Source of the DNA: Sedimentibacter hydroxybenzoicus DSM 7310
GTDB lineage: Bacteria; Bacillota; Clostridia; Tissierellales; Sedimentibacteraceae
Reading direction: 5' to 3'
DNA: 64,000 bases
NCBI RefSeq assembly: GCF_013403245.1
Contig: NZ_JACBNQ010000012.1
Coordinates: forward strand, 1-64,000
This document shows positions 1 to 64,000 of this stretch, piece after piece. How positions within the stretch are numbered: position 1 is the first letter of the stretch; the number at the start of each line of letters is the position of its first letter. The translations under genes and the position numbers were made by a program. The notes under the pieces are model-generated. The model had not been told where the DNA came from. It saw nothing but the letters and a program-made list of their open reading frames with translations, and did no database searches.

Positions 1-409
1 AACCTTTATCATATACATTTTTAGAATTACTGCTTTTAGAACCATCGCGAACAATACCGATATCTTCAAACTTATGAGCATAAGGTTTAACGACATCACT
101 GTCATCAATATGAACTACAGGGTCATCAGGAATCCATTTGCGAATGTTACTAAGGTACGATACTAAAGCTTTTTTAGGAATACCGTTATTAAGATGTCTA
201 GTAAGTCTTTCAACAATATTGACCTTTTTCGAGTCCTCGTGAAGTTGATCTGCGATATCGGTTAGAAGGCAACTATTAGAGGCTAACATGCCATAAGTAA
301 TATCGGCAATGAACTTTCTATCCGGTTTTGGAAGTTCTTTAGAAATTTTATTTGAAAAACTTAAAATTTCTCGTTTCAAAATGTAAGTATTTGTAGTAAA
401 ATTAGACAT
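1..409 (-). CDS. IS transposase, N-terminal part (runs off window)
   Basis: Reading the minus strand from an ATG at 407-409 gives 136 codons with no stop, so the gene continues beyond the left edge. Near the end of the visible part is HIDDSDVVKPYAHKFEDIGI, followed by VRDGSKSSNSKNVYDKG. This matches the N-terminal region of DDE transposases of IS4-like elements (DDE_Tnp_1 type), where the Asp-rich segment carries the first catalytic Asp. AGAAAGGAT lies just upstream as ribosome-binding site. The first 130 residues are the helical lead-in usual in this family. Only the 5' end is present, so whether the transposase is intact cannot be judged. Family assignment is from motif recognition, and the exact IS family is uncertain. 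Confidence 0.75.
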   Translation of the reverse strand, partial: MSNFTTNTYILKREILSFSNKISKELPKPDRKFIADITYGMLASNSCLLTDIADQLHEDSKKVNIVERLTRHLNNGIPKKALVSYLSNIRKWIPDDPVVHIDDSDVVKPYAHKFEDIGIVRDGSKSSNSKNVYDKG

Positions 410-487
410 AAGGAATCCTTTCTTTTTTGTTTAGTGAGTTATTTCTGGATAATCTAATTTTACTACAAAACGGACAGAGATTCCTTA
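390..487 (-). repeat. Inverted repeats around the transposase start
   Basis: Bases 390-406 and 453-469 are a perfect 17-bp inverted repeat with a 46-nt loop that holds the transposase start codon and ribosome-binding site. The near arm covers about codons 2-7. A second perfect 9-bp pair (409-417 with 479-487) uses the start region itself and is interleaved with the first, so both pairs together would make a pseudoknot. A transcript entering from outside could fold over the start, as in the foldback inhibition known for IS10 and IS50. The structure is seen in the sequence; the role is inferred. Confidence 0.5.
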
Positions 488-580
488 TATTTTTCGCGTT
501 TTTTTAAATCTTGTGATAAGTAATGACGGGTTTTTACCATCCTGTGGATTGTTTTGCGGAAACTCAAGATTAAAACCATA

Positions 581-609
581 TTGACAGTTATCTATGTATT
601 GCGTATAAT
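581..609 (+). promoter_or_regulatory. Promoter of the arsR operon
   Basis: TTGACA at 581-586 and TATAAT at 604-609 are both perfect sigma-A hexamers with a 17-bp spacer, about 50 bp upstream of the arsR start. Confidence 0.85.
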
Positions 610-616
610 AAATTAA

Positions 617-638
617 ACATATAGATAATTCTCTATGT
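617..638 (+). promoter_or_regulatory. Probable ArsR operator
   Basis: An imperfect palindrome (arms ACATATAGATA and ATTCTCTATGT, 8 of 11 positions matching) lies directly after the -10 box. The half-site TCTATGTA also occurs in the -35/-10 spacer at about 591-598. Position and the ATA/TAT-rich arms fit autorepression by the ArsR-type protein encoded next. Confidence 0.55.
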
Positions 639-657
639 AGATAGGAGGTAATTTATT

Positions 658-945
658 TTGGCAAATTATATTGACTTTGCACTATATATGAAGGCTCTTT
701 CTGATGAAACAAGGGTAAAGATATTGGAAATGATTTCTTATGAGGAATTATGCGCGTGCAAAATTTTGGAGGAATTTAATATAACGCAACCAACACTTTC
801 ATATCATATGAGGATATTATGCGAAAGTGGTTTGGTAAACGGCAGAAAAGACGGTATATGGACTAAGTATTCTATAGATAAAATTAATTTTAAAAATCTT
901 CAAAACTTTATTGATAACATAACACGAAATATGAAATCAGAATAA
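658..945 (+). CDS. arsR: ArsR/SmtB-family metalloregulator
   Basis: This is a 95-residue winged-helix repressor of the ArsR/SmtB family. It starts MANYIDFALYMKALSDETRVKILEMI, with the typical ALSDETRVKIL first helices, then ELCACKILEEFNITQPTLSYHMRILCESGLV, the ELCxCxL metal-site region followed by the DNA-recognition helix. The CxC pair at residues 32-34 is the As(III)-type thiolate site of classical ArsR. The start is TTG at 658, fixed by AGGAGGT eight bases upstream; the next ATG (688) has no such site. It lies behind a strong promoter and a palindrome, and heads an operon with a permease and a CxxC thioredoxin. Metal(loid) de-repression is inferred from the family. Confidence 0.9.
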   Translation: MANYIDFALYMKALSDETRVKILEMISYEELCACKILEEFNITQPTLSYHMRILCESGLVNGRKDGIWTKYSIDKINFKNLQNFIDNITRNMKSE

Positions 946-972
946 TGATTTAATGATTTGAAGGAGAATAAA

Positions 973-1977
973 ATGAATATTTTTCAGTGGATAAACAGCC
1001 AGTTGCTTAAAATGGATTGGCTTCACAATTTAATTGAGCTTTTAGTAGAAAATGTATTTGGGTTAAGCATTCAGGAACGAATAGGCGGAAGCATTCATTT
1101 TTTTATATATGATGTTATAAAAATATTTATACTTTTATCCGTTCTGATTTTTATAATTTCTTACATACAAAGTTACTTTCCTCCTGAAAGAACTAAAAAA
1201 ATATTAGGAAGATTCAGTGGAATTACAGGAAATATATTAGGTGCATTACTTGGAACTGTTACACCTTTTTGTTCATGTTCATCAATTCCGTTGTTTATCG
1301 GTTTTACTAGCGCAGGATTACCTTTAGGTGTAACCTTTTCATTCTTGATATCATCTCCCCTCGTTGATTTGGCTTCGGTTTTATTGCTTGCAAGCATATT
1401 CAACTGGAAGATTGCAATTGGTTATGTTGTTGTAGGCCTTATACTTGCGGTAGTCGGCGGAACAATGATTAGCAAGCTTAAGCTTGAAAAATATGTTGAA
1501 CCATTTGTTTATGGGAACAAATCACTTGACATAGAACAAGAAAGCATGACAAGAAAGGATAGAATTGATTACTCTGCAGAACAAGTTCTGACAATCATAA
1601 AAAGAGTATGGCTGTATATATTGATAGGGGTTGGTATTGGAGCTGCAATACATAATTGGATACCGGAAAATGCAATTACTGCAATATTAGGAAAAGATAA
1701 ATGGTATTCTGTTTTAATAGCCACTGTAGTCGGTATTCCGATGTATGCTGATATATTTGGTACATTGCCTATTGCAGAAGCATTGGTTGCAAAAGGAGTG
1801 GGACTCGGAACTTCTCTTTCATTCATGATGGGAGTAACAGCATTATCACTGCCTTCAATTATTATGTTGAAACAGGTTGTTAAATCTAAATTATTAATAA
1901 CCTTTGTAGGACTAGTAACTGTAGGTATTATTATTATTGGATATGTATTTAATTCATTCAGTTACTTGTTCATATAA
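973..1977 (+). CDS. ArsP/UPF0718-family permease
   Basis: This 334-residue membrane protein has about eight hydrophobic segments in two repeated halves. The first half carries TPFCSCSSIPLFIGFTSAGL, the TPFCSCS signature of the UPF0718/ArsP permease family; the second half carries VGIPMYADIFGTLPI in the equivalent place. Family members export methylated or aromatic arsenicals, and the cysteines are thought to handle the metalloid. The start is ATG 973 because AAGGAG sits at 961-966; an upstream TTG at 958 would put that site inside the gene. It is 27 bp after arsR and 30 bp before the thioredoxin gene. The exact substrate is not determined by the sequence. Confidence 0.85.
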   Translation: MNIFQWINSQLLKMDWLHNLIELLVENVFGLSIQERIGGSIHFFIYDVIKIFILLSVLIFIISYIQSYFPPERTKKILGRFSGITGNILGALLGTVTPFCSCSSIPLFIGFTSAGLPLGVTFSFLISSPLVDLASVLLLASIFNWKIAIGYVVVGLILAVVGGTMISKLKLEKYVEPFVYGNKSLDIEQESMTRKDRIDYSAEQVLTIIKRVWLYILIGVGIGAAIHNWIPENAITAILGKDKWYSVLIATVVGIPMYADIFGTLPIAEALVAKGVGLGTSLSFMMGVTALSLPSIIMLKQVVKSKLLITFVGLVTVGIIIIGYVFNSFSYLFI

Positions 1978-2007
1978 TATAAATATTTTTATACAAGGAG
2001 ACAAGCC

Positions 2008-2241
2008 ATGATAATTAAAATTTTAGGTTCGGGGTGTAAAAATTGTACTGCTTTAAAGGAAAATACTGAAGCAGCACTAAAGGAAGCAGGTATTGAAGCT
2101 GAAGTAATAAAGGTTCAGGATATGAAAGATATTGTATCTTATGGTGTGATGCAAACACCTGCACTTGTGATTGATGAAAAAGTGGTATCATTCGGAAAAG
2201 TATTGAAATCAAAAGATATAATGAAATTTTTGAAAAGGTAA
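2008..2241 (+). CDS. Small CxxC thioredoxin (redox-active disulfide protein 2 type)
   Basis: This 77-residue thioredoxin-fold protein begins MIIKILGSGCKNCTALKENT, with the redox-active CKNC at residues 10-13. The cis-proline segment is MQTPALVIDEKVV. It has no signal peptide, so it is cytosolic. The family (often named redox-active disulfide protein 2) is repeatedly found beside UPF0718 permeases and ArsR regulators, as here. It probably reduces or hands over a thiol-bound metalloid to the permease, which is inference from the neighbourhood. AAGGAGACAAGCC precedes the ATG. It is the last gene of the operon and is followed by a terminator. Confidence 0.85.
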   Translation: MIIKILGSGCKNCTALKENTEAALKEAGIEAEVIKVQDMKDIVSYGVMQTPALVIDEKVVSFGKVLKSKDIMKFLKR

Positions 2242-2283
2242 AAAATAATTTCACAATGTAGATTCCTGTAGTAGCTGTACCCC

Positions 2284-2319
2284 AAAACACCTCTTGATAT
2301 CATAACCAAGAGGTGTTTT
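2284..2319. terminator. Bidirectional terminator
   Basis: A perfect 13-bp stem (2284-2296 with 2307-2319) with AAAA on one side and TTTT on the other lies between the convergent thioredoxin and acetyltransferase genes. Confidence 0.85.
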
Positions 2320-2371
2320 AAGTCAATTTTCGATCTTTAATTCAAAAAATCAGCTTGCTAAGAAACATGTC

Positions 2372-2905
2372 TCATATAAACTTGACCATTGTATATTCAT
2401 CAACATAAGTGCCATCAGAATAACGTAATGCATTGGGAATATTACCTACAATTTCAAATCCAAAATTTTGATACATTTTCAAAGCCCTTTCATTATTTTT
2501 AATAACATCCAATTCAACTTGTGTTACATTATTATCTTTACACCATTTTAGACATTCTTCCATCATCTTCCCACCGATACCCATATTACAGTATCTTTCT
2601 AACAATACAAAAGCAACTCCTGCCCTATGTCTATAACGCTGATATCCTCTTATAAGTCCTGCAGAACATTGACCTACAATTTTACCTTCAACTTCTGCGA
2701 CAAGCCACATACTATCTGTGCTATTTAAAACTCCCTCAATAATATTTCGTTCTTCTTCAAATGTTGGTTGAAATTCACCAGGGTTTCTTGCTAAAAATAA
2801 GGTCTCTTCATCAGCAGTTGATATAACAGAAATAATTTCTTCAGCATCATCAACTTCAGGTCTTCTTATTGTTACTGACTTGCCATTTCTTAAAATATAC
2901 TCCAT
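2372..2905 (-). CDS. GNAT-family N-acetyltransferase
   Basis: This 177-residue protein has the GNAT fold. Visible are VAEVEGKIVGQCSA (beta 4), the acetyl-CoA loop region ERYCNMGIGGKMMEECLKWC (R/QxxGxG/A type, here N-M-G-I-G-G) and the C-terminal VIKNNERALKMYQNFGFEIV motif, where Asn and Tyr are the usual catalytic-site residues. The start is ATG 2905 because GGAGG is five bases upstream; a longer reading from 2923 would include that site. It is monocistronic, bounded by terminators on both sides. The substrate (small molecule or protein N-terminus) cannot be told. Confidence 0.85.
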   Translation of the reverse strand: MEYILRNGKSVTIRRPEVDDAEEIISVISTADEETLFLARNPGEFQPTFEEERNIIEGVLNSTDSMWLVAEVEGKIVGQCSAGLIRGYQRYRHRAGVAFVLLERYCNMGIGGKMMEECLKWCKDNNVTQVELDVIKNNERALKMYQNFGFEIVGNIPNALRYSDGTYVDEYTMVKFI

Positions 2906-2980
2906 AAAAACCTCCAATATCAAATTTTCCTTAGAAATTAATAATATGTCATTAATCTTTATTTATTTTATTATAGAAAA

Positions 2981-3012
2981 ACGCCTCTCAGCGTTATATA
3001 ACCAAGAGGCGT
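2981..3012 (-). terminator. Terminator of the EF-G-like gene
   Basis: The 8-bp stem ACGCCTCT/AGAGGCGT (2981-2988 with 3005-3012) is followed on the minus strand by TTTTTC. The loop side ATAACCAAGAGG also occurs in the terminator at 2284-2319, so the two are related in sequence. Confidence 0.75.
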
Positions 3013-3024
3013 ATACTACAATTA

Positions 3025-5091
3025 TTAATTTTCGTTCTTTGTTTTGTAGTCAGCTATAACCTTTTCGGCCATGTTGAAAGGCATTTCATCGTATCTCAGG
3101 AATTCCATTTCAAAACTTCCTCTTGCCTGAGTCATTGATTTTAAATCAATTGCATAGGTATACATTTCAGCCATTGGTGCTTCAGCCAATACTTTTTGAG
3201 TACCGTCCTCCTGCTGCTCCATACCGAGGATTTTTCCTCTTCTCTTGTTCATGTCACCCATTATATCTCCCATATATTCGTCAGGAATATATATTTCAAC
3301 CTTCGCAACAGGCTCCAATATAACCGGTTTAGCTTCCTGCATACCTTTTTTGAAGGCTATGGATGCAGCCATCTTGAAAGATGTTTCGTTAGAGTCAACG
3401 TCATGATATGATCCGTCATACAGAGTTGCTTTTATGTTAACAACCTTACAGCCTGCAAGCACTCCCTTGTCTAAGCATTCTTTCAGTCCCTTTTCAACGG
3501 CAGGTATGTAGTTTCTCGGAACTGCTCCTCCGACAACCTCATCCACAAACTCAAAGTCCGAATCTGAAGGCTCAAAACGTATGCGAACATCACCGTATTG
3601 CCCTGCTCCTCCTGATTGTTTTTTATGTTTACCCTGTACGTCTGACCTGCCTCTGATAGTTTCTCTGTAAGCAACCTTTGGATTTGTCAAATCAACTTCA
3701 ACCTTGAAGTTATTTTTCAATTTATTTGCAAGAACAGCAAGCTGAATATTTCCGTGACCGCCTATAACCAGCTCCTTTGTTTCCACATTTCTTTCTATTG
3801 TAAATGTAGGATCCTCTTCGTTTAGTCTATGCAGACCAACTCCCACTTTTTCATCACTATCCTTTGTTTTGGCGCTTACAGCCATAAAGTAGGACGGTTT
3901 CGGGAAATCTATTCCCTTGTATATAATCGGGCTTGCTTTTACTGAAATTGTGTCTCCTGTTTTAAAGTTCATTAATTTAGCTGTGGCTCCTATGTCTCCT
4001 GCCACAATCTCCGCAGTCTCTATCTGATCTTTTCCTCTAAGGTAGAATATATTTCCGATTCTTTCAGTCTCTCTGTTAGCATCATTATAAACTTCGGTAT
4101 CCTTTTTCATAACTCCGGACATTACCTTAAACAGAGTAATCTTGCCGACAAACGGGTCCACAATTGTTTTGAAAACGAAAGCAGACAGCGGCTGAGTGGA
4201 GGTTACTTTTCTCTGTGTTGTTTTTCCGTCCACCATCCCCGTTACCTCTCCCGTATCTGCTGAGTTAGGAAGGTATTCGTTGATCATGTGCATCATGCAC
4301 TTGATTCCCATTGCTTTTGTGGCGCACATTACTATAACAGGAACTACTTCTCCTGCCAATACAGCATTTTTCAGACCTGTACTTACTTCTTCATATGTAA
4401 ATTCTTCTCCGTTGAAAAATTTGTCCAAAAGCAATTCATCTGTTTCCGCAACGGACTCCATCAGAACGCCTCTCAATTCTTCAACCTTATCAGCAAGCTC
4501 TTCCGGTACTTCTATCTTAACATTATCTAATTCTTCTATTAAACGTCCCTGACGGTCAACTATATCCACGTATCCTTTGAAGTTTTCTCCTTCTCCGATA
4601 GGCAGCGCGAAAGGAACGACCTTTTTTCCGAATCTTTCTCTTAATTCTTCAAGCAGTACATCAAACTTAACATTTTCTTTATCCATCTTGTTAAGTACGA
4701 TAATTCTTGGCAGGTTTCTTTGCTCCAGATATCTCCAAACTTTTTCTGTTCCGACTTCAATTCCTGAGCTTGCGTCTACAACTACAACCGCTCCGCTTGC
4801 AACTCTCAGTCCTCCGTAAACCTCACCTACGAAATCAAAATAACCAGGAGTGTCAAGAAAATTTATTTTAGTGTTTTCATATTCTATAGGTATAATTGAT
4901 GTACCGATTGAAACTTGTCTATCTTTTTCTTCTTTATCGAAGTCTGATACTGTATTTCCATCTTCAACTTTTCCCATACGGTTTGTAACTTTTGTAACAT
5001 ATAAAAGCGCTTCTGTTAATGTGGTTTTACCGCAATTGCTATGGCCTACTAATGCAACGTTTCTAATTTTGTCAATGTTATACGTTTTCAT
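3025..5091 (-). CDS. Elongation factor G-like GTPase (EF-G2 type)
   Basis: A 688-residue translational GTPase with the five-domain EF-G layout. G1 is GHSNCGKTT (residues 16-24), G3 is DTPGYFDF (80-87), G4 is NKMD (about 134). Domain IV starts near YRETIRGRSDVQGKHKKQSGG and domain V ends with the usual EF-G-like tail. It belongs to the EF-G-like subfamily rather than canonical FusA: G1 is GHSNCG instead of AHIDAG, and the switch-II His of DTPGH is Tyr84. No str-operon neighbours (rpsL, rpsG, tuf) are present, which also argues for a paralogue. AGGAGG nine bases upstream supports ATG 5091. Its role, perhaps ribosome recycling or stress, is not known from this sequence. Confidence 0.88.
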   Translation of the reverse strand: MKTYNIDKIRNVALVGHSNCGKTTLTEALLYVTKVTNRMGKVEDGNTVSDFDKEEKDRQVSIGTSIIPIEYENTKINFLDTPGYFDFVGEVYGGLRVASGAVVVVDASSGIEVGTEKVWRYLEQRNLPRIIVLNKMDKENVKFDVLLEELRERFGKKVVPFALPIGEGENFKGYVDIVDRQGRLIEELDNVKIEVPEELADKVEELRGVLMESVAETDELLLDKFFNGEEFTYEEVSTGLKNAVLAGEVVPVIVMCATKAMGIKCMMHMINEYLPNSADTGEVTGMVDGKTTQRKVTSTQPLSAFVFKTIVDPFVGKITLFKVMSGVMKKDTEVYNDANRETERIGNIFYLRGKDQIETAEIVAGDIGATAKLMNFKTGDTISVKASPIIYKGIDFPKPSYFMAVSAKTKDSDEKVGVGLHRLNEEDPTFTIERNVETKELVIGGHGNIQLAVLANKLKNNFKVEVDLTNPKVAYRETIRGRSDVQGKHKKQSGGAGQYGDVRIRFEPSDSDFEFVDEVVGGAVPRNYIPAVEKGLKECLDKGVLAGCKVVNIKATLYDGSYHDVDSNETSFKMAASIAFKKGMQEAKPVILEPVAKVEIYIPDEYMGDIMGDMNKRRGKILGMEQQEDGTQKVLAEAPMAEMYTYAIDLKSMTQARGSFEMEFLRYDEMPFNMAEKVIADYKTKNEN

Positions 5092-5194
5092 TTACTTTAT
5101 TCCTCCTACTAAATTCAGCTAATTAATAATATTTTACATTAAACATATGTATAAATCAATATAATTTTAATTATGTGACTTTTTTGTCTAATTT

Positions 5195-5238
5195 ATGCAA
5201 ACAATATGTTTGCATCAGGTTGATGACAAAGTCATCAA
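5195..5238. repeat. Two small palindromes upstream of the EF-G-like gene
   Basis: ATGCAAACA-ATA-TGTTTGCAT (5195-5215) and TTGATGAC-AAA-GTCATCAA (5220-5238) are perfect short inverted repeats placed back to back in the divergent intergenic region 5092-5405. They could be operators for either flanking gene. No matching regulator is evident. Confidence 0.45.
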
Positions 5239-5290
5239 TCTCAAGTATGCATTATTTGCATTTTATTCTGCAAAGTGATATAACTAAATT

Positions 5291-5398
5291 AAGATGTCCC
5301 TAAGCTATATGTGGCGGGTAAATAGAAAGTGGGGCATACCTCTAAAGATGGAAACTCATTGGAGATAGGCTTTATAGGAATGTCCCCGTCAGAAAGGT
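5291..5398 (+). promoter_or_regulatory. Structured leader element, copy 1
   Basis: This segment sits just upstream of the DUF445 gene's ribosome-binding site. GGGGCAT (5331-5337) can pair with ATGTCCCC (5380-5387), and inside it CCTCTAAAG pairs with CTTTATAGG, enclosing a loop containing GGAAACTCATTGGA. ATGTCCC at 5294-5300 competes for the same GGGGCAT, so two exclusive folds are possible. A related element precedes the acetyltransferase gene at 61778 on the minus strand. It could be a riboswitch-like leader or a dispersed repeat; it matches no riboswitch I recognise. Confidence 0.5.
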
Positions 5399-5405
5399 AA
5401 ACATC

Positions 5406-8400
5406 ATGAATAATATTGTGTTAAATTACATAATTCAGGCAGTATTAGGCGGAGCTTCCGGTTACATTACAAACGACTATGCAATCAATATGCTCTTTAA
5501 GGAATATACTCCGTTAAAAATAGGCGGCGTCATAAAGAAAACACGAGGAGAATTTATAGAAAGACTAAGCTCCATGGTGGAAAATGACATAATAAACAAG
5601 GATAAGCTTCAGGAAATATTGAGTGATGAAAATTTTAAGATCAAATTTGAAAACCTGACAGCTGATTTTTATAATAACTGTATGGACGATGCTGTAGGCA
5701 GTGATACTTGGGACAAAATAATAACTGATGATACCGATAAGTTTGTCCGTAATTTAATAATTGAGCACTCTCCCAAAATATTTGAATTGTTAATTAAAAA
5801 TTTCGATATAAAAGAATTTCTAAATGATAATCAGCTAAACTCCATCAGCGGATTTTTTTATAATGCACTGCTTGAAATATTTGAAAGCAGCGAAAATATT
5901 ATGGGAAATGTGTTGTTATCCATATATAACGACAATTTAAAATTAACACCTGACAATATAACGGATAAAAAATTATCACAACAAATAGTTTTAAATATTG
6001 TAAATTCATTAAAAGATAATATTGTAAAATGTGATGATCTTGAAATTAAAAAATTACTTTATTTAACAGGCATCGAAAAAGCTGTTAAAGAATCTGTGCA
6101 TATATTGCTTGATAAGCAGGTACATGAAGTTATAAATATAAGCAATGAACTTATAGTTAAAATTGAGGATATGTCTTTATCATATATAAATTCTGATAAG
6201 GGATACCGTTTTATATTCAATTTATGCACTTCTCTGTTTGACTACGGAAAATCAATCAACAAAACAACATCTGAACTGTTAGACAGTAACTTTGAAGAAA
6301 ATTTAAAACATTATTTAATAGAAGCAATACCCGGTATCACCGAAAAAATAGTTGATTGGATCAAAGAAAACAGCAGCTCAATTGATAAATTGTTGGAGGA
6401 TTCCATTGATGAGGTTATAAAGGAATCTGACGGACTAAAAGCTAAGCTTCTTTCAACTATTAAAAATGCCTATTTGAGTAATTTGAGTAAAAAGTATTCA
6501 ATAGTAGACAAAATAGTTGCTTATGTAGAAAGCAACACTGAGCCGGAAAAGCTAAGTATTTATCTAAGTGCTAAAATAGTTGATGTAATGAATAATATCA
6601 CTATCAGAGAATTTATCGAAGAGGCAGAAACTAACGGTTTAACTCCTCATAAATGCACTGAACTAATTATCGTTTATTTAAATAATAACTTTACCAAAAT
6701 TTTAAACCAATCGGTTCTGTTCATCAAGGATATTAAAATAAGCAGCCTTTTTCCTTTTTCATCATCAAATGGTGAGCTTATTGATAAATCAATATTTGAA
6801 TTTAAGGAGCTTTGCTCGTCGCAAAATGTACAGGATTTTTTCACAGAAAAATTTTCTTTATATACAGATAATTTTTTATCTGCGAAATTGGAGGATTTAT
6901 TACCGGAAGAAAAAATTAATAATCTGTCTTTAAATTTAAATAGCTTTATTGTCCATGAGATAAAGCACAATAAGGATATTATAATAAAATGGATTTGCAG
7001 ACAAATTAATAACATAGCCGATAATTTGGATATAAATCTAAGCAATGAAACAATCTCTTTTTTTAATGAAGAGCTGTATAAAAAATATGAAGTTTATTCA
7101 ATGAACTTAAGAAATACCGAGCTGTATTTTGCAATAGACAAATTAAAGAGCATTGACAATATTGCTGATAACAGCTCTGACTATTTGCGTTCATACGCAA
7201 CAAAAAACACTGACACTATTTTAAAGGACTCAATAAAGTTAGTTGTAACCGACAATCTGAACAAGTTAAATGATGACGAGCTTGTTGATTTAGCCAATGA
7301 TTTTATTGGTAGAGAATTAAAGCCAATTATGTTTTTCGGTGGTGCTTTAGGCTTTATAGCAGGACTTATTTTGGCTGTTTTTCAGAATAAAGCCCTGAAT
7401 CCGCAGGAAATAAGCTTTGCAAATATGATTTTATATGCCTTTGTAGGTTTTATAACCAATGTCATAGCTATCAATATGATTTTTAAGCCCTACAAGGAAA
7501 ATAAGCTTATATCTAAAATACCGTTTTTTAGAAATTTTTCCTTAGGATACATTGTTAAAAATCAAAAAACATTTGCGGAAAAAATCTCTTACTTTATTGA
7601 CAGCAGCCTGTTAAATAAGAAAAGCATCGGTAATCTGTTTGAAAAGCATGAAGAAAACATAAAGAGCAGCTTTATAAAAACTGCCGCAGACAACGATTAT
7701 AAGGTGTTGAAAGATTTACTTTCTAACAACAAAATTAATATTGTCAGTAAAGTATTCTCGTTCTCCAAAAATAAAATAAGGAATAATTTAAATAGCTTAT
7801 GCAACTTCCTATATAAAGTCAGCAAAATAAAATCATCTTCTGTAACTGACAATGTAAAATTATTTAAAAATTATTACCATAGCTTTTTAAATACTAAGTA
7901 TATAAGCAAAGGTATTTATAGCTTTTTTAATTCTAAACGTTATATTAAGCTAAATTTCATCAATGATTTTACATCCGGCTTTATAGATAATTTCAGCGAG
8001 AATAATTTTAAAAATAATCTTTACAAATTTGAAGAAAAATATAAAAAATTTAACAATAAGAAAGTAAATGAAATTCTAAGCAGAAATCAGTTGAAATATA
8101 GCGAAGAATTTATATCAAAAAAAATTAGTTCCATTATATTATCACAAAATATAAGAGATAAGATGTTTCAAAATGCTTCCTTATTGTTAAATAAATCTAT
8201 TGACAAAGACAATAATATTGGGGAAATCTTCGACGGAAAGATTAAAAATTATATTGATTCACACCTTCCCGATTTAACAGAAGGTATAATCAATATGTTA
8301 AATAAGAGTATACAAAGCAATAAGGCAAGGGTAACCTTAATGGTTCAATCAGAAATCAAAAATCATCTTGGATTCATTGAAAAAGGAATGTATTCGCTCA

Positions 8401-9431
8401 TGGGTGGAGATGAAATAATAGATGAGTTGTTAAAAAAAATAATTACTTCAAAGATTCCGGTATACTTAGAACTTAAAAAACATGAAATAAATAATATTAT
8501 TTCAATTACAGTGGATGAAAAGCTATATAAAACAAAATTGGAAATATTATTTTCAATAGTAAATAAGCTTAAGATTAAGGAGTTAGTTGATAGCTACGTA
8601 CTTGATAAATCCGAAAAAATTGAAAATATAATAAAAACCAAGACAAGCAATTTAGTTAATATTTCAGAGAATATAGAGATTGGAAGTATATTGGGTTTGC
8701 TTCGTTTTAATAATATACAAACTGCCTATGATGTATACGGAACTGAATTAGATGCTTTCGCATCCATAATCTCTGAAAATATTAAAGAAAACAAGAACGA
8801 TATAATTAGTTTTTTGACAGAGCTTGTTAAAATTTCACACAATGATATTTTCAAAAATATAAAATATGAAAACATTGAAAATTCAGTAGACAAATTAGTT
8901 AATCAACTGAACAAAAATAATAGTATTGAAAAAATTATGGATGAGTTCATTAACTGTTATACAAATAACAATAAAGATAAAATCATTGGGCAAATTTTAA
9001 ATGAGGATGAGTTTATAGCTTCGTTAAAAAATTATATCATCAGATTTGTTGAAAGCAATGAAAACGAGAAAATATTAAAGAATATATTCATTGAAACGAT
9101 GGATACCGCTGTTTCAAATAATCTTGATTTTATAAGCCGCAATTCAAAAGATTATTTATTTAATATTTTTATTGACAGTACAATTAACAGTTTAAAACGT
9201 AACTTAGATGAAATATTAAAATCTGTTGAATTTGATAAAATTGCCAAAGAAGAAATCGAAAAAATGGAACCGGAAAAAATACATAAAATGTTTAATTCAT
9301 TCAGTGAAAAATATTTTAGAAGGTTAATGATTTACGGCTTTGGTGGATTTGTTTTTGGTATAAATGTGTATATTGGAATGTCATTGACCGCACTTAAAAT
9401 AGTGTCGCAATTGATAAGTAAAGATCGTTAG
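5406..9431 (+). CDS. Giant DUF445-family membrane protein with two DUF445 units
   Basis: This 1341-residue protein begins with the DUF445/YheB signature AVLGGASGYITNDYAINMLF, a membrane helix followed by TNxxAIxMLF, then IGGVIKKTRGEFIERLSS. A second copy appears near residues 645-720: FFGGALGFIAGLILAVF, then FVGFITNVIAINMIFKPY and a further FAEKI segment. A last membrane helix is at the C-terminus (GFGGFVFGINVYIGMSLTAL). The long segments between are Asn/Lys/Glu-rich and helical. Family members are usually about 400 residues, so this is an internal duplication with expansion. The function of DUF445 is unknown; membrane attachment is clear. AGAAAGG eight bases upstream supports ATG 5406. Confidence 0.85.
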   Translation: MNNIVLNYIIQAVLGGASGYITNDYAINMLFKEYTPLKIGGVIKKTRGEFIERLSSMVENDIINKDKLQEILSDENFKIKFENLTADFYNNCMDDAVGSDTWDKIITDDTDKFVRNLIIEHSPKIFELLIKNFDIKEFLNDNQLNSISGFFYNALLEIFESSENIMGNVLLSIYNDNLKLTPDNITDKKLSQQIVLNIVNSLKDNIVKCDDLEIKKLLYLTGIEKAVKESVHILLDKQVHEVINISNELIVKIEDMSLSYINSDKGYRFIFNLCTSLFDYGKSINKTTSELLDSNFEENLKHYLIEAIPGITEKIVDWIKENSSSIDKLLEDSIDEVIKESDGLKAKLLSTIKNAYLSNLSKKYSIVDKIVAYVESNTEPEKLSIYLSAKIVDVMNNITIREFIEEAETNGLTPHKCTELIIVYLNNNFTKILNQSVLFIKDIKISSLFPFSSSNGELIDKSIFEFKELCSSQNVQDFFTEKFSLYTDNFLSAKLEDLLPEEKINNLSLNLNSFIVHEIKHNKDIIIKWICRQINNIADNLDINLSNETISFFNEELYKKYEVYSMNLRNTELYFAIDKLKSIDNIADNSSDYLRSYATKNTDTILKDSIKLVVTDNLNKLNDDELVDLANDFIGRELKPIMFFGGALGFIAGLILAVFQNKALNPQEISFANMILYAFVGFITNVIAINMIFKPYKENKLISKIPFFRNFSLGYIVKNQKTFAEKISYFIDSSLLNKKSIGNLFEKHEENIKSSFIKTAADNDYKVLKDLLSNNKINIVSKVFSFSKNKIRNNLNSLCNFLYKVSKIKSSSVTDNVKLFKNYYHSFLNTKYISKGIYSFFNSKRYIKLNFINDFTSGFIDNFSENNFKNNLYKFEEKYKKFNNKKVNEILSRNQLKYSEEFISKKISSIILSQNIRDKMFQNASLLLNKSIDKDNNIGEIFDGKIKNYIDSHLPDLTEGIINMLNKSIQSNKARVTLMVQSEIKNHLGFIEKGMYSLMGGDEIIDELLKKIITSKIPVYLELKKHEINNIISITVDEKLYKTKLEILFSIVNKLKIKELVDSYVLDKSEKIENIIKTKTSNLVNISENIEIGSILGLLRFNNIQTAYDVYGTELDAFASIISENIKENKNDIISFLTELVKISHNDIFKNIKYENIENSVDKLVNQLNKNNSIEKIMDEFINCYTNNNKDKIIGQILNEDEFIASLKNYIIRFVESNENEKILKNIFIETMDTAVSNNLDFISRNSKDYLFNIFIDSTINSLKRNLDEILKSVEFDKIAKEEIEKMEPEKIHKMFNSFSEKYFRRLMIYGFGGFVFGINVYIGMSLTALKIVSQLISKDR

Positions 9432-9459
9432 AATATATCGCAATAAAAATACATTAATC

Positions 9460-9496
9460 AAAAAGCTGCTTCTATCTGCACAGAAACAGCTTTTTG
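9460..9496. terminator. Bidirectional terminator
   Basis: AAAAAGCTG...TTCT pairs with AGAAACAGCTTTTT around a short loop, with A and T runs on the two sides. It serves the DUF445 gene and the convergent sodium symporter gene. Confidence 0.8.
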
Positions 9497-9508
9497 TTGT
9501 ATTCACAG

Positions 9509-9554
9509 TATAAGCAACCGACATCAAATCAGAGATTTGGGTCGTCTGCTTATA
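9509..9554 (-). repeat. 46-bp palindromic repeat, copy A
   Basis: The ends TATAAGCA and TGCTTATA are a perfect inverted repeat, and the inside (GACATCAAATC / GATTTGGGTC) is also largely self-complementary. On the minus strand it matches copies B (11003-11047) and C (32931-32976), with the shared core GACCCAAAT...ATTTG.TGTC.GT.GCTTAT. It is REP/MITE-like, with no coding capacity. Confidence 0.75.
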
Positions 9555-9581
9555 TTTAAAATGCTATGCAATAAATTATTC

Positions 9582-10940
9582 TTAGGCGAATAAACCCATT
9601 ATACTTTGAATTAATATATATCCTATTGCAATAGGTGACAAATATTTTATTGAAATTGCCCAAATTTTAGCCATTCCAAATTTTACTGTTCCATTATTAG
9701 TTGCTTCTTCAAGGGCTTTATCTACCCCCCATACCCATCCTATAAATATACTTAGTACGAAAGCACTCAGTGGAAGTAATAAATTTTCTGCAATGTATCC
9801 AACTGAGTCAAAGAAATTCATTCCATTTATAAAAGTTATTGCTCCAAAAGCACCGTTAGCTAATGAAGAAGGTATACCTATCAGGAAAGCTAATAAGCCT
9901 AATCCGATTGTAGCATTTTTTCTTTTGATTTTAAACTCATCACAAACATATGTTACTGCTGCCTCCAATAAAGAAATCGAAGATGATACTGCTGCAAAAA
10001 GTACGAATATGAAGAACAATACTCCAAAGAATGAACCCATAGGCATTTTAGCAAAAACACCAGGCAATGTTATAAACAATAAACCAGGTCCTGCTGACGG
10101 ATTGTATCCAAGAGCGAAAACAGCCGGCAATACTGCAAACGCTGATAATAATGCTGCCGCTGCATCTAATAGCGGAATTTGAACCGCAGATGTAGCTAGG
10201 TTTTCATTCTTACCTAAATAACTACCATAAGTTATAATAACTCCCATACCTAGACTCAATGAGAAGAATACCTGAACAAGAGCAGCAACTACTACATCTA
10301 TACCAAATTTAGACCAGTCCGGTTTTAACATGTATTCAAGCCCTGCCATAGCACCGGGAAGTGTAACGGCTCTGATAACTACTGCTATTAAAATAATAAA
10401 CAATGCAGGCATCAATATTTTACTTGCCTTTTCAATACCGCCTTGAATTCCCCCCATAACAATACCTAGGGTGATTATAATAAATATAGCATGGTAAATA
10501 AGCGGTTCAAAAGGCTGACCTATAAAATTTGAAAATATTCCGCCAAGCGCATCCATGTCTGATGTATTAAAGTTACCCAAAAGACCTGATACAATGTATT
10601 TAATAATCCAACCACCTATTACACTATAATAAGTTAGTATTAAATAAGATGCTAATATTCCGAAAAATCCCGCAAATGCCCAATTTTTCCTTATTGCTCT
10701 ATATGCTCCTACCGGACCTTGCTGAGAATGTCTACCCAAAACAAGCTCTGCAAGCATAATTGTAAATCCTACTAAAACAAGTAAAACAATATAGGTAACA
10801 ATAAATACAGCACCACCGTATTCACCGGTTAAGTACGGAAATTTCCAAACATTACCCAATCCGACTGCCGATCCTGCGGCAGCCAATATAAATCCTATTC
10901 TTGACCCCCATGACCCTCTTTCATTTTTTAATTCTGACAT
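9582..10940 (-). CDS. Sodium-dependent amino-acid transporter (NSS/SNF family)
   Basis: A 452-residue neurotransmitter:sodium symporter. The N-terminus RGSWGSRIGFILAAAGSAVG continues LGNVWKFPYL, the signature of transmembrane helix 1, whose unwound GSAVGLGN holds substrate and sodium. About eleven to twelve membrane helices follow; the later SLSLGMGVIITYGSYL corresponds to helix 6. Substrates of bacterial members are amino acids such as Leu, Trp, Tyr or Met; which one is not visible. ATG 10940 is chosen because GGAGG lies just upstream; an earlier start at 10952 would contain that site. It stands alone on its strand and is flanked by inverted copies of a 46-bp repeat. Confidence 0.9.
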   Translation of the reverse strand: MSELKNERGSWGSRIGFILAAAGSAVGLGNVWKFPYLTGEYGGAVFIVTYIVLLVLVGFTIMLAELVLGRHSQQGPVGAYRAIRKNWAFAGFFGILASYLILTYYSVIGGWIIKYIVSGLLGNFNTSDMDALGGIFSNFIGQPFEPLIYHAIFIIITLGIVMGGIQGGIEKASKILMPALFIILIAVVIRAVTLPGAMAGLEYMLKPDWSKFGIDVVVAALVQVFFSLSLGMGVIITYGSYLGKNENLATSAVQIPLLDAAAALLSAFAVLPAVFALGYNPSAGPGLLFITLPGVFAKMPMGSFFGVLFFIFVLFAAVSSSISLLEAAVTYVCDEFKIKRKNATIGLGLLAFLIGIPSSLANGAFGAITFINGMNFFDSVGYIAENLLLPLSAFVLSIFIGWVWGVDKALEEATNNGTVKFGMAKIWAISIKYLSPIAIGYILIQSIMGLFA

Positions 10941-11002
10941 TTTAACCTCCATAATAAATAATCAAGTGAATTATAATAAATTTCACTGTGAATGTCAGTT
11001 GC

Positions 11003-11047
11003 GTAGGCAGATGACCCAAATCTGTAATTTGGTGTCAGTCGCTTATA
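11003..11047 (+). repeat. 46-bp palindromic repeat, copy B
   Basis: This lies in the promoter region of the sodium symporter gene. It is in inverted orientation to copy A, so A and B bracket the gene. Core GATGACCCAAATCTG then AATTTGGTGTCAGTCGCTTA. A partial second copy of the GTCAGT.GCKTA end lies just left of it at about 10994-11005. Confidence 0.75.
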
Positions 11048-11196
11048 CTAAAAAGTATAAAAACGTTTTTTTATTAACAATAAAAAAATGCAGATAAACT
11101 GACATGCACATATATAATTAGCAAGATTCATTCCAACTATTATTATTTATAAAAACATTGACATTTATTAATAAATTTGTGGATTTAATGTTTATT

Positions 11197-11212
11197 ATGC
11201 AATTAATTGCAT
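11197..11212. promoter_or_regulatory. Perfect 16-bp palindrome
   Basis: ATGCAATTAATTGCAT is perfectly self-complementary and lies in the 370-bp gap between the symporter and TolC-like genes. It could be an operator; no partner is identified. Apart from copy B and the terminator at 11255-11280, nothing else is seen in the gap. Confidence 0.4.
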
Positions 11213-11254
11213 GCAATAGGTTTCATTTTAGAACAATTTTGCAAAAAAACATAC

Positions 11255-11280
11255 AAAAAAAGAAGCCCTAAGGCTTCTCA
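11255..11280 (-). terminator. Terminator of the RND efflux operon
   Basis: The stem AGAAGCC-CTA-AGGCTTCT (around 11261-11278) is followed on the minus strand by a run of seven T. It lies 31 bp after the TolC-like gene. Confidence 0.8.
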
Positions 11281-11310
11281 GGCTATTGACAACTCCTCTT
11301 GTGTTATCAG

Positions 11311-12501
11311 CTATTTAAACGTTCCGATATCTGAGTAATCGAACATCAGCTTATTTATATTGTATGCAGCAAGCATCTGATATCTTCCTATTTCTACCTC
11401 CGCTAACTTTGTATCAGCATCTAATACCTCTAATGATGTTGCCATTCCGTTATCATAAAGCAGTTTGTTTATTCTTGCGGCTTCTTTAGCTAATTCAACT
11501 GTTTTATCCATATTAGCTAAGCTTCTTTCCGCTTTTATAAGGTTTAAATATGTCTTTCTTACATCAAGCTCAACATCTTTGTATGCCTGCGGTAAATTAA
11601 GTTCAGCATCCTTTAATTTTTCCTTGGCCCACTTGTTCTCTCTTAAGTTGGAAGTGTAATACGCTGTGTAAGCATGAGTTTCTATTTTTTGAATTTCTAA
11701 ATCATTTTCAGCCGTTAGAATTTCAATCCTGTCCTGCTTTGCCTTTTCGATTTTTTCATCTAAGTTTATTTTGTTTGTAGGAACATATGGTAATTCGGTA
11801 TCCGTCAACACAAATTCCGTATCAAACGGTAACTCTAACATATTCAATAAATTTAATTTAGCAATATTCAAATCATCTATTGCAGAATCCAAATCTGTCT
11901 TTGCTTGTTGTATCGCCATTTCCGCACTTAATACTTCAGCTTTTGTTGAAGAACCGTTATTGAATTTCAAATTGACAACTCTTAACTGCTCGTTTGCTTT
12001 GTTAAGCTTAGCCTGATTAATTTCAATTGTTTTTTCGGCAACAAGTACATTGTAATACATAGATTTCGTTCCTATTTCAATGCCTTTGATTAATACCTCT
12101 CTGCTTTTTTCCAGTTGTGTTATTTGCGTTTCTGCAAATTTTATGTAGTAACCGTTTTTAGCTAATAATGCTTCAACCTGGTTGTTTAATGGGTCCATTC
12201 CTGTTATTGATCTTATAGCAGCAATCTCGCTCAATGACATACTCATCAGTTCTTCTGCCTGCTCTTTCGCACTTCTTCCACTTATCCTGGCATCTCGCAT
12301 CTGCTTGATTCCATCATCTATCTTCCACATTTCCCTGCTGTTTTCAGTTGCTATTCTAACAGCTTCATCCATCGATAATTCTAAAATTTTATTTTCGGCT
12401 GAAACATTACCGATTTGTGCTGTATCCTCTGCCGCAACAACATTCGTTAATGTACTAAGCACTAAAATCATAATCAATAATAATGATACTTTTCTTTTCA
12501 T
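11311..12501 (-). CDS. TolC-like (OEP family) efflux protein A
   Basis: A 396-residue protein with a signal peptide (MKRKVSLLLIMILVLSTLTN, then VVAAED) and two long coiled-coil halves with the OEP repeat pattern: LSMDEAVRIATENSREM near the start and NGSSTKAEVLSAEMAIQQAK and NGMATSLEVLDADTKLAEVE at the helix starts of the two repeats. OEP proteins form the outer conduit of tripartite pumps in diderm bacteria. It is the last gene of an adaptor/RND/TetR/TolC operon; GGAGAACGT precedes the ATG. Finding it beside an SLH S-layer gene in a Firmicute-like genome is unusual. It may act in the wall zone or in a true outer membrane. Confidence 0.82.
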   Translation of the reverse strand: MKRKVSLLLIMILVLSTLTNVVAAEDTAQIGNVSAENKILELSMDEAVRIATENSREMWKIDDGIKQMRDARISGRSAKEQAEELMSMSLSEIAAIRSITGMDPLNNQVEALLAKNGYYIKFAETQITQLEKSREVLIKGIEIGTKSMYYNVLVAEKTIEINQAKLNKANEQLRVVNLKFNNGSSTKAEVLSAEMAIQQAKTDLDSAIDDLNIAKLNLLNMLELPFDTEFVLTDTELPYVPTNKINLDEKIEKAKQDRIEILTAENDLEIQKIETHAYTAYYTSNLRENKWAKEKLKDAELNLPQAYKDVELDVRKTYLNLIKAERSLANMDKTVELAKEAARINKLLYDNGMATSLEVLDADTKLAEVEIGRYQMLAAYNINKLMFDYSDIGTFK

Positions 12502-12517
12502 ACGTTCTCCTTTTAAT

Positions 12518-13111
12518 TTATATTTCTTTTTTTACACTGAATCCATTATATAACAAGTTAAATATAATGTCATCATCCTTTAGAGCATAATCCTTTTTTT
12601 GCATTTTAAGCTTAAAATATTCGCCCATAGTTCCTACTATGGAACAGGCAATTATGTCAGAGGGTATTTCTTTTATTACAATCCCCTCCTCCTTACCTTG
12701 TTCAACTATATTTATGATAATCTTATTCATGTCAGAAACATATTCAAACAAAGTTTTAACAAACTTCTCTGATATAATATTTTTATAAGACATTATATAG
12801 TCAACCGGATTTTTTTCAAATTCTTCTTCAAGTCCATTTTGATTTCCTTTAAACAGAGATACTAACTTGTCTTTAAATGAAACATCCAATTCGCTTATTT
12901 CTTTTACGTAGTTATGAATCGACTTAACATATTCTACGCAGGCTTCATCAAAAATCTCTTGTTTACTTCTGAAATATTCGTATAGGGTTCCTTTTCCTAC
13001 GCCCGCCCTTAAAGCTATGTCTTCCATCTTAGTTTTATGGAATCCATTTTCCTTAAACAAAAATCTTGCTGAATCTAACATCTCATTTCGTTTAATATTT
13101 TTTTCATCCAT
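12518..13111 (-). CDS. TetR/AcrR-family regulator of the RND operon
   Basis: A 197-residue protein with the N-terminal TetR helix-turn-helix: RNEMLDSARFLFKENGFHKT then KMEDIALRAGVGKGTLYEYF. The C-terminal ligand half is unspecific. Its ATG overlaps the stop of the RND pump gene by one base (TAATG), so the two are translationally coupled, and CCGGAGAA supplies the ribosome-binding site. The GACCGGTC palindrome in front of the first gene of the operon (17313-17326) is the type of site TetR repressors bind, so local autoregulation of the pump is likely. Confidence 0.88.
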   Translation of the reverse strand: MDEKNIKRNEMLDSARFLFKENGFHKTKMEDIALRAGVGKGTLYEYFRSKQEIFDEACVEYVKSIHNYVKEISELDVSFKDKLVSLFKGNQNGLEEEFEKNPVDYIMSYKNIISEKFVKTLFEYVSDMNKIIINIVEQGKEEGIVIKEIPSDIIACSIVGTMGEYFKLKMQKKDYALKDDDIIFNLLYNGFSVKKEI

Positions 13112-16100
13112 TATATTTTCTCCGGCATAACCTTATTTTGTTTTGTAAATTTTCTTTTAAAGAAATCTGCAATATCATCAAATATAGTATACATAACTGG
13201 AACTACAACAAGTGTCAGAACAGTCGAAAGTGCCAGCCCGCCTATTACAACCACTCCCATTGACTGAGTCAATTCGGCACCTTCCCCTATACCTAATGCC
13301 ATCGGCACCAATCCCAATATAGTGGTCAAAGCCGTCATCATAATAGGTCGTATCCTTATAGGTCCTGCCTTCATAATTGCAGATGTCCTGTCTTCTCCTC
13401 TGTTCCTTCTGTTGTTAATGTAGTCAACCAATACAATTGCATTATTAACAACTATACCAACCAATATTATTAATCCGATTATGCCTATTACATTTAAATG
13501 CAGCCCTGTTATAAACAATCCAATAAATCCTCCCGATAATGCAAGGGGTACAGAAAACATTATTGACAGCGGCTGAAGGAGTGATTCAAACTGAGCAGCT
13601 ATTATCATATAAACCAATACTATGGCAACCAACAGAACCATTGCTAAATCAGTAAAAGTTTCTACAATTTGTTCTGTTTCTCCGCCAAATGTATAACTGT
13701 AACCATAAGGCATTGTATAATCCCTTAGAAGCTTTTCTATCTCTGTAGAAACTGTCTGAACATCTCTTCCTGCCACACTGCCTGTAACCGTAAGAACTCT
13801 TGTTTGATTTTCTCTCATTATACTGACAGGCCCTTCTTCAACCTTTATATCAGCTATTTCAGATAATGGAATATTACTGCCCATAGGTGTAGGTATCGGC
13901 AGCATTTCCAGCAATGACATGCTTTGTCCGTACATGTTGTCACCTTTAAGCACTACATCTACTTCATTGCCGTCAACCTTAAATTTAGTCACATTAGAGC
14001 CGGATAAAGTGTTTTTTACCGCAGCACCTACCTGTGCTGTTGAAAGGCCATATTGAGATGCAATACCCCTGTCTAAAACAATCTGTACCTGAGGAATACC
14101 GTCTTCATAGCTTGTAGATACCTCTCTTGTACCTTCAACCTTTTCTATTAAAGCCTTAAAATCACTCCCAATACTCTTAAGCGTTTCTATATCGTCACCT
14201 TTAATACTGATGCTTATGGCTCCCCCACTCATACCCATCATCATCATGGATGATTCGGATACACTTATTTCCGCACCGGGTATATCCTTTGCAATTTTTC
14301 TTATTTCATCGCTTACCTCTTTAACGTTTCTGTCCCTTTCACTCAGATCACTTAATATTACACTCATAGAGCCGGTGCTTCCGCCTCCTATGCTCATAAT
14401 TCCCCCGCTGCCGGCAGACGTAAATACAGAAGTAACTTCAGGTATTTCCTGAATTGCTTCATGAACCTCTTTTAATACATTGTCAACCTCTTTCGTTTCG
14501 GAACCCGCGGGCAGACTTACGCTTACATTAATCACACCTTCATCTGTTGCAGGGAAAAATTCAGCCCCGACAGACGCAACCATTACTATGCTCACCACGA
14601 ATAACGCAATACTTATGGCCAAAGTTATAAACCTGTGATTCAAACTGAATTTAAGTACTTTTTTGTAAAAAGCAACCAAAAATCCATGCTTTTGTTCCTG
14701 CAGCTCTTCCGACTCTAAATTTTTTACGGAGATAAGCTTTGAAGATAACATGGGAACTAATGTCAAGGCGATAAGCAAGGAGCTGAACAGTGCAATAACT
14801 ATCGATAAAGCAAAATCCTTAAAAATAGTTGCTGCTAAGCCGCCTGTAAACACTATAGGTATAAAGACCGCAACCGTTGTTAAGGTAGAAGCCGTAACTG
14901 CCATTGCCACTTCATTCGTACCATCTACAGAAGCCGTAATTCTATCTATTCCCAGGCTTCTGTTTCTGTATATATTTTCAAGAACAACAATGGAATTATC
15001 AACCAGCATGCCTATGCCAAGAGCCAGTCCGCCTATTGTCATCATATTTAACGTTATATCAGCAAAATACAAAATAACGAACGTTGTAATTATTGATGTG
15101 GGAATTGACAGTGCTATAACCAATGTGGTTTTAAAACTTCTCAGGAATATCAAAAGTATAACTATAGCTAATATACCACCCTGCAATGCTGTCTTTGTCA
15201 AGTTGTTTATAGCAAAATTTATGAATTCCGCTTGATCAAATACATTAATAATACTTATATCGGGATATTCTCTCTTGATTTTTTCTATTTCCTTATTAAC
15301 CAGCTTTGAAACATTTACCGTATTGCCGTCCGATTGCTTCATGACAGAAACCTGAACAACCTCTTTGCCATCCAATTTAGTTATGGATGATTGCTCCTTA
15401 TCAGCTATCTTCACATCTGCTATATCCATTAAACGTACAGTTCCGCCCTTGGTTAAAGGTATACTAAGATTTTTTATTTCGTCTAATGATTTAAATTCTC
15501 CGACAGTTCTTACTGTAAGCTCATTGCTTCCTTTGCTTACGGTGCCGCCTGGAAGATTTATATTTGCTGCCTGAAGCATTTGAGTTATATATGATGAGCT
15601 TAGATTATATCCCTTAAGGACCTCTTCTTTCAGCATTATTTCAACTTCCTGAGTCAATCCGCCCGATACATTAGCTGAAGCAGTTCCTTCTATACGTTCA
15701 AGACGAGGTGAGATAACATCTTCTGCAATTTTCTGAGTTGTATGTATATCCCCTTTACTTGAAACAGCCATCTGAATTATCGGCATTGCATTCGGATCAA
15801 GCTTCATAACCAGCGGAGCTGATGTGCCTTCAGGCAGAAATCCCTCAATCATATCTATATTTTCCCGCAATTGAAGCATTACATCATCCATATCGGTGCC
15901 AAATGCAAACTGCATAAGCACTATTGAACTTCCTTCATTGGAATACGACATTATACCTTCTATATTTTCAACCGTTGCCACCGTCTGCTCCATGGGCTTT
16001 GTAATCATATTTTCAATTTCTTCAGGTCCCGCACCTGAATAAGATGTCTGAACCATTACATAAGGCAGTTCCATTTGAGGAAGTAAGTCAATCTGCAGCT

Positions 16101-16188
16101 TGCTTAATGACACTGCGCCCAATACAATAACGATTAAAATCATCATTGTAATTGTAACGGGTTTTTTAACCGAGAATTTTGCAAACAT
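13111..16188 (-). CDS. RND-family efflux pump (AcrB-like)
   Basis: A 1025-residue pump of the HAE1/AcrB class with about twelve membrane helices and two large extracytoplasmic loops. The N-terminus MFAKFSVKKPVTITMMILIV and the porter-domain start SYSGAGPEEIENMITKPMEQ are typical. The proton-relay helix 4 reads GLALGIGMLVDNSIVVLENI: the first of the two relay Asp (AcrB Asp407) is kept and the second (Asp408) is Asn. It is preceded by its adaptor gene (3-bp gap) and followed by tetR and a TolC-like gene, giving a complete tripartite set. Substrate range is unknown; drugs, solvents or lipids are all possible. Confidence 0.9.
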   Translation of the reverse strand: MFAKFSVKKPVTITMMILIVIVLGAVSLSKLQIDLLPQMELPYVMVQTSYSGAGPEEIENMITKPMEQTVATVENIEGIMSYSNEGSSIVLMQFAFGTDMDDVMLQLRENIDMIEGFLPEGTSAPLVMKLDPNAMPIIQMAVSSKGDIHTTQKIAEDVISPRLERIEGTASANVSGGLTQEVEIMLKEEVLKGYNLSSSYITQMLQAANINLPGGTVSKGSNELTVRTVGEFKSLDEIKNLSIPLTKGGTVRLMDIADVKIADKEQSSITKLDGKEVVQVSVMKQSDGNTVNVSKLVNKEIEKIKREYPDISIINVFDQAEFINFAINNLTKTALQGGILAIVILLIFLRSFKTTLVIALSIPTSIITTFVILYFADITLNMMTIGGLALGIGMLVDNSIVVLENIYRNRSLGIDRITASVDGTNEVAMAVTASTLTTVAVFIPIVFTGGLAATIFKDFALSIVIALFSSLLIALTLVPMLSSKLISVKNLESEELQEQKHGFLVAFYKKVLKFSLNHRFITLAISIALFVVSIVMVASVGAEFFPATDEGVINVSVSLPAGSETKEVDNVLKEVHEAIQEIPEVTSVFTSAGSGGIMSIGGGSTGSMSVILSDLSERDRNVKEVSDEIRKIAKDIPGAEISVSESSMMMMGMSGGAISISIKGDDIETLKSIGSDFKALIEKVEGTREVSTSYEDGIPQVQIVLDRGIASQYGLSTAQVGAAVKNTLSGSNVTKFKVDGNEVDVVLKGDNMYGQSMSLLEMLPIPTPMGSNIPLSEIADIKVEEGPVSIMRENQTRVLTVTGSVAGRDVQTVSTEIEKLLRDYTMPYGYSYTFGGETEQIVETFTDLAMVLLVAIVLVYMIIAAQFESLLQPLSIMFSVPLALSGGFIGLFITGLHLNVIGIIGLIILVGIVVNNAIVLVDYINNRRNRGEDRTSAIMKAGPIRIRPIMMTALTTILGLVPMALGIGEGAELTQSMGVVVIGGLALSTVLTLVVVPVMYTIFDDIADFFKRKFTKQNKVMPEKI

Positions 16189-16190
16189 GC

Positions 16191-17291
16191 TTATTCACCC
16201 CTTACAACCTTTATTTTGCTGCCATCTGTTATGTAATCCTGACCTTTCACAATAACCTTATCACCTTCTGTTAAGCCGGATTTAATTTCTATGTACATTC
16301 CGGTATCAAGTCCTGTTGTTACCACTTTTTCTACTGCTGCATCGACCTCTGCCACAAACACGTATTTAATATCATCCTTTTCCTTAACCGCTTCTGTTTT
16401 AACAGCAAGAGTTTTTTCTGTTCTGTCCGTATTTAAGTAAACCTTGGCAAACATACCCGGCTTGATTAAACCGTCATTTTCTAAAACTATACTTACATTG
16501 TATAAGTTAGTCATCAAATCCGCAGATGAACTGACACTGTTTATAATCGCTTCCTTCTTATATTCAGCTGCTCCTATCTCAACAGTTACAGTATCACTCT
16601 GATTTATTTTGTTAACTAAATTGCCGGGTACACCAAATTCTATGGTTATACTGTCCGAATCAACAATGGTTATTGGTGGATTACTTGACGTTGCATATTC
16701 ACCCTCTACAATATTAACGCTTGAAATCACACCCGATATTGGTGCCTTAACCTGCGCGTTATCCAACATGGATGCAGCATTTTCATAAGCAACTCTTGCC
16801 TGTTCCACGCCCATCTTTGCCGCTTCGAGAGCTTCATCAGAAGCAGCAAGCTTTGCCTGCTCGTATTGAGTTTCAGGAATTGCTCCTTCCTCATATAGCT
16901 TTTTAACCTTTTCAAAGTTATCCTTTGCACTTTGGATTTGAGATTCATTTACATCATATCCGGCTTTTGCTGCTTCATATGCAGTATATGCCTGTTTAAC
17001 CTGCTTACTTATATCATCCTTATCCATAACGAACAATACATCATCTTTTTGTACCTTATCGCCCACTTTTACATTTATCTTTTCAACCTTTCCAGCCATT
17101 AAGGGAATTACAAACACGTCCTTATCTGCAAAAACCTTAGCCGTCATTATGTTTTCGATAAATAATTCCATTGATTTTAAAGTTTCCACCTCTACCGCAG
17201 TGTATGCCTCTTCTTCGATTATAGCTGCATTTTGACTGCATCCTGTTAATACAATTGCAATAATTAATAATAATGTCAAAAATTTCTTCAA
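16191..17291 (-). CDS. RND membrane-fusion (adaptor) lipoprotein
   Basis: A 366-residue HlyD/AcrA-type adaptor. The signal peptide ends in the lipobox LTGCSQ, so it is lipid-anchored. Then come the barrel-sandwich half VEKINVKVGDKVQKDDVLFV, a helical hairpin (about residues 95-165), the second half APISGVISSVNIVEGEYA and a beta-barrel domain. The start is TTG 17291 with GGAGG five bases upstream. It is the first gene of the operon, preceded by a TetR-type palindrome. It bridges the RND pump and the TolC-like channel. Confidence 0.9.
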   Translation of the reverse strand: MKKFLTLLLIIAIVLTGCSQNAAIIEEEAYTAVEVETLKSMELFIENIMTAKVFADKDVFVIPLMAGKVEKINVKVGDKVQKDDVLFVMDKDDISKQVKQAYTAYEAAKAGYDVNESQIQSAKDNFEKVKKLYEEGAIPETQYEQAKLAASDEALEAAKMGVEQARVAYENAASMLDNAQVKAPISGVISSVNIVEGEYATSSNPPITIVDSDSITIEFGVPGNLVNKINQSDTVTVEIGAAEYKKEAIINSVSSSADLMTNLYNVSIVLENDGLIKPGMFAKVYLNTDRTEKTLAVKTEAVKEKDDIKYVFVAEVDAAVEKVVTTGLDTGMYIEIKSGLTEGDKVIVKGQDYITDGSKIKVVRGE

Positions 17292-17312
17292 AGTTTCCTC
17301 CTCTTTTTTCCG

Positions 17313-17326
17313 ACCGACCGGTCAGT
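17313..17326. promoter_or_regulatory. TetR-type operator before the RND operon
   Basis: ACCGACC/GGTCAGT is a 14-bp inverted repeat with one mismatch around a central ACCGGT. Its GC-rich sequence stands out in AT-rich DNA. It lies 22 bp upstream of the adaptor start and fits repression by the TetR protein of the operon. Confidence 0.7.
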
Positions 17327-17455
17327 GTTGAACTAATTTTATCACTATTATTTTACATAGTCAATTAAACTCTATTATATTTTAGGTAAATTTAAGATTA
17401 GATTAAGATTAAATTTAGATTAATAATTTAAGGAGAAAACGATTTAATTATTGAA

Positions 17456-18001
17456 TTACTCCATCAGGGAAGCTCCTTTATAAATTTTATCCTTGTCATC
17501 TTTAGACAATAGTTTTTCCGTTGTATAGGCAATTGCACCTATACCTATCAGATTGAGAGCAAATCTTAAAGCTGTAAATTTTATTCCCATTGACGATGCC
17601 TCAAACAACAGGAGTGGGATTTTTGTTGTAGACCAGGCTCCAATCATTATCAATACATAAGACAGCTTGCTGCCTTTCTTAAGCAACACCATTGCTACGG
17701 GAAATGCGGCATATAAAGGACCGGCTGCTGCAGATCCCAATAAAAATGCTATAAGTACTCCTATAAATCCGGATTTTTCACCCATATATTTCATCATAGT
17801 TTCTTTTTTTACCCAAACATCCAATAATCCTAAAAGAATAAATATCGGAGGTAATATTGACAGCATTTCCAAAGTACTGCTCTTTGTAATTTCAATTGAT
17901 TTCATTCCGGTTTCAGGATATAAAATAACAATAAAAACATTTACTACTGAAAGTAAAATAAATACTTTATATCTTTTAATAACAGCTACTAATTTTTCCA
18001 T
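17456..18001 (-). CDS. Permease, second half-gene of a split pair
   Basis: A 181-residue membrane protein with about five hydrophobic helices, including FLLGSAAAGPLYAAFPVAMV with a GxxAGPLYAAFP turn. It resembles one half of the predicted permease family (UPF0718/DUF318) that also includes the single-chain gene at 973-1977. It starts at the TAATG overlap with the gene before it, which encodes the complementary half, so the two are probably made together as a heterodimer. No TPFCSCS motif is present. The substrate is unknown. Confidence 0.7.
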   Translation of the reverse strand: MEKLVAVIKRYKVFILLSVVNVFIVILYPETGMKSIEITKSSTLEMLSILPPIFILLGLLDVWVKKETMMKYMGEKSGFIGVLIAFLLGSAAAGPLYAAFPVAMVLLKKGSKLSYVLIMIGAWSTTKIPLLLFEASSMGIKFTALRFALNLIGIGAIAYTTEKLLSKDDKDKIYKGASLME

Positions 18002-18480
18002 TATAAAAACACCCCCATAACAAAAGCTACAATTAAAGAAAATATAAAAGCCTCAGCATTCCTGATTAATGCTGCTTTTTTTCCGAAAAACTTCATTTCC
18101 AAAGAGATTGTAACAATTCCCACCATCATCAAAGTAGAAATGAATGCAGCTATCTGCATGTAACCGGCACCACTTTTTAACAAAGCTGCCGCTAACGGAA
18201 ATGCTATGAAGCCCGGTATCAGCGTTATAGCGCCCACCATTGAGGCAAGAATTACTCCCATCCATCCTGATTCCTGTCCTATAATGTTTGATATTTGTTC
18301 CGGAGTCATTATTGCCAATATTATTCCAATCAAGATCAATATAGAAAGGAACTGAGGCAAAATATTTTCAAATGACTTCCATGCCTTTTTCAGTGCCATT
18401 TTTGTATTATTATTATCTTTTACAAAAGATACGATTAAAGCGATCGATGCTAATAAATAAAATATTATTGTTGATGACAT
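18001..18480 (-). CDS. Permease, first half-gene of a split pair
   Basis: A 159-residue membrane protein with four to five helices. The segment GAITLIPGFIAFPLAAALLK parallels GSAAAGPLYAAFPVAMVLLK of its partner, showing that the halves are homologous. An N-terminal helix is followed by AWKSFENILPQFLSILILIG, typical of the permease family. GGGAGG precedes ATG 18480. It starts 12 bp after the end of the ABC permease gene, so it may be the tail of that operon. Confidence 0.7.
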   Translation of the reverse strand: MSSTIIFYLLASIALIVSFVKDNNNTKMALKKAWKSFENILPQFLSILILIGIILAIMTPEQISNIIGQESGWMGVILASMVGAITLIPGFIAFPLAAALLKSGAGYMQIAAFISTLMMVGIVTISLEMKFFGKKAALIRNAEAFIFSLIVAFVMGVFL

Positions 18481-18492
18481 AAAACCCTCCCA

Positions 18493-19611
18493 TTATTCTA
18501 TTTTCTTTTTAAATTTGACAGTTGCAATCATTAAAAATCCTAAACCAAATGAGGTTAGTATTATAAATTCTTGGTATAGTTGTCCAAATCCGTTTCCTTT
18601 TAATATAATACCTCTTAAAACTTTAATAAAATATGTCAGCGGCAATACTGTGCTTATTTTACCTACAATATCAGGCATTGCCTCTATGGGGAACATGTAT
18701 CCCGAAAGCAGTATGTTTGGCATTATCATAAACATTGACAGCTGCATTGCTTGAAGCTGGCTTTTTGATACCGTAGATATAACAAGACCTACGCCAAGTG
18801 ACCCAAATAAAAATATAACCGAAAATAATAATAGTAAAGTTATGCTTCCGGCTATAGGTACCCTGAACCAGAACACACTTAACGCAAGCGCCAAAACTAT
18901 ATCCACAAATCCTATTATTACATAAGGCACAATTTTCCCAACCATTAACTCCATTTTTGTTATAGGTGTTACAATAAGCTGCTCCATTGTACCTCTTTCT
19001 CTTTCTCTTACTATTGAAAATGATGTAAGCATAAGAGTTACTGTTTGCAGTATTACTCCTATCAGCCCGGGAATATTAAAGTTAATACTGCTCATATTCG
19101 GATTATACCAAACCCTGCTTCTTAAGTCCAATACCTGCGGCATTTCTATACCTCTTGTTTCTTTGATTATTTCAACAGACATTGATTGAACCACTCCGCC
19201 GGCACTTGATAAAATAGTCTGTGCAGTTGTCGGATCTGAACCATCAACTATAAGCTGTATTTGTGCCGTCTTGCCATTTTTTAAATCTTTCGAATATTCA
19301 GGAGGAATTACAATGCCCGCTTTGGCATTTCCGTTATCAATATATTCTTCAATCTCCTGCATACTTGTTGCATTATAATCCAAATCAAAATACTGCGAAT
19401 TAACAAAGCTGTCAAGCAGATCCCTGCTTTCAATGCCTATATCATTGTTATACACTGCCGTTGGTATGTGATCAACGCTTGTAGATGCTGCATAACCAAA
19501 CAACAGCAATTCCATAATCGGCATCATAATTATTATTGCTATGGTTCTTTTATCTCTTTTTATTTGAAAAAATTCTTTTCTTATTATGGAAAAAATTCTT
19601 TTTAAATTCAT
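18493..19611 (-). CDS. ABC-2 type permease of a YbhGFSR-like exporter
   Basis: A 372-residue ABC-2 membrane subunit. After MNLKRIFSIIRKEFFQIKRD comes a first helix, then a large extracytoplasmic domain (about residues 45-170), then five helices. The motif FSIVRERERGTMEQLIVTPI is the conserved RExGTxEQLxxTP coupling segment of this family (YbhR/YbhS/YhhJ). It is last of the four exporter genes: adaptor, ATPase, ATPase, permease. E. coli YbhGFSR has two different permeases and a fused double ATPase; here one permease gene is found, so it presumably dimerises. Confidence 0.88.
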   Translation of the reverse strand: MNLKRIFSIIRKEFFQIKRDKRTIAIIIMMPIMELLLFGYAASTSVDHIPTAVYNNDIGIESRDLLDSFVNSQYFDLDYNATSMQEIEEYIDNGNAKAGIVIPPEYSKDLKNGKTAQIQLIVDGSDPTTAQTILSSAGGVVQSMSVEIIKETRGIEMPQVLDLRSRVWYNPNMSSINFNIPGLIGVILQTVTLMLTSFSIVRERERGTMEQLIVTPITKMELMVGKIVPYVIIGFVDIVLALALSVFWFRVPIAGSITLLLLFSVIFLFGSLGVGLVISTVSKSQLQAMQLSMFMIMPNILLSGYMFPIEAMPDIVGKISTVLPLTYFIKVLRGIILKGNGFGQLYQEFIILTSFGLGFLMIATVKFKKKIE

Positions 19612-19631
19612 ATTCTCACTTCCACATTAAA

Positions 19632-20561
19632 TTATTTGCTGTTTTCCTTTTCCACAAGAAAAACAAATACATCTTCTAATGTCGGCTTTACTTTTTTTAT
19701 ATTGTAAATCTCAACATTATTTTTAAGCAAAAAAACTTTCAATTCATTTAAATCCATATTGGGTTCAGTCAAAACATGAATTCCTGCTCCATAGACCGAG
19801 GCATCTCTGACCTTTTCCATTGTCTTTAATAATTCTATTGATTTTAATGTATCATCAACCTTAATTTCTACTATTTCTCCATCAATTACTTTCTCTTTCA
19901 TGGCATTGGGAGTATCCAATGACAGTATGTTTCCATAGTATAAAAAACCTATAAAATTGCAGTGCCCCGCTTCGTCCATATAATGAGTGGTAACTAATAT
20001 GGTTACCCCCTTTTTAGACAAATCATAAATTATGTCCCAGAACTGTCTTCTGGCTATGGGATCAACCCCACCTGTGGGCTCATCTAATAACAAAATATCC
20101 GGGTCATGGATGATAGAACATCCAAGCGCAAGTCTTTGCTTCCATCCTCCTGATAGATTTGATGTAATCATATGTTCTTTTCCTACCAAATCAGCCATTT
20201 CCAAAATTTCCTTTTTCTTATTTTTTATTTTATTTTTAGGCACATTGTATACTCCGGCATAAAAATCAAGGTTTTCCTCCACGGTTAAATCTTCGTAGAG
20301 ACTGAACTTTTGGGACATATAGCCGATATGCGACCTGATTTTTTCATTTTCTGTTGAAATATCAAAGCCTAAAACCTTCCCCGTTCCCGAAGTAGGCGTT
20401 ATTAATCCCATAATCATTCTTATTACAGTTGTTTTTCCGGAGCCGTTAGGTCCTAAAAATCCATACACATCTCCCTTTTTTACATTGAAGCTCACATTGT
20501 TGACAGCTGTAAAATCACAAAATCTTTTAGTTAAATTATTTATTTCAATAGCATTTTCCAT
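19632..20561 (-). CDS. ABC exporter ATPase subunit 2
   Basis: A 309-residue ATPase with Walker A GPNGSGKTT, Q-loop GYMSQKFSLYEDLTVEENL, signature LSGGWKQRLALGC, Walker B DILLLDEPTGGVDP and H-loop TTHYMDEA. A C-terminal regulatory domain of about 70 residues follows. The start is ATG 20561 with GAGGAC upstream; a longer reading to 20606 would overlap the preceding gene. It is seven bases after the first ATPase gene. The pair corresponds to the two halves of YbhF, here as separate genes. Confidence 0.9.
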   Translation of the reverse strand: MENAIEINNLTKRFCDFTAVNNVSFNVKKGDVYGFLGPNGSGKTTVIRMIMGLITPTSGTGKVLGFDISTENEKIRSHIGYMSQKFSLYEDLTVEENLDFYAGVYNVPKNKIKNKKKEILEMADLVGKEHMITSNLSGGWKQRLALGCSIIHDPDILLLDEPTGGVDPIARRQFWDIIYDLSKKGVTILVTTHYMDEAGHCNFIGFLYYGNILSLDTPNAMKEKVIDGEIVEIKVDDTLKSIELLKTMEKVRDASVYGAGIHVLTEPNMDLNELKVFLLKNNVEIYNIKKVKPTLEDVFVFLVEKENSK

Positions 20562-20568
20562 AATGTCC

Positions 20569-21495
20569 TCATCTCTTTTCACTTTTAATAATATTGACAA
20601 AAACATCTTCCAAAGATGGAGCTGTTTCCTTTATAGAACTTACTATAATTTTGTTGTTGAACTTTTCTCTTAATTTTTCAGAAGCATAATCAAGGTCATC
20701 CACCACAATATGAAGCCCTTCTCCCAACATGTACGCATCCATTACATATTTTTCTTCCAGAGCTAAATTTCTTGCAATGTGATTTTCATCAGAGTAAACA
20801 CATAAAATATGCTTATCAAAATTATTAATAATGTTGGAAGGAATATCCTTCTTCACTATTCTTCCCTTATTCATAAGACCTACTTCATCACATCTTTCAG
20901 CTTCATCCATGTAAGGAGTGCTGACAAATATGGTTGTGCCTTGTTCTCTCAATTCAAAAAGTATTTTCCAAAATTCCCTTCTCGCCACAGGGTCAACTCC
21001 AATAGTCGGTTCATCAAGAAGCAAGTACTTGGGAGTGTGAATCAAGTTGCATGACAATGCCAATTTTTGTTTCATTCCTCCTGAAAGTTGATCTGCTAAT
21101 TTATACGAATGTTTAGTTAGATTGCTGAATTCCAATAACGATTCAATTTTCTCTTTTCTTTCCTTCTTTGATATTTGATAAACTTCTGAGTAAAATTCCA
21201 GGTTTTCTAAAACTGTAAGATCACCGTACAAACTAAATCTTTGAGGCATATACCCAATATCCTGTTTTATTTTTTCATTTTCCTTCAGAATATTATAGCT
21301 GCCTATTTGAGCTGTTCCACTGTCAGGAACCAAAAGAGAACAAAGCATCCTCATTGTTGTTGTCTTTCCGGCTCCGTCAGGACCAACCAATCCGAAAATC
21401 GTGTTTTTCTTAACCTGTATTTCTAAATTATCTACAGCAGTAATATTTCCAAATTTTTTTGTGAGAGAAAATATTTGAATATCATATTCCATCAT
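20569..21495 (-). CDS. ABC exporter ATPase subunit 1
   Basis: A 308-residue ATPase with Walker A GPDGAGKTT, signature LSGGMKQKLALSC, Walker B YLLLDEPTIGVDP and STPYMDEA where the switch His is normally seen. In this subunit the H-loop position reads Pro-Tyr rather than His-Tyr (STPYMDEA against TTHYMDEA in its partner), so this active site may be degenerate, as in many heterodimeric ABC exporters. GGAGTGAA precedes the ATGATG start. Gene order is adaptor, this ATPase, second ATPase, permease. Confidence 0.9.
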   Translation of the reverse strand: MMEYDIQIFSLTKKFGNITAVDNLEIQVKKNTIFGLVGPDGAGKTTTMRMLCSLLVPDSGTAQIGSYNILKENEKIKQDIGYMPQRFSLYGDLTVLENLEFYSEVYQISKKERKEKIESLLEFSNLTKHSYKLADQLSGGMKQKLALSCNLIHTPKYLLLDEPTIGVDPVARREFWKILFELREQGTTIFVSTPYMDEAERCDEVGLMNKGRIVKKDIPSNIINNFDKHILCVYSDENHIARNLALEEKYVMDAYMLGEGLHIVVDDLDYASEKLREKFNNKIIVSSIKETAPSLEDVFVNIIKSEKR

Positions 21496-21507
21496 TTCAC
21501 TCCTCTG

Positions 21508-22734
21508 TTAATTGATCTTTATGTTTATATCAACAGGCATGCCCGGTTTTATAGCTCCTTCAGAATCTGAGGCTTCAACTGTAACCTCAAACACTGTATT
21601 TACTCTTTCTTCTTTAGTTTGAATGTTCTTTGGAGTAAATTCTGCATTATTGTTTATTCTTGTTACCTTTCCTGTATAAACCTTGTCATTACAGGAGTCA
21701 ATAAATATACTTGCTTCTTGTCCCACCACTATATATCCAATGTTTGCTTCGGATACATATGCCTTTATTTCAGCATTTTCTGGATTGTATATTTCAGCAA
21801 TCAGCTTACCCATTGAAACAAATTCACCGTTTTTTATTAACAAGGAATTAACAATTCCGTCAGCAGGTGATTTTATAGTCAATTTATCTAATTCCTTTTT
21901 CGTTTGATCAATAATATTTTTTGATTGTTCCAATTGTACCTTTGCTACCTCAAGTTGACCTTGCAGCTGGCTGAGTTGAGTATTGCCGTTGGAAATAGCA
22001 AGCTCATATCCGGCTTTTGCCTGCAGCATTTTGTTTTCTGCAGCTTTGACAGCATTTTCTGTTGGACCGGATTTGACTAAATTCAATTGTGCAACAGCGG
22101 CATTATGTTGTGCTTCGCTGATATTGTAGCTTTTTAATGCCTCTTCGTACTTGCTTTGAGAAATTATCTGCTGCTCAAACAGTTCAGTGTTTCTGTCTAA
22201 ATTAGTCTTCATAAAGTCTAAATTTGTTTTCGATTGATTTACTGCCTCTTCAGCTTGTTTGATTTCATCTGCACTTGCCCCATCCATTACTTTTTTAAAT
22301 TCTGCCTCTGATGCCAAGTAAGCATTTTGAGCTTGCTGCGCAACATCAGTATTTTGTAAAGATAAGCTGCTGATACTGTTTTCAAGTGCTTCTATATTTT
22401 TTTCTGTTATACGGAAATTTATCAGGGCTTGATCATATTGATTTTTTAAGGTTGTGTTTTCTATAACTGCTATAACGTCACCTTTTTTAAGGCTTTCGCC
22501 TTCCTTTGCCATATTTTCCGATACTATTCCGGTAACTTCGCTGCTTAAAGCGACAGAGCTGCTCTTTACAACCCCTGAAGCTTCAATATAAGTTCTGCCG
22601 TCAGCATAAACAATCGCAGAGTCGTTTTTCTGTGTGCTGTTAAAAATATATATTGCTATAAGAACAAAAAAGATAACAGCCGGTATAATAATAATTTTGC
22701 CTTTACTGTTTAATAAATTTAATACTTTTTTCAT
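21508..22734 (-). CDS. HlyD/YbhG-like adaptor of the ABC exporter
   Basis: A 408-residue membrane-fusion protein with an N-terminal membrane anchor (about residues 10-33), a first biotinyl-like half (VTGIVSENMAKEGESLKKGD), a long alpha-helical hairpin rich in Gln/Ala/Glu (about 95-290), then SPADGIVNSLLIKNGEFVSM and a C-terminal barrel. The long hairpin suits contact with a TolC-type partner, and TolC-like genes lie on both sides. ATG 22734 is fixed by GGAGG. It heads the four-gene exporter operon, with a palindromic operator upstream. Confidence 0.88.
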   Translation of the reverse strand: MKKVLNLLNSKGKIIIIPAVIFFVLIAIYIFNSTQKNDSAIVYADGRTYIEASGVVKSSSVALSSEVTGIVSENMAKEGESLKKGDVIAVIENTTLKNQYDQALINFRITEKNIEALENSISSLSLQNTDVAQQAQNAYLASEAEFKKVMDGASADEIKQAEEAVNQSKTNLDFMKTNLDRNTELFEQQIISQSKYEEALKSYNISEAQHNAAVAQLNLVKSGPTENAVKAAENKMLQAKAGYELAISNGNTQLSQLQGQLEVAKVQLEQSKNIIDQTKKELDKLTIKSPADGIVNSLLIKNGEFVSMGKLIAEIYNPENAEIKAYVSEANIGYIVVGQEASIFIDSCNDKVYTGKVTRINNNAEFTPKNIQTKEERVNTVFEVTVEASDSEGAIKPGMPVDINIKIN

Positions 22735-22800
22735 AAATTCCTCCATAATGTATTGATGAAAAGTCACTTAACCACTATAATATAAAATAATATTCCAAGC

Positions 22801-22816
22801 AGTTACCTTGGTAACT
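22801..22816. promoter_or_regulatory. Palindromic operator upstream of the ABC exporter
   Basis: AGTTACC-TT-GGTAACT has perfect 7-bp arms and lies 67 bp before the adaptor gene, in the region shared with the divergent Crp/Fnr-family gene. It looks like a TetR- or MerR-type operator; which regulator binds is unknown. Confidence 0.55.
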
Positions 22817-22970
22817 AATCTTAAATATAATTTATAATATAATCTAAATTTATATTATGGTGTGTTCTTATACAATAGACAATAAAGTGAGATTGTCAGA
22901 AAGTTTTGCACTTTTAACAATTTGTAACATTCCACTATTCTACTTAAAATAAATACATTAGGAGTATAAA

Positions 22971-23651
22971 ATGGAAAACATTATTTATTTACTTAAAAGC
23001 ATAGATATGTTTAAATGTTTAACTACAGAAAATTTTAAAAATATTTTTATAAGCAACTACAGTATAAAAGATTATCCAAAAAATTATATAATTTATATGC
23101 AAAATGAAAAGTGTAAAAGTTTAGATGTAATTTTAGAAGGAACAATCACTATACAAAAAATAGATGCTGATGGTAATATACTATCTATTAATGATTTCAC
23201 TAATGGAGATGTTATAGGAGAAAATTTACTTTTTTCTACAGACAATAAATATCCAATGACTATATCAACAAAAAGTGATGTTAAAATTTTGCATTTAGAT
23301 AAAAAACTCATACTTCAATTATGCCGAACCAATGAATGTTTTTTAATCAATTTTTTACAATCCTTATCAAGCAAAGCTTTATTTTTATCAAATAAAATTA
23401 CATCTTTGACAATGAAAACATTAAGACAATGCATTATTGAATTTCTATTGTACGAACATTATGCACAGAAAACAAATATCATAAAACTAAACATGACCAA
23501 AAAGGAATTAGCTAATAAAATTGGCGTTCAAAGAACTTCCCTTTCCAGAGAATTAAATAAAATGCGGAAAGATAATCTTATTGATTTCAACAATAAATAT
23601 ATAATCATAAATGATGTAGAATTATTGAATGAGCTGCATATAGAAAGTTAA
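22971..23651 (+). CDS. Crp/Fnr-family transcription regulator
   Basis: A 226-residue protein with an N-terminal cyclic-nucleotide-binding-like beta-barrel (about 10-120; DVILEGTITIQKIDADGNIL and NGDVIGENLLFS) and a C-terminal winged helix (MTKKELANKIGVQRTSLSRE, recognition helix near 185-200). The Arg-Glu pair used to bind cAMP is not evident, and there are few cysteines (none in an Fnr-like N-terminal cluster), so the ligand is unknown. It is divergent from the ABC exporter genes and is a likely local regulator. Confidence 0.85.
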   Translation: MENIIYLLKSIDMFKCLTTENFKNIFISNYSIKDYPKNYIIYMQNEKCKSLDVILEGTITIQKIDADGNILSINDFTNGDVIGENLLFSTDNKYPMTISTKSDVKILHLDKKLILQLCRTNECFLINFLQSLSSKALFLSNKITSLTMKTLRQCIIEFLLYEHYAQKTNIIKLNMTKKELANKIGVQRTSLSRELNKMRKDNLIDFNNKYIIINDVELLNELHIES

Positions 23652-23770
23652 TTGATTTACAAAATATCGAATTTGTAAGAATTATTGTCAATGCCACTAT
23701 ATTGTCTATTGTGTTAATACGATAAAAATATATAATTTAGATTAATAATACTTGTAGTATTTTAAATTCT

Positions 23771-23858
23771 TTATTCCCCCAAACTCCTATGAAATTGTTT
23801 AAGGGGATGTAATAGCGAGCGTATTTAAAAGCTTAGCTTAGAACATACGCTCGCTATT
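23771..23858 (+). other. Strong hairpin between two regulator genes
   Basis: AATAGCGAGCGTAT (23811-23824) and ATACGCTCGCTATT (23845-23858) form a perfect 14-bp stem with a 20-nt loop. Just before it, ATTCCCC and GGGGAT can form another stem. No T run follows, so it is not a standard terminator. It lies about 40 bp before the next gene and may be an attenuator, small RNA or operator. Confidence 0.45.
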
Positions 23859-23898
23859 GTAATTTAAAGGACTTACATTTGATTGTGAGGAGATTTAT

Positions 23899-24351
23899 GT
23901 GGAAAGTGCAATTTTTGAAAATATACAGAATATAGATGAAAAGCTTGATAATTTTGTGATTTTACAAATTAACAGCAATGATAATTCATATAAACAAATT
24001 TCCATTGAAGATTTCTTAGAAAAATTAAATATTATCGAATTAAAATCTCGAAAAAACAAGAATATAATTAATTTTGGATTATTAACTATAAATACTGACA
24101 ATTCAGAAGTATACAGAGATAAAGTAAAAATCGAATTGTCGCCAAGAGAATATAAAATGTTTCATCTTTTTATTGATAATAAAGGAAAGATTTTAACAAA
24201 TGAACAAATAATTAATTGTGTGTGGGGTATAGCCTACGCTAATGCAGGAATGTTAAGGGTTGCTATTAAAAGATTGCGTAATAAAGTAGACCCTGACAAT
24301 AAATATTTAAAGACTGTAAGAGGCAAAGGGTATATATTGACAGACATTTAA
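23899..24351 (+). CDS. OmpR/PhoB-type DNA-binding protein without receiver domain
   Basis: A 150-residue protein. Residues about 60-150 form the OmpR-type winged helix: VKIELSPREYKMFHLFIDNK, ILTNEQIINCVWG, VAIKRLRNKVDPDNKYLKTV, RGKGYIL. The first 55 residues do not look like a response-regulator receiver: the Asp/Lys phosphorylation pattern and the length are missing. It starts at GTG 23899 with GAGGAGA upstream; the ATG at 23897 is in another frame and soon closed. It may be an orphan regulator with a small unknown input domain, or a shortened response regulator. It is 29 bp before a tetR gene, probably co-transcribed. Confidence 0.78.
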   Translation: MESAIFENIQNIDEKLDNFVILQINSNDNSYKQISIEDFLEKLNIIELKSRKNKNIINFGLLTINTDNSEVYRDKVKIELSPREYKMFHLFIDNKGKILTNEQIINCVWGIAYANAGMLRVAIKRLRNKVDPDNKYLKTVRGKGYILTDI

Positions 24352-24380
24352 TAATCTTGCATTTGTAAGGAGGATAAAAC

Positions 24381-24962
24381 GTGGCACATTCAATAATGAC
24401 AGAAATGACTAAATTAATACTCTCTAAATCTTTAAAAAAATTATTAAGCAAGAAACCATTAAATAAAATAACTGTTAAAGATATTGTCAGTGACTGCAAA
24501 TTAACAAGGCAAACTTTTTATTATCACTTCCAGGATATTTTTGAATTGCTTGATTGGACTTATAAAAATGAAATAGGTCATATTTTAGAAGAAGCAAGTA
24601 ATAGTAGTTGGGACGTAGTTATTAAAGGTATATTAAGTTATATTAAAGACAATAAATCAATGTTCGCATATACTATTCAATCCGTTGGACGTGAACATTT
24701 TGAACAAGCTGTTTATCCGAACTTATATGAATTCAGCCAAAATAAAATTTATAAGGCTTCCTCAGAATTGGAAATCCCTTCAGATAAAATACGCTTTTTA
24801 GCAAATCTTCAAACCATCACATTATTATCTGTTATAATTCAATGGGCAAATAACGGCATGAAAGAGAATATTGACGAAATTGTTCAAATGCTGGACATGA
24901 CTTTAAATTCAGCAATGTCAAATGTTCTACAAGAATACGAATCAGAATCCTCTAATTATTAA
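24381..24962 (+). CDS. TetR-family regulator (DhaS-like)
   Basis: A 193-residue regulator. The helix-turn-helix is KKPLNKITVKDIVSDCKLTR then QTFYYHFQDIFELLDW, the RxTFYYHFxDxxxLxxW pattern typical of the DhaS-like subgroup of TetR proteins. The C-terminal half is a helical ligand domain. The start is GTG 24381 with AAGGAGG seven bases upstream; ATG 24396 is the next option. It lies between the ABC exporter and a second TolC-like gene, so it may regulate either. Confidence 0.85.
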   Translation: MAHSIMTEMTKLILSKSLKKLLSKKPLNKITVKDIVSDCKLTRQTFYYHFQDIFELLDWTYKNEIGHILEEASNSSWDVVIKGILSYIKDNKSMFAYTIQSVGREHFEQAVYPNLYEFSQNKIYKASSELEIPSDKIRFLANLQTITLLSVIIQWANNGMKENIDEIVQMLDMTLNSAMSNVLQEYESESSNY

Positions 24963-24993
24963 ACCCCCTAAAATTAATATTAGAGGGTTTTTT
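24961..24993 (+). terminator. Terminator of the tetR gene
   Basis: The stem ACCCCCTA / TAGAGGGT with a short AT loop is followed by TTTTTT. It starts within the tetR stop codon. Confidence 0.8.
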
Positions 24994-25021
24994 GTTCTTT
25001 TTCCATTGACATCTTCATATT

Positions 25022-26128
25022 TTAGTAACCGATTCCATAGGATGCTTCAAATTTAAGCTTAGCAAGGTTATAGTTGTGTAAAGACTGAACATACGATAAT
25101 TCTGCGTTGTAAAGCATATTTTGTGCATTTAGCACATCCATTTGAATTCCAACTCCTGCTTCGTAGGATAGTTGTGACAATCTGTGTGCCTCCTCTAAGC
25201 TTGTAATGTTTTTCTCATAAACACTTACCGCTCTTGCAGCTTTCTGCATATTTAAATAAGCATTATTTACACTTAGCTCCACATTCTGCATTGTATCATT
25301 CAATTCGTTATTAGCTTTTTCTTTTTCGTAATTAGCTTCTCTATAATCATAGGTGTTTACTGCGCTGTAACTTGAAACAATATCAAAATAAAGTTTGGAA
25401 ACATCCATATTTTCTTGAGCTTGGATAACCTCTATTCTATTTCTTTGCGCCTCAGTAACTTTAACGTGTAAATCTATACTTTCCGGTGTTTGTAAGCTTA
25501 TATTGCTTATAACATCATCAGTTAAATTTACTATTACGTCGAAGGGAAGACCTAAAAGCTTGTTAAATTCCATTTCCTTGTATTTCAAGTCATCCTTTGC
25601 ATTTGCTAATAATAATTTAGCTTCTTCTACAGCTGCCTGTGCCGTTAAAACTTCCTGTTTTATACCTGTGCCAATCTTAAGCTTTGATTCTGCAATTCTT
25701 TGCTGTTCTAAAATACGTGAGACATTTTCTTCTTTTACTCCAATGTCTTTTATACTTCGACTGATTTCATAATAACTGTTTTTAATTCCTAACCCTATTT
25801 TTTGTTCTATTAATTCCTTGCTTTTTCTTGAAAGTTTAACTGCCATCTCAGTTTGTCTTTTATAATATCCATCTGACAGAAGTTTAGTTTCAATCATGGA
25901 ATTTTCAGGAGCCTTTGACCATAATGATACAGCTTTTTTTGAAATAACCTGATTTTTTTCTATATCGAATTGAGCAATTTTCACAGCCTCATTATTTTTC
26001 AAACCAAATTCAACAGCGTCCTCCATAGAAAGATTATATATTTTATTTTGAGACTGTTCTTCAGCATAAGTTATACCAAATGTTAATACAATCATAGCGG
26101 TTAACAATAACATAATTTTTTTTAACAA
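25022..26128 (-). CDS. TolC-like (OEP family) efflux protein B
   Basis: A protein of about 368 residues with a signal peptide (IMLLLTAMIVLTFGITYAEE) and the OEP repeat pattern: LSMEDAVEFGLKNNEAVKIA at the start, KIGTGIKQEVLTAQAAVEEA and EAGVGIQMDVLNAQNMLYNA in the two halves. It is clearly a paralogue of the TolC-like gene at 11311-12501. TTG 26128 is preferred because TGAGGTGA lies eight bases upstream; a GTG at 26137 would overlap that site. It has its own operator-like palindrome. A likely partner is the ABC exporter at 18.5-22.7 kb. Confidence 0.8.
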   Translation of the reverse strand: MLKKIMLLLTAMIVLTFGITYAEEQSQNKIYNLSMEDAVEFGLKNNEAVKIAQFDIEKNQVISKKAVSLWSKAPENSMIETKLLSDGYYKRQTEMAVKLSRKSKELIEQKIGLGIKNSYYEISRSIKDIGVKEENVSRILEQQRIAESKLKIGTGIKQEVLTAQAAVEEAKLLLANAKDDLKYKEMEFNKLLGLPFDVIVNLTDDVISNISLQTPESIDLHVKVTEAQRNRIEVIQAQENMDVSKLYFDIVSSYSAVNTYDYREANYEKEKANNELNDTMQNVELSVNNAYLNMQKAARAVSVYEKNITSLEEAHRLSQLSYEAGVGIQMDVLNAQNMLYNAELSYVQSLHNYNLAKLKFEASYGIGY

Positions 26129-26150
26129 TTTATTCACCTCATATGATGCT

Positions 26151-26168
26151 TGTAAGCACTTGCTTACA
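26151..26168. promoter_or_regulatory. Palindromic operator before TolC-like gene B
   Basis: TGTAAGCA-CT-TGCTTACA has perfect 8-bp arms, 23 bp upstream of the gene. A similar TGTAAG...CTTACA palindrome lies upstream of the S-layer gene at 29275-29295. Confidence 0.55.
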
Positions 26169-26176
26169 TATATTTT

Positions 26177-26209
26177 AAAAAATCTGCCGATTTTTAATCG
26201 GCAGATTTT
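26177..26209 (-). terminator. Terminator of the S-layer gene
   Basis: AAAATCTGCCGAT pairs with ATCGGCAGATTTT, followed on the minus strand by more T. It lies three bases after the S-layer stop codon. Confidence 0.85.
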
Positions 26210-26211
26210 GT

Positions 26212-29163
26212 TTATCTGTCGTAAATTGCGATGTATTCAGCAACTGCGCTGTCTGAAACATCATAGATGTGTATCATATCTCCATCTGCTAAATCTCCAA
26301 GAGAAAGTATCTTGTTTTCAAGGTTTCTGTGAGATGTATCTACATCATAGAAGAATGAATCATTGCCATATTTATCAATATGAACAAACCAAGTCATATC
26401 TTCATCTTCATCGGTACCTGCAGCCATTACTTCGATGATACCATTTCTTGTATCAATTCCACCGCTTACAATTTCGAACTTATCAAATGCGAAACTGAAA
26501 TCCGAAGCACTATATCCTGTTGCTATACTATCGAGTTTTTCATCTGTTGTATTCCATTTAGCTATTACAACATCATCTAACTTAATATCATTCTTAGAAA
26601 CTGTTGCAGCTTTAATGCTTGTGCCAGATGTAACTTCAATTCCTGCAACAACCTTAAACATGTTGTTTGTCATTTCATTTGCATCAGCAAAGAATTTTGT
26701 TCTTGGTACCAGTCTTACGGTATCAAGAGTAGTTACTGATACAGTGAAGTCAACTAATACTTTTTCTTGTAATGAATTCTGAGCAGCTCTTGATAAATCA
26801 CCGGCATAGTATTCAACTATTTCACCCTCTACTGCCATAAATACCCACAATCCGTCTTTTCTGATTTCACGTTTTAGTACATAACCGTAATCATCTTCGC
26901 CAATTTGAACTGAACCGTCATGATAGAATACAATTACTTCTATTTCACTGTCGTCAACTTTGGAAATTACTTTACTGAAATCATCTCCAGAATCAAGATC
27001 AGATACTGCGCCCCAAGTATATGCTTCTGCTTCACCAGTAGTAGTATTAACTCCAAAGTAAACTGTCTCATCACTCACATAATATACCTTATTGTTTATT
27101 TTTATTCTGTCATAATCATCATCCACAATACCGCCGTTAGTATTGTTTTGAGCTATTACATTTTTATTTCCTGCTTCAATAACATTGATTGATGATATTG
27201 TTCCATCACCGTTGAAGTCTACCTCAACTAATGTTCCAATTTTAAATAAGTTAGTTACATCAACATCACTGCCGCTTTCGGGTCTTCCTTTTACATCGCC
27301 ATTAATTGACTTGCTTATAGATAAATCTAATAATTTACCGTTAAATTCTGTATCATCTTCTGTGAATTCATAAGTTGTTTCATCATCAAATTGATTCAGC
27401 AATTCTACATAATATTTATAACCCGCTGTTCTCGATGCCCATGGATCTTCAGTTACTATAAAGTAATCGTCACTGCTTGTATTAACATCTGTAGTAATGT
27501 GTCTTCCATAGTTCCATCCTTCTGTTTCTTCATAGTATTTACCGATATAAACTACTACATATTCACCAACCATATCTTCTATATCAGATAATCTGTCGTC
27601 ATCCGCTGTCCATTCATAAGCACTTGGGTTAGTTGCCAATGAATTGATTGTATCATTTTCATCTGTGCTTATTGTAAATGCAGGTCCAACAGATATACTC
27701 TTACCATCAACTACGAGAGTGTAATCCCAGTACATGTTGTTGTCTGAATCTACAGAATCCAATATACCTTCAATTTTATAGTCATAAGCTTCAAGTACAT
27801 ATGTTCCTCCTACTTCCCAGAAGTAAAGAACGTCATCGGTAGCTAAGTCCTCTAACTCTGCAATCTCGCCATTTTTCATTACAGTGTATTTTTCACCATC
27901 GAGTTTCAATGTGCTTTCACTATCAGTATAAGTAAAATACTTAACTTTTTCATCTTTCAAATTAACATCTGTAATAACTCTTGGTAAATCATAGTTAATC
28001 ATGTTCATGTATATGATTTCCTCATCATCATTTAATATAATTTTACCTGCTACTTCACCTAATTCGCCATAGCCCTCTCCAACTTTATTAGAAGCCATTT
28101 TAGCAAGGTCTGTAACTCTTTCATAATTGTAGAATACAATTGCATCTTCTGCCAATTCAAATTCATCATCTGTTTCATCTAAAGCAATTTCAATTCCACC
28201 ATCTTTAATTTTGTAATTATCCTCATCACTTTTAGTAATATCAACAATGTAATCATAAGCTATAACATCTCTTGGATCTGTAGTATCCTGAATAGATATT
28301 ACCAATTCATCGTCTTCAATTTTTCCATCAGTATCTGTATCTCTGATAAATACAGTGACTTCATGTCCAAGTAGCGAATCTGCATCGATTGATTCAATCA
28401 TTTTGAATGTGTATGTCTTACCTTCTTCAGTTCTGATTTTCACTTCGTCAGCATCTAATTTAGTTAATGAATGTGATGCTGTTTCAACTACATATGCATC
28501 TTCCAACTCAAATACATTTAAATATTTTGTTAGAAGTGTATAGTCAGTAATTTTCCATGTTTGATCACCTGATGTTACTTCAGCTAAATCCATTAAATCA
28601 ATGTCTAAAGCTTTATTTACCAATGTTGAAACAACGCCTCTTTTAGCAGGATCATTGTAATTGAATTTAATGCCTAATGTTAAGCCGATTTCAGAAGCCT
28701 TTGTTAAATAATTTGATGGCCATTCATTACTATTTAAAGCAGGTTCATAACCCAATAAACGTACTAGCATTGTAACTGCTTCAGAATATGTTACTTGCTC
28801 CTCAGGTTTAAAGGTTCCGTCAGAATAACCAACAATTATTCCTCGCGCAGATGCTAAATTAATATATCCGCTTGCCCAGTGAGTCACTCTTACGTCCGGA
28901 AATTTAGTGTTGGCAACTGAGCCGTTGGCAATATCCTCCATACCTAACATACGTATTGCAATAGCTGCAAATTCCGCTCTTGTAATTGAATTTCCGGGTC
29001 TGAAGGTTCCGTCTTCATACCCTACAATTATGTCTAATGCTGCGAGTCTTGCTACTGCATTTTCATATTCAGTATCTTCTACATCAGACGGTAAAGCAAA
29101 GGCAAAACTAAAGCTTGAAAGTATCATTGCCATTGCTAAAATTAATGATAAAATTTTTTTCAT
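26212..29163 (-). CDS. S-layer protein with SLH domains
   Basis: A 983-residue exported protein. The signal peptide ends near SFAFALPSD. Three SLH repeats follow: AVARLAALDIIVGYEDGTFR (about 35-75), then HWASGYINLASARGIIVGYS with DGTFKPEEQVTYSEAV (about 95-140), and a more degenerate third near 150-200. SLH domains anchor the protein to wall polysaccharide. The remaining 780 residues are acidic (Asp/Glu-rich) beta-type sequence with no recognised enzyme motif. Size, composition and the strong AGGAGG site suggest the main S-layer protein. It is monocistronic, with a 370-bp upstream region and a good terminator. Confidence 0.88.
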   Translation of the reverse strand: MKKILSLILAMAMILSSFSFAFALPSDVEDTEYENAVARLAALDIIVGYEDGTFRPGNSITRAEFAAIAIRMLGMEDIANGSVANTKFPDVRVTHWASGYINLASARGIIVGYSDGTFKPEEQVTYSEAVTMLVRLLGYEPALNSNEWPSNYLTKASEIGLTLGIKFNYNDPAKRGVVSTLVNKALDIDLMDLAEVTSGDQTWKITDYTLLTKYLNVFELEDAYVVETASHSLTKLDADEVKIRTEEGKTYTFKMIESIDADSLLGHEVTVFIRDTDTDGKIEDDELVISIQDTTDPRDVIAYDYIVDITKSDEDNYKIKDGGIEIALDETDDEFELAEDAIVFYNYERVTDLAKMASNKVGEGYGELGEVAGKIILNDDEEIIYMNMINYDLPRVITDVNLKDEKVKYFTYTDSESTLKLDGEKYTVMKNGEIAELEDLATDDVLYFWEVGGTYVLEAYDYKIEGILDSVDSDNNMYWDYTLVVDGKSISVGPAFTISTDENDTINSLATNPSAYEWTADDDRLSDIEDMVGEYVVVYIGKYYEETEGWNYGRHITTDVNTSSDDYFIVTEDPWASRTAGYKYYVELLNQFDDETTYEFTEDDTEFNGKLLDLSISKSINGDVKGRPESGSDVDVTNLFKIGTLVEVDFNGDGTISSINVIEAGNKNVIAQNNTNGGIVDDDYDRIKINNKVYYVSDETVYFGVNTTTGEAEAYTWGAVSDLDSGDDFSKVISKVDDSEIEVIVFYHDGSVQIGEDDYGYVLKREIRKDGLWVFMAVEGEIVEYYAGDLSRAAQNSLQEKVLVDFTVSVTTLDTVRLVPRTKFFADANEMTNNMFKVVAGIEVTSGTSIKAATVSKNDIKLDDVVIAKWNTTDEKLDSIATGYSASDFSFAFDKFEIVSGGIDTRNGIIEVMAAGTDEDEDMTWFVHIDKYGNDSFFYDVDTSHRNLENKILSLGDLADGDMIHIYDVSDSAVAEYIAIYDR

Positions 29164-29274
29164 CTTATCCTCCTATATAATTATTTAAGTTCAGTGATAA
29201 ACCATAGGTCATTGTTCACCGTGTATTAAATTTAGCTTTTTTGTATAACTAATTCAATAGTCAATGAATATATG

Positions 29275-29295
29275 TTTGTAAGGTGTTCTTACAAA
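29275..29295. promoter_or_regulatory. Palindrome upstream of the S-layer gene
   Basis: TTTGTAAG-GTGTT-CTTACAAA has perfect 8-bp arms. It shares TGTAAG/CTTACA half-sites with the palindrome at 26151-26168. It may be an operator or a 5' mRNA hairpin. Confidence 0.45.
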
Positions 29296-29401
29296 TCAGA
29301 GCAAATGTAAAATAATTTTTCCTTAACTTTGTAATATAAATGTAATATTCTAAAATCTAATATTAACGTTAATGAAACTGTTTTTCTTATTCTTTAAAAA
29401 C

Positions 29402-29500
29402 TTGATTTTAATCAATGAATGAATAAAAAAACAATTTATCTTTTTTATAATATCTTTTTAATTTTGATTTCAATCAATGTTTTAATTATTTTTATAATAT
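29402..29500 (+). promoter_or_regulatory. Duplicated FNR-type boxes and -10 sites before the metal ATPase
   Basis: TTGATTTTAATCAA (29402-29415) and TTGATTTCAATCAA (29464-29477) both match the FNR consensus TTGAT-N4-ATCAA exactly. Each is followed by TATAATAT (29446-29453 and 29493-29500), so a unit of about 60 bp appears duplicated. The second box overlaps the expected -35 position of the second -10 site. A Crp/Fnr-family protein could activate or repress here. The remainder of the 372-bp gap 29164-29535 is plain AT-rich DNA apart from the palindrome at 29275. Confidence 0.6.
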
Positions 29501-29535
29501 AAAATTAAGGCATAATATTATATGAGGAGATTGAT

Positions 29536-31389
29536 ATGATAAAAGGAATAAACAGACATAAAAATCATATTACCGCAATTTCAGGTATATTAATTGTGTC
29601 AGGATATATTATGAAAATGGCCGGTATGTCAAATTTGAGAGATATATTATTGATAATAGCGTCAATTGCAGCAGGTATTCCCATAGCAATAAAAGCGTGG
29701 CAGGCACTTCGCATGAAAGCTTTCAGCATTGAGCTTTTGGTAACTATTGCTGTAGTAGGTGCTCTGTATCTTAAAGAATACACCGAATCATCCATAGTTA
29801 CGTTTTTATTCCTCTTTGGTGCTTACCTGGAAGCACGCACCTTGGAAAAAACCCGCTCATCATTAAAAAACTTAATAGAAATGGCTCCGCAAGAGGCAAC
29901 AGTTCTGAGATATGACAAGGAAGTCAATGTTCCTGTAGATGAAGTGGAAGTCGGTGACAGAATCATTGTTCGTTCAGGCGGTAAAATTGCTGTTGACGGT
30001 ATCATAGTATCAGGCAAGGCAACAATTAATGAAGCAGCCATAACAGGCGAATCAGTTCCGGCTTCAAAAAAAGAAAACGACAGGGTGTTCAGCGGAACGA
30101 TTGTAGATAACGGATATATTGAGATGATAGCTGAAAAGGTTGGTGATGACACTACTTTCGCTAAAATAATCGAATTGGTTGAAGAAGCTCAGGAAGCAAA
30201 ATCTAAAGCACAAAGGTTTTTAGACAAATTTGCCAACATTTATACACCTGCAATAGTTGTAATGTCAATAATAGTTTATCTGCTTACAAGAAATCTTCAT
30301 TTGTCTATCACATTCCTTGTAATAGCATGTCCGGGAGCATTGGTTATAGGTGCTCCGGTATCTAATGTTGCAGGCATAGGAAACGGTGCAAGAAATGGTG
30401 TATTGGTAAAAGGCGGGGATGTAATGGACAGATTTTCTAAGGTTGATACTTTAGTATTTGACAAGACAGGTACATTGACAAAGGGAAAACCTGAGGTTAC
30501 CGATATAAAGATATTTAATAATATAGAAAAAAATGACCTGTTAAAATTAGTTGCCGAGGCAGAAACAATTTCAGAACATCATTTAGGTCAAACAATAGTT
30601 AAGGAAGCAATCTTAAGAAAAATTGATTTAAGCAATGAACCGGGAAACAGCCAGATTATTAAAGGCAGTGGAATAATTGCTGTTGTCGAAGGTAAGACAT
30701 TGGTTGTCGGCAATAGAAAATTAATGGATGCAGAAAATATAGCGATATCAAGAGAAATATCAGAATATGCAACAGAACGTGAAAAGAAAGGGAACACGGC
30801 AATATTTGCGGCAGTTAACGGTGAAATAATTGGGATTTTCTCTATAGCAGACCAAGTAAGAGAGGATGCTGAAACAGCTCTTTCTCAAATGAGGAGAAAC
30901 GGAATTAAAAAGATTGTAATGCTTACCGGAGATAATAAGCATACTGCTGAGATTGTAGCCAAGGATTTAGAGCTTGATGAATTTTATGCCGAACTTCTTC
31001 CTCAAAACAAGGTAGAACATGTTAAAAAATTAAAGGGCGAAGGCAGAATGGTTGCAATGGCAGGAGACGGCATAAACGATGCGCCGGCAATAGCTGCGGC
31101 AGATATCGGTTTAGCAATGGGAGAAAGCGGAACGGATGTTTCAATGGAAACGGCAGATGTTGTTTTGATGGCAGATAAGCTTCTGCAATTCTCACATGCT
31201 TATTCACTCTCAAAGGCAACTATAAAAAATATGAAACAAAATATTTTTATAGCAGTTGCGATTGTGTTTGTATTGTTGGCAGGTGTTCTGACCGGAGGTG
31301 TTCACCTGGCATCAGGAATGTTTATCCACGAAGCAAGCATCCTTTTAGTAATACTGAACGCAATGAGATTAATAAAATTTAAAGTGTAA
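29536..31389 (+). CDS. P1B-type heavy-metal ATPase with CPG motif
   Basis: A 617-residue P-type ATPase without an N-terminal metal-binding domain. TGES (about 180) marks the actuator domain. The membrane metal motif is CPG at residues 265-267 (ACPGALVIGAP) where CopA/CadA/ZntA have CPC. The phosphorylation site is DKTGT (309-313), and GDGINDAP is near 515. The P1B His-Pro nucleotide motif reads SEHH (346-349) instead of SEHP. It pumps a soft metal ion out of the cytoplasm; zinc, cadmium or another divalent ion is possible, and copper is less likely without CPC. GAGGAGA precedes the ATG. It is monocistronic, with FNR-type boxes upstream. Confidence 0.88.
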   Translation: MIKGINRHKNHITAISGILIVSGYIMKMAGMSNLRDILLIIASIAAGIPIAIKAWQALRMKAFSIELLVTIAVVGALYLKEYTESSIVTFLFLFGAYLEARTLEKTRSSLKNLIEMAPQEATVLRYDKEVNVPVDEVEVGDRIIVRSGGKIAVDGIIVSGKATINEAAITGESVPASKKENDRVFSGTIVDNGYIEMIAEKVGDDTTFAKIIELVEEAQEAKSKAQRFLDKFANIYTPAIVVMSIIVYLLTRNLHLSITFLVIACPGALVIGAPVSNVAGIGNGARNGVLVKGGDVMDRFSKVDTLVFDKTGTLTKGKPEVTDIKIFNNIEKNDLLKLVAEAETISEHHLGQTIVKEAILRKIDLSNEPGNSQIIKGSGIIAVVEGKTLVVGNRKLMDAENIAISREISEYATEREKKGNTAIFAAVNGEIIGIFSIADQVREDAETALSQMRRNGIKKIVMLTGDNKHTAEIVAKDLELDEFYAELLPQNKVEHVKKLKGEGRMVAMAGDGINDAPAIAAADIGLAMGESGTDVSMETADVVLMADKLLQFSHAYSLSKATIKNMKQNIFIAVAIVFVLLAGVLTGGVHLASGMFIHEASILLVILNAMRLIKFKV

Positions 31390-31400
31390 AGTATAAAAAT

Positions 31401-31427
31401 AAGGATTTGTGCGAAAACACAAATCCT
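31401..31427. terminator. Terminator of the metal ATPase gene
   Basis: AAGGATTTGTG and CACAAATCCTT form a perfect 11-bp stem with a CGAAAA-type loop. It lies between the convergent ATPase and proS genes. Confidence 0.75.
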
Positions 31428-31470
31428 TTCCTTAACTGTTCATTATTCATTATTCAATGCTCAATGTCTT

Positions 31471-32916
31471 TTAGTATGCTCTTGCCGCGTAAATCATATG
31501 CTTTGACGGCCTACCGCAAATGTGGCACTTGTCACCTAAGTTTTCCTGTTCAAAAGGAATGCATCTGATTGTAGCTCCTGTTTCTTCTTTCAATTTATCT
31601 TCACATTCTCTTTCTCCGCACCACATCATCTTTGCAAATCCCGGACGATTGGAAATTTCTTTTTTATATTGTTCATAATCTTCAACAACGTATGTGTTTG
31701 CTTCCCTGTGAGCTTTTGCTTTTTCAAACATATCATTTTGCATAGTATCAAGCATTTGTGCAATTGTATCGTCAATATTGTCAAGTGATATAACTTCTTT
31801 TTCCAATTTATCTCTTCTTACTGCAAGCGCCTGATTATTTTCTATATCTCTCGGTCCTATTTCAATACGTATAGGATAGCCTTTCATTTCATATTGGTTG
31901 AATTTCCACCCCGGTGAATTTTCCGTACTGTCATCAAGCTCAACTCTAATACCTTTAGCTTTTAATAAATCAAACAGCTCATTTGCTTTTTCCAAAACCC
32001 CGGCTTTATTTTGGGCTATAGGTATAATAACTACCTGAACAGGCGCCATTTTTGGCGGAAGTACAAGACCTCTGTTATCTGAATGGACCATTATAAGGCC
32101 ACCTATTAATCTGGTAGAAATTCCCCATGAAGTATGATATGGATACTGCTCTTGACCGTTTCTTCCCTGGAATTTAATTTCAAACGCCTTCGTAAAATGC
32201 TGACCTAGATTATGGGATGTACCTGCCTGCAATGCCTGACCATCGTGCATCAACGCTTCCATCGTATAAGTCGAATAAGCTCCGGCAAATTTCTCCTTTT
32301 CACTTTTTTGCCCTGTAACAACAGGTATTGCCATTAAGTCCTCAGCTACCTGTCTGTAAATATCAAGCATCTGAAGTGTTTCCTGCTGTGCTTCTTCTTC
32401 AGTTTCATGAAGCGTATGACCTTCCTGCCACAAAAATTCCGAAGTTCTTAAAAACGGTCTCGTTGATTTTTCCCATCTCACCACACTGCACCATTGATTA
32501 TACAAATATGGTAAATCTCTGTATGAGTTCAACCATTTAGCGTACATATGACATATAATTGTTTCGGAAGTAGGTCTTACAACTAATCTTTCAGAAAGTT
32601 CCTGATTGCCTCCGTGTGTAACCCATGCAACCTCAGGAGCAAAGCCCTCCACGTGTTCCTTTTCCTTAGTTAATAAACTTTCCGGAATCAAAAGCGGAAA
32701 ATACATGTTCTTGTGTCCGGTCGCCTTGAATTTTTCATCTGCAAATTCCTGTATTTTTTCCCATAATGCATAACCGTAAGGTCTTATAACCATAAAACCT
32801 TTTACAGGTGAATAATCAACCAATTCATTTTTTAATATTACATCTGTATACCATCTGCTAAAGTCTTCTTCCATAGGTGTTATTTCTTTTACGAAATCTT
32901 TTTCTTTTTTAGCCAT
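31471..32916 (-). CDS. proS: Prolyl-tRNA synthetase (short, archaeal/eukaryote-like type)
   Basis: A 481-residue class II synthetase that charges tRNA-Pro. It has no editing insertion and carries the C-terminal zinc-binding extension ([14 protein letters not shown] and CHICGRPSK), which identifies the archaeal/eukaryotic-like ProRS (ProS type 3) also found in clostridia. Motif 2 is [20 protein letters not shown] with the TxxE-type loop PTSET before it; motif 3 is in [30 protein letters not shown] precedes ATG 32916. Expression is controlled by the T-box leader directly upstream. Confidence 0.95.
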
Positions 32917-32930
32917 AATATCCTCCCTTA

Positions 32931-32976
32931 TATAAACAGATGACCCAAATTTTAATTTGGTGTCAGTCGCTTATGC
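32931..32976 (+). repeat. 46-bp palindromic repeat, copy C, in the proS leader
   Basis: CAGATGACCCAAATTTTAAT, then TTGGTGTCAGTCGCTTAT, matches copy B at most positions. It lies between the T-box terminator and the proS ribosome-binding site, so it is transcribed in every full-length proS mRNA and can form a hairpin there. Confidence 0.75.
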
Positions 32977-32980
32977 TGTA

Positions 32981-33184
32981 AGTAAAAAACAAACCGCCTC
33001 TATATCATATATTATAGAGGCGGATTTCCGCGGTACCACTCTATTTGCTGCAATGCAGCATCTCATTTCGGTAAAAACTCAAAGACGGGTTCTTTATACA
33101 GAGGGACAAAAGCTCTCACCTGTCGCTTTCTCTCTTTGGACCATGCATAAATACTATTTCTTATCACAGTTTATATTAAATTTA
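32981..33184 (-). ncRNA. T-box leader of proS
   Basis: On the minus strand the antiterminator bulge reads AGAGTGGTACCGCG (33042-33029), the T-box consensus. It is followed by the terminator CCGCCTCTATA / TATAGAGGCGG (33023-32994) with a T-rich tail. Upstream are AGAGAG and GGTGAGAGC of stem I, and GAACCCGTC (33092-33084), which offers a proline specifier codon, CCC at 33089-33087 (or CCG one base on). Uncharged tRNA-Pro would stabilise the antiterminator and turn on proS. Confidence 0.92.
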
Positions 33185-33190
33185 TTATAT

Positions 33191-33218
33191 ATTATATTAT
33201 TAATTTTATTTTTGTCAA
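33191..33218 (-). promoter_or_regulatory. Promoter of the proS T-box transcript
   Basis: On the minus strand TTGACA (33218-33213) and TATAAT (33196-33191) have a 16-bp spacer. The -35 region lies in a 23-bp sequence (33205-33227) repeated at the gntR promoter (47102-47124). Confidence 0.8.
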
Positions 33219-33320
33219 CTCTTATCTAAAAAAAGTCAAATAAGCGTCAAATAAGAAATAAGCAAATTGAAATATTTTATTTTTTAGCAATAAGACATGT
33301 TATTTTCTTACAACCATTAA

Positions 33321-33989
33321 CTATAAAATATTATTTAATAAACCTGCAATAAGTGTTCTTGGATGTACGATAGGTATATTTAATCCCTCAGAAATTGTTT
33401 CTCGCCATTCATTAGTATATCCAAGACAATCTAAAATCAATAAATCCGGTTTGTCATGCTGAAAGTGACTGATAATATTGCTGCACCCAAGACTATCAGA
33501 CGGGTTTATGCAAATGCTGTCATTTAATTTAATATCTTGTTCCCAACTCTCCTTCATACTTATGAAATGAGATTCGAACGGAAATACTGCTGAAATCTTC
33601 ATTCCTGAGTCAATTGATTTAACAGTGTTATGCAGCAATTTATACGGCTCGATAAGCGGTACACTGCATTTAATATTATCAAATTTACTCGTACACAAAA
33701 GTACTATTGCTGCAGTATCTTGCTGACAATATAAGTCTATCTTATTTTGAAGCAAATCCATCGCAGCATTTCGTGAAAATGCATGCATCCTACCATCTTT
33801 TAATTTTGAAACAAACGGCTCTTCATCTGTTGCAGGAATAAATTCTTTACGAATATATTCACAAGAAAATTCATCCATAACACCCGCATGAACAATATTG
33901 ATATGATTGTTCAAGAGTGCACTTATATCAGGTATTATATCTGTACGGGGCGAATGTCCCATAGTTATCATTGCAGCTTTCTTATTCAA
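33321..33989 (-). CDS. AroM-family protein
   Basis: A 222-residue protein with the AroM-family start ITMGHSPRTDIIPDI (usually IGQSPRxD). Cys99 in VLLCTSKF and Cys188 in LDCLGYTNEW lie where the two catalytic cysteines of the Asp/Glu racemase superfamily would be expected. AroM is named after the E. coli gene next to aroL, and its function is unknown. The start is TTG 33989, because GGAGGG lies six bases upstream; longer readings run back into the permease gene. It is the last gene of the long minus-strand operon. A racemase or isomerase role for the operon substrate is conceivable but only inferred. Confidence 0.8.
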   Translation of the reverse strand: MNKKAAMITMGHSPRTDIIPDISALLNNHINIVHAGVMDEFSCEYIRKEFIPATDEEPFVSKLKDGRMHAFSRNAAMDLLQNKIDLYCQQDTAAIVLLCTSKFDNIKCSVPLIEPYKLLHNTVKSIDSGMKISAVFPFESHFISMKESWEQDIKLNDSICINPSDSLGCSNIISHFQHDKPDLLILDCLGYTNEWRETISEGLNIPIVHPRTLIAGLLNNIL

Positions 33990-34012
33990 TGCATCCCTCC
34001 ATATAGCACAAA

Positions 34013-35347
34013 TTAAGCATCCTTGCAGAATTTTTTCAGACCGGTAAACCTGAATAACAAGTATAATACAAAACCAAAAATGATCCATGCACAACCTATC
34101 ATTATAGCTTGAGACGACAATCTTGATATCATAAATAATGATAAAACTACGGCAACAGCAGGGGTTATCGGATAAAGCGGTGTCTTAAATAATGGATTTA
34201 CATCCTTTCGGTTTTTTCGCAATCCATAAACACAAATACATGATACTATCCAGGAAACCGCTGTTACGAAAGCTACCATTTGAAGAATCACGTATATCAT
34301 TCCTGTAGCCGCAAGAACAAGCATTCCTATACCTGTAACAGCAAGAGCAACAGCCGGAACACCGTTTTTCTTGCGAACTTCTCCAAGCTTAGCAGGCAAT
34401 GAACCTTCACGTCCCATAGAATAAATCATTCGTGAGCCGGTCATCATAAGACCATTCAATGTGCTTGTTGCTGCAAAAATTCCACCAAATGCTATGATAA
34501 GCGCACCGTACTTATTTACGGTTGCCGCAGCTGCTGCGAGTGGAGCTGCTTCGATGCCCAACTGTGTATAATGAAGCAATCCGTTCATAACAATGACAAT
34601 AAACCCAAATGATATACCGCAGGTGATAAGTGAAAGCAACATGCTTAATGGAACATCCCTTGCAGGGTTTTTGAATTCACTTGACATATTTGGAATTACA
34701 GACCATCCTCCAAATGATGACCATCCTATTGCAGCAGCGGTAATAACTGCCGGGAACCCATTAGGCATAAAAGGAGTCAGCAGCTCACCTTTAATATTAA
34801 ATGAACCCATTGCAACAAAGACTGCTAAGGCACCAACCACAGCAAATGTAGATACAAGCTGAATGGCATTACCGAGACGGGTATCTATTATGTTGCTAAT
34901 CGTAAATAAAATAATAAGTGTAATAGCAAAATAAGTCGGTATAAAAGTAAATCCTGCTCCTGAAAGCTCTAGAACGGCATTGACATAGTTGGCACAAGTC
35001 AATGCAAGAACAGCGGCTCCCAAGCCTTGTCCACCGTAAAGTGCCCAACCGGTTAGAAATGAAATCGAATCTCCCGCTTTACCCATTGTTTCCTTAGGGT
35101 AAATATATGCTCCCCCGGACCGCGGAAATGCCGAACTCATTTCACAATAACACAAAGCAATTATTAATGTAACCGCTGCACAAATAATAAAAGATATAGA
35201 CGTTGCAGGTCCGGCAATTGATGACATAAGCCCACTTGCAACAAATATTGTTGCCCCTATCATGCTGCCGGTCCCCAATGACCAGCCATCAAGCAAAGTT
35301 AATTTTTTTATTTCAGATTCTTTTTTATTTGCAATAGAATTATTCAA
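34013..35347 (-). CDS. APC-family amino-acid permease
   Basis: A permease of about 444 residues with twelve membrane helices. The N-terminal TLLDGWSLGTGSMIGATIFV holds the GSMIGxxIF motif of helix 1 of APC transporters, and helix 6 has AAIGWSSFGGWSVIPNMSSE. It belongs to the amino acid-polyamine-organocation superfamily. The start is uncertain: TTG 35347 has AGAAGG eight bases upstream, while GTG 35356 overlaps that site. It follows the TRAP genes by 57 bp. It may import an amino-acid-like substrate or exchange substrate for product. Confidence 0.85.
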   Translation of the reverse strand: MNNSIANKKESEIKKLTLLDGWSLGTGSMIGATIFVASGLMSSIAGPATSISFIICAAVTLIIALCYCEMSSAFPRSGGAYIYPKETMGKAGDSISFLTGWALYGGQGLGAAVLALTCANYVNAVLELSGAGFTFIPTYFAITLIILFTISNIIDTRLGNAIQLVSTFAVVGALAVFVAMGSFNIKGELLTPFMPNGFPAVITAAAIGWSSFGGWSVIPNMSSEFKNPARDVPLSMLLSLITCGISFGFIVIVMNGLLHYTQLGIEAAPLAAAAATVNKYGALIIAFGGIFAATSTLNGLMMTGSRMIYSMGREGSLPAKLGEVRKKNGVPAVALAVTGIGMLVLAATGMIYVILQMVAFVTAVSWIVSCICVYGLRKNRKDVNPLFKTPLYPITPAVAVVLSLFMISRLSSQAIMIGCAWIIFGFVLYLLFRFTGLKKFCKDA

Positions 35348-35403
35348 TATTTTCACCTTCTTGTAAGTATTTATCAGCCTTCATAAAATTATCTCATATA
35401 AAT

Positions 35404-36696
35404 TTAACCGCTGAATGTTTTTAAAAATTCCGGCAGCCAAAGTGTAAGTTGAGGAAACATAATAATTACTATCAGCCCGAATATGAAAGTAATAATAAAC
35501 GGTAAAGCATTTACTGCTATCCTGTTTACAGGTACCCCTGATATTCCAGAGGCAACGAAAAGATTCATTGCAACCGGTGGTGTTACAAACCCTATTGCTA
35601 AATCAATTGTCATGATAATACCAAAATGAATGGGATTCCATCCTAACGGTATCAAAACCTGCACCAATATTGGAGCAAGTATAAGTATAGCTGCAGCAAC
35701 ATCCATTATCATTCCAACAAATAATAAGAATACAGCAACTATAGACATTACAACATATTTATTTGTGGATACCATTGCAATGGCGTTAGCAATTTGTGTA
35801 GGAACCTGCATGAAAGAAAAGGCTGTTCCTAATGCGGTTGCAGTTGCCGCAGTAATAATTACTGCTCCTACCAAAATACCGTTATCTACAAAAACTTTGG
35901 ACAAATCTTTCCATTTTAGTTCCTTGTATACAAATATTCCCACAAATAATCCATATACTACACTTACGACAGCAGCTTCCGTAGGTGTAAAAGCACCTCC
36001 GTATATACCGCCTAATATGATTACAGGAACCAACATAGCCCATTTGGCATCCCAAAGTGCATTAAAAAACTTCTTAAAGCTGAATTTTTCTCCAGTTCCG
36101 AAATATCCCCGTTTCTTACTTGTAATATGTGAAACTATCATCAGTAATCCGCCAATTATACATCCGGGGATAACTCCTCCCACAAATAATTCTCCAATAG
36201 ATGTCCCTGTTGATACTCCATACAAAACAAAAGGTATACTTGGAGGTATAATTACGCCTAATCCTCCTGAAACCGCGGAAACTCCCGCAGCATAATCTAT
36301 GGAATACCTTTCCTTAACCATCATAGGTATCATGATTCCACCTATAGCCGCAACCGTAGCCGGAGCTGATCCTGATATTGCTCCAAAGAACAAACAGGTG
36401 ATAACAGTAACTTTTGCAAGTCCGCCTGTGCCGCCTCCGACTATTGTATTAGCAACAGCAACCAATCTTCTTGATAATCCCCCTGTTTCCATTATAGAAC
36501 CGGTAAGCATAAAAAACGGTACTGCCAGCAAAGGAAAGTTCATTAAACTTGTTACCATCGTTTGACCAAGATATGAATAAGATGTAAATGGATTAATTAA
36601 CAATACTCCAATAATTGACAACCCGATGGAAACTCCAATAGGTACACCGATGCATAAAAAAGCAAAGAATCCTATTAATAATAATATCGCTAACAT
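35404..36696 (-). CDS. dctM: TRAP transporter large membrane subunit (DctM)
   Basis: A 430-residue subunit with about twelve membrane helices. The start MLAILLLIGFFAFLCIGVPI continues GVSIGLS; conserved family segments are PLLAVPFFMLTGSIMETGGL, FFGAISGSAPATVAAIGGIM and VIIPPSIPFVLYGVSTGTSI. It carries out sodium-driven transport together with DctQ and the binding protein DctP. GGAGGG precedes ATG 36696. It lies 39 bp after dctQ. Confidence 0.93.
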   Translation of the reverse strand: MLAILLLIGFFAFLCIGVPIGVSIGLSIIGVLLINPFTSYSYLGQTMVTSLMNFPLLAVPFFMLTGSIMETGGLSRRLVAVANTIVGGGTGGLAKVTVITCLFFGAISGSAPATVAAIGGIMIPMMVKERYSIDYAAGVSAVSGGLGVIIPPSIPFVLYGVSTGTSIGELFVGGVIPGCIIGGLLMIVSHITSKKRGYFGTGEKFSFKKFFNALWDAKWAMLVPVIILGGIYGGAFTPTEAAVVSVVYGLFVGIFVYKELKWKDLSKVFVDNGILVGAVIITAATATALGTAFSFMQVPTQIANAIAMVSTNKYVVMSIVAVFLLFVGMIMDVAAAILILAPILVQVLIPLGWNPIHFGIIMTIDLAIGFVTPPVAMNLFVASGISGVPVNRIAVNALPFIITFIFGLIVIIMFPQLTLWLPEFLKTFSG

Positions 36697-36735
36697 TTTT
36701 ACCCTCCTACTTAATTTTAAGATGTCTCACCGATG

Positions 36736-37230
36736 TCATTTTAATTCTTTGTTCATATCATTTATTTCCTTAATTGATTTGATAATATTTTGAATCAACC
36801 TGATTATCATTAATAAAAAGGCAACAGGTACACCAAGATACGGAATCCATTTAGGTGTATGCAATACTGCACTTACAGCTCCCCTCTGTCCCACATCAAT
36901 CGTAAGCTTAGTAACATAAAACATAATAAATGCTGCAAAAATGAAAAACAGAATATCAGATAAAATATCAAATACCTTTTTCCACTTTTTATTTAAATAT
37001 GTTGTAATTATCTCCATTTTCAGATGGGAATTATTTTTAATTGCAAGGCTTGCTCCAAAATAACATAACCATACTAACCCATATAATGATATTTCTTCAG
37101 TCCATGCTAACGGAAGGTGCAGCAAAAACCGAAAAACAATTGATAAAAACAGTAAAATCGTCATAGCTGATGTAATAATAATTATTATATATTTTTCAAT
37201 ATTGTCATCTAACCATTTTAAGACCTTCAT
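36736..37230 (-). CDS. dctQ: TRAP transporter small membrane subunit (DctQ)
   Basis: A 164-residue protein with four membrane helices and the family motif RFLLHLPLAWTEEISLYGLV (the helix pair with W-x-E-E). It assembles with DctM. The start is uncertain: ATG 37230 gives MKVLKWLDDNIEKYI, the usual N-terminus of the family. A TTG at 37254 would add eight residues, but it lies inside the hairpin at 37250-37290 and has no good ribosome-binding site. Confidence 0.85.
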   Translation of the reverse strand: MKVLKWLDDNIEKYIIIIITSAMTILLFLSIVFRFLLHLPLAWTEEISLYGLVWLCYFGASLAIKNNSHLKMEIITTYLNKKWKKVFDILSDILFFIFAAFIMFYVTKLTIDVGQRGAVSAVLHTPKWIPYLGVPVAFLLMIIRLIQNIIKSIKEINDMNKELK

Positions 37231-37249
37231 ACTTTTATCAGCAACCTCA

Positions 37250-37290
37250 TGCAAGGATACATCATCACAATTTTACGACATATCCTTGCA
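37250..37290 (-). other. Intercistronic hairpin between dctP and dctQ
   Basis: TGCAAGGATA and TATCCTTGCA form a perfect 10-bp stem with a 21-nt loop, just after dctP. Such hairpins after binding-protein genes often protect the upstream mRNA so that more binding protein than permease is made. No T run follows, so it is not a terminator. Confidence 0.55.
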
Positions 37291-37328
37291 GTTACCATAC
37301 CTCCTATTTTAGATTTATCAGCAGTACT

Positions 37329-38375
37329 TTAATTCCCTTCAATTTTCTTTATTTCATTAATAACCTTATTCATATAGTCCTCACCGACTATACCTGAAGC
37401 CATGTCTATAACCGGTGCCATCATATCGCGCAATTCAAGCATTGTTTTTTCGCTTACTTCATTTACTGTGGTTCCATCATCTTTAATTTTCTGCAAAGCT
37501 TCATCATTTATTTTCTTGCATATTTCTCGTTCTTTTTCAATTGCAATAGCTGCTGATTCATCAATCGCTTTTTTAACTTCATCAGATTGAGAGTTATAAA
37601 GGTCTGCACTCATGTGCATACCTAAAAATCCATAAACATGATTCGTCAATGAGAGATATTTCTGTACTTCATGGAATTTAGAGTCATAAATTGTTCCAAG
37701 CGGATTTTCTTGCCCGTCAATTGTCCCCTGCTGCAACCCTGTAAATACTTCGCTATACGGCATTGTAGTCGGAACCGCTCCAAAGATCTCAAATGCTTTC
37801 AAATGTAAATTATTGCTTAGTGTTCTGATTTTTAACCCTTTAAAATCTGCAGATTCTTTAATAGGGCGAACATTATTGGTTATAACACGATATCCGAAAT
37901 CCCACACGCCTAAAAGTTTTACTTTAGTGTCTTCTTCATATTTTGCAGCCATCTCTTTTCCAACCTCGCTATCAACCAAAGCCAATGCAGTATCTCGGTT
38001 TAATAACAAATACGGAACATCCAACGGAATAAACGCTTTTGAATACTCTACGACATTGCCTAATGCTATATCCGAAAAGTGTATAATTTTGTTTTGCATC
38101 CCGCCTATTGTCTGGTCAGGACTCGTTCCTAACTGTCCGTTATAGTAAAGCTGGACTTCTACCTGATCACCTACTCTGCTTTCCAATTCCTCTTTGAAAA
38201 TTTTGAAGCCTTGAGAAACCGGATGAGTTTCGCTTCCCATAAGAGATACTTTCCATATCTGTTTTTCCACTGATTTTACGGGTTCGCCTGTTTTAGATGC
38301 CGAACCGGAACTGCATCCTGCCAGTGAAACAACAACAAACACTAAAACTAATAATAAACTTAAGCCCTTTTTCAT
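37329..38375 (-). CDS. dctP: TRAP transporter substrate-binding lipoprotein (DctP)
   Basis: A 348-residue exported binding protein. The signal peptide ends in the lipobox SLAGCSSGS (Cys about 21), so it is membrane-anchored. It shows the DctP-type fold, including WDFGYRVITNNVRPIKESAD followed by FKGLKIRTLSN, whose Arg normally pairs with the carboxylate of the ligand, and LQQGTIDGQENPLGTI. This implies an organic-acid ligand. AAGGAAGTAAAGTT precedes ATG 38375. Confidence 0.93.
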   Translation of the reverse strand: MKKGLSLLLVLVFVVVSLAGCSSGSASKTGEPVKSVEKQIWKVSLMGSETHPVSQGFKIFKEELESRVGDQVEVQLYYNGQLGTSPDQTIGGMQNKIIHFSDIALGNVVEYSKAFIPLDVPYLLLNRDTALALVDSEVGKEMAAKYEEDTKVKLLGVWDFGYRVITNNVRPIKESADFKGLKIRTLSNNLHLKAFEIFGAVPTTMPYSEVFTGLQQGTIDGQENPLGTIYDSKFHEVQKYLSLTNHVYGFLGMHMSADLYNSQSDEVKKAIDESAAIAIEKEREICKKINDEALQKIKDDGTTVNEVSEKTMLELRDMMAPVIDMASGIVGEDYMNKVINEIKKIEGN

Positions 38376-38405
38376 AACTTTACTTCCTTTCTAATATTTT
38401 TAATA

Positions 38406-38615
38406 TTATTTTTCTTTATGTACAGTTATTGCTACATCAGGACATACCATATAGCATAAAGCGCAACCTATACAGGGAGAACCTTCTTTAAATTCAACGT
38501 AATCATATCCACCATCATTTGTACGGCCGGATAAACCCAAGCATTCTTTCGGGCAAACACTGATACATCTTAAACATCCTTTGCAATAATTTTTATCAAC
38601 TACCGAATATGACAC
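38406..38615 (-). CDS. Ferredoxin-type delta subunit of the 2-oxoacid oxidoreductase
   Basis: A 69-residue protein with two 4Fe-4S motifs: CKGCLRCISVCP and CIGCALCYMVCP. It starts at GTG 38615 with GGAGGTGATA upstream. The small 2x[4Fe-4S] subunit passes electrons from the catalytic subunits to free ferredoxin. It follows the gamma subunit gene by 18 bp, so the four subunits (alpha, beta, gamma, delta) are all in the operon but split into two blocks by the acyl-phosphate genes. Confidence 0.92.
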   Translation of the reverse strand: MSYSVVDKNYCKGCLRCISVCPKECLGLSGRTNDGGYDYVEFKEGSPCIGCALCYMVCPDVAITVHKEK

Positions 38616-38633
38616 TCTATCACCTCCATAACA

Positions 38634-39185
38634 CTATTTAGCTATCTCATATCCTTCGGACATTGCTTTTAAGTTTATATCAAGTGCTTCAGGCTTAGAT
38701 TTAAACTTATTCTTGATACTCTCCTTCATAAGATCAATACTGATTGATGTACAGTACTTTGCATATGCGCCCAAGACTACCATATTTGCACATTGTACAA
38801 AGCCGATTTCCAACGCTATATCTGTTGCGGGAACCTTGACTATTTTTAAATTTTTTAACTTCTCCTCAGCTTCTCCCGATATTTTTACCAGGCTTGTGTT
38901 CACAACAATCATTTTGCTTTTGTCCAACTTGTCCAAGAATTTATCGAAGGATGCCTGATTCATTATCACTGCATGCGTAGGCCTTGTAAACATAGGACTC
39001 AGAATCTTTCCATCTGAAATAACAACCTGACAGTTACACGTACCGCCACGCATTTCCGGTCCGTACGAAGGCATCCATGATGCATTTAAGTTGTTTTCTA
39101 TACAGGCTTCGGCAAATATTTTTCCGGCCGCAAGAATTCCTTGTCCTCCAAAACCTGCAAATAAAATTTTTTCTTTTATTGCCAT
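38634..39185 (-). CDS. 2-oxoacid:ferredoxin oxidoreductase gamma subunit
   Basis: A 183-residue subunit with the POR gamma signature FAGFGGQGILAAGKIFAEAC at the N-terminus and SYGPEMRGGTCNCQVVIS. It contacts coenzyme A and completes the active complex. The closest types are the four-subunit 2-oxoisovalerate (VOR) and 2-oxoglutarate (KOR) enzymes. GGGAGAAGAAAC precedes the ATG. Confidence 0.92.
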   Translation of the reverse strand: MAIKEKILFAGFGGQGILAAGKIFAEACIENNLNASWMPSYGPEMRGGTCNCQVVISDGKILSPMFTRPTHAVIMNQASFDKFLDKLDKSKMIVVNTSLVKISGEAEEKLKNLKIVKVPATDIALEIGFVQCANMVVLGAYAKYCTSISIDLMKESIKNKFKSKPEALDINLKAMSEGYEIAK

Positions 39186-39210
39186 GTTTCTTCTCCCTTC
39201 CTTATCAATA

Positions 39211-40281
39211 TCAATATACCTTTATTTTTTCTTCCCCGTTCAACGCTCTGACAGCTCCCTGGGCAAGGGCCTCCATTTCATATTCACCCGGGAATATAAA
39301 AACAGGGGCAATGAAATCGAGATGTCTTGATAATTCGTTCACAATGTATTCGCTGTTTGCAATAGCACCCGTTATACCTATGGCATCTGCATCCCAATTT
39401 ATTATCGTACAGTATGCGGCCACTTCCTTAGCGATTGCGTAAATCATAGAATCAAGAACATCTTTCACTTCCGCATCATCTATGCTTTTCTCTTCAATGG
39501 CAATTACATCATTTGTACCTAAATACGATACTAATCCGCTTTTTTTGGAGAATTCCTTTTTCCAATCCCCGGCTGTTTTTATTTCACTGAATTTTTGCAT
39601 TGAACTTAATAATTCATCCGCGGGCAATCTGCCGCATCTTTCAGGAGAAAATGGTCCGTCGCCTCCCGAACCGAATGTATTATCCACACACCGCCCTTTT
39701 AAGTGAGCCGTGACCGAAATTCCGCTTCCCAGATGAGCTGTAACCATATTAATATCTTCAACTCTTTTACCTAATTTTTCAGCGATAAAACGTGCAACGG
39801 CCTTTTCGTTTAAAGCATGAAAAGCACTGTTCCTCTTAATCGGAGCAAATCCTGAAATTCTTGAAACCTCATGAAACTCATCTATAAGCGGAGGATCGAT
39901 TACAAACGATGGTTTGCCGTGTTTATTCGCAAAAAGTATTGCCAGCTGGCATCCTAAGTTTGAAGGATGGTCCGAATACTTTCCCGTTTTACAGTCGTCT
40001 ATCATTTGTTCACTGATGGAAAATACACCGCCTTCCATTGGCCGCAAAGCACCTCCGCGTCCCACAAAAGCGTCAATTTCCGCCATATCAATTCCTTCCG
40101 ACTCAACCGTTTTTTTAATAAGCTCATACCTGTAATTAAGCTGATCCTGAATTTTACCCATAGCCTCAAGCTCTTCATTTGAATGCTTAATATTTTTTGA
40201 AAATTCAGCTTCATTGTCATTGAAAACGGCAATTCTTGTAGAAGTAGATCCGGGATTAATGCAAAGCAATCTATAACCCAT
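39211..40281 (-). CDS. buk: Butyrate kinase (branched or short-chain acyl kinase)
   Basis: A 356-residue ASKHA kinase that makes ATP and a carboxylic acid from an acyl phosphate. It has the phosphate-1 motif LLCINPGSTSTRIAVF, the phosphate-2 motif VTAHLGSGISVTAHLKGRCV, the adenosine-type motif GITGAIANSEY and FGSGGDGPFSPERCGRLP. Length and motifs agree with Buk. ATG 40281 has GGGGGAG five bases upstream and overlaps the end of the preceding gene by 11 bases. The real acyl group follows from the 2-oxoacid oxidised in the pathway and need not be butyryl. Confidence 0.92.
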   Translation of the reverse strand: MGYRLLCINPGSTSTRIAVFNDNEAEFSKNIKHSNEELEAMGKIQDQLNYRYELIKKTVESEGIDMAEIDAFVGRGGALRPMEGGVFSISEQMIDDCKTGKYSDHPSNLGCQLAILFANKHGKPSFVIDPPLIDEFHEVSRISGFAPIKRNSAFHALNEKAVARFIAEKLGKRVEDINMVTAHLGSGISVTAHLKGRCVDNTFGSGGDGPFSPERCGRLPADELLSSMQKFSEIKTAGDWKKEFSKKSGLVSYLGTNDVIAIEEKSIDDAEVKDVLDSMIYAIAKEVAAYCTIINWDADAIGITGAIANSEYIVNELSRHLDFIAPVFIFPGEYEMEALAQGAVRALNGEEKIKVY

Positions 40282-41317
40282 TATTTTCTCCCCCAATACT
40301 CATGATTTTATTTGGAGTTGATTCCGCAATACCTGCAGCATTCAGCAGGTACTCCGACATATCCGGCTCAAAGCATTCTACCTCGGCAATCTTCTGTATT
40401 CTCGGAAGAAGCGAATTAATTATAAGCTTGCTTCGTATTCCTTTACCTGTCAGAATAATTAAATCGATTTTTCCCTTAAGACACATGGCACCGCTTCCTA
40501 TCCACTTTGCGGTTTGGTATGCAACAGCATCAGCAATCAGCACGGCATATTGATTTCCTGATTCCGCCAACACATCTATCTCTTCAGGCTCATCTGTTCC
40601 AATATATCCTTTAACTCCCGATTCATACCTTAAATCGTCCCGTAAATTGTTGATGTCGTGCTTCTCCGTATAGATTGCAAGCTGTGCTACGGGAACATCT
40701 CCGGATGATTTAAAACCCATGGGACCCTCAAGGCCGATAGCATCATTAACATCTATACATACTCCGCACATATGTGCTCCAACCGAAACTTCATCATCAA
40801 TATCAGCTACGATAATATTTAAGCTTTCAGGCGACTTTCCTAATTTTTTAGAAGCAAAGTATATTGCGGCCTGATGCCTGCAGGAATTATATCTGCTGAA
40901 TTTTTTAACCTGTGAGTGACCGGTAATCCTGTTAAGTTTAAACAATCCGTCAGATGACATGGAATCGCACATGAGAGCAGCAGCCGATAATAATCTTGCA
41001 ATTTCCAGACAAATTAATGCAACCTCATTATTTGCGTGAACTCCCCACATTTGCTCCCGTAACTCTCTTTCGGCAACGGCATCAATAAGATACACGCCTT
41101 GCTTCAAAGGTCGGACTATACCTCCGGGACAGATTATATATTTAATATTTGCACCCTGTATTTCTTCCGACAGCTCTCTTGCTGCCTGAAACGCTGTTTG
41201 TTCAATCTTACCCTTTTCAAAACGGTGCTTTTTTGATACGGTTTTATTTCCCGACAGCCAACAAATGTTTAACATACCTTCTTTCAAATACAAAGCAACA
41301 TTAATATTATTTTTCAT
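40271..41317 (-). CDS. Degenerate butyrate kinase paralogue
   Basis: A 348-residue protein with the overall Buk layout but missing key motifs. The phosphate-1 motif NPGSTSTR is replaced by ALYLKEGMLNICWLSG, and AHLGSGISV by ADIDDEVSVGAHMCGVCIDV. Still recognisable are GGIVRPLKQGVYLIDAVAE, NSCRHQAAIYFASKKLGKSP, GLEGPMGFKSSGDVP and LIILTGKGIRSKL. It is probably catalytically dead or has changed activity. It lies directly between ptb and the intact buk, overlapping the latter by 11 bases, so it may form a heteromeric complex with Buk. That function is inferred. Confidence 0.8.
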   Translation of the reverse strand: MKNNINVALYLKEGMLNICWLSGNKTVSKKHRFEKGKIEQTAFQAARELSEEIQGANIKYIICPGGIVRPLKQGVYLIDAVAERELREQMWGVHANNEVALICLEIARLLSAAALMCDSMSSDGLFKLNRITGHSQVKKFSRYNSCRHQAAIYFASKKLGKSPESLNIIVADIDDEVSVGAHMCGVCIDVNDAIGLEGPMGFKSSGDVPVAQLAIYTEKHDINNLRDDLRYESGVKGYIGTDEPEEIDVLAESGNQYAVLIADAVAYQTAKWIGSGAMCLKGKIDLIILTGKGIRSKLIINSLLPRIQKIAEVECFEPDMSEYLLNAAGIAESTPNKIMSIGGENNGL

Positions 41318-41327
41318 ACATCCACCT

Positions 41328-42254
41328 TTATTGCATTGCTTCCGACTGACTTACCAATGCCGAAAGTACAATTGAAAAATATTTTGTATCATGATCGTCT
41401 CCCCGGGACGTTAAAATAAGCGGTACCTTTGCACCCATTCCTACGCCTGCAACTCGTACATCATTACTCAGATACATCAATCCTTTAATCAAGATATTTC
41501 CTGCTTCAAGATCGGGAACTATAAGGACATTTGCATCTCCCTGTATTTTACCTTTGAAATTTTTTGTTTCTGCAGCATGTACGCTTACGGCAATATCCAT
41601 TGAAATTGGTCCTTCAACGATTGCTCCGCCCTTTATCTGACCCCTTTCACTCATCTTAGAAAGAAGTGCAGCTTCAGTCGTAGCAGGCATTGCTTCAATT
41701 TGTACTTTTTCATGTGCACACAACACGGCTACCTTCGGAACCTCTACGCCGACAGCCTTTGCAACCTGAGTGCAGCATTCTATTATACCGATTTTAGCAT
41801 CCACATCCGGAGCAATGTTCGTACCAACATCCGCCAAAACTATCAATTTATTCTGAGCTTCCAGAAGCACAACGGAGCAGAGGCGGTTATTCGTCTTTAG
41901 CCCTTTGTCCTTATTAAGCACTGCTCTTAAGAAATCACTAGTTTCTACCAGGCCTTTCATAAGGAGATGGGCCTTTCCCTCTTGTATAAGCTCAACAGCT
42001 ATTGCCGCAGCTTCGACAGGCTCCTTGACATCTATCACTTGGTAATTTTCCGGATTAATATCATTTTTCCTGCATATTTCGTTTATCAAATTTAAATCGC
42101 CCACCAGTACCGCATCTATTATTTTCTTTTGGCGGGCATATTCTATAGCTAGCATTGCCTCTTCACTTTGTGCCGCAGCAACTGCAACCGTTTGCTTAGA
42201 CCCCCTGAGAACCAGTTTTTCCAAGCTATCGAATGAATTAAGATTATTAGTCAA
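41328..42254 (-). CDS. ptb: Phosphate acyl(butyryl)transferase
   Basis: A 308-residue member of the PTA/PTB family, which turns acyl-CoA and phosphate into acyl phosphate and CoA. It has AHLLMKGLVETSDFLRAVLN, the family core, then LADVGTNIAPDVDAKIGIIE and NVLIVPDLEAGNILIKGLMY. The start is TTG 42254, with AGGAGG eight bases upstream. It is ten bases before the Buk-like gene. Together with Buk it conserves the thioester energy as ATP. Confidence 0.92.
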   Translation of the reverse strand: MTNNLNSFDSLEKLVLRGSKQTVAVAAAQSEEAMLAIEYARQKKIIDAVLVGDLNLINEICRKNDINPENYQVIDVKEPVEAAAIAVELIQEGKAHLLMKGLVETSDFLRAVLNKDKGLKTNNRLCSVVLLEAQNKLIVLADVGTNIAPDVDAKIGIIECCTQVAKAVGVEVPKVAVLCAHEKVQIEAMPATTEAALLSKMSERGQIKGGAIVEGPISMDIAVSVHAAETKNFKGKIQGDANVLIVPDLEAGNILIKGLMYLSNDVRVAGVGMGAKVPLILTSRGDDHDTKYFSIVLSALVSQSEAMQ

Positions 42255-42266
42255 AGCTTATCCTCC

Positions 42267-43262
42267 TCAATCCAAAAATTGTACTTTTTCTTTTATTGCC
42301 GGATTTCCGATTGCTTCAGGACACTTTCCTGTAAGAACGTCTGCCACTCCCTGAGCAACCTTTTGTCTAAGCCTTACAAGTGCTTCATTTGTTGCGGCTC
42401 CTATATGGCCTGTGGTTATTACATTGTTTAATTTAAATATCTCATCCTCAGGGTCAGGCGGCTCAAATTCAAGAACATCTAAGCCTGCGGCAGCTATAAC
42501 TCCCTGATTAAGAGCATCACACAAAGCCTTTTGATTAATGAGTGCACCTCTTCCGGTGTTGATCAATATTGCATCCTTTTTCATCATCTTAAGCTGCTCT
42601 GCATCTATCATATGATGTGTTGAAGCCATAAGCGGAACATGCAGAGATACATAGTCAGAATTCTTTAAAAGGTATTCCAAATCAACTGACTCAACATTTA
42701 AATCCTTACAGAAATCAAGGTTTATATATGGATCATACGCTATTACCTTCACCTGCAGCGGTTGAACAAGAGGAACAACCTCACGGGCAATCGCTCCGAA
42801 GCCTATCAGTCCGAATGTTTTCCCTTTTGTACTTCGGGCTCCCGCAGAAGCCTTAAGTGCACTTTTCCATTCTCCCGATTTAACAATTTCGTTAGCGGGG
42901 ATTATTCTTCTTTCACATGCGAGCATCAATGTTAGAGCAAGAGTTGCAACCTCCTCCTGACAATAAACAGGTACGTATGTAACTACAATTCCCGCTTCTG
43001 TCGCTGCCTCTGCATCAACATTATCAATTCCGACACCATACCTGCCAATAACCTTACATTTTTTTAATTTTGATATTGCTTCTCTAGTAATTTTAGCACC
43101 GACGGTTATTATTGCATCCGCATCTGCTGCAACCTTTTCTATTTCTTCCGGTGTGACACAATTATATTGTTCAACGGTAGCACCTATAGCTTCCAAGATA
43201 TCCGTTTCATAATGAGTCAACGGAAGAAGTTTATCTACCGAAACTACTTTAAATTTTCCCAT
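42267..43262 (-). CDS. D-isomer-specific 2-hydroxyacid dehydrogenase
   Basis: A 331-residue SerA/D-lactate-type dehydrogenase. The NAD-binding motif is TFGLIGFGAIAREVVPLVQP. Catalytic residues are Arg in VGRYGVGIDN or NTGRGALI, Glu in EFEPPDPEDE and His in TTGHIGAATNEA. It lacks the C-terminal ACT domain of many SerA proteins. Lying between the oxidoreductase and ptb genes, it most likely makes the 2-oxoacid from a 2-hydroxyacid, or works in the reverse direction as an electron sink. Substrate unknown. Confidence 0.88.
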   Translation of the reverse strand: MGKFKVVSVDKLLPLTHYETDILEAIGATVEQYNCVTPEEIEKVAADADAIITVGAKITREAISKLKKCKVIGRYGVGIDNVDAEAATEAGIVVTYVPVYCQEEVATLALTLMLACERRIIPANEIVKSGEWKSALKASAGARSTKGKTFGLIGFGAIAREVVPLVQPLQVKVIAYDPYINLDFCKDLNVESVDLEYLLKNSDYVSLHVPLMASTHHMIDAEQLKMMKKDAILINTGRGALINQKALCDALNQGVIAAAGLDVLEFEPPDPEDEIFKLNNVITTGHIGAATNEALVRLRQKVAQGVADVLTGKCPEAIGNPAIKEKVQFLD

Positions 43263-43276
43263 TACATCGTTCTCCT

Positions 43277-44023
43277 TTATTCAGAAATTGTGTCTTTAAA
43301 CACAACAGGTTTATAAAATTCAAGGATTTCGTCAGTGATTCTCTTATATGCATCGTTCGGAGAAAGATTCCATCCAATCGGACAAGGACTTACTATTTCA
43401 ACGAGCGAGAATCCCTTTCCGTCTATTTGATTCTGAAAAGCTTTTTTTATAGCCTTCTTTGCAGCACTTATATTTTTTGCAGAATCAACAGAAACACGCT
43501 CAACGTAGCACGCTCCGTCACATTGGGCAATCATCTCAGACATACGTATCGGCAATCCGTGATAAGAAGGATCTCGTCCGTCAATACAAGTAGATGCCTT
43601 TTGACCTATTAATGTTGTAGGAGCCATCTGACCGCCTGTCATGCCATAGATTCCATTATTTATAAATAATGATGTAAGATTCTCTCCCCGGGTAGCAGCA
43701 TGTATAATCTCAGCCGTTCCAATTGCAGCCAAGTCTCCGTCACCCTGATATGAAAAAACAATTTTGTCAGGCCGTACACGTTTAATTCCTGTAGCTGTAG
43801 CCGGAGCCCGCCCGTGCAGCGGAAAGGCAAAATCAATATTGTAAAAATCATAGAGCATTCCTCCGCATCCAACATATGAAACACCTATTGTGTTTCCTGC
43901 TATACCCAATTCGTCTATAACTTCCGCTAACAGTCTGTTGCAAACACCATGACCGCAGCCGGGGCAATACGTAAACTGTTTTTCATTTAAACTAATAGGT
44001 CTTCCATAAACCTTGTTGGCCAT
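43277..44023 (-). CDS. 2-oxoacid:ferredoxin oxidoreductase beta (TPP-binding) subunit
   Basis: A 248-residue subunit. TPP and magnesium are bound at YQGDGDLAAIG ... FINNGIYGMTGGQMAPT, the GDGxxxxIG...NN pattern. The N-terminal FTYCPGCGHGVCNRLLAEVI is typical of beta subunits of the VOR/KOR group. ATG 44023 has GGAGGGAG upstream and overlaps the end of the alpha gene by 32 bases, indicating coupled translation. Confidence 0.93.
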   Translation of the reverse strand: MANKVYGRPISLNEKQFTYCPGCGHGVCNRLLAEVIDELGIAGNTIGVSYVGCGGMLYDFYNIDFAFPLHGRAPATATGIKRVRPDKIVFSYQGDGDLAAIGTAEIIHAATRGENLTSLFINNGIYGMTGGQMAPTTLIGQKASTCIDGRDPSYHGLPIRMSEMIAQCDGACYVERVSVDSAKNISAAKKAIKKAFQNQIDGKGFSLVEIVSPCPIGWNLSPNDAYKRITDEILEFYKPVVFKDTISE

Positions 44024-45101
44024 CCAACTCCCTCCAATCCTTACCGTTATTGTCTATTATTGATTTTATTTTTTCACTGACAACATCCATATCAATAATG
44101 CTTCCGCCCATACGACCGTGATAATATACTGGACATATTTCATTAACGTACATTCTGATATCTCTTGTCAACATTCCTGCATTGTGCTCAAGAACCACAA
44201 CTGCTTTAGCATTATGAATAATTTTCTTAAAAGCCCCTTCAGCAAACGGCCATAATGTTATAGGCCTGAACAGTCCAAGCTTATATCCTTCTTCTCTTGC
44301 TTCGGCAATAATTTCATGAGCCATACGGGATACTGAGCCGAAAGCCACTAATATTACCTCGGCATCTTCCGTCATTATTTCTTCAAATCTCTGTTCGTTA
44401 GCAGTGCAAATATCATATTTACGCTGTAAAGCAATATTGTGCTCTTCAAGTTCCTGTGCAGAATTTTTCGGTTCAGCTTTTCTCGGTGCTCTACCCTCGC
44501 AGCCTGTTAAGGCATAACTTGGCGTAGGTAAATCTTCAGGTGCAATAGGCTTCATAAACTCAACATTTTCTATCATTTGACCTATTGTTCCGTCTGCCAA
44601 TATCATTGCAGGGTTTCTGTATTTGTCGGCAAGCTCAAACGCCAATCTCGTCAGATCAGATGCTTCCTGAACTGAATTAGGAGCAAGAACTATTACATGG
44701 TAATCACCTGTTCCTCCACCCTTTGTTGCCATGTTATAATCGCCCTGCGTTGCAAGTATATTTCCTAATCCCGGTCCTCCACGCATCATATCTACGATGA
44801 CAGCAGGTATCTCCAGATATGCAAGGTGAGAAATTCCTTCTTGTTTCAAAGCCATTGCAGTTCCGGCAGAAGAAGTCATCGCTCTGAAACCGGCAACAGC
44901 ACTTCCGAAAACCGCATTAATTGCTGTAATCTCACTTTCAGTTTGAATAAAAACTCTTCCTAGCTTCTTCATGTTTTTGGCCATGTAAGCTGTCAATTCA
45001 TTCTGAGGAGTAATAGGATATCCGTAATATGCTTTGCAGCCTGATCGGATAGCCGATTCAGCAATCGCTTCATTTCCTTTCATAAACATTTTCTTGCTCA
45101 A
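43992..45101 (-). CDS. 2-oxoacid:ferredoxin oxidoreductase alpha subunit
   Basis: A subunit of about 369 residues. GNEAIAESAIRSGCKAYYGY then PITPQNELTAYM is the pyrimidine-binding N-terminal domain of the POR family; RAMTSSAGTAMALKQEGISH carries the conserved TSS-G. The C-terminal part is the transketolase-like domain II. The start is TTG 45101, eight bases after AAGGAG; an ATG at 45119 would lie in front of that site. With the beta, gamma and ferredoxin subunits it oxidises a 2-oxoacid to acyl-CoA, CO2 and reduced ferredoxin. Confidence 0.92.
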   Translation of the reverse strand: MSKKMFMKGNEAIAESAIRSGCKAYYGYPITPQNELTAYMAKNMKKLGRVFIQTESEITAINAVFGSAVAGFRAMTSSAGTAMALKQEGISHLAYLEIPAVIVDMMRGGPGLGNILATQGDYNMATKGGGTGDYHVIVLAPNSVQEASDLTRLAFELADKYRNPAMILADGTIGQMIENVEFMKPIAPEDLPTPSYALTGCEGRAPRKAEPKNSAQELEEHNIALQRKYDICTANEQRFEEIMTEDAEVILVAFGSVSRMAHEIIAEAREEGYKLGLFRPITLWPFAEGAFKKIIHNAKAVVVLEHNAGMLTRDIRMYVNEICPVYYHGRMGGSIIDMDVVSEKIKSIIDNNGKDWRELDGQQGLWKTY

Positions 45102-45141
45102 AATAAATTCTCCTTTCATATGTGAAAAATTTTGAATACAT

Positions 45142-46173
45142 TTAATTAATTCCCGTTACTTTTTTCGGAACATGCGTCCCCATTTCTCTTATATGTTCTG
45201 CACTTATACCCTGTCCAAGCAAGGTCCTGATAAAGCTTTTCCACCCTGGGATAAATTCATGCTGAGGCTGACCGCTGTCAGATGCAAGCATAAGATGGTC
45301 TGTTCCCTTTTCCTTAATAAGCTCTTTTAAAAGAGAAAATGAGTAGTCAAAATTAATTATCCAATTCTGCATTCCAGGCCATGGAACACAGCTTGTCTCG
45401 GCAAACTGCAGGTATGCCCCCAAGTCAATCATCTCCTTGCACTCTTCATGTGTGGCAATTGTTAACTCCTGTGTAACATGGTCAATAATAACATCAACAT
45501 CCATTCCTGCTTTTTTAACATATTTCAATATGTCAAATTTCTCCTCATTTGAAACGTGACAGGTTGCCAAAGCACAGCGTAATCCTTTTGAATTATTATT
45601 GTAATCAGCTAATACATCAAGCAGTTCTTTCATTTCTGAAGTAAGAACACCGCTTTCCGATACCTTAATTCCGCCTTCTTTTCCCATTGCCGCACGCTGA
45701 TATGCCGAATCAAGTGACGGCAGCCATACTTCTACACACTGACCATACCCTAACGCCGTACGAACAGCATTTATATTCATACCGCCTACCGCATCATTAA
45801 GCACAATCCCCCCGTAAATTTTTGTAGGAATAAATCGCTCCCCGGACAACGATTTCTCGACAGATAAAATATGCAGCATTTCATTTGTGATCTGTGCAAA
45901 ATTGTTAGTCATAGTATAGTGGTCCTTGAAAACAATTGCTCCGACCTTATTTTTACTTGCTTCAATTGATGTTTGTACAATTGTCGGTCTTCCTGACAGC
46001 CATGCTCCTGCGGGAGCTCCATGCGTATGAATATCAACAATGCCTTCAAGCAGCTCTGTAACCTCTTCCGGTTCTACCGGTCTTCCCGGTTCAAAAATCT
46101 GATAAGGCCAAACTGCACTTGTCCGCCTTTTTATCTCCTCATCAGTTAATACAGTGCCATATTTCTGGTTCAT
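45142..46173 (-). CDS. DUF6282-type metal-dependent hydrolase
   Basis: A 343-residue protein of the amidohydrolase-like TIM-barrel type. Visible metal-ligand candidates are His-x-His in GIVDIHTHGAPA (strand 1), Lys in AIVFKDHYTM, His in ALATCHVSNEEK, His in VIIDHVTQE and Asp in LMLASDSGQPQHEF. This is the usual amidohydrolase ligand order. I place it in the DUF6282 group from its start region and motifs; no member that I know has a defined reaction. As the first enzyme gene of the operon it may open a lactam, lactone or amide to give the acid that is then oxidised. GGAGG precedes ATG 46173. Confidence 0.78.
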   Translation of the reverse strand: MNQKYGTVLTDEEIKRRTSAVWPYQIFEPGRPVEPEEVTELLEGIVDIHTHGAPAGAWLSGRPTIVQTSIEASKNKVGAIVFKDHYTMTNNFAQITNEMLHILSVEKSLSGERFIPTKIYGGIVLNDAVGGMNINAVRTALGYGQCVEVWLPSLDSAYQRAAMGKEGGIKVSESGVLTSEMKELLDVLADYNNNSKGLRCALATCHVSNEEKFDILKYVKKAGMDVDVIIDHVTQELTIATHEECKEMIDLGAYLQFAETSCVPWPGMQNWIINFDYSFSLLKELIKEKGTDHLMLASDSGQPQHEFIPGWKSFIRTLLGQGISAEHIREMGTHVPKKVTGIN

Positions 46174-46254
46174 AAAAAATCCTCCTTTTATATGTTTAGT
46201 AAATATTTAAATATAGCTACTCAAATAACAAACCTACAGTTAAGTAGACAGAAT

Positions 46255-46288
46255 GAATACATTCTTGTATTCTGTATTCTGTATACAC
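46255..46288. promoter_or_regulatory. GntR operator cluster before the catabolic operon
   Basis: GAATACA-TTCT-TGTATTC (46255-46272, perfect 7-bp arms) is followed by CTGTATACA (46279-46287), identical to the site upstream of gntR. Repeated GAATAC/GTATTC half-sites run between them. The cluster lies in the 167-bp gap between gntR and the hydrolase gene. Confidence 0.6.
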
Positions 46289-46340
46289 TTTGTATTAAAA
46301 AAAAATAAATTTGTAAATATCATAAATTAAAAGCGAAAAA

Positions 46341-47006
46341 TTAATAACTGTTTGGCACAACCTCTTTAATTATATAATCTATATGTTTTCTCGAATACTG
46401 CATAGCCATTTCACTGTCATTCGCAATTACTGCATTAAGTATATCTTTATGCTGATCACTGCATATTTGAACCGCATTTTCTACTGCAGCCAAACTTACA
46501 TGACTTCTGAATAATCTGTCTCTGAGTGAATTGCTTATCAAAAGCATTCGCGAATTTCCTGATATTTCAATTATTTTTCTGTGAAAGTTTGTATCAATTT
46601 TAACAAATTCAAGCCCTATTAATTCCTTATCCATATTTTCTAATTTATTAATCTCATTATAGGTATTAATTAACTCCATTTTTTGTTCATCAGTAATTAC
46701 TGCGGCGGCCATTCCAGCGGCTTCACATTCCAATGCACGTCTGACCTGCAGAACTTCGATAGCATCTTTTTCGTCAAATTCATTAATCAGAACTCTTGAG
46801 TTAGGCATGAGCTTAACATATCCCTCATTATTTAATAATCGAAGAGCTTCACGCACAGGCGTCCTGCTGACACCAAGCATTTTTGCAAGTTCAGTTTCAG
46901 AAACCTTCTCCCCTCCTACTAATGTGCCTTCACATATTGCCTTTTTTATTGCTTCACATACATGATTACTAAGCAATTCATAATTCTTTATTTTTTCTAT
47001 CATCAT
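46341..47006 (-). CDS. GntR/FadR-family (FCD) regulator
   Basis: A 221-residue regulator. The winged helix has GEKVSETELAKMLGVSRTPV then REALRLLNNEGYVKLMPN, the GntR consensus. The C-terminal FCD domain has LQVRRALECEAAGMAA, FHRKIIEISGN (His of the metal/ligand site), and HVSLAAVENAVQICSDQHKD with the following His in KHIDYIIKEV. FCD regulators bind carboxylic-acid ligands, in keeping with the operon. Sites with TGTATACA occur both before this gene and before the hydrolase gene. It is the first gene of the fifteen-gene minus-strand run. Confidence 0.9.
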   Translation of the reverse strand: MMIEKIKNYELLSNHVCEAIKKAICEGTLVGGEKVSETELAKMLGVSRTPVREALRLLNNEGYVKLMPNSRVLINEFDEKDAIEVLQVRRALECEAAGMAAAVITDEQKMELINTYNEINKLENMDKELIGLEFVKIDTNFHRKIIEISGNSRMLLISNSLRDRLFRSHVSLAAVENAVQICSDQHKDILNAVIANDSEMAMQYSRKHIDYIIKEVVPNSY

Positions 47007-47026
47007 AAACCCCCATCTTTTTTATA

Positions 47027-47040
47027 GTATACTGTATACA
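47027..47040. promoter_or_regulatory. GntR operator at its own promoter
   Basis: GTATAC-TGTATACA ends in a perfect 8-bp palindrome (47033-47040) and shares CTGTATACA with 46279-46287. It lies between the gntR -10 box and start codon, fitting autorepression. Confidence 0.6.
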
Positions 47041-47088
47041 ATCAATGTTTACAAGAATAAAATTGTTAACATTATTTAACAAATATAC

Positions 47089-47115
47089 ATTATAATATTA
47101 ATTTATTTTTGTCAA
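47089..47115 (-). promoter_or_regulatory. Promoter of gntR
   Basis: On the minus strand TTGACA (47115-47110) and TATAAT (47094-47089) are 15 bp apart. The 23 bases 47102-47124, which include the -35 box, are identical to those at the proS promoter (33205-33227). Confidence 0.65.
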
Positions 47116-47124
47116 CTCTTATCT

Positions 47125-47553
47125 TTTAGAAAAAACGAATACTCTAACTTTGCAAAAACAAAAACTTATAAGTAAATTCGTAAATTGAAAAAAGCTTTAA
47201 TATGCTTTATCCTCTACTTTAAGTTTCTCGAATAATTATTTTGACAACATATAAATCCTATAAAGATTATATGAGATTGCAATTGAAAAAGGGATATGAT
47301 AAGATCCTATTAGAAAGCACAAACAATTGGGTATAATGCGAAAAGTTTTATGTTGGATAATTTCTTCATAAAAGAAAAAGAATACGATAAAAATATTCAT
47401 TTATTCAAAGTTCTAATCTGAATTTAAAGAGTAGTCGCTGTGCTTCTCTTGATAATTATGTAGTAACCATAAATTTTTATATAATTTTATATAGTTTATA
47501 GTTAATTAATTAACAAACCATTAACCTGGTTGATACTTTTGGGAGGTCTAACA
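47125..47553. other. Gene-free stretch before the MerR gene
   Basis: No convincing gene is seen in these 430 bases. The only clear structure is the perfect palindrome GTTAATTAATTAAC (47501-47514) and AACCA/TGGTT arms just after it, about 40 bp before the MerR start. These may be operator sequence. Confidence 0.4.
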
Positions 47554-48354
47554 ATGAAATATAAGATTAATGATGTATCTAAATTAATTGGAATATCCAA
47601 AGAAGCGATTAGATCATACGAGAAAGTTGGAATCATTTCTCCGAAAAGGGATGATAGTAATGGATATAGAACTTATGATATCGAAGATGTAGGCATATTT
47701 ATTAGGAGTAGAATATATAAAAATTGGGGTTTTTCGCAACTGGAAATTAAAAAATTGATAAATGAAACAAACTTAGAAGAAACCATAGATGTTTTAACTG
47801 ATAAGGAACAGGTTCTTCAAGATAAGATATTAGAAGAGATAAGAATCTTGAACAATTTGAAAAAGTGGAAAAAGAGATATTCAGAAATTGAAAAACTAAT
47901 GGGAAATTTTGAAATAGCAAATTCACCTAAACTTTATAAGTTTGATTGTTCAGGAGATTCGGGTTTTTATGAAAATGAAGATGTAATTAAGACTACCGCA
48001 GATTATATTCTTGATGCGCCATATTTTTATTCGGGTGGGTATTTTAAGAAGTGTGATAATGAACAGAATTGGGAAAATGTTATATTTATGTGCATTGATG
48101 CAGAAGACAAGGACATTGTAAAACAAACAATATCAGAAAATGCTAAAATAATGGAGAGTCAAAACTGTGTTTGTACTGTAGTTGAAACTAATGGAAGAAA
48201 TATAAAAATACAAGATTTAGATTCTCTTTTTGAATTTATAAAATTAAATAAGTTATCTATAGAGGGCAAAATAATGTATATACGTATACTGTCAATCCAC
48301 AAAGATAGAGCCCATAAAGTATATACAAAAGTTTTTGTGCCGATTAATATTTAA
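47554..48354 (+). CDS. MerR-family regulator
   Basis: A 266-residue regulator. The N-terminal MerR domain reads YKINDVSKLIGISKEAIRSY then EKVGIISPKRDDSNGYRTYD, followed by the dimerising helix (about 75-125). The C-terminal 140 residues form a ligand domain that is not assigned (possibly GyrI-like). ATG 47554 has GGGAGG seven bases upstream; a start at 47530 would contain that site. It is 93 bp before the flavoprotein gene, which has palindromic sites in its promoter, so it probably controls that gene. Confidence 0.88.
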   Translation: MKYKINDVSKLIGISKEAIRSYEKVGIISPKRDDSNGYRTYDIEDVGIFIRSRIYKNWGFSQLEIKKLINETNLEETIDVLTDKEQVLQDKILEEIRILNNLKKWKKRYSEIEKLMGNFEIANSPKLYKFDCSGDSGFYENEDVIKTTADYILDAPYFYSGGYFKKCDNEQNWENVIFMCIDAEDKDIVKQTISENAKIMESQNCVCTVVETNGRNIKIQDLDSLFEFIKLNKLSIEGKIMYIRILSIHKDRAHKVYTKVFVPINI

Positions 48355-48394
48355 TAAATATTTTTAAAAACTATTGACTCTTAACCTATTTAAC

Positions 48395-48427
48395 ACCTTA
48401 CCATAACATTGTTAAGGTATTAACAAT
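48395..48427 (+). promoter_or_regulatory. Operator region before the flavoprotein gene
   Basis: ACCTTA (48395-48400) pairs with TAAGGT (48413-48418), and ATTGTTA (48408-48414) with TAACAAT (48421-48427). TTGACT at 48374-48379 can serve as -35. The arrangement fits a MerR-controlled promoter. Confidence 0.45.
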
Positions 48428-48447
48428 ATTAACGGAGGAAATAGTCT

Positions 48448-50271
48448 ATGAAAAATTTAAAATGTAAGAGATTAATAGCATTTTTATTATCAGTATCGAT
48501 GATGCTGTCAATGCTAGGGTGTTCTAAATCAGAAACAGGGGTTCAATCACCACAAGAAGAAGGACAATCATTAGGAAAAGAAGGTACACAATCATTAAAA
48601 GATGGTACTTATGTTGTGAAAGCAAAAGGTCACAATGGTGAAATGGAAGTGGAAGTAATTTTTGAAAATGGCAATATTAAAGATATTTCTTTAATAAACC
48701 ATGTTGAAACTACTGTTATAGGAGAAGGCGCATTTAATGCAATAAAGCCGGTAATAATTGAAAATCAGACGTTAAATGTTGATTTAGTTGCAGGTGCTAC
48801 CGTTTCATCAGCTGCGATTCTTAATGCTGTTTCGCTTGCAATTGAAGAAGCAGGTGGAATACCATCTGATTTTAAAGTAAATGCTGTTGAAAAAAGGACA
48901 GCAAAATCAGAAGAAATTACAACAGATGTTGTTGCAATCGGAGCTGGTGTTGCTGGATTAGCCACTGCTATAGAAGCAGTTGATGGTGGTCTGAATGTAA
49001 TAGTACTTGAAAAAAATGGCGTAATAGGTGGAACAACAGCAAGGTCAGAAGGTATTATTCAAGCAGCAGGAACACAGCTTCAGCTAGATATGGGGATTGA
49101 AGACACCGCTGAATCCATGTTTGAGGGAATGAAAGAAGTAATAGGAGATACAGCTGAAGTTGATTTTGATTTTGTAAAAATGACTACTGATCAATCTGCC
49201 GGACATATTCAATGGCTTATCGATAAAGGTGTTCCCTTTCAAAAAGAGGTTAAGGCAGTGCATATATATGAACCAAGAAGTATACCACGAGAGCACTTTG
49301 CAGAAGAAAAGGGAAGCGGCTTAATTGAGAATATGGCAAAATACGCTGAAGAAAACGGTGCTAAAATATTACTCGACACTGCTGCAACAGAAATTATAAA
49401 AGACGGCAATAAAGTAGTAGGAGTTAAAGCGACAAACAAGTATGGTGATGATATAACAATCTATGCTAAGGCAGTTGTTCTGGCTGCCGGAGGATATACA
49501 GGTAATAAAGATCTGATGAAAAAATTAAATCCTAATGTTGTTGATTTTGTGTCTGGAGGAATGAATCAAGGTGATGGATATTTACTGGCAGAATCTATGG
49601 GTGGAGATATGATAGTAAGACCGGATGCATTATATCACTTTATGTATCTTCTGCCTACATCAATTGTTAATCCCGGAGCAATTGGATTTTTTACCCCTGA
49701 GTTGCTTTTAGTAGCTCCTGATGGAAACAGATATGCAGATGAAGCAAGCTACACATTTGATAGAACAAACACCATAATTGATAAAGGTTATGATCATGTT
49801 TATGCAGTTGTAAATCAAGAGTTCTATGAAAAGCATAAAGAAGCCGTTGATGAGGGAATTAAGTTTGAAAGGGCATTTAAGGGTGAGACTGTACAGGAAT
49901 TGGCTGAAAATATGGGATTGGATTCAGTTGCATTAGCTAAAACAGTAGAGAGATATAATGAATTGTGCGACAAAAAAATTGATGAAGATTTTAATAAACC
50001 AGCGGAATACCTGCAAAAAATTGAAGGACCCTATTATGGATTAATGCTTACATCAAGCATTGCAGAAACCTTCAATGGTGTTAGAATTAACGAATATGCT
50101 CAAGTTATTGGAACTGACGGAAATGTTATTGAAGGTTTCTATGCAGCAGGAAGTTGTGCAATGGCTCAAATGACAAGCCAAAGATACTTTGGTAGTGGAA
50201 CAGCAATATTAAATGCAATTACATTTGCAAGAGAAGCTTCAAATCATATTATATCAACATTGAATAGATAA
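48448..50271 (+). CDS. Exported FMN/FAD flavoprotein reductase (fumarate reductase-like)
   Basis: A 607-residue lipoprotein (lipobox LGCSK, Cys25). Residues 50-135 form an FMN-binding domain; DLVAGATVS (112-120) matches the motif flavinylated by ApbE, with Ser120 at the acceptor position. From about 158 a fumarate reductase/succinate dehydrogenase flavoprotein domain follows: VVAIGAGVAGLATAIEA, EKNGVIGGTTARSEG, and the C-terminal FYAAGS and YFGSGTAILNAITFAREA. An Arg in YADEASYTFDRT is at the place of the proton-donor Arg. The HHTMGG active-site motif reads AETFNG, so fumarate is unlikely to be the substrate. It probably reduces an unsaturated organic acid outside the membrane as electron acceptor. 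Preceded by its MerR regulator. Confidence 0.87.
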   Translation: MKNLKCKRLIAFLLSVSMMLSMLGCSKSETGVQSPQEEGQSLGKEGTQSLKDGTYVVKAKGHNGEMEVEVIFENGNIKDISLINHVETTVIGEGAFNAIKPVIIENQTLNVDLVAGATVSSAAILNAVSLAIEEAGGIPSDFKVNAVEKRTAKSEEITTDVVAIGAGVAGLATAIEAVDGGLNVIVLEKNGVIGGTTARSEGIIQAAGTQLQLDMGIEDTAESMFEGMKEVIGDTAEVDFDFVKMTTDQSAGHIQWLIDKGVPFQKEVKAVHIYEPRSIPREHFAEEKGSGLIENMAKYAEENGAKILLDTAATEIIKDGNKVVGVKATNKYGDDITIYAKAVVLAAGGYTGNKDLMKKLNPNVVDFVSGGMNQGDGYLLAESMGGDMIVRPDALYHFMYLLPTSIVNPGAIGFFTPELLLVAPDGNRYADEASYTFDRTNTIIDKGYDHVYAVVNQEFYEKHKEAVDEGIKFERAFKGETVQELAENMGLDSVALAKTVERYNELCDKKIDEDFNKPAEYLQKIEGPYYGLMLTSSIAETFNGVRINEYAQVIGTDGNVIEGFYAAGSCAMAQMTSQRYFGSGTAILNAITFAREASNHIISTLNR

Positions 50272-50282
50272 AAAACATAATA

Positions 50283-50311
50283 GAGGAGGTGCTTTTACTT
50301 CCTCCTTTTTT
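50283..50311 (+). terminator. Terminator of the flavoprotein gene
   Basis: The stem GAGGAGG...CCTCC, extended by AACATAA/TTATGTT, is followed by TTTTTT. Confidence 0.8.
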
Positions 50312-50389
50312 ATGTTGAATTGAATTATTTCAAAAAAACCAAATAATTTTGACCATTTTAAGATTTGTAAAATTAATCCAAATAACATC

Positions 50390-50417
50390 TTGAATTTTGC
50401 TGAAATAATGCTATTAT
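50390..50417 (+). promoter_or_regulatory. Promoter of the HD-GYP gene
   Basis: TTGAAT (50390-50395) and TATTAT (50412-50417) with a 16-bp spacer lie 24 bp before the start codon. Confidence 0.6.
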
Positions 50418-50441
50418 ATAAGTATACAAAGGAGAGCCGAT

Positions 50442-51503
50442 ATGTTTGTAGATAAAAACAATCTTAAACCAGGCATGATTTTGGCAGCAGACCTTATTGT
50501 AAACGACGGTGAAAATAATGATGTTCTTCTGGTTCAGGGACAAGCATTAAATAATTTTCATATTAAAAAAATTTCAACATATAATTTTGATGGAGCTTAT
50601 GTTATAGGTGAAGCTTTTAATGATTTATGCCTTGATCCGGAATTAGATAAAGAATTAGAAGCAAAAGCATTGTCGGAAATTAAAAATTTTTATAATAAGC
50701 TGGAAAACGATAACAGCAAAGTAACAAATGAATCCATCTCCATATTTTCAGAAGTAGTAGATGAATTGATAGCAGAATTATTATATAAAAAAGAGCTTAC
50801 AAATAATATTATGATTTTCAGAAATCATGATGAATATACGTATCAACATTGTCTAAGCGTGGCAAATCTAAGTATTTCTACCGGTATATCTTTGGGACTG
50901 AAAAATGAAATGCTTCATGATTTAGGTATGGCGGGATTCCTCCATGATATAGGTAAGGTTGTCATTCCAAAAGAAATTATTAACAAAACAGGCAAGCTTA
51001 CAGAAAATGAATTTAAATTAATGAAAAAGCATCCATTCGCTGCGGTTAATATGTTGAAGGGACTCGTATCTAAAGAAATTCTTGAAGGAATTATATCTCA
51101 TCATGAAAAATTTGACGGCACAGGTTACCCCTACGGTAAGAAAGGAGAAAACATCAACTTATATGGTAAGATATTGGCAATTTGCGATGTATACCATGCA
51201 CTGACATCCAACCGTCCGTATAGAAGACCTTGTTTCCCGCCCGAAGTTATAGAGTACTTAATGGGTAATGCGGAAAAACACTTCGATTACGATATACTAA
51301 ATATATTTTTGAAAAATGTAGTTGCTTTCCCAGTGGGAACATATATAAAACTAAGCAATAAAATGAATGGTGTCGTAATAAAAAATAATCTTGAAAATAA
51401 TTTAAGACCTATTATCAGAATATTAAATCCCGACAATACTACAGGTGAAGAAATCGATTTATTTAACAATCATACATACATGAATGTTACAATAATTGCA
51501 TAA
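50442..51503 (+). CDS. HD-GYP domain protein (probable c-di-GMP phosphodiesterase)
   Basis: A 353-residue cytosolic protein. The first 120 residues are a helical region of unknown type. The HD-GYP domain (about 125-290) has FLHDIGKVVIPKEIINKTGK with the HD pair and HHEKFDGTGYPYGKKGENIN with the GYP motif; YGKILAICDVYHALTSNRPY R follows. All metal-binding residues appear present, so it is likely active in hydrolysing cyclic di-GMP. The C-terminus (about 300-353) is a small beta domain. AAAGGAGAGCCG precedes the ATG. It is 103 bp before the nucleotidase gene. Confidence 0.9.
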   Translation: MFVDKNNLKPGMILAADLIVNDGENNDVLLVQGQALNNFHIKKISTYNFDGAYVIGEAFNDLCLDPELDKELEAKALSEIKNFYNKLENDNSKVTNESISIFSEVVDELIAELLYKKELTNNIMIFRNHDEYTYQHCLSVANLSISTGISLGLKNEMLHDLGMAGFLHDIGKVVIPKEIINKTGKLTENEFKLMKKHPFAAVNMLKGLVSKEILEGIISHHEKFDGTGYPYGKKGENINLYGKILAICDVYHALTSNRPYRRPCFPPEVIEYLMGNAEKHFDYDILNIFLKNVVAFPVGTYIKLSNKMNGVVIKNNLENNLRPIIRILNPDNTTGEEIDLFNNHTYMNVTIIA

Positions 51504-51605
51504 ATTAATAGATTCAAAAACTTGGACATGGGTATATTTTAAAGTGTGCTTCATATTAAAAATATAGAAGTAATGAGTTCAAAAATTAACCGGGAGGTAA
51601 TAAGT

Positions 51606-53342
51606 ATGAAGAAAAAAGTTTTAAGCTTAGTCTTAGTGGCATTATTAATTCTAAGCAGTTTCAGCTTCGCATTTGCAACTGACAACATCGAAACTACAAG
51701 AATCACTATTATCCACACTAATGACACGCACGCAAGATTGATGGGCACAGATAATGAAATAGGATTTGCTAAAATCGCCACTATCATCAAAGAGACAAAG
51801 GAAATAAATCCTAATACGCTGGTTCTTGATGCCGGAGATACCCTGCACGGTATGCCTATTGTTAACATAAGTAAAGGCGAAAATGCATTGAAGGTTTTGT
51901 CAGCAGCCGGGTATGATTATATGACAATTGGAAATCATGATTTTAATTATGGACAAGAAAGATTGTTAGAATTAAAGGGCATGTCGGAAGTTGAAATGTT
52001 AAGCGCCAATGTCCTTAACGAAAATGGAGAAAGCTTATTTACACCTTATGCTATCAAAGAGATAGGTGGAGTAAAGATTGGAATATTTGGATTGACCACT
52101 CCTGAAACAGCTTATAAAACAAGTCCAAGCAACGTTGTGGGTTTAACATTTGCCGATTCGATTGAAATATCTAAAAAAATGGTTGAAGAATTAAAAGACC
52201 AAACTGATATAATTATTGCACTTGTGCATATCGGCCTAGATGAAAGTTCAGTGGTAACGTCCAAACAAATTGCCGAACGCGTTGAAGGAATTGACATAAT
52301 TATAGACGGACACAGCCATACAGTTTTAGATGAAGGTTTAGTTGTAAACAATACTCTTATTGCACAAGCAGGAGAGCACGGTAAAAGTTTAGGCTTTGTA
52401 AATATAGATTTGCAAAACGGTCAGATCGTAAGTAAAACAGCTGAATTGGTATCGGCTCAGGCAGTCAAAGAAACTGCAGAAGATCCTGGGATAGTTGAAT
52501 TACTTGAAGAAATCAATGAATCAAACAAGGAAACTTTCAGCAAGGTTGTAGCTTCAACTGACATATTCTTAGACGGTGTAAGAGAAAATGTAAGAACCAA
52601 AGAAACAAACCTTGGTAACTTATCCGCCGATGCGGTAAGAGCTGCTGCGGGCTCAGACATTGGTTTTGTGAACGGTGGAAATATAAGGATTTCTCTTGAA
52701 ATCGGAGATATAACCTTTGGACAATTAGCGGAATTGTTCCCGTTTGGGAATACTGTCCAGATTAAGAAAATTACAGGTGAAGATTTAATAAAGGTTTTGG
52801 AGCATTCTGTTAGCGGATATCCTGCTGCTCAGGGCGGTTTCTTGCACGTAAGCGGAATGTCTTTTGAGTTTGATCCTTCTATGGAAGCGGGCTCAAGAGT
52901 TATTGAAGTTACCGTAGGAGATATACTGTTAGATAAGGGCGCAGAATATACTGTAGCAATCAACGACTTCTTAGGTATTGGCGGAGATGGATTCACTATG
53001 TTTGAAAAGTATCCGATATACGGTGAAGTCGGTACTTACGAAGAAGTATTTGCAGAATACTTAAATACTAACGGAACAAAGGGAAGTGAAGTTTCGGGAA
53101 GAATTACGGTAAAGGAAGAAGTTGTTGAAGAACCGGCTCCTGTTGAGCCCGTTGAACCGACTCCTGTTGAACCCGTTGAACCAGTTCCTGCAGAGATAAT
53201 TTACATAGTAGTTCCCGGTGATGTTTTATGGAAAATTGCCGAAAAATACAGCACTACATGGGAAGAATTAGCAAGCTATAACAACTTAGCTAATCCGCAC
53301 TTAATCCTTCCTAGCCAGACTTTGAAAATACCCTCTAAATAG
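51606..53342 (+). CDS. Exported 5'-nucleotidase/metallophosphatase with LysM domain
   Basis: A 578-residue exported protein. The signal peptide ends SFSFAFATD. The metallophosphatase domain (about 30-290) has ITIIHTNDTHARLMG, DAGDTLHG, TIGNHDFNYG and IDGHSHTVLD, the metal ligands. The 5'-nucleotidase C-terminal domain (about 310-490) has NLGNLSADAVRAAAGSDIGF and NGGNIR. Then a Pro-Val-Glu-Pro-rich linker and a C-terminal LysM domain (VVPGDVLWKIAEKYSTTWEE) that binds peptidoglycan. It hydrolyses nucleotides or cyclic nucleotides at the cell wall. ATG 51606 is set by GGGAGG upstream. Confidence 0.9.
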   Translation: MKKKVLSLVLVALLILSSFSFAFATDNIETTRITIIHTNDTHARLMGTDNEIGFAKIATIIKETKEINPNTLVLDAGDTLHGMPIVNISKGENALKVLSAAGYDYMTIGNHDFNYGQERLLELKGMSEVEMLSANVLNENGESLFTPYAIKEIGGVKIGIFGLTTPETAYKTSPSNVVGLTFADSIEISKKMVEELKDQTDIIIALVHIGLDESSVVTSKQIAERVEGIDIIIDGHSHTVLDEGLVVNNTLIAQAGEHGKSLGFVNIDLQNGQIVSKTAELVSAQAVKETAEDPGIVELLEEINESNKETFSKVVASTDIFLDGVRENVRTKETNLGNLSADAVRAAAGSDIGFVNGGNIRISLEIGDITFGQLAELFPFGNTVQIKKITGEDLIKVLEHSVSGYPAAQGGFLHVSGMSFEFDPSMEAGSRVIEVTVGDILLDKGAEYTVAINDFLGIGGDGFTMFEKYPIYGEVGTYEEVFAEYLNTNGTKGSEVSGRITVKEEVVEEPAPVEPVEPTPVEPVEPVPAEIIYIVVPGDVLWKIAEKYSTTWEELASYNNLANPHLILPSQTLKIPSK

Positions 53343-53393
53343 CGATTGAATGACAATTAATCTGCTGCAGGTTAGAAAATGAATATCAATTGG

Positions 53394-53419
53394 AAAAAGG
53401 CGCAAAAACGCCTTTTTCT
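53394..53419 (+). terminator. Terminator of the nucleotidase gene
   Basis: AAAAAGGCG and CGCCTTTTT form a perfect stem with a CAAAAA-type loop, followed by CTTCTTTTT. Confidence 0.88.
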
Positions 53420-53454
53420 TCTTTTTGCAACTTAATTACTGCATACGAGATTGC

Positions 53455-54291
53455 CTATTCTCCCTTGCTAAGTATAAGCACCGTTAGCTCAGGTGGCGCC
53501 ATAAATCTCATCGGTATCTGGGATGTCCCGAGACCAATGTTTACATAAAGATTTGTCTGTCTGTAATTGTTAAAGCTGTAAAGTCCTCTTGTATATTTTT
53601 TTGCCAATAACGGCAATGAATCTACAAACGGCAAATTCACCTGTCCTCCGTGACTGTGTCCGGATAAAAATAAATCAATATCATATTCCAATAAAAAATC
53701 TATTACATCCGGCTCATGGCTCAAAACTATATTGTATCTGTCTTCATCAAGCATTCCTGTTATTGTTTCTCTGTCATAGTCTCCAAATATTGAATCATCC
53801 ATGCCTATAATATTTATATTGAAATCTTCTAAATGTATTTTTTCATTTTTAAGAAGTATAAAACCGCTGTTTTTCATTATTTCCTCATAAACTCTTTCTG
53901 CACCTCCGCCATAATCATGATTGCCGTATACGGCATACTTTCCTAAAGGTGCTTCGATAGAATTCAGTATTTCCCATATTTCATTTATATTGTCCTTATT
54001 TTCATAATTGTTATATTCATCTATTAAATCGCCTGTAAAAACAACTATGTGCGGAGTTTCTTCATTTATCCTTTCAACAGCTCTCTTTAGGTCATTTTCG
54101 TTAAAGTGACTTGAAATATGCGTATCAGAAAACTGAAGTATTTTTAATTTGCCCGCATTTTTATTTAACAAATTACTGTTTATATTTTCATATCGTACTG
54201 TTAACAAATTCGGCTCTACAAGCCGAGCATATATAAAAGTTAAAAAAATTATGAATATAATTGTGAATATAAAGATGATTATTTTTTTCAC
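53455..54291 (-). CDS. Membrane-anchored metallophosphoesterase (YkuE/YaeI-like)
   Basis: A 278-residue protein with an N-terminal membrane helix (MKKIIIFIFTIIFIIFLTFI). The calcineurin-like metal sites are FSDTHIS, FTGDLIDEYN, YGNHDYGG, LSHEPDV and LSGHSHGGQVNLPF, all intact. The YkuE/YaeI group hydrolyses phosphodiesters such as UDP-2,3-diacylglucosamine or related lipids. The catalytic domain is likely outside the membrane. It stands alone between the nucleotidase and Veg genes. Confidence 0.88.
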   Translation of the reverse strand: MKKIIIFIFTIIFIIFLTFIYARLVEPNLLTVRYENINSNLLNKNAGKLKILQFSDTHISSHFNENDLKRAVERINEETPHIVVFTGDLIDEYNNYENKDNINEIWEILNSIEAPLGKYAVYGNHDYGGGAERVYEEIMKNSGFILLKNEKIHLEDFNINIIGMDDSIFGDYDRETITGMLDEDRYNIVLSHEPDVIDFLLEYDIDLFLSGHSHGGQVNLPFVDSLPLLAKKYTRGLYSFNNYRQTNLYVNIGLGTSQIPMRFMAPPELTVLILSKGE

Positions 54292-54340
54292 TTAAACTGC
54301 TCCCTGATAAAATTCATTTTGAGTATATCAAAATTATAAA

Positions 54341-54399
54341 AAAAAATAAAGCTAAACTTGTTGTTTGATTTTTATAATTTCAAGTTTACTTTATTTTTT
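54341..54399 (-). terminator. Terminator of veg
   Basis: AAAAAATAAAG-CT-AAACTTG (54341-54360) pairs with CAAGTTT-A-CTTTATTTTTT (54381-54399). The T run on the minus strand follows the veg stop codon. Confidence 0.75.
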
Positions 54400-54408
54400 A
54401 GCTCATAT

Positions 54409-54666
54409 TTACACGATTTGCCGTTCCTCTTCATCACATATGTAAAACTCAACGTAGTTGGTTAAAATGTCAATATAGTTAAATGATACTACTCTTCTTA
54501 ATCCATTATTTTCAACATGTACAGTAAAAATGGACGGATAAGTGTCAGCGATTACACCTTCTCTGACAGGTGATCTGCTTTTCCCTTTTTTTACTTTAAA
54601 TTTTACCTTTTTTCCGACACAACCTTCGACTAATCCCTTGACTCTCGTAACTGAACTAATTGTCAA
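54409..54666 (-). CDS. veg: Veg family protein
   Basis: An 85-residue protein of the Veg family: VKGLVEGCVGKKVKFKVKKG, then a basic loop and REGVIADTYPSIFTVHVENN. In B. subtilis Veg is highly expressed and stimulates biofilm genes; it lies next to ispE there, and ispE is also close here (56254). The start is TTG 54666, with AGAAGGTGA just upstream. It is monocistronic. Confidence 0.9.
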   Translation of the reverse strand: MTISSVTRVKGLVEGCVGKKVKFKVKKGKSRSPVREGVIADTYPSIFTVHVENNGLRRVVSFNYIDILTNYVEFYICDEEERQIV

Positions 54667-54783
54667 AAAATCACCTTCTAATCAATATTAAATGAAAAGT
54701 GAGGAAATATTATTCATTTAGTAACAGCATTGCCAAAATAATAAAAAATATGTACTGTTTCTTAATTTTGCTCTATTTTTGTC

Positions 54784-54812
54784 TTGCAAATAATGCTCAA
54801 ATAGAATATTAT
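54784..54812 (+). promoter_or_regulatory. Promoter of the corA leader transcript
   Basis: TTGCAA (54784-54789) and TATTAT (54807-54812) with a 17-bp spacer. Transcription would start near 54819, about 30 bases before the short leader ORF. Confidence 0.6.
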
Positions 54813-54849
54813 AAATAAGCCGATAAAAAATTCAAAAGGAGTGAAAGTA

Positions 54850-54930
54850 ATGGACGAGGTCCCTACGGTCAAACGGAAACACTTAACAAAACTGAATACT
54901 TCTCTATTGCTATGTCTTTCAATTTGGTAA
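54850..54930 (+). CDS. Possible leader peptide before corA (26 codons)
   Basis: A short ORF with a good ribosome-binding site (AAAGGAGTGAAAGTA before ATG) encodes MDEVPTVKRKHLTKLNTSLL, then LCLSIW. Its last codons lie in the arm TCTCTATT (54901-54908), which pairs with AATAGAGA (54929-54936) across the stop codon. AATAGA can pair instead with TCTATT at 54940-54945. It resembles a regulatory leader peptide, perhaps sensing magnesium or ribosome stalling. No protein evidence is available. Confidence 0.5.
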   Translation: MDEVPTVKRKHLTKLNTSLLLCLSIW

Positions 54931-54963
54931 TAGAGAAAATCTATTATTAAATTGAGGTGAGAA

Positions 54964-55899
54964 ATGCTTGATATATTCAAAACTATCGATGACACTCTTT
55001 TCACACTGGAAGAAATTGAGGAAGGTGCATGGATTAATTTAGTTGATCCAACGCCCGACGAATTGGATTTTATTGAAGATAAGCTTTCAGTTGACAGAGA
55101 TTTTTTAAGAGCAGCACTTGATGAAGAGGAGTCTGCTCGTTTAGACACGGAAAATGACCAGGTGTTAATATTGGTTGATACACCTTATGTAGAAAAAACT
55201 GACGAACATATTATTTATGAAACTCTGCCTTTAGGAATTATAATTACAAACAAAAATATTATTACAGTTTGCTTGAAAAATTCAATTGTATTGGACCAAT
55301 TTGAAAAAAACAGTATCAGAACTTTTTACACATATAAAAAATATAGATTTTTATATCAAATACTTTACAAGAATGCTCAAAGATATCTCTTATATTTAAG
55401 ACAAATAGACAGAATGAGCAATTATGTTGAAAAGCAGCTTCATGAATCCATGAAAAACAAAGAGCTTATACAGCTTATGGACTTAGAAAAATCCTTGGTT
55501 TATATAACAACCGCATTAAAAGCAAATCAGGTTGTGTTAGAGAAAATCCTGAGAATTAATATTATTAAAAAATATTCTGAAGATGAGGATTTGTTAGAGG
55601 ACGTTATAATTGAAAACAAGCAGGCAATTGAAATGGCAACCATATACAGCGGAATCCTGAGCGGAACGATGGATGCATTTGCTTCTGTAATATCAAACAA
55701 TTTAAACATAGTTATGAAGCTTTTGACTTCAATTACTATATTAATGGCAATACCAACTATGTTTTCAAGCTTCTATGGTATGAATGTAATGAATCTTCCA
55801 TTTGCAGCTTCTCCCTATGGTTTTTGGATAGTATTGGGGATTTCAGTATTGACATCAGGAATTGTAGGATTTGTATTAGCTAAAAAGAATTTATTTTAG
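54964..55899 (+). CDS. corA: CorA-family magnesium transporter
   Basis: A 311-residue ion channel of the CorA/MIT family. The N-terminal cytoplasmic domain (about 1-250) is acidic and ends in a long helix (ETATIYSGILSGTMDAFASV region). Two C-terminal membrane helices follow, with the ion-selectivity motif YGMN (YGMNVMNLPFAASPYGFW) between them and a basic C-terminus. It imports magnesium or a related divalent ion as a pentamer. GAGGTGAG precedes ATG 54964. The upstream transcript contains a possible leader peptide. Confidence 0.93.
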   Translation: MLDIFKTIDDTLFTLEEIEEGAWINLVDPTPDELDFIEDKLSVDRDFLRAALDEEESARLDTENDQVLILVDTPYVEKTDEHIIYETLPLGIIITNKNIITVCLKNSIVLDQFEKNSIRTFYTYKKYRFLYQILYKNAQRYLLYLRQIDRMSNYVEKQLHESMKNKELIQLMDLEKSLVYITTALKANQVVLEKILRINIIKKYSEDEDLLEDVIIENKQAIEMATIYSGILSGTMDAFASVISNNLNIVMKLLTSITILMAIPTMFSSFYGMNVMNLPFAASPYGFWIVLGISVLTSGIVGFVLAKKNLF

Positions 55900-55928
55900 C
55901 GATAGCTAAGAATCACAAAAAATGAACA

Positions 55929-55967
55929 GCACCCGGTTTCATCAATTACACACCTGAAACCGGGTGC
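55929..55967 (+). terminator. Terminator of corA
   Basis: GCACCCGGTTTCA (55929-55941) and TGAAACCGGGTGC (55955-55967) form a perfect 13-bp stem, extended by AATGAACA/TGCTATTCATT. The rest of the gap to 56190 is AT-rich, with nothing supportable seen. Confidence 0.88.
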
Positions 55968-56196
55968 TATTCATTTTGAAATTCACATTCTGCTTTTGGG
56001 GGAATCACCTCTTCCGTATATGTAAAACATTCATTTTACTGAATATAGTAAGTTTCCTTTTAATAAAATTTAAAATTTTCTTTATTTTATCTGGTATATT
56101 CAATAAAACTTATGTTGTATTTATTATATACCCAATAAAAAATTTTTTAATCATAATTCTGTATATTTTTTTGTGTTTATTCATTTATATTTTGGC

Positions 56197-56225
56197 TTGT
56201 TAAAAAATGCTGATTGGTATATAAT
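56197..56225 (+). promoter_or_regulatory. Promoter of ispE
   Basis: TTGTTA (56197-56202) and TATAAT (56220-56225) with a 17-bp spacer, 28 bp before the ispE start. Confidence 0.75.
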
Positions 56226-56253
56226 TAATCAAGGTCTGTAAAAGGGGTAAAAA

Positions 56254-57123
56254 ATGATTAAGCTATATTCCTACGGAAAAATTAATTTATTCTTAGATGT
56301 TAAGGGTAAACTTGAAAACAGCTATCACTCAATACGCACTGTTATGCAGTCGATAGATTTGTATGATGAAATTCAGCTGATATCCACAGAAGATAACAAA
56401 ATTTTGATCGAATGTAATTCCCCATCCATACCTCTAAATGAAGAAAATACATGCTATAAAGCTGCTTCTCATATTAAAGAAAAGTATCATATAAATTCCG
56501 GCGTCATCATAAAAATAAATAAGGTAATACCTTCTGAAGCAGGGCTTGCAGGAGGAAGCAGTAACTCCGCGGCAGTGATAAAAGGCCTAAACAAGCTTTG
56601 GAAATTAAATCTGTCAGTTGAAGAGCTTTTGTCAATAGGTGTTAACATAGGTGCAGATGTTCCTTTTTGCATAAACGGAGGAACGTATCTGGCAGAGGGC
56701 ATTGGTGAAAAACTCACAAAATTAAACGACTTTAAATGGGACTATATACTATTGATTAAACCTGAGTTTTCAATGTCAACTGCTTTTGTGTACAATAATT
56801 TGACTACAGATAACTATAATTTACATACAAATAACAAAATAATTAATTATATAAAGCATGATGATTATCTTAGCACTGCAAAATCAACAGCAAATACTTT
56901 GGAAAGGGTAGTGGAAAAATTTCATCCTGAAATAAATGATATAAAAAACATTATGCTCCAAGAAGGTGCAATAAGTTCTTTGATGACAGGAAGCGGCTCG
57001 GCAATGTACGGATTGTTCCCTGATATTAAAAGCTTAAATTCTGCATATGATGCATTTAAGGGTATTTATCATCAAGTATACATGACTAGGACAAATACAT
57101 TCGGTGTCAAAATATTTGATTAA
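56254..57123 (+). CDS. ispE: 4-diphosphocytidyl-2-C-methyl-D-erythritol kinase
   Basis: A 289-residue GHMP kinase of the MEP isoprenoid pathway. The N-terminus SYGKINLFLDVKGKLENSYH has the substrate-site Lys/Asn, PSEAGLAGGSSNSAAVIKGL is the ATP-binding glycine loop, and MTGSGSAMYGLFPD is the C-terminal GHMP motif. Length and order are standard. AAAGGGGTAAAAA precedes the ATG. The next gene begins 53 bases after its stop. Confidence 0.94.
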   Translation: MIKLYSYGKINLFLDVKGKLENSYHSIRTVMQSIDLYDEIQLISTEDNKILIECNSPSIPLNEENTCYKAASHIKEKYHINSGVIIKINKVIPSEAGLAGGSSNSAAVIKGLNKLWKLNLSVEELLSIGVNIGADVPFCINGGTYLAEGIGEKLTKLNDFKWDYILLIKPEFSMSTAFVYNNLTTDNYNLHTNNKIINYIKHDDYLSTAKSTANTLERVVEKFHPEINDIKNIMLQEGAISSLMTGSGSAMYGLFPDIKSLNSAYDAFKGIYHQVYMTRTNTFGVKIFD

Positions 57124-57176
57124 TGTTAAAAATATTTGGGTATCAACAATTTTATAAAATAAATGCGAGGGACACT

Positions 57177-57716
57177 ATGAAAAAGATTTTAATATTAATA
57201 ATGGCAATATTGCTGGTTGGATGTTCAAATCCAATTATTCCGGACAATGAAGATAACGAAAATCCTAATGAATCTGAAAACATCGAAAAGGAAGTCGAAA
57301 AGGAAGCAATAATGGCTCCTGACTTTCAGCTTGAATCACTTGATGGCAGCACTATAAAATTAAGTGAAGTAATAAAGGATAAGAATGTTATTTTAAATTT
57401 CTGGGCAACCTGGTGCGGTTTTTGTGTAGTTGAAATGCCTGATTTAGAAAAATTACAGGAAGCTCATGCCGATGATTTGTTGGTGCTTACCATAAATGTC
57501 GGTGAAACTAAGGAAAAAGTGCAAAAATTTGTAGAAGAAAATAATTTAAATCTTACGGTAGTTCTTGATGAGGAAATGAAAGTTAATAATAATTACGGTG
57601 TTCGTTCGTATCCTACTACCATAGCCATAAATAAAAAAGGTGAAGCAATAGGAGGCTATGTAGGTATGCTCACATATGAACAAATGGAACAGTTGTACGG
57701 ATATTTTGAAGAATAA
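57177..57716 (+). CDS. TlpA/ResA-like thiol-disulfide lipoprotein
   Basis: A 179-residue lipoprotein (lipobox LLVGCSNP, Cys about 16). After an acidic linker comes a thioredoxin-like domain with the active site NFWATWCGFCVVEMPDLEKL (WCGFC) and the cis-proline segment VRSYPTTIAINKKGEAIGGY. It acts outside the membrane as a reductant of protein disulfides, or as a peroxiredoxin-like partner. ATG 57177 has GCGAGGGACAC upstream; a longer reading from 57123 would lack a site and overlap ispE. It is probably co-transcribed with ispE. Confidence 0.9.
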   Translation: MKKILILIMAILLVGCSNPIIPDNEDNENPNESENIEKEVEKEAIMAPDFQLESLDGSTIKLSEVIKDKNVILNFWATWCGFCVVEMPDLEKLQEAHADDLLVLTINVGETKEKVQKFVEENNLNLTVVLDEEMKVNNNYGVRSYPTTIAINKKGEAIGGYVGMLTYEQMEQLYGYFEE

Positions 57717-57721
57717 TAATT

Positions 57722-57846
57722 AAAAGTCATCTAAGATTGCTTGTGTCATTCCGAGCGATAGTGAAGTGTGTCCCCTTACCGCTGACAGATCCCTCGCTGT
57801 CGCTCAGGATGACAAGTACAAACTTAAGCGCTTAGATGATTTTTGT
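57722..57846. repeat. Nested inverted repeat acting as terminator
   Basis: The outer arms AAAGTCATCTAAG (57722-57734) and CTTAGATGATTTTT (57831-57844) enclose a 71-bp inner inverted repeat, TGTCATTCCGAGCGA (57744-57758) and TCGCTCAGGATGACA (57800-57814). The inner unit resembles the GTCATTCCGAGCG...AGGATGAC repeats seen scattered in many bacterial genomes. The T runs suggest it also ends transcription of the convergent genes on both sides. Confidence 0.65.
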
Positions 57847-57851
57847 TATGC

Positions 57852-58877
57852 CTATGATATTAATGACTTCATTGTATCAATCACATAATCTATATCTTCC
57901 TTTGTAACGTCTATGTGGCACACGAATCTGTATTCATCTGCTTCTATGCCGTTTATCTTTATGTTTTTTTCATACAGCTTTTCTATCAATGTTTTTTCGG
58001 ATATGACGTCTTCTGCCATTCTGAAGAAAACCATATCTATATCTAATCTGTCTCTTACAACCTCAACGCCTGGAAGCTCCGACAATCTTTGTGCCATGTA
58101 TTTAGCATTTTCATGATCCTCATGTAACCTGTCCGCCATTTTTTCCAAAGCAATGATACCTGCAGCCGCAATAATTCCTACCTGTCTCATTCCTCCGCCC
58201 ATCAGTTTTCTGTATTTTCTTGCTTTGTCTATAAAGCTTTTGCTTCCTGCAATCATCGAGCCTGCCGGTGCGGCTAGACCTTTAGATAAACAAAACATTA
58301 CCGAATCGCAATTTGCGGTAATTTCTTTAGGATCTACTCCTAAAGACACTGCCGCATTAAACAATCTTGCACCGTCCATGTGAACAGGTATGGAGTGCTT
58401 TTCCGCTATATCCTTAATCTCCTTCAAAATGCTTAACGGAACAACTGAACCGCAGCCGTGAGCTTCTTCGACGCAAATAAGCCCTGTTTCAGGCTCATGT
58501 ATGTCATCCACACGAATTGCATTCTCCACATCGATTGGCTTCATTATTCCGTTTACAGTTTCTAACGTCCTGAGCTGCACTCCGGCTATAACTGCTGAGC
58601 CGCCTACTTCATGGACAACTATATGATTATTTTTGCCTATTATTACTTCCTGCCCTCTGTTTGTATGTGTCAAAAGGGCTAATTGATTTCCAAAAGTACC
58701 GCTGGGAACAAACAAAGCAGCTTCCTTTCCAACCTTTTCGGCAGCCAATTTTTCAAGCTTATTTATTGTCGGATCATCTCCGTAAACATCGTCACCGACC
58801 TCGGCGTTAGCAATTGCTTGTCTCATTTCATCCGTAGGCATTGTAACAGTATCACTTCTTAAATCTATAAATTTCAT
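57852..58877 (-). CDS. ltaE: Low-specificity L-threonine aldolase
   Basis: A 341-residue PLP enzyme that splits threonine (or allo-threonine) to glycine and acetaldehyde. It has the N-terminal FIDLRSDTVTMPTDEMRQAI, VGDDVYGDDPTINKLE, HMDGARLFNAAVSLG, and the PLP lysine in CLSKGLAAPAGSMIAGSKSF. Length is standard. Its ATG overlaps the stop of the folD-like gene by four bases, so the two are translationally coupled; glycine and one-carbon units would be made together. Confidence 0.93.
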   Translation of the reverse strand: MKFIDLRSDTVTMPTDEMRQAIANAEVGDDVYGDDPTINKLEKLAAEKVGKEAALFVPSGTFGNQLALLTHTNRGQEVIIGKNNHIVVHEVGGSAVIAGVQLRTLETVNGIMKPIDVENAIRVDDIHEPETGLICVEEAHGCGSVVPLSILKEIKDIAEKHSIPVHMDGARLFNAAVSLGVDPKEITANCDSVMFCLSKGLAAPAGSMIAGSKSFIDKARKYRKLMGGGMRQVGIIAAAGIIALEKMADRLHEDHENAKYMAQRLSELPGVEVVRDRLDIDMVFFRMAEDVISEKTLIEKLYEKNIKINGIEADEYRFVCHIDVTKEDIDYVIDTMKSLIS

Positions 58878-59740
58878 AATACACCTTCCTGTTTATTCAA
58901 AAGTTTGCATGCCTTTATAACATGTTTTGCAAGTATGGCAGTTGTGACAGAGCCAACTCCTCCCGGAACGGGAGTAATTAAGCTTGCCTTGTCTATACAT
59001 TCATCTGTTTTTACATCACCTGTCATTGTTCCTTCTTCGTCAACATTTATTCCCACATCTATTACTACTGCGCCATCCTTTACAAAATTGCCGTCTACCA
59101 TTTGTGATTTCCCCACCGCAGCAATTAAGATATCGGCGTTTCTCGTAACATCACTTAAATTCTTAGTTTTGGAATGACAAACAGTAACTGTAGCATCCTC
59201 TTTCAATAAAAGCATAGCCATCGGTTTACCTACAACCATAGACCTTCCAAGCACAACAGAGTTGCTTCCTTTTAAGTTAACCTTATTATATTTTAATATT
59301 TCCATGGCTGCTAACGGAGTACATGGAGGAAACCCTGTTTCATCTCCTTCATAAACCTTTGCGGCATTTATAGGGTTAAAACAATCAATATCTTTTTCAG
59401 GTCTGATAATAAATTTAACATCATCCTCATTGATTTGCTTTGGCAGAGGTCTGAATAACAGTATACCGTGGACTGATTCATCATCATTAACCTTTTTTAA
59501 CGCCAAAATAAAATTTTCCTGACTGATATCTATAGGTAATTTTAAAACCTCACACAATATATTGCATGATTCCATCCTCTTTAATGCGGCTCTTTCATAA
59601 GCCAGATCATCTTCTCTTTCACCGACCCTTACGATCATAAGCTTCGGGTTTATACCTTTTTGTTTGATTTTTTCTGCTGCTTCCTTAACTTCCTGCGTGA
59701 TAACGTTAGCAACATCCTTGCCTTTTATTAAATCGCCCAT
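58874..59740 (-). CDS. folD: FolD-type methylenetetrahydrofolate dehydrogenase, cyclohydrolase residues replaced
   Basis: A 288-residue protein of the FolD family. The cofactor domain is intact: NSVVLGRSMVVGKPMAMLLL and TPVPGGVGSVTTAILAKHV. In the active site, Tyr48 is kept, but the Lys four residues on (human Lys56) is Ala52, and the Gln of VQLPLP is Phe96 (LLFRPLP). The Asp of KDIDCFNP remains. In studied enzymes that Lys is needed for cyclohydrolase but less for dehydrogenase, so this may be a dehydrogenase-only form. ATG 59740 has AGGAG six bases upstream. Operon with threonine aldolase. Confidence 0.87.
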   Translation of the reverse strand: MGDLIKGKDVANVITQEVKEAAEKIKQKGINPKLMIVRVGEREDDLAYERAALKRMESCNILCEVLKLPIDISQENFILALKKVNDDESVHGILLFRPLPKQINEDDVKFIIRPEKDIDCFNPINAAKVYEGDETGFPPCTPLAAMEILKYNKVNLKGSNSVVLGRSMVVGKPMAMLLLKEDATVTVCHSKTKNLSDVTRNADILIAAVGKSQMVDGNFVKDGAVVIDVGINVDEEGTMTGDVKTDECIDKASLITPVPGGVGSVTTAILAKHVIKACKLLNKQEGVL

Positions 59741-59818
59741 TTTCATCTCCTGTTTTAATTATAGCTATTTATTCATTATAGTATATATCAAAAACCTACC
59801 ATATTACAATATATTAAA

Positions 59819-59847
59819 TTGACAATTTATATCAAATTGATTAACAT
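59819..59847 (+). promoter_or_regulatory. Promoter of the MATE gene
   Basis: TTGACA (59819-59824) and TAACAT (59842-59847) with a 17-bp spacer, 31 bp before the start codon. Confidence 0.55.
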
Positions 59848-59877
59848 AGATAATAGTTTTATACAAAGGAGCAGAAT

Positions 59878-61242
59878 ATGAGTGACTTAAGACAAAATAA
59901 AATGGGAACTGAATCCATGACAAAGCTTGTGATAGGTATGTCTCTTCCTCCTATATTTTCAATGTTTATACAGGCAATGTACAATGTAGTTGACAGCATA
60001 TTTGTATCAAAATTAGGTATGGAGGCATTGACGGCAGTATCTCTTGCATTTCCGATGCAGCAAATTTTAGTTGCCTTGTTTGTGGGAACCGGAGCAGGTA
60101 CATCATCAATTATTGCCAGGCGCCTTGGTTCAGGAGATATGGAAACAGCAAATAAAGCCGCAAGCCATAGCATTATAATAAGCATTCTTTATTCTTTTAT
60201 AATGGTATTTCTCGGACTATTTTTCACAGACTTTTTTGTTTCGATCTTTACTGAGGATCCATATTTACAATCTTTAACTTCACAGTATTTAAGAATAATA
60301 TTGATTTTTTCATTCAGCAACTTCATCTATCATGCAGGTATGTCAATATTGCAATCTACAGGAAACACTCTGACTCCCATGCTGGCTCAGCTAGTAGGAG
60401 CCATAGCCAATATTATATTGGACCCGATAATGATTTTCGGTCTTTTGGGATTTCCCGCAATGGGTGTAAGAGGTGCGGCATATGCAACAGTTATAGGACA
60501 GCTTATATCGCTAATCATAATTTTTTACGTATTTAAAAAGGATAAATCCATAGAAATAAAGCTCAGAGGATTTAAATTTGAAAAAGTAATTTTAAAGGAT
60601 ATATTTTCTGTTTCGTTACCTGCAATTGTAATGCAATCCTTAGCTTCTGTCATGATAAGCGGATTAAATATAATTTTGATATCCTTCAGCGAAGCTGCAG
60701 TATCTGTTTTAGGGATATACTTCAAGCTTCAGTCCTTCGTATTTATGCCTGTATTTGGCATGATGCAGGCACATAGAGCAATTATAGGATACAATTTCGG
60801 TGCAAAAAACAAAGAACGAGTATTAGGTTCGTTAAAAACAACACTGATATTTTCTTTAATTATTATGGTTTTAGGAACCCTTATTTTCCAATTCCTTACG
60901 GAGCCTATGCTCAATTTGTTTGACAGCAATGAGGAAATGATGGAAATAGGTATCAATGCACTTAGAATCATAAGCTGGACATTTGCTCCAGCTGCTGTAG
61001 GTATAACCATAAGCTCGACCTTTCAGGCATTTGGAAAGGGAATTTTAAGCTTAATAATATCATTTGCCAGACAGCTGATAGTATTACTGCCTGCTGCTTA
61101 TGCCCTATCAAAAATAGGAGGTTTGGACTTATTCTGGTACTCATTTACTATTTCAGAGATTGCAGCATTTTTAATTTCCGTTCCTACCATAATCTATTAT
61201 CTGAAATCTACATTTAAATATTGGAACACTCAATCATTGTAA
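59878..61242 (+). CDS. MATE-family multidrug efflux transporter
   Basis: A 454-residue MatE protein with twelve membrane helices in two homologous halves. It starts SMTKLVIGMSLPPIFSMFIQ then AMYNVVDSIFVSK, the MATE helix 1; QILVALFVGTGAGTSSIIAR and LVGAIANIILDPIMIFGLLG are typical of the first half. The family exports cationic drugs or metabolites by sodium or proton antiport; the specific substrate is unknown. GGAGCAGAAT precedes the ATG. Its last 13 bases overlap the convergent acetyltransferase gene. Confidence 0.92.
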   Translation: MSDLRQNKMGTESMTKLVIGMSLPPIFSMFIQAMYNVVDSIFVSKLGMEALTAVSLAFPMQQILVALFVGTGAGTSSIIARRLGSGDMETANKAASHSIIISILYSFIMVFLGLFFTDFFVSIFTEDPYLQSLTSQYLRIILIFSFSNFIYHAGMSILQSTGNTLTPMLAQLVGAIANIILDPIMIFGLLGFPAMGVRGAAYATVIGQLISLIIIFYVFKKDKSIEIKLRGFKFEKVILKDIFSVSLPAIVMQSLASVMISGLNIILISFSEAAVSVLGIYFKLQSFVFMPVFGMMQAHRAIIGYNFGAKNKERVLGSLKTTLIFSLIIMVLGTLIFQFLTEPMLNLFDSNEEMMEIGINALRIISWTFAPAAVGITISSTFQAFGKGILSLIISFARQLIVLLPAAYALSKIGGLDLFWYSFTISEIAAFLISVPTIIYYLKSTFKYWNTQSL

Positions 61243-61778
61243 ACAGCAAAATGAATGTGGTCTTCCCACTTTCCGTTAATCTCCAGGTAGCGTTTTGAGA
61301 AACCTTCCCTCTCAAAATTAAGCTTTTCCATTACCTTAAGAGATCTTAAGTTTCGGGGAACCACATTTGCCTCTATCCTGTGAAGTTCGAAATCGTCAAA
61401 CATTATTTGAACCGTTCTTTCTATTGCTTCTGTCATATATCCGTTATTTATTTCATCTTTATCTAATTTATATCCTAAAAAGCACGATTTGAAGTTTCCC
61501 ATAATTATATTGCTGTAGCATACATTTCCTATCAGCTTATTGTCATCCTTTTTAACAATCCAAAACCTCACTAGCCTTTTATCCTTAAACATATCATATT
61601 CCGTAAAAAGCTTTTTCTTTTGATATGACAAAGTATAGAAATCCCTTGTACGCCTTGGCTCCCATTCATTCAGGAAGCTATGGTTTCTTTTATAGTAATC
61701 CAATACTTCGGCTGCATTTTTTGGTTTTAAAATCCGCAGATATAATCTGTCTGAATCGTATCTTGTTTGCCTGAACAT
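61230..61778 (-). CDS. RimJ/RimL-type GNAT acetyltransferase
   Basis: A 182-residue GNAT protein of the RimJ/RimL class: TRYDSDRLYLRILKPKNAAE at the N-terminus, IGNVCYSNIIMGNFKSCFLG for beta 4, EINNGYMTEAIERTVQIMFD for the acetyl-CoA loop and ANVVPRNLRSLKVMEKLNFE with the conserved Asn-x-x-S. It likely acetylates a protein N-terminus or a small amine. AGGAGTAAAAT precedes ATG 61778. A structured leader element lies just upstream (61801-61880). Confidence 0.88.
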   Translation of the reverse strand: MFRQTRYDSDRLYLRILKPKNAAEVLDYYKRNHSFLNEWEPRRTRDFYTLSYQKKKLFTEYDMFKDKRLVRFWIVKKDDNKLIGNVCYSNIIMGNFKSCFLGYKLDKDEINNGYMTEAIERTVQIMFDDFELHRIEANVVPRNLRSLKVMEKLNFEREGFSKRYLEINGKWEDHIHFAVYND

Positions 61779-61800
61779 ATTTTACTCCTTTTTAATTGTA

Positions 61801-61880
61801 ATTGAGGACATTCCTCTGACTTCCAGAGAATTTCCCTTTAGAAAGAGGTGTGTCCACTTTTCTCTGACGTTTAATTCTAT
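61801..61880 (-). promoter_or_regulatory. Structured leader element, copy 2
   Basis: On the minus strand GGACA...CCTCT pairs with AGAGG-AA-TGTCC around a loop with GGGAAATTCTCTGGAAG. The element shares AGAAA, GTGG, ACCTCT, GGAAA-TC-TGGA and AGGAATGTCC, in the same order, with copy 1 at 5291-5398, and the stem bases differ in a paired way (GGGGCAT/ATGTCCCC there, GGACA/TGTCC here). It lies directly upstream of the acetyltransferase ribosome-binding site. Confidence 0.5.
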
Positions 61881-61907
61881 ATGCCTTATAAATATAAGTC
61901 AACTATT

Positions 61908-61935
61908 TTGCTTTACTATATATTTTTTTTATGAT
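61908..61935 (+). promoter_or_regulatory. Promoter of the MFS-asnA operon
   Basis: TTGCTT (61908-61913) and TATGAT (61930-61935) with a 16-bp spacer, 38 bp before the MFS start. Confidence 0.5.
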
Positions 61936-61972
61936 AGTATATTAAAATATTGAAAGGTTAACGTATGAAAGG

Positions 61973-63157
61973 ATGAGCTTTTTGGTTAAAAACAATAAAA
62001 TATTTTTAATATTTACTTTGTTTTATTTATACATTACTATCGCGCTCTTTGAAAGCACAAAAGGGAACTTTATTCCTTTTTTTATGGAAGAGTTTAATAT
62101 AAACAACAGTACTATAAGCTTAATCCTCAGCATAAATACGGTGGGAGCTATAATCGGAAGTTTTCTGGCAGGACATCTGTGTGAAACTAAAGGTCACAAG
62201 TTTGTATATATAATTGGCTCGGTAATTTCAACAATTGCAGTATTGATTGCCCCATTTACTAACAATGTATTCAGTTTGGGACTGTTCAACTTTATTTTTG
62301 GATTAGGAAGATCCTTTATAGCCATAGGTGTTGATTCCATGGTGCCGGTGCTTTCCGTAGGCTTTGAATCAATACTTATGAACATAACTCATTTCATGTA
62401 CGGAATGGGAAACTTTGCGGGACAAAGTGCAATAGGTGTATTGCTTTCTCAAGGAAATACCTGGAGAAATATTTATATTTATCTTCTTATATTTTTCGTC
62501 ATAGCAATAATAATGTCTTTGGTTATAAAAACACCCAATATACATATCAAAAGCGAAAAAACATATAAGAAAGAGGATTTTTATAAAAATCCTTATGTCT
62601 ACATGCTTATCATAGCTCTTACATTTGGACTAATCTCTGAAACTGTAATGCATACATGGTTTATAAGCTATATGAGAGGAACGTACGGACTTGATCCTGC
62701 AGGTGCAGCAAAATATGCATCTATTTATTTTTTATTGTTTGCATTGGGAAGGCTGTTTGGAGGATTTGTACTGAACAAAACAGGCAACATAAAGGGTCTG
62801 GCAATGTCTTTAGTTATAAGCTCAGCTTTTATCATTATCGGCTTACAGATAAAAAGCAGCGGACTAATATTAATAGCAGCATCAGGATTGTTTGTATCCA
62901 TAACCTTTCCTACAATGATGGTTATTATAAGCTCCGTATTTAATCAAAACGCATCCTATGCAATCGGCTTTATTGTAACGATAAGCAATATACTAAATGT
63001 AATAATGTTTAACATTGTAGGAGCATTAAATGACATTTTAGGAACATATCGAGCTTTTTATACCGCTCCGATTGCTCTGATATGCTGTGTAATTATGCTG
63101 ATATTAATAATACTAAAAGAAAAAAAAGAAAATTCAATACATAAATTGGAGGATTAA
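61973..63157 (+). CDS. Major facilitator superfamily transporter
   Basis: A 394-residue transporter with twelve membrane helices. Between helices 2 and 3 is GSFLAGHLCETKGHKFVYII, a variant of the MFS GxxxDxxGRR loop motif, and the matching loop in the second half is ALGRLFGGFVLNKTGNIKGL. The pattern resembles sugar- or organic-acid-type MFS proteins (FucP/NarK-like); substrate unknown. The start is uncertain: ATG 61973 has the AAAGG site immediately in front, while TTG 61982 would be better spaced. It is directly followed by asnA, with its stop codon next to the asnA ATG. Confidence 0.85.
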   Translation: MSFLVKNNKIFLIFTLFYLYITIALFESTKGNFIPFFMEEFNINNSTISLILSINTVGAIIGSFLAGHLCETKGHKFVYIIGSVISTIAVLIAPFTNNVFSLGLFNFIFGLGRSFIAIGVDSMVPVLSVGFESILMNITHFMYGMGNFAGQSAIGVLLSQGNTWRNIYIYLLIFFVIAIIMSLVIKTPNIHIKSEKTYKKEDFYKNPYVYMLIIALTFGLISETVMHTWFISYMRGTYGLDPAGAAKYASIYFLLFALGRLFGGFVLNKTGNIKGLAMSLVISSAFIIIGLQIKSSGLILIAASGLFVSITFPTMMVIISSVFNQNASYAIGFIVTISNILNVIMFNIVGALNDILGTYRAFYTAPIALICCVIMLILIILKEKKENSIHKLED

Positions 63158-64000
63158 ATGTCAATAGAAAAATTAATAATACCTGAGGGCTATGTAAGCA
63201 AGCTTTCACTTTTAGAAACTCAAATTGCAATAAAAAAAATAAAGGATTTCTTTGAATCTGAGCTGTCAAGAAACCTATCACTCATAAGAGTATCTGCTCC
63301 ACTTATGGTAAGACCTGAATCAGGTCTTAACGATGATTTGAACGGTATTGAAAGAGCAGTCCGTTTTGACATGCTGGAAACTAAGTATGATGTTGAAATA
63401 GTTCAATCATTGGCTAAATGGAAGAGAATGGCCCTTGGAAGCTACAGATTTGATACGTATACAGGACTTTATACGGATATGAACGCTATCAGAAGAGATG
63501 AGGATTTGGATAACATACATTCTATTTATGTTGACCAGTGGGATTGGGAAAAAATAATTAAAAAAGAAGACAGAAATAAAGATACCCTGATGCAAATAGT
63601 AAAACAAATTTATAATGCATTCAAATCTACAGAAAAGTATCTGGAAAGCTTGTATCCATTTTTAAGAAATGAGCTTCCTGAGGATATTTATTTTATTACA
63701 ACCGAAGAGCTTTTACAGTTATATCCCGATAAAACTCCTAAAGAAAGAGAATATTTGATTACAAAGGATAAAAAAGCGGTATTTTTGACTGAAGTAGGTA
63801 AAAAATTATCTGACGGCACAATCCATGACGGCCGTGCGGCAGACTATGATGACTGGAACTTAAACGGAGATATATTATTTTATTTCTCTACATTGGATAT
63901 TGCATTAGAGCTGTCGTCAATGGGTATCAGAGTTGATAAGGAGGCTTTGCTTAGCCAATTAACAGAAAGAAATCAGATGCATAAAGCTGATTTTCCTTTC
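63158..64000 (+). CDS. asnA: Aspartate-ammonia ligase, 5' part (runs off window)
   Basis: An open frame from ATG 63158 to the window end gives 281 residues of AsnA, which is usually about 330 residues long, so the C-terminus is cut off by the right edge. It makes asparagine from aspartate, ammonia and ATP. Class II synthetase-like motifs are visible: IRVSAPLMVRPESGLNDDLN, ERAVRFDM, VEIVQSLAKWKRMALGSYRF, and HSIYVDQWDWEKII. TTGGAGG precedes the start. It is adjacent to the MFS gene with no gap, implying one operon. Confidence 0.95.
   Translation, partial: MSIEKLIIPEGYVSKLSLLETQIAIKKIKDFFESELSRNLSLIRVSAPLMVRPESGLNDDLNGIERAVRFDMLETKYDVEIVQSLAKWKRMALGSYRFDTYTGLYTDMNAIRRDEDLDNIHSIYVDQWDWEKIIKKEDRNKDTLMQIVKQIYNAFKSTEKYLESLYPFLRNELPEDIYFITTEELLQLYPDKTPKEREYLITKDKKAVFLTEVGKKLSDGTIHDGRAADYDDWNLNGDILFYFSTLDIALELSSMGIRVDKEALLSQLTERNQMHKADFPF

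Follow-up and report, generated by a model that had tools for sequence, protein, structure and literature searches.

In the oxidative branch of amino-acid fermentation, of which contig 15 of the genome studied here carries an example, a four-subunit 2-oxoacid:ferredoxin oxidoreductase (Vor) is encoded beside the ATP-forming end enzymes phosphate butyryltransferase (Ptb) and butyrate kinase (Buk). Two further families of the present locus, DUF6282 and AroM, have no activity known to us. Their nearest described counterparts are, respectively, 2-pyrone-4,6-dicarboxylate lactonase (LigI) with the PTE-like lactonases, and the Asp/Glu/hydantoin racemases (PF01177). Here we analyzed a 64,000-nucleotide stretch of Sedimentibacter DNA (the window), in which open reading frames reveal 15 consecutive genes, all on the minus strand, from 47006 to 33321. 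With evenly balanced confidence, we read them as a putative operon that imports a small 2-hydroxycarboxylate and ferments it for ATP, with lactone opening and epimerization as possible preceding steps. The families named in an initial annotation hold up, as Pfam or NCBIfam profile matches back each of them except DctQ, which was assigned by homology to other DctQ genes. In gene order the features are:

47027..47040, minus strand: operator-like site TGTATACAGTATAC upstream of the GntR gene (exact match)
46341..47006, minus strand: GntR/FCD transcriptional regulator, 221 aa (Pfam FCD and GntR above cut-off)
46274..46287, minus strand: operator-like site TGTATACAGAATAC between GntR and DUF6282 (exact match)
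45142..46173, minus strand: DUF6282 protein, long type, 343 aa, predicted lactonase-like metal hydrolase of the amidohydrolase fold (PF19799 129.7 bits, cut-off 26.8; PTE 28.2 bits, also above cut-off)
43992..45119, minus strand: 2-oxoacid:ferredoxin oxidoreductase alpha subunit, VorB type (NF005507 453.3 bits, cut-off 399)
43277..44023, minus strand: oxidoreductase beta subunit, thiamine diphosphate (TPP_enzyme_C; GDGD and CPGCGHG motifs)
42267..43262, minus strand: D-2-hydroxyacid dehydrogenase, NAD type (the two Pfam domains for catalysis and NAD binding, PF02826 193.4 bits and PF00389 93.7 bits; GFGAIA, AYDP and Arg/Glu/His regions present)
41328..42254, minus strand: phosphate butyryltransferase-like enzyme (PF01515, PTA_PTB, above cut-off; TIGR02706 293.9 bits, cut-off 410.5)
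40271..41317, minus strand: Buk2, predicted butyrate kinase pseudoenzyme (TIGR02707 176.6 bits, cut-off 289.1; motif alignments)
39211..40296, minus strand: Buk1, butyrate kinase with intact motifs (TIGR02707 396 bits, cut-off 289.1)
38634..39185, minus strand: oxidoreductase gamma subunit (PF01558; TIGR02175 86.6 bits, cut-off 81.1)
38406..38615, minus strand: two-[4Fe-4S] ferredoxin, 69 aa, the fourth oxidoreductase subunit (Fer4 family matches; two CxxCxxCxxxC motifs)
37329..38375, minus strand: DctP solute-binding protein (TIGR00787 203.1 bits, cut-off 175)
36736..37254, minus strand: DctQ small permease of the TRAP transporter (blastp 22–33% identity to small permease genes between DctP and DctM elsewhere)
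35404..36696, minus strand: DctM large permease of the TRAP transporter (TIGR00786 395.9 bits, above cut-off)
34013..35356, minus strand: APC-family amino-acid-type permease (PF13520; matched NCBIfam models all under cut-off)
33321..33989, minus strand: AroM-family protein (PF07302 161.4 bits, cut-off 23.8; two Asp/Glu-racemase-type cysteines kept)

The gaps between these genes measure 10–74 bp, with the sole exception of the 167 bp between GntR and DUF6282 that contain an operator-like site. For AroM, the most probable start codon is the TTG at 33989, preceded by TGGAGGGA, rather than the one at 34094; an apparent 82-bp overlap of APC and AroM therefore becomes a 23-bp gap. Two overlaps are left, one of 32 bp between the alpha and beta subunit genes and one of 26 bp between Buk2 and Buk1. 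The latter is counted from the first Buk1 start codon and shrinks with the likely start, an internal ATG five codons in. The single-strand run of 15 genes described initially thus stands, with its gaps and overlaps corrected to these values. Exact-match searching of the 3.81-Mb genome found TGTATACAGNATAC twice and nowhere else, ahead of the GntR gene and ahead of the DUF6282 gene, at the head of the operon. As the sole exact matches genome-wide, the two copies exceed what chance would place there. Because of this number and position the operon is likely autoregulated, the GntR/FCD protein acting on its own gene and on the operon through TGTATACAGNATAC, and the fifteen genes would be co-transcribed. 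Downstream lie a 12/12 sigma-70 match (33218–33191) and a T-box leader ahead of proS (33013–33176), and the operon appears to end before them, proS forming a separate unit. G+C is 39–41% across 38–46 kb against 27–39% in the remaining 2-kb bins. Horizontal acquisition is not claimed, as the GC3 of the operon genes (0.21–0.38) overlaps that of the rest of the window (0.19–0.39).

The core genes would encode a complete energy-yielding route in what, judged by its genes, is an anaerobic, acid-producing bacterium of the Firmicutes type. The NAD-dependent dehydrogenase would convert a D-2-hydroxyacid to a 2-oxoacid, the four-subunit VorB-type oxidoreductase would yield acyl-CoA and reduced ferredoxin, and the Ptb-like enzyme would form an acyl phosphate. 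From this Buk1, perhaps in complex with a catalytically dead Buk2, would make ATP and the shortened acid. Support for this succession, already proposed in the initial annotation, comes from the intact motifs of four proteins (dehydrogenase, beta subunit, ferredoxin, Buk1) and from the aligned carboxylate-binding residues of DctP. Assignment to the VorB type follows the alpha subunit, alongside which beta, gamma and ferredoxin are encoded; the beta subunit itself passes no NCBIfam cut-off. We call the transferase Ptb-like because it misses the TIGR02706 equivalog cut-off while exceeding that of the PTA_PTB Pfam family. The GFGAIA, AYDP, Arg, Glu and His regions of the dehydrogenase are presumably its catalytic and NAD-type marks. 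It is closest to phosphoglycerate dehydrogenase and glyoxylate reductase models but falls short of the phosphoglycerate dehydrogenase equivalog (TIGR01327 260.2 bits against 454).

Enzymes of the phosphoglycerate dehydrogenase and glyoxylate reductase types work reversibly, so the dehydrogenase, which we place in the oxidative direction, could also run as a reductase. This allows a Stickland-like split, in which an amino acid or 2-oxoacid supplied through the APC permease or by other routes would be partly oxidized by the oxidoreductase, the Ptb-like enzyme and Buk1 for ATP and partly reduced by the dehydrogenase to a D-2-hydroxyacid, regenerating NAD. The operon does encode an APC permease, and the six Ptb-type and seven Buk-type matches in the genome are expected of an amino-acid fermenter. 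However, the operon has no aminotransferase or deaminase gene, and DctP resembles hydroxy-acid binders. The operon on contig 24 also joins TRAP genes to a PanE-type dehydrogenase, though there too either direction is possible. We consider the split rather unlikely and retain 2-hydroxyacid fermentation as the preferred reading.

Parallels within the genome show which parts of the locus are ordinary. Closest among the sets read is that on contig 15 (Ptb, Buk, ferredoxin and Vor alpha, beta and gamma), with the same four-subunit oxidoreductase type, the same ATP-forming end steps and identities of 48% (alpha) and 57% (beta). In contrast to the window operon, homologs of DUF6282, AroM, the pseudokinase, the hydroxyacid dehydrogenase and the transporters are missing from the 16-kb stretch read around it. 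The contig 24 operon (oxidoreductase gamma, alpha and beta, PanE-type dehydrogenase, DctPQM, Ptb, Buk and a truncated Buk) shares TRAP import, a 2-hydroxyacid-type dehydrogenase, 2-oxoacid oxidation, Ptb and Buk. Its dehydrogenase, however, belongs to another family, its oxidoreductase is distant (alpha 29%, beta 22% identity), the stretch has no DUF6282, APC or AroM homolog, and the upstream gene is of a different kind. With a further, partial parallel on contig 2, the logic of import, oxidation and ATP formation is not unique to the locus, and the initial statement that the set matches no known pathway was too strong for the core. What is unusual is the assembly of two putative preparatory enzymes, DUF6282 and AroM, with a kinase copy lacking an active site. 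A search of the open-licence literature found no work joining butyrate kinase, oxidoreductase and Sedimentibacter.

Buk1 passes the TIGR02707 cut-off and has the active-site motifs, whereas all six motifs compared are missing from Buk2 in the alignment. As it also scores below the cut-off, we predict that Buk2 is a pseudoenzyme. The kinase paralog noted earlier is accordingly kept as a butyrate kinase homolog but not as an active kinase. We searched 15 stretches around further Buk genes by tblastn with Buk1 and Buk2. Two Buk genes were present in 13 of them, and 35 other Buk places were found: 34 full-length copies that keep the motifs with small changes and one truncated copy of 141 aa on contig 24. 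The largest changes among the 34, SRGA and QALN, occur in the contig 2 kinase of the same genome, and none has lost all six motifs. Pairing of Buk genes is therefore common, while a full-length, motif-less partner is confined to Buk2 among the stretches examined; kinase pairs with such a partner as a general rule were rejected, since 34/34 other full-length kinases keep their motifs. No earlier pseudoenzyme is known to us in the butyrate kinase family, of which Buk2 would be the first, and among the open-licence papers listed there was no report of an inactive paralog or pseudoenzyme of this kinase. It may serve beside Buk1 as a partner.

The TRAP transporter would import a small carboxylate hydroxylated at position 2, or else a related precursor; a second form of the substrate may enter through the APC permease. 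DctQ gave no match in an NCBIfam search at 1e-15 and was called by homology. The closest solved structures to DctP are 4P47, 4NQ8, 4PDH and 4P9K. DctP residues R163, R184, Y207 and N224 align with carboxylate-binding or site-closing residues of 4P47 (Arg152, Arg173 and Asn213 corresponding to R163, R184 and N224), the roles in 4P47-type proteins being those given in section 5 of PMC11668362. Position 76 of 4P47, usually an acidic contact to the ligand hydroxyl, is a serine near an aspartate in DctP. In the set of solved IseP relatives described in PMC11668362, 4P47 among them, sugar acids occupy three, two are open, orotate is bound in 4NN3 and pantoate or erythronate in the rest; these ligands may be non-native. 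By these comparisons DctP resembles hydroxy-acid binders, consistent with a small 2-hydroxycarboxylate as the proposed substrate. We found no open-licence literature on anaerobic degradation of pantoate-type compounds.

The DUF6282 protein carries the HxH...H...H...D metal-site pattern of its family. H49, H51, H206 and D299 are invariant across 25 aligned DUF6282 sequences, and K83, H85 and H232 occur in at least 90% of them; judged by this alignment, the protein retains an amidohydrolase-type metal site. A weak structural model (mean pLDDT 58.9), built from an alignment of only two sequences, the protein and one relative (L038), was compared using Foldseek. Eight of its top ten matches are pyrone-dicarboxylate hydrolase, COG3618, or PTE and PTE-like-lactonase structures (the top matches include 4i6k, 5ch9, 4dlf, 5w3w and 2ffi), while below rank 11 many unrelated TIM barrels match too. 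Lactonase activity is known for some of these eight. The protein would thus hydrolyze a ring or ester bond of the imported compound, most likely as a lactonase. It shares with LigI and the PTE-like lactonases a place among the top matches of the weak model and, for some family members, a setting in ring-cleavage gene sets; it differs from them by an identity of 12–13% and a separate Pfam family. Of ten annotated plasmid regions, several have PIG-L, aldolase or Mo-hydroxylase genes near DUF6282. No paper on DUF6282 was found in the open-licence literature.

Ring-cleavage pathways include lactonase, hydratase and decarboxylase steps, and the protein might instead be a decarboxylase or hydratase, akin to amidohydrolase-superfamily enzymes of aromatic ring-cleavage pathways. 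Plasmid DUF6282 genes accompany extradiol-dioxygenase, PIG-L and aldolase genes. The two closest relatives sit with glycyl radical enzymes, without Vor, Ptb or Buk (the L041 stretch ends just past DUF6282). The best NCBIfam model for these enzymes is indoleacetate decarboxylase, under cut-off, and the one compared with PDB sequences is closest to glycerol dehydratase. The eight pyrone-dicarboxylate hydrolase, COG3618 or PTE-group structures among the top ten Foldseek matches, albeit from a weak model, and the PTE match above the Pfam cut-off nevertheless speak against this alternative, which we regard as doubtful, and we continue with lactonase as the preferred activity.

AroM misses the NF007788 equivalog cut-off (151.8 against 198 bits). 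Compared with PF01177-type proteins, it gave an hhalign probability of 96.2% (E 2.7e-9); the profile leaves out two of 14 rows, L161 (a racemase) and L163 (misframed), whose removal lowers the probability from 99.6%. Both cysteine motifs are kept in the window protein and in 12/12 compared AroM proteins. By profile and motifs AroM is related to the Asp/Glu/hydantoin racemases, although it forms a separate Pfam family, and may epimerize an alpha-carbon by a two-cysteine mechanism. The initial placement of DUF6282 and AroM ahead of oxidation would be kept, now in lactonase-like and racemase-like roles.

One promoter might, however, serve two functions, a 2-hydroxyacid fermentation unit from DUF6282 to DctM and an unrelated APC–AroM pair at the 3′ end. 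The window AroM diverges from its family (161 bits, where 14 others reach 182–269), and AroM elsewhere belongs to a different gene set. Its neighbors in the 14 stretches, with families assigned from one representative each, are DUF1177-type (11), S-Me-THD-type (10), PF01177-type (9), M29-like (9) and OPT-type (7). None of 30 other DUF6282 stretches, some of them cut by contig ends, yielded an AroM or APC homolog, and none yielded Vor, Ptb or Buk. Against this separation stand the shared strand, the short gaps (47 bp DctM–APC, 23 bp APC–AroM) and the lack of an exact operator copy at APC–AroM, and we consider it improbable. We keep to a single catabolic operon under one regulator.

The initial annotation had made recurrence in other genomes a test of its proposal, and among those sampled the set did not recur: none of the 30 stretches joins DUF6282 to Vor, Ptb and Buk, and the long-type DUF6282 occurs in one of 291 genomes of the class, the window's own. 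A DctM homolog lies on the same fetched stretch in 11/30 DUF6282 loci and 0/14 AroM loci, the mean stretches being unequal (14.7 and 10.4 kb). Dehydrogenase matches at E ≤ 1e-60, a limit that leaves weaker dehydrogenases outside, occur in 27 of 249 genomes of the phylum, including this one. Outside the window, with places compared by eye, the members of the nearest dehydrogenase–Ptb pair are separated by about 12.6 kb (G202 contig 36). That stretch also carries TRAP genes and a sugar-kinase-like gene, recognized by eye. A widespread pathway and a partnership of DUF6282 with AroM are weakened by the absence of the set, AroM and APC from the 30 stretches; the reality of the operon here is not.

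In its most specific form, our reading would be a new fermentation route whose substrate, either a branched 2-hydroxyacid or a pantoate/pantolactone-like compound, enters as a lactone or as a 2-hydroxycarboxylate masked in another way. DUF6282 would open this substrate as a lactonase, and AroM would set its stereochemistry as a two-cysteine epimerase. ATP would then come from the successive action of dehydrogenase, VorB-type oxidoreductase, Ptb-like enzyme and butyrate kinase, with the dead partner controlling the kinase. We put this full version forward as a long shot. It would give a concrete, testable role, inside a complete energy-yielding route, to two families for which we found no assigned function. 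If confirmed, a dead kinase copy would represent a mode of regulation new for the step at which fermentation forms ATP. Together with the parallels elsewhere in the genome, the operon suggests that one anaerobe may hold several parallel modules that lead from the import of hydroxy or oxo acids directly to ATP.

The operon under study comprises fifteen consecutive genes, assigned to families with Pfam and NCBIfam except for DctQ, which was called by homology. A further gene lies downstream.

47006 to 33321, minus strand: GntR/FCD regulator, DUF6282, oxidoreductase alpha and beta, D-2-hydroxyacid dehydrogenase, phosphate butyryltransferase (Ptb)-like enzyme, Buk2 (divergent kinase copy), Buk1 (butyrate kinase), oxidoreductase gamma, ferredoxin, DctP, DctQ, DctM, APC permease, AroM
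31471-32916: proline--tRNA ligase gene proS, identified by eye

The tight minus-strand run described in the initial annotation was borne out, with intergenic gaps of 10-74 bp, two overlaps and a single exception of 167 bp 3' of the regulator gene. The start of AroM was reset to 33989 because TGGAGGGA lies upstream. An operon is very likely and, judging from the sequence, the fifteen genes probably form one unit. Downstream of it, a 12/12 sigma-70 match (33218-33191, TTGACA-16-TATAAT), found in a window promoter scan that is overall near chance (68 matches versus 55 expected), and an Rfam T-box (33013-33176, minus strand) 5' of proS mark off a separate proS unit. TGTATACAGNATAC occurs exactly twice in the window, 5' of the regulator gene and 5' of DUF6282, and these are the only exact copies in the whole 3.81-Mb genome. 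At <=2 mismatches there are eight window matches versus 1.9 expected from shuffling, while one mismatch yields ten further genome places versus five for a reversed control pattern at equal tolerance. Divergent from the operon, a lipoprotein-like FMN/FAD reductase (48448-50271, plus strand), by eye resembling fumarate or urocanate reductases, adjoins a MerR-type regulator (47530-48354).

The logic of the proposed core route from a 2-hydroxyacid to ATP and an acid is supported. On motif inspection the NAD motif of the dehydrogenase is intact, as are the regions for catalysis; GDGD is retained in the beta subunit, and two CxxCxxCxxxC motifs are present in the ferredoxin. The alpha subunit scores above the NCBIfam VorB cut-off (453.3 versus 399). 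Both the Ptb-like enzyme and the dehydrogenase fall below their NCBIfam equivalog cut-offs, so that no substrate can be transferred by name.

This core is not unique in its own genome, where we counted six Ptb-type and seven Buk-type matches. Contig 24 carries a parallel operon with oxidoreductase gamma, alpha and beta, a PanE-family dehydrogenase (TIGR00745, 270 bits versus a cut-off of 141), DctPQM, Ptb, Buk and a truncated Buk of 141 aa; UbiD/UbiX-like genes were identified by eye upstream. On contig 2, an oxidoreductase set with ferredoxin, DctQ, DctM and, by eye, a further solute-binding-like gene adjoins Ptb and Buk in divergent placement. The contig 2 kinase has QALN versus HALN in most other kinases. 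Among the own-genome sets read, the Ptb-Buk-Fdx-Vor set of contig 15 is nearest to the operon oxidoreductase (alpha 48%, beta 57%).

We aligned 37 kinase sequences: Buk1, Buk2 and those at 35 places spread over 21 stretches, including the truncated contig 24 copy. Apart from small changes, motifs of the INPGSTST, GRGG, HALN, HLGGGIS, SPER and TGG types are all present in Buk1 and the 34 full-length others. Buk2 (40271-41317, minus strand) is the only full-length case to have lost all six active-site motifs. Its frame is open, it is still about 29-34% identical to the sequences it matches best, and the Buk2 gene overlaps the gene of the intact Buk1. We read Buk2 as a putative pseudoenzyme partner; it may instead be a relict.

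The nearest solved relatives of the window DctP are 4P47, 4NQ8 (whose ligand we take to be pantoate), 4PDH (presumably with erythronate) and 4P9K. DctP R163, R184, Y207 and N224 align with carboxylate-binding and site-closing residues named in PMC11668362. Among the IseP relatives surveyed in that paper, which include 4P47, sugar acids were bound in three and orotate in 4NN3, two structures were open, and the ligand in the remainder was pantoate or erythronate. These ligands had often co-purified and may not be the native ones.

AroM may act as an epimerase. The family HMM weakly matches neighbouring PF01177-type genes, and a cleaned profile (two of 14 rows left out as misassigned) matches PF01177-type proteins with 96.2% probability (E 2.7e-9), Amdase-like proteins with 74% over a shifted 83-column stretch and DUF6282, the negative control, with 2%. 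Both cysteine motifs are retained in the window AroM and in 12/12 others in the comparison. The 14 AroM stretches carry genes of DUF1177 type (11), S-Me-THD type (10), PF01177 type (9), M29-like type (9) and OPT type (7).

Recurrence of DUF6282 with AroM, Ptb/Buk and POR-type genes was not borne out in the genomes sampled. For DUF6282 of any type, 36/299 phylum genomes have a match at E <= 0.001, own genome included, and 22 exceed the family cut-off. Thirty stretches around DUF6282 matches, some sharing a genome and some ending at contig ends, were probed with all fifteen window proteins. Homologues of DctM (11), DctP (8), DctQ (8) and GntR (5) were found, with a dehydrogenase homologue in two; blastp added a weaker third case. 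In 0/30 stretches was there a homologue of any Vor subunit, ferredoxin, Ptb, Buk, APC or AroM. Clustering placed a DHO_dh-Fer4 protein in six stretches and an arylmalonate-decarboxylase-like protein in five. As a control, TRAP homologues occurred in 0/14 AroM stretches, which are shorter on average. Among all stretches examined, the window alone has AroM close to DUF6282. The long type of DUF6282, with the N-terminal extension of the window protein, was found in 1/291 class genomes (its own), in 1/20 genomes of the order of genome G143 (G143 itself, at 60%) and in one named Deltaproteobacteria MAG (50%; the scan is sensitive to close relatives only). It occurred in 0/24 other same-genus genomes (completeness 62-99%), one of which has a short type (32%).

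Across 25 aligned DUF6282 proteins (the window's and 24 others), H49, H51, H206 and D299 never vary, and K83, H85 and H232 are almost as constant. The predicted structure is weak (mean pLDDT 58.9, pTM 0.65); its top Foldseek match is the probable 2-pyrone-4,6-dicarboxylate hydrolase 4i6k (E 6.9e-7), and eight of the ten best matches belong to this hydrolase type, to COG3618 or to the PTE type, with many other TIM barrels ranking lower. From 36 plasmid records with a match, eleven regions were examined, and the ten annotated ones contain TRAP or TTT transporter (5), aldolase-type (4), PIG-L (2) and extradiol-dioxygenase (2) genes; in two regions, XDH-type genes are accompanied by genes for a benzoate-type symporter and for an AMP-binding protein. 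These neighbourhoods and the Foldseek matches favour a hydrolase in organic-acid or ring-cleavage catabolism. On a Thermus oshimai plasmid (L206), DUF6282 is flanked by catechol 2,3-dioxygenase/GntR and PIG-L/4-carboxy-4-hydroxy-2-oxoadipate aldolase, a position in which one would expect to find a pyrone-dicarboxylate lactonase. In L072, L074, L076 and similar loci, DUF6282 clusters with a DHO_dh-Fer4 protein, TRAP, an Amdase-like protein or PucR regulator and a split molybdenum hydroxylase with MoCoBD_1 and MoCoBD_2 as separate subunits, a layout resembling that of nicotinate dehydrogenase. These clusters look like anaerobic heterocycle degradation.

The two closest DUF6282 relatives, both of the long type, have glycyl radical enzymes nearby.

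L041, 1372-3867, minus strand: glycyl radical enzyme gene, DUF6282 immediately 3'
L038, 3028-5550, plus strand: glycyl radical enzyme gene, DUF6282 4.4 kb away

Their best NCBIfam model is indoleacetate decarboxylase (701 and 636 versus a cut-off of 1100), and neither enzyme reaches the cut-off of any listed NCBIfam model; by sequence, the nearest solved structure to the L041 enzyme is glycerol dehydratase. Both contain GCVDMQI and RVAGFTAR, where known glycyl radical enzymes usually have GCVE rather than GCVD, and they possibly form an undescribed subclass. Given these neighbours, DUF6282 may serve different pathways. Its assembly with AroM and a predicted dead kinase in Sedimentibacter hydroxybenzoicus is unusual.
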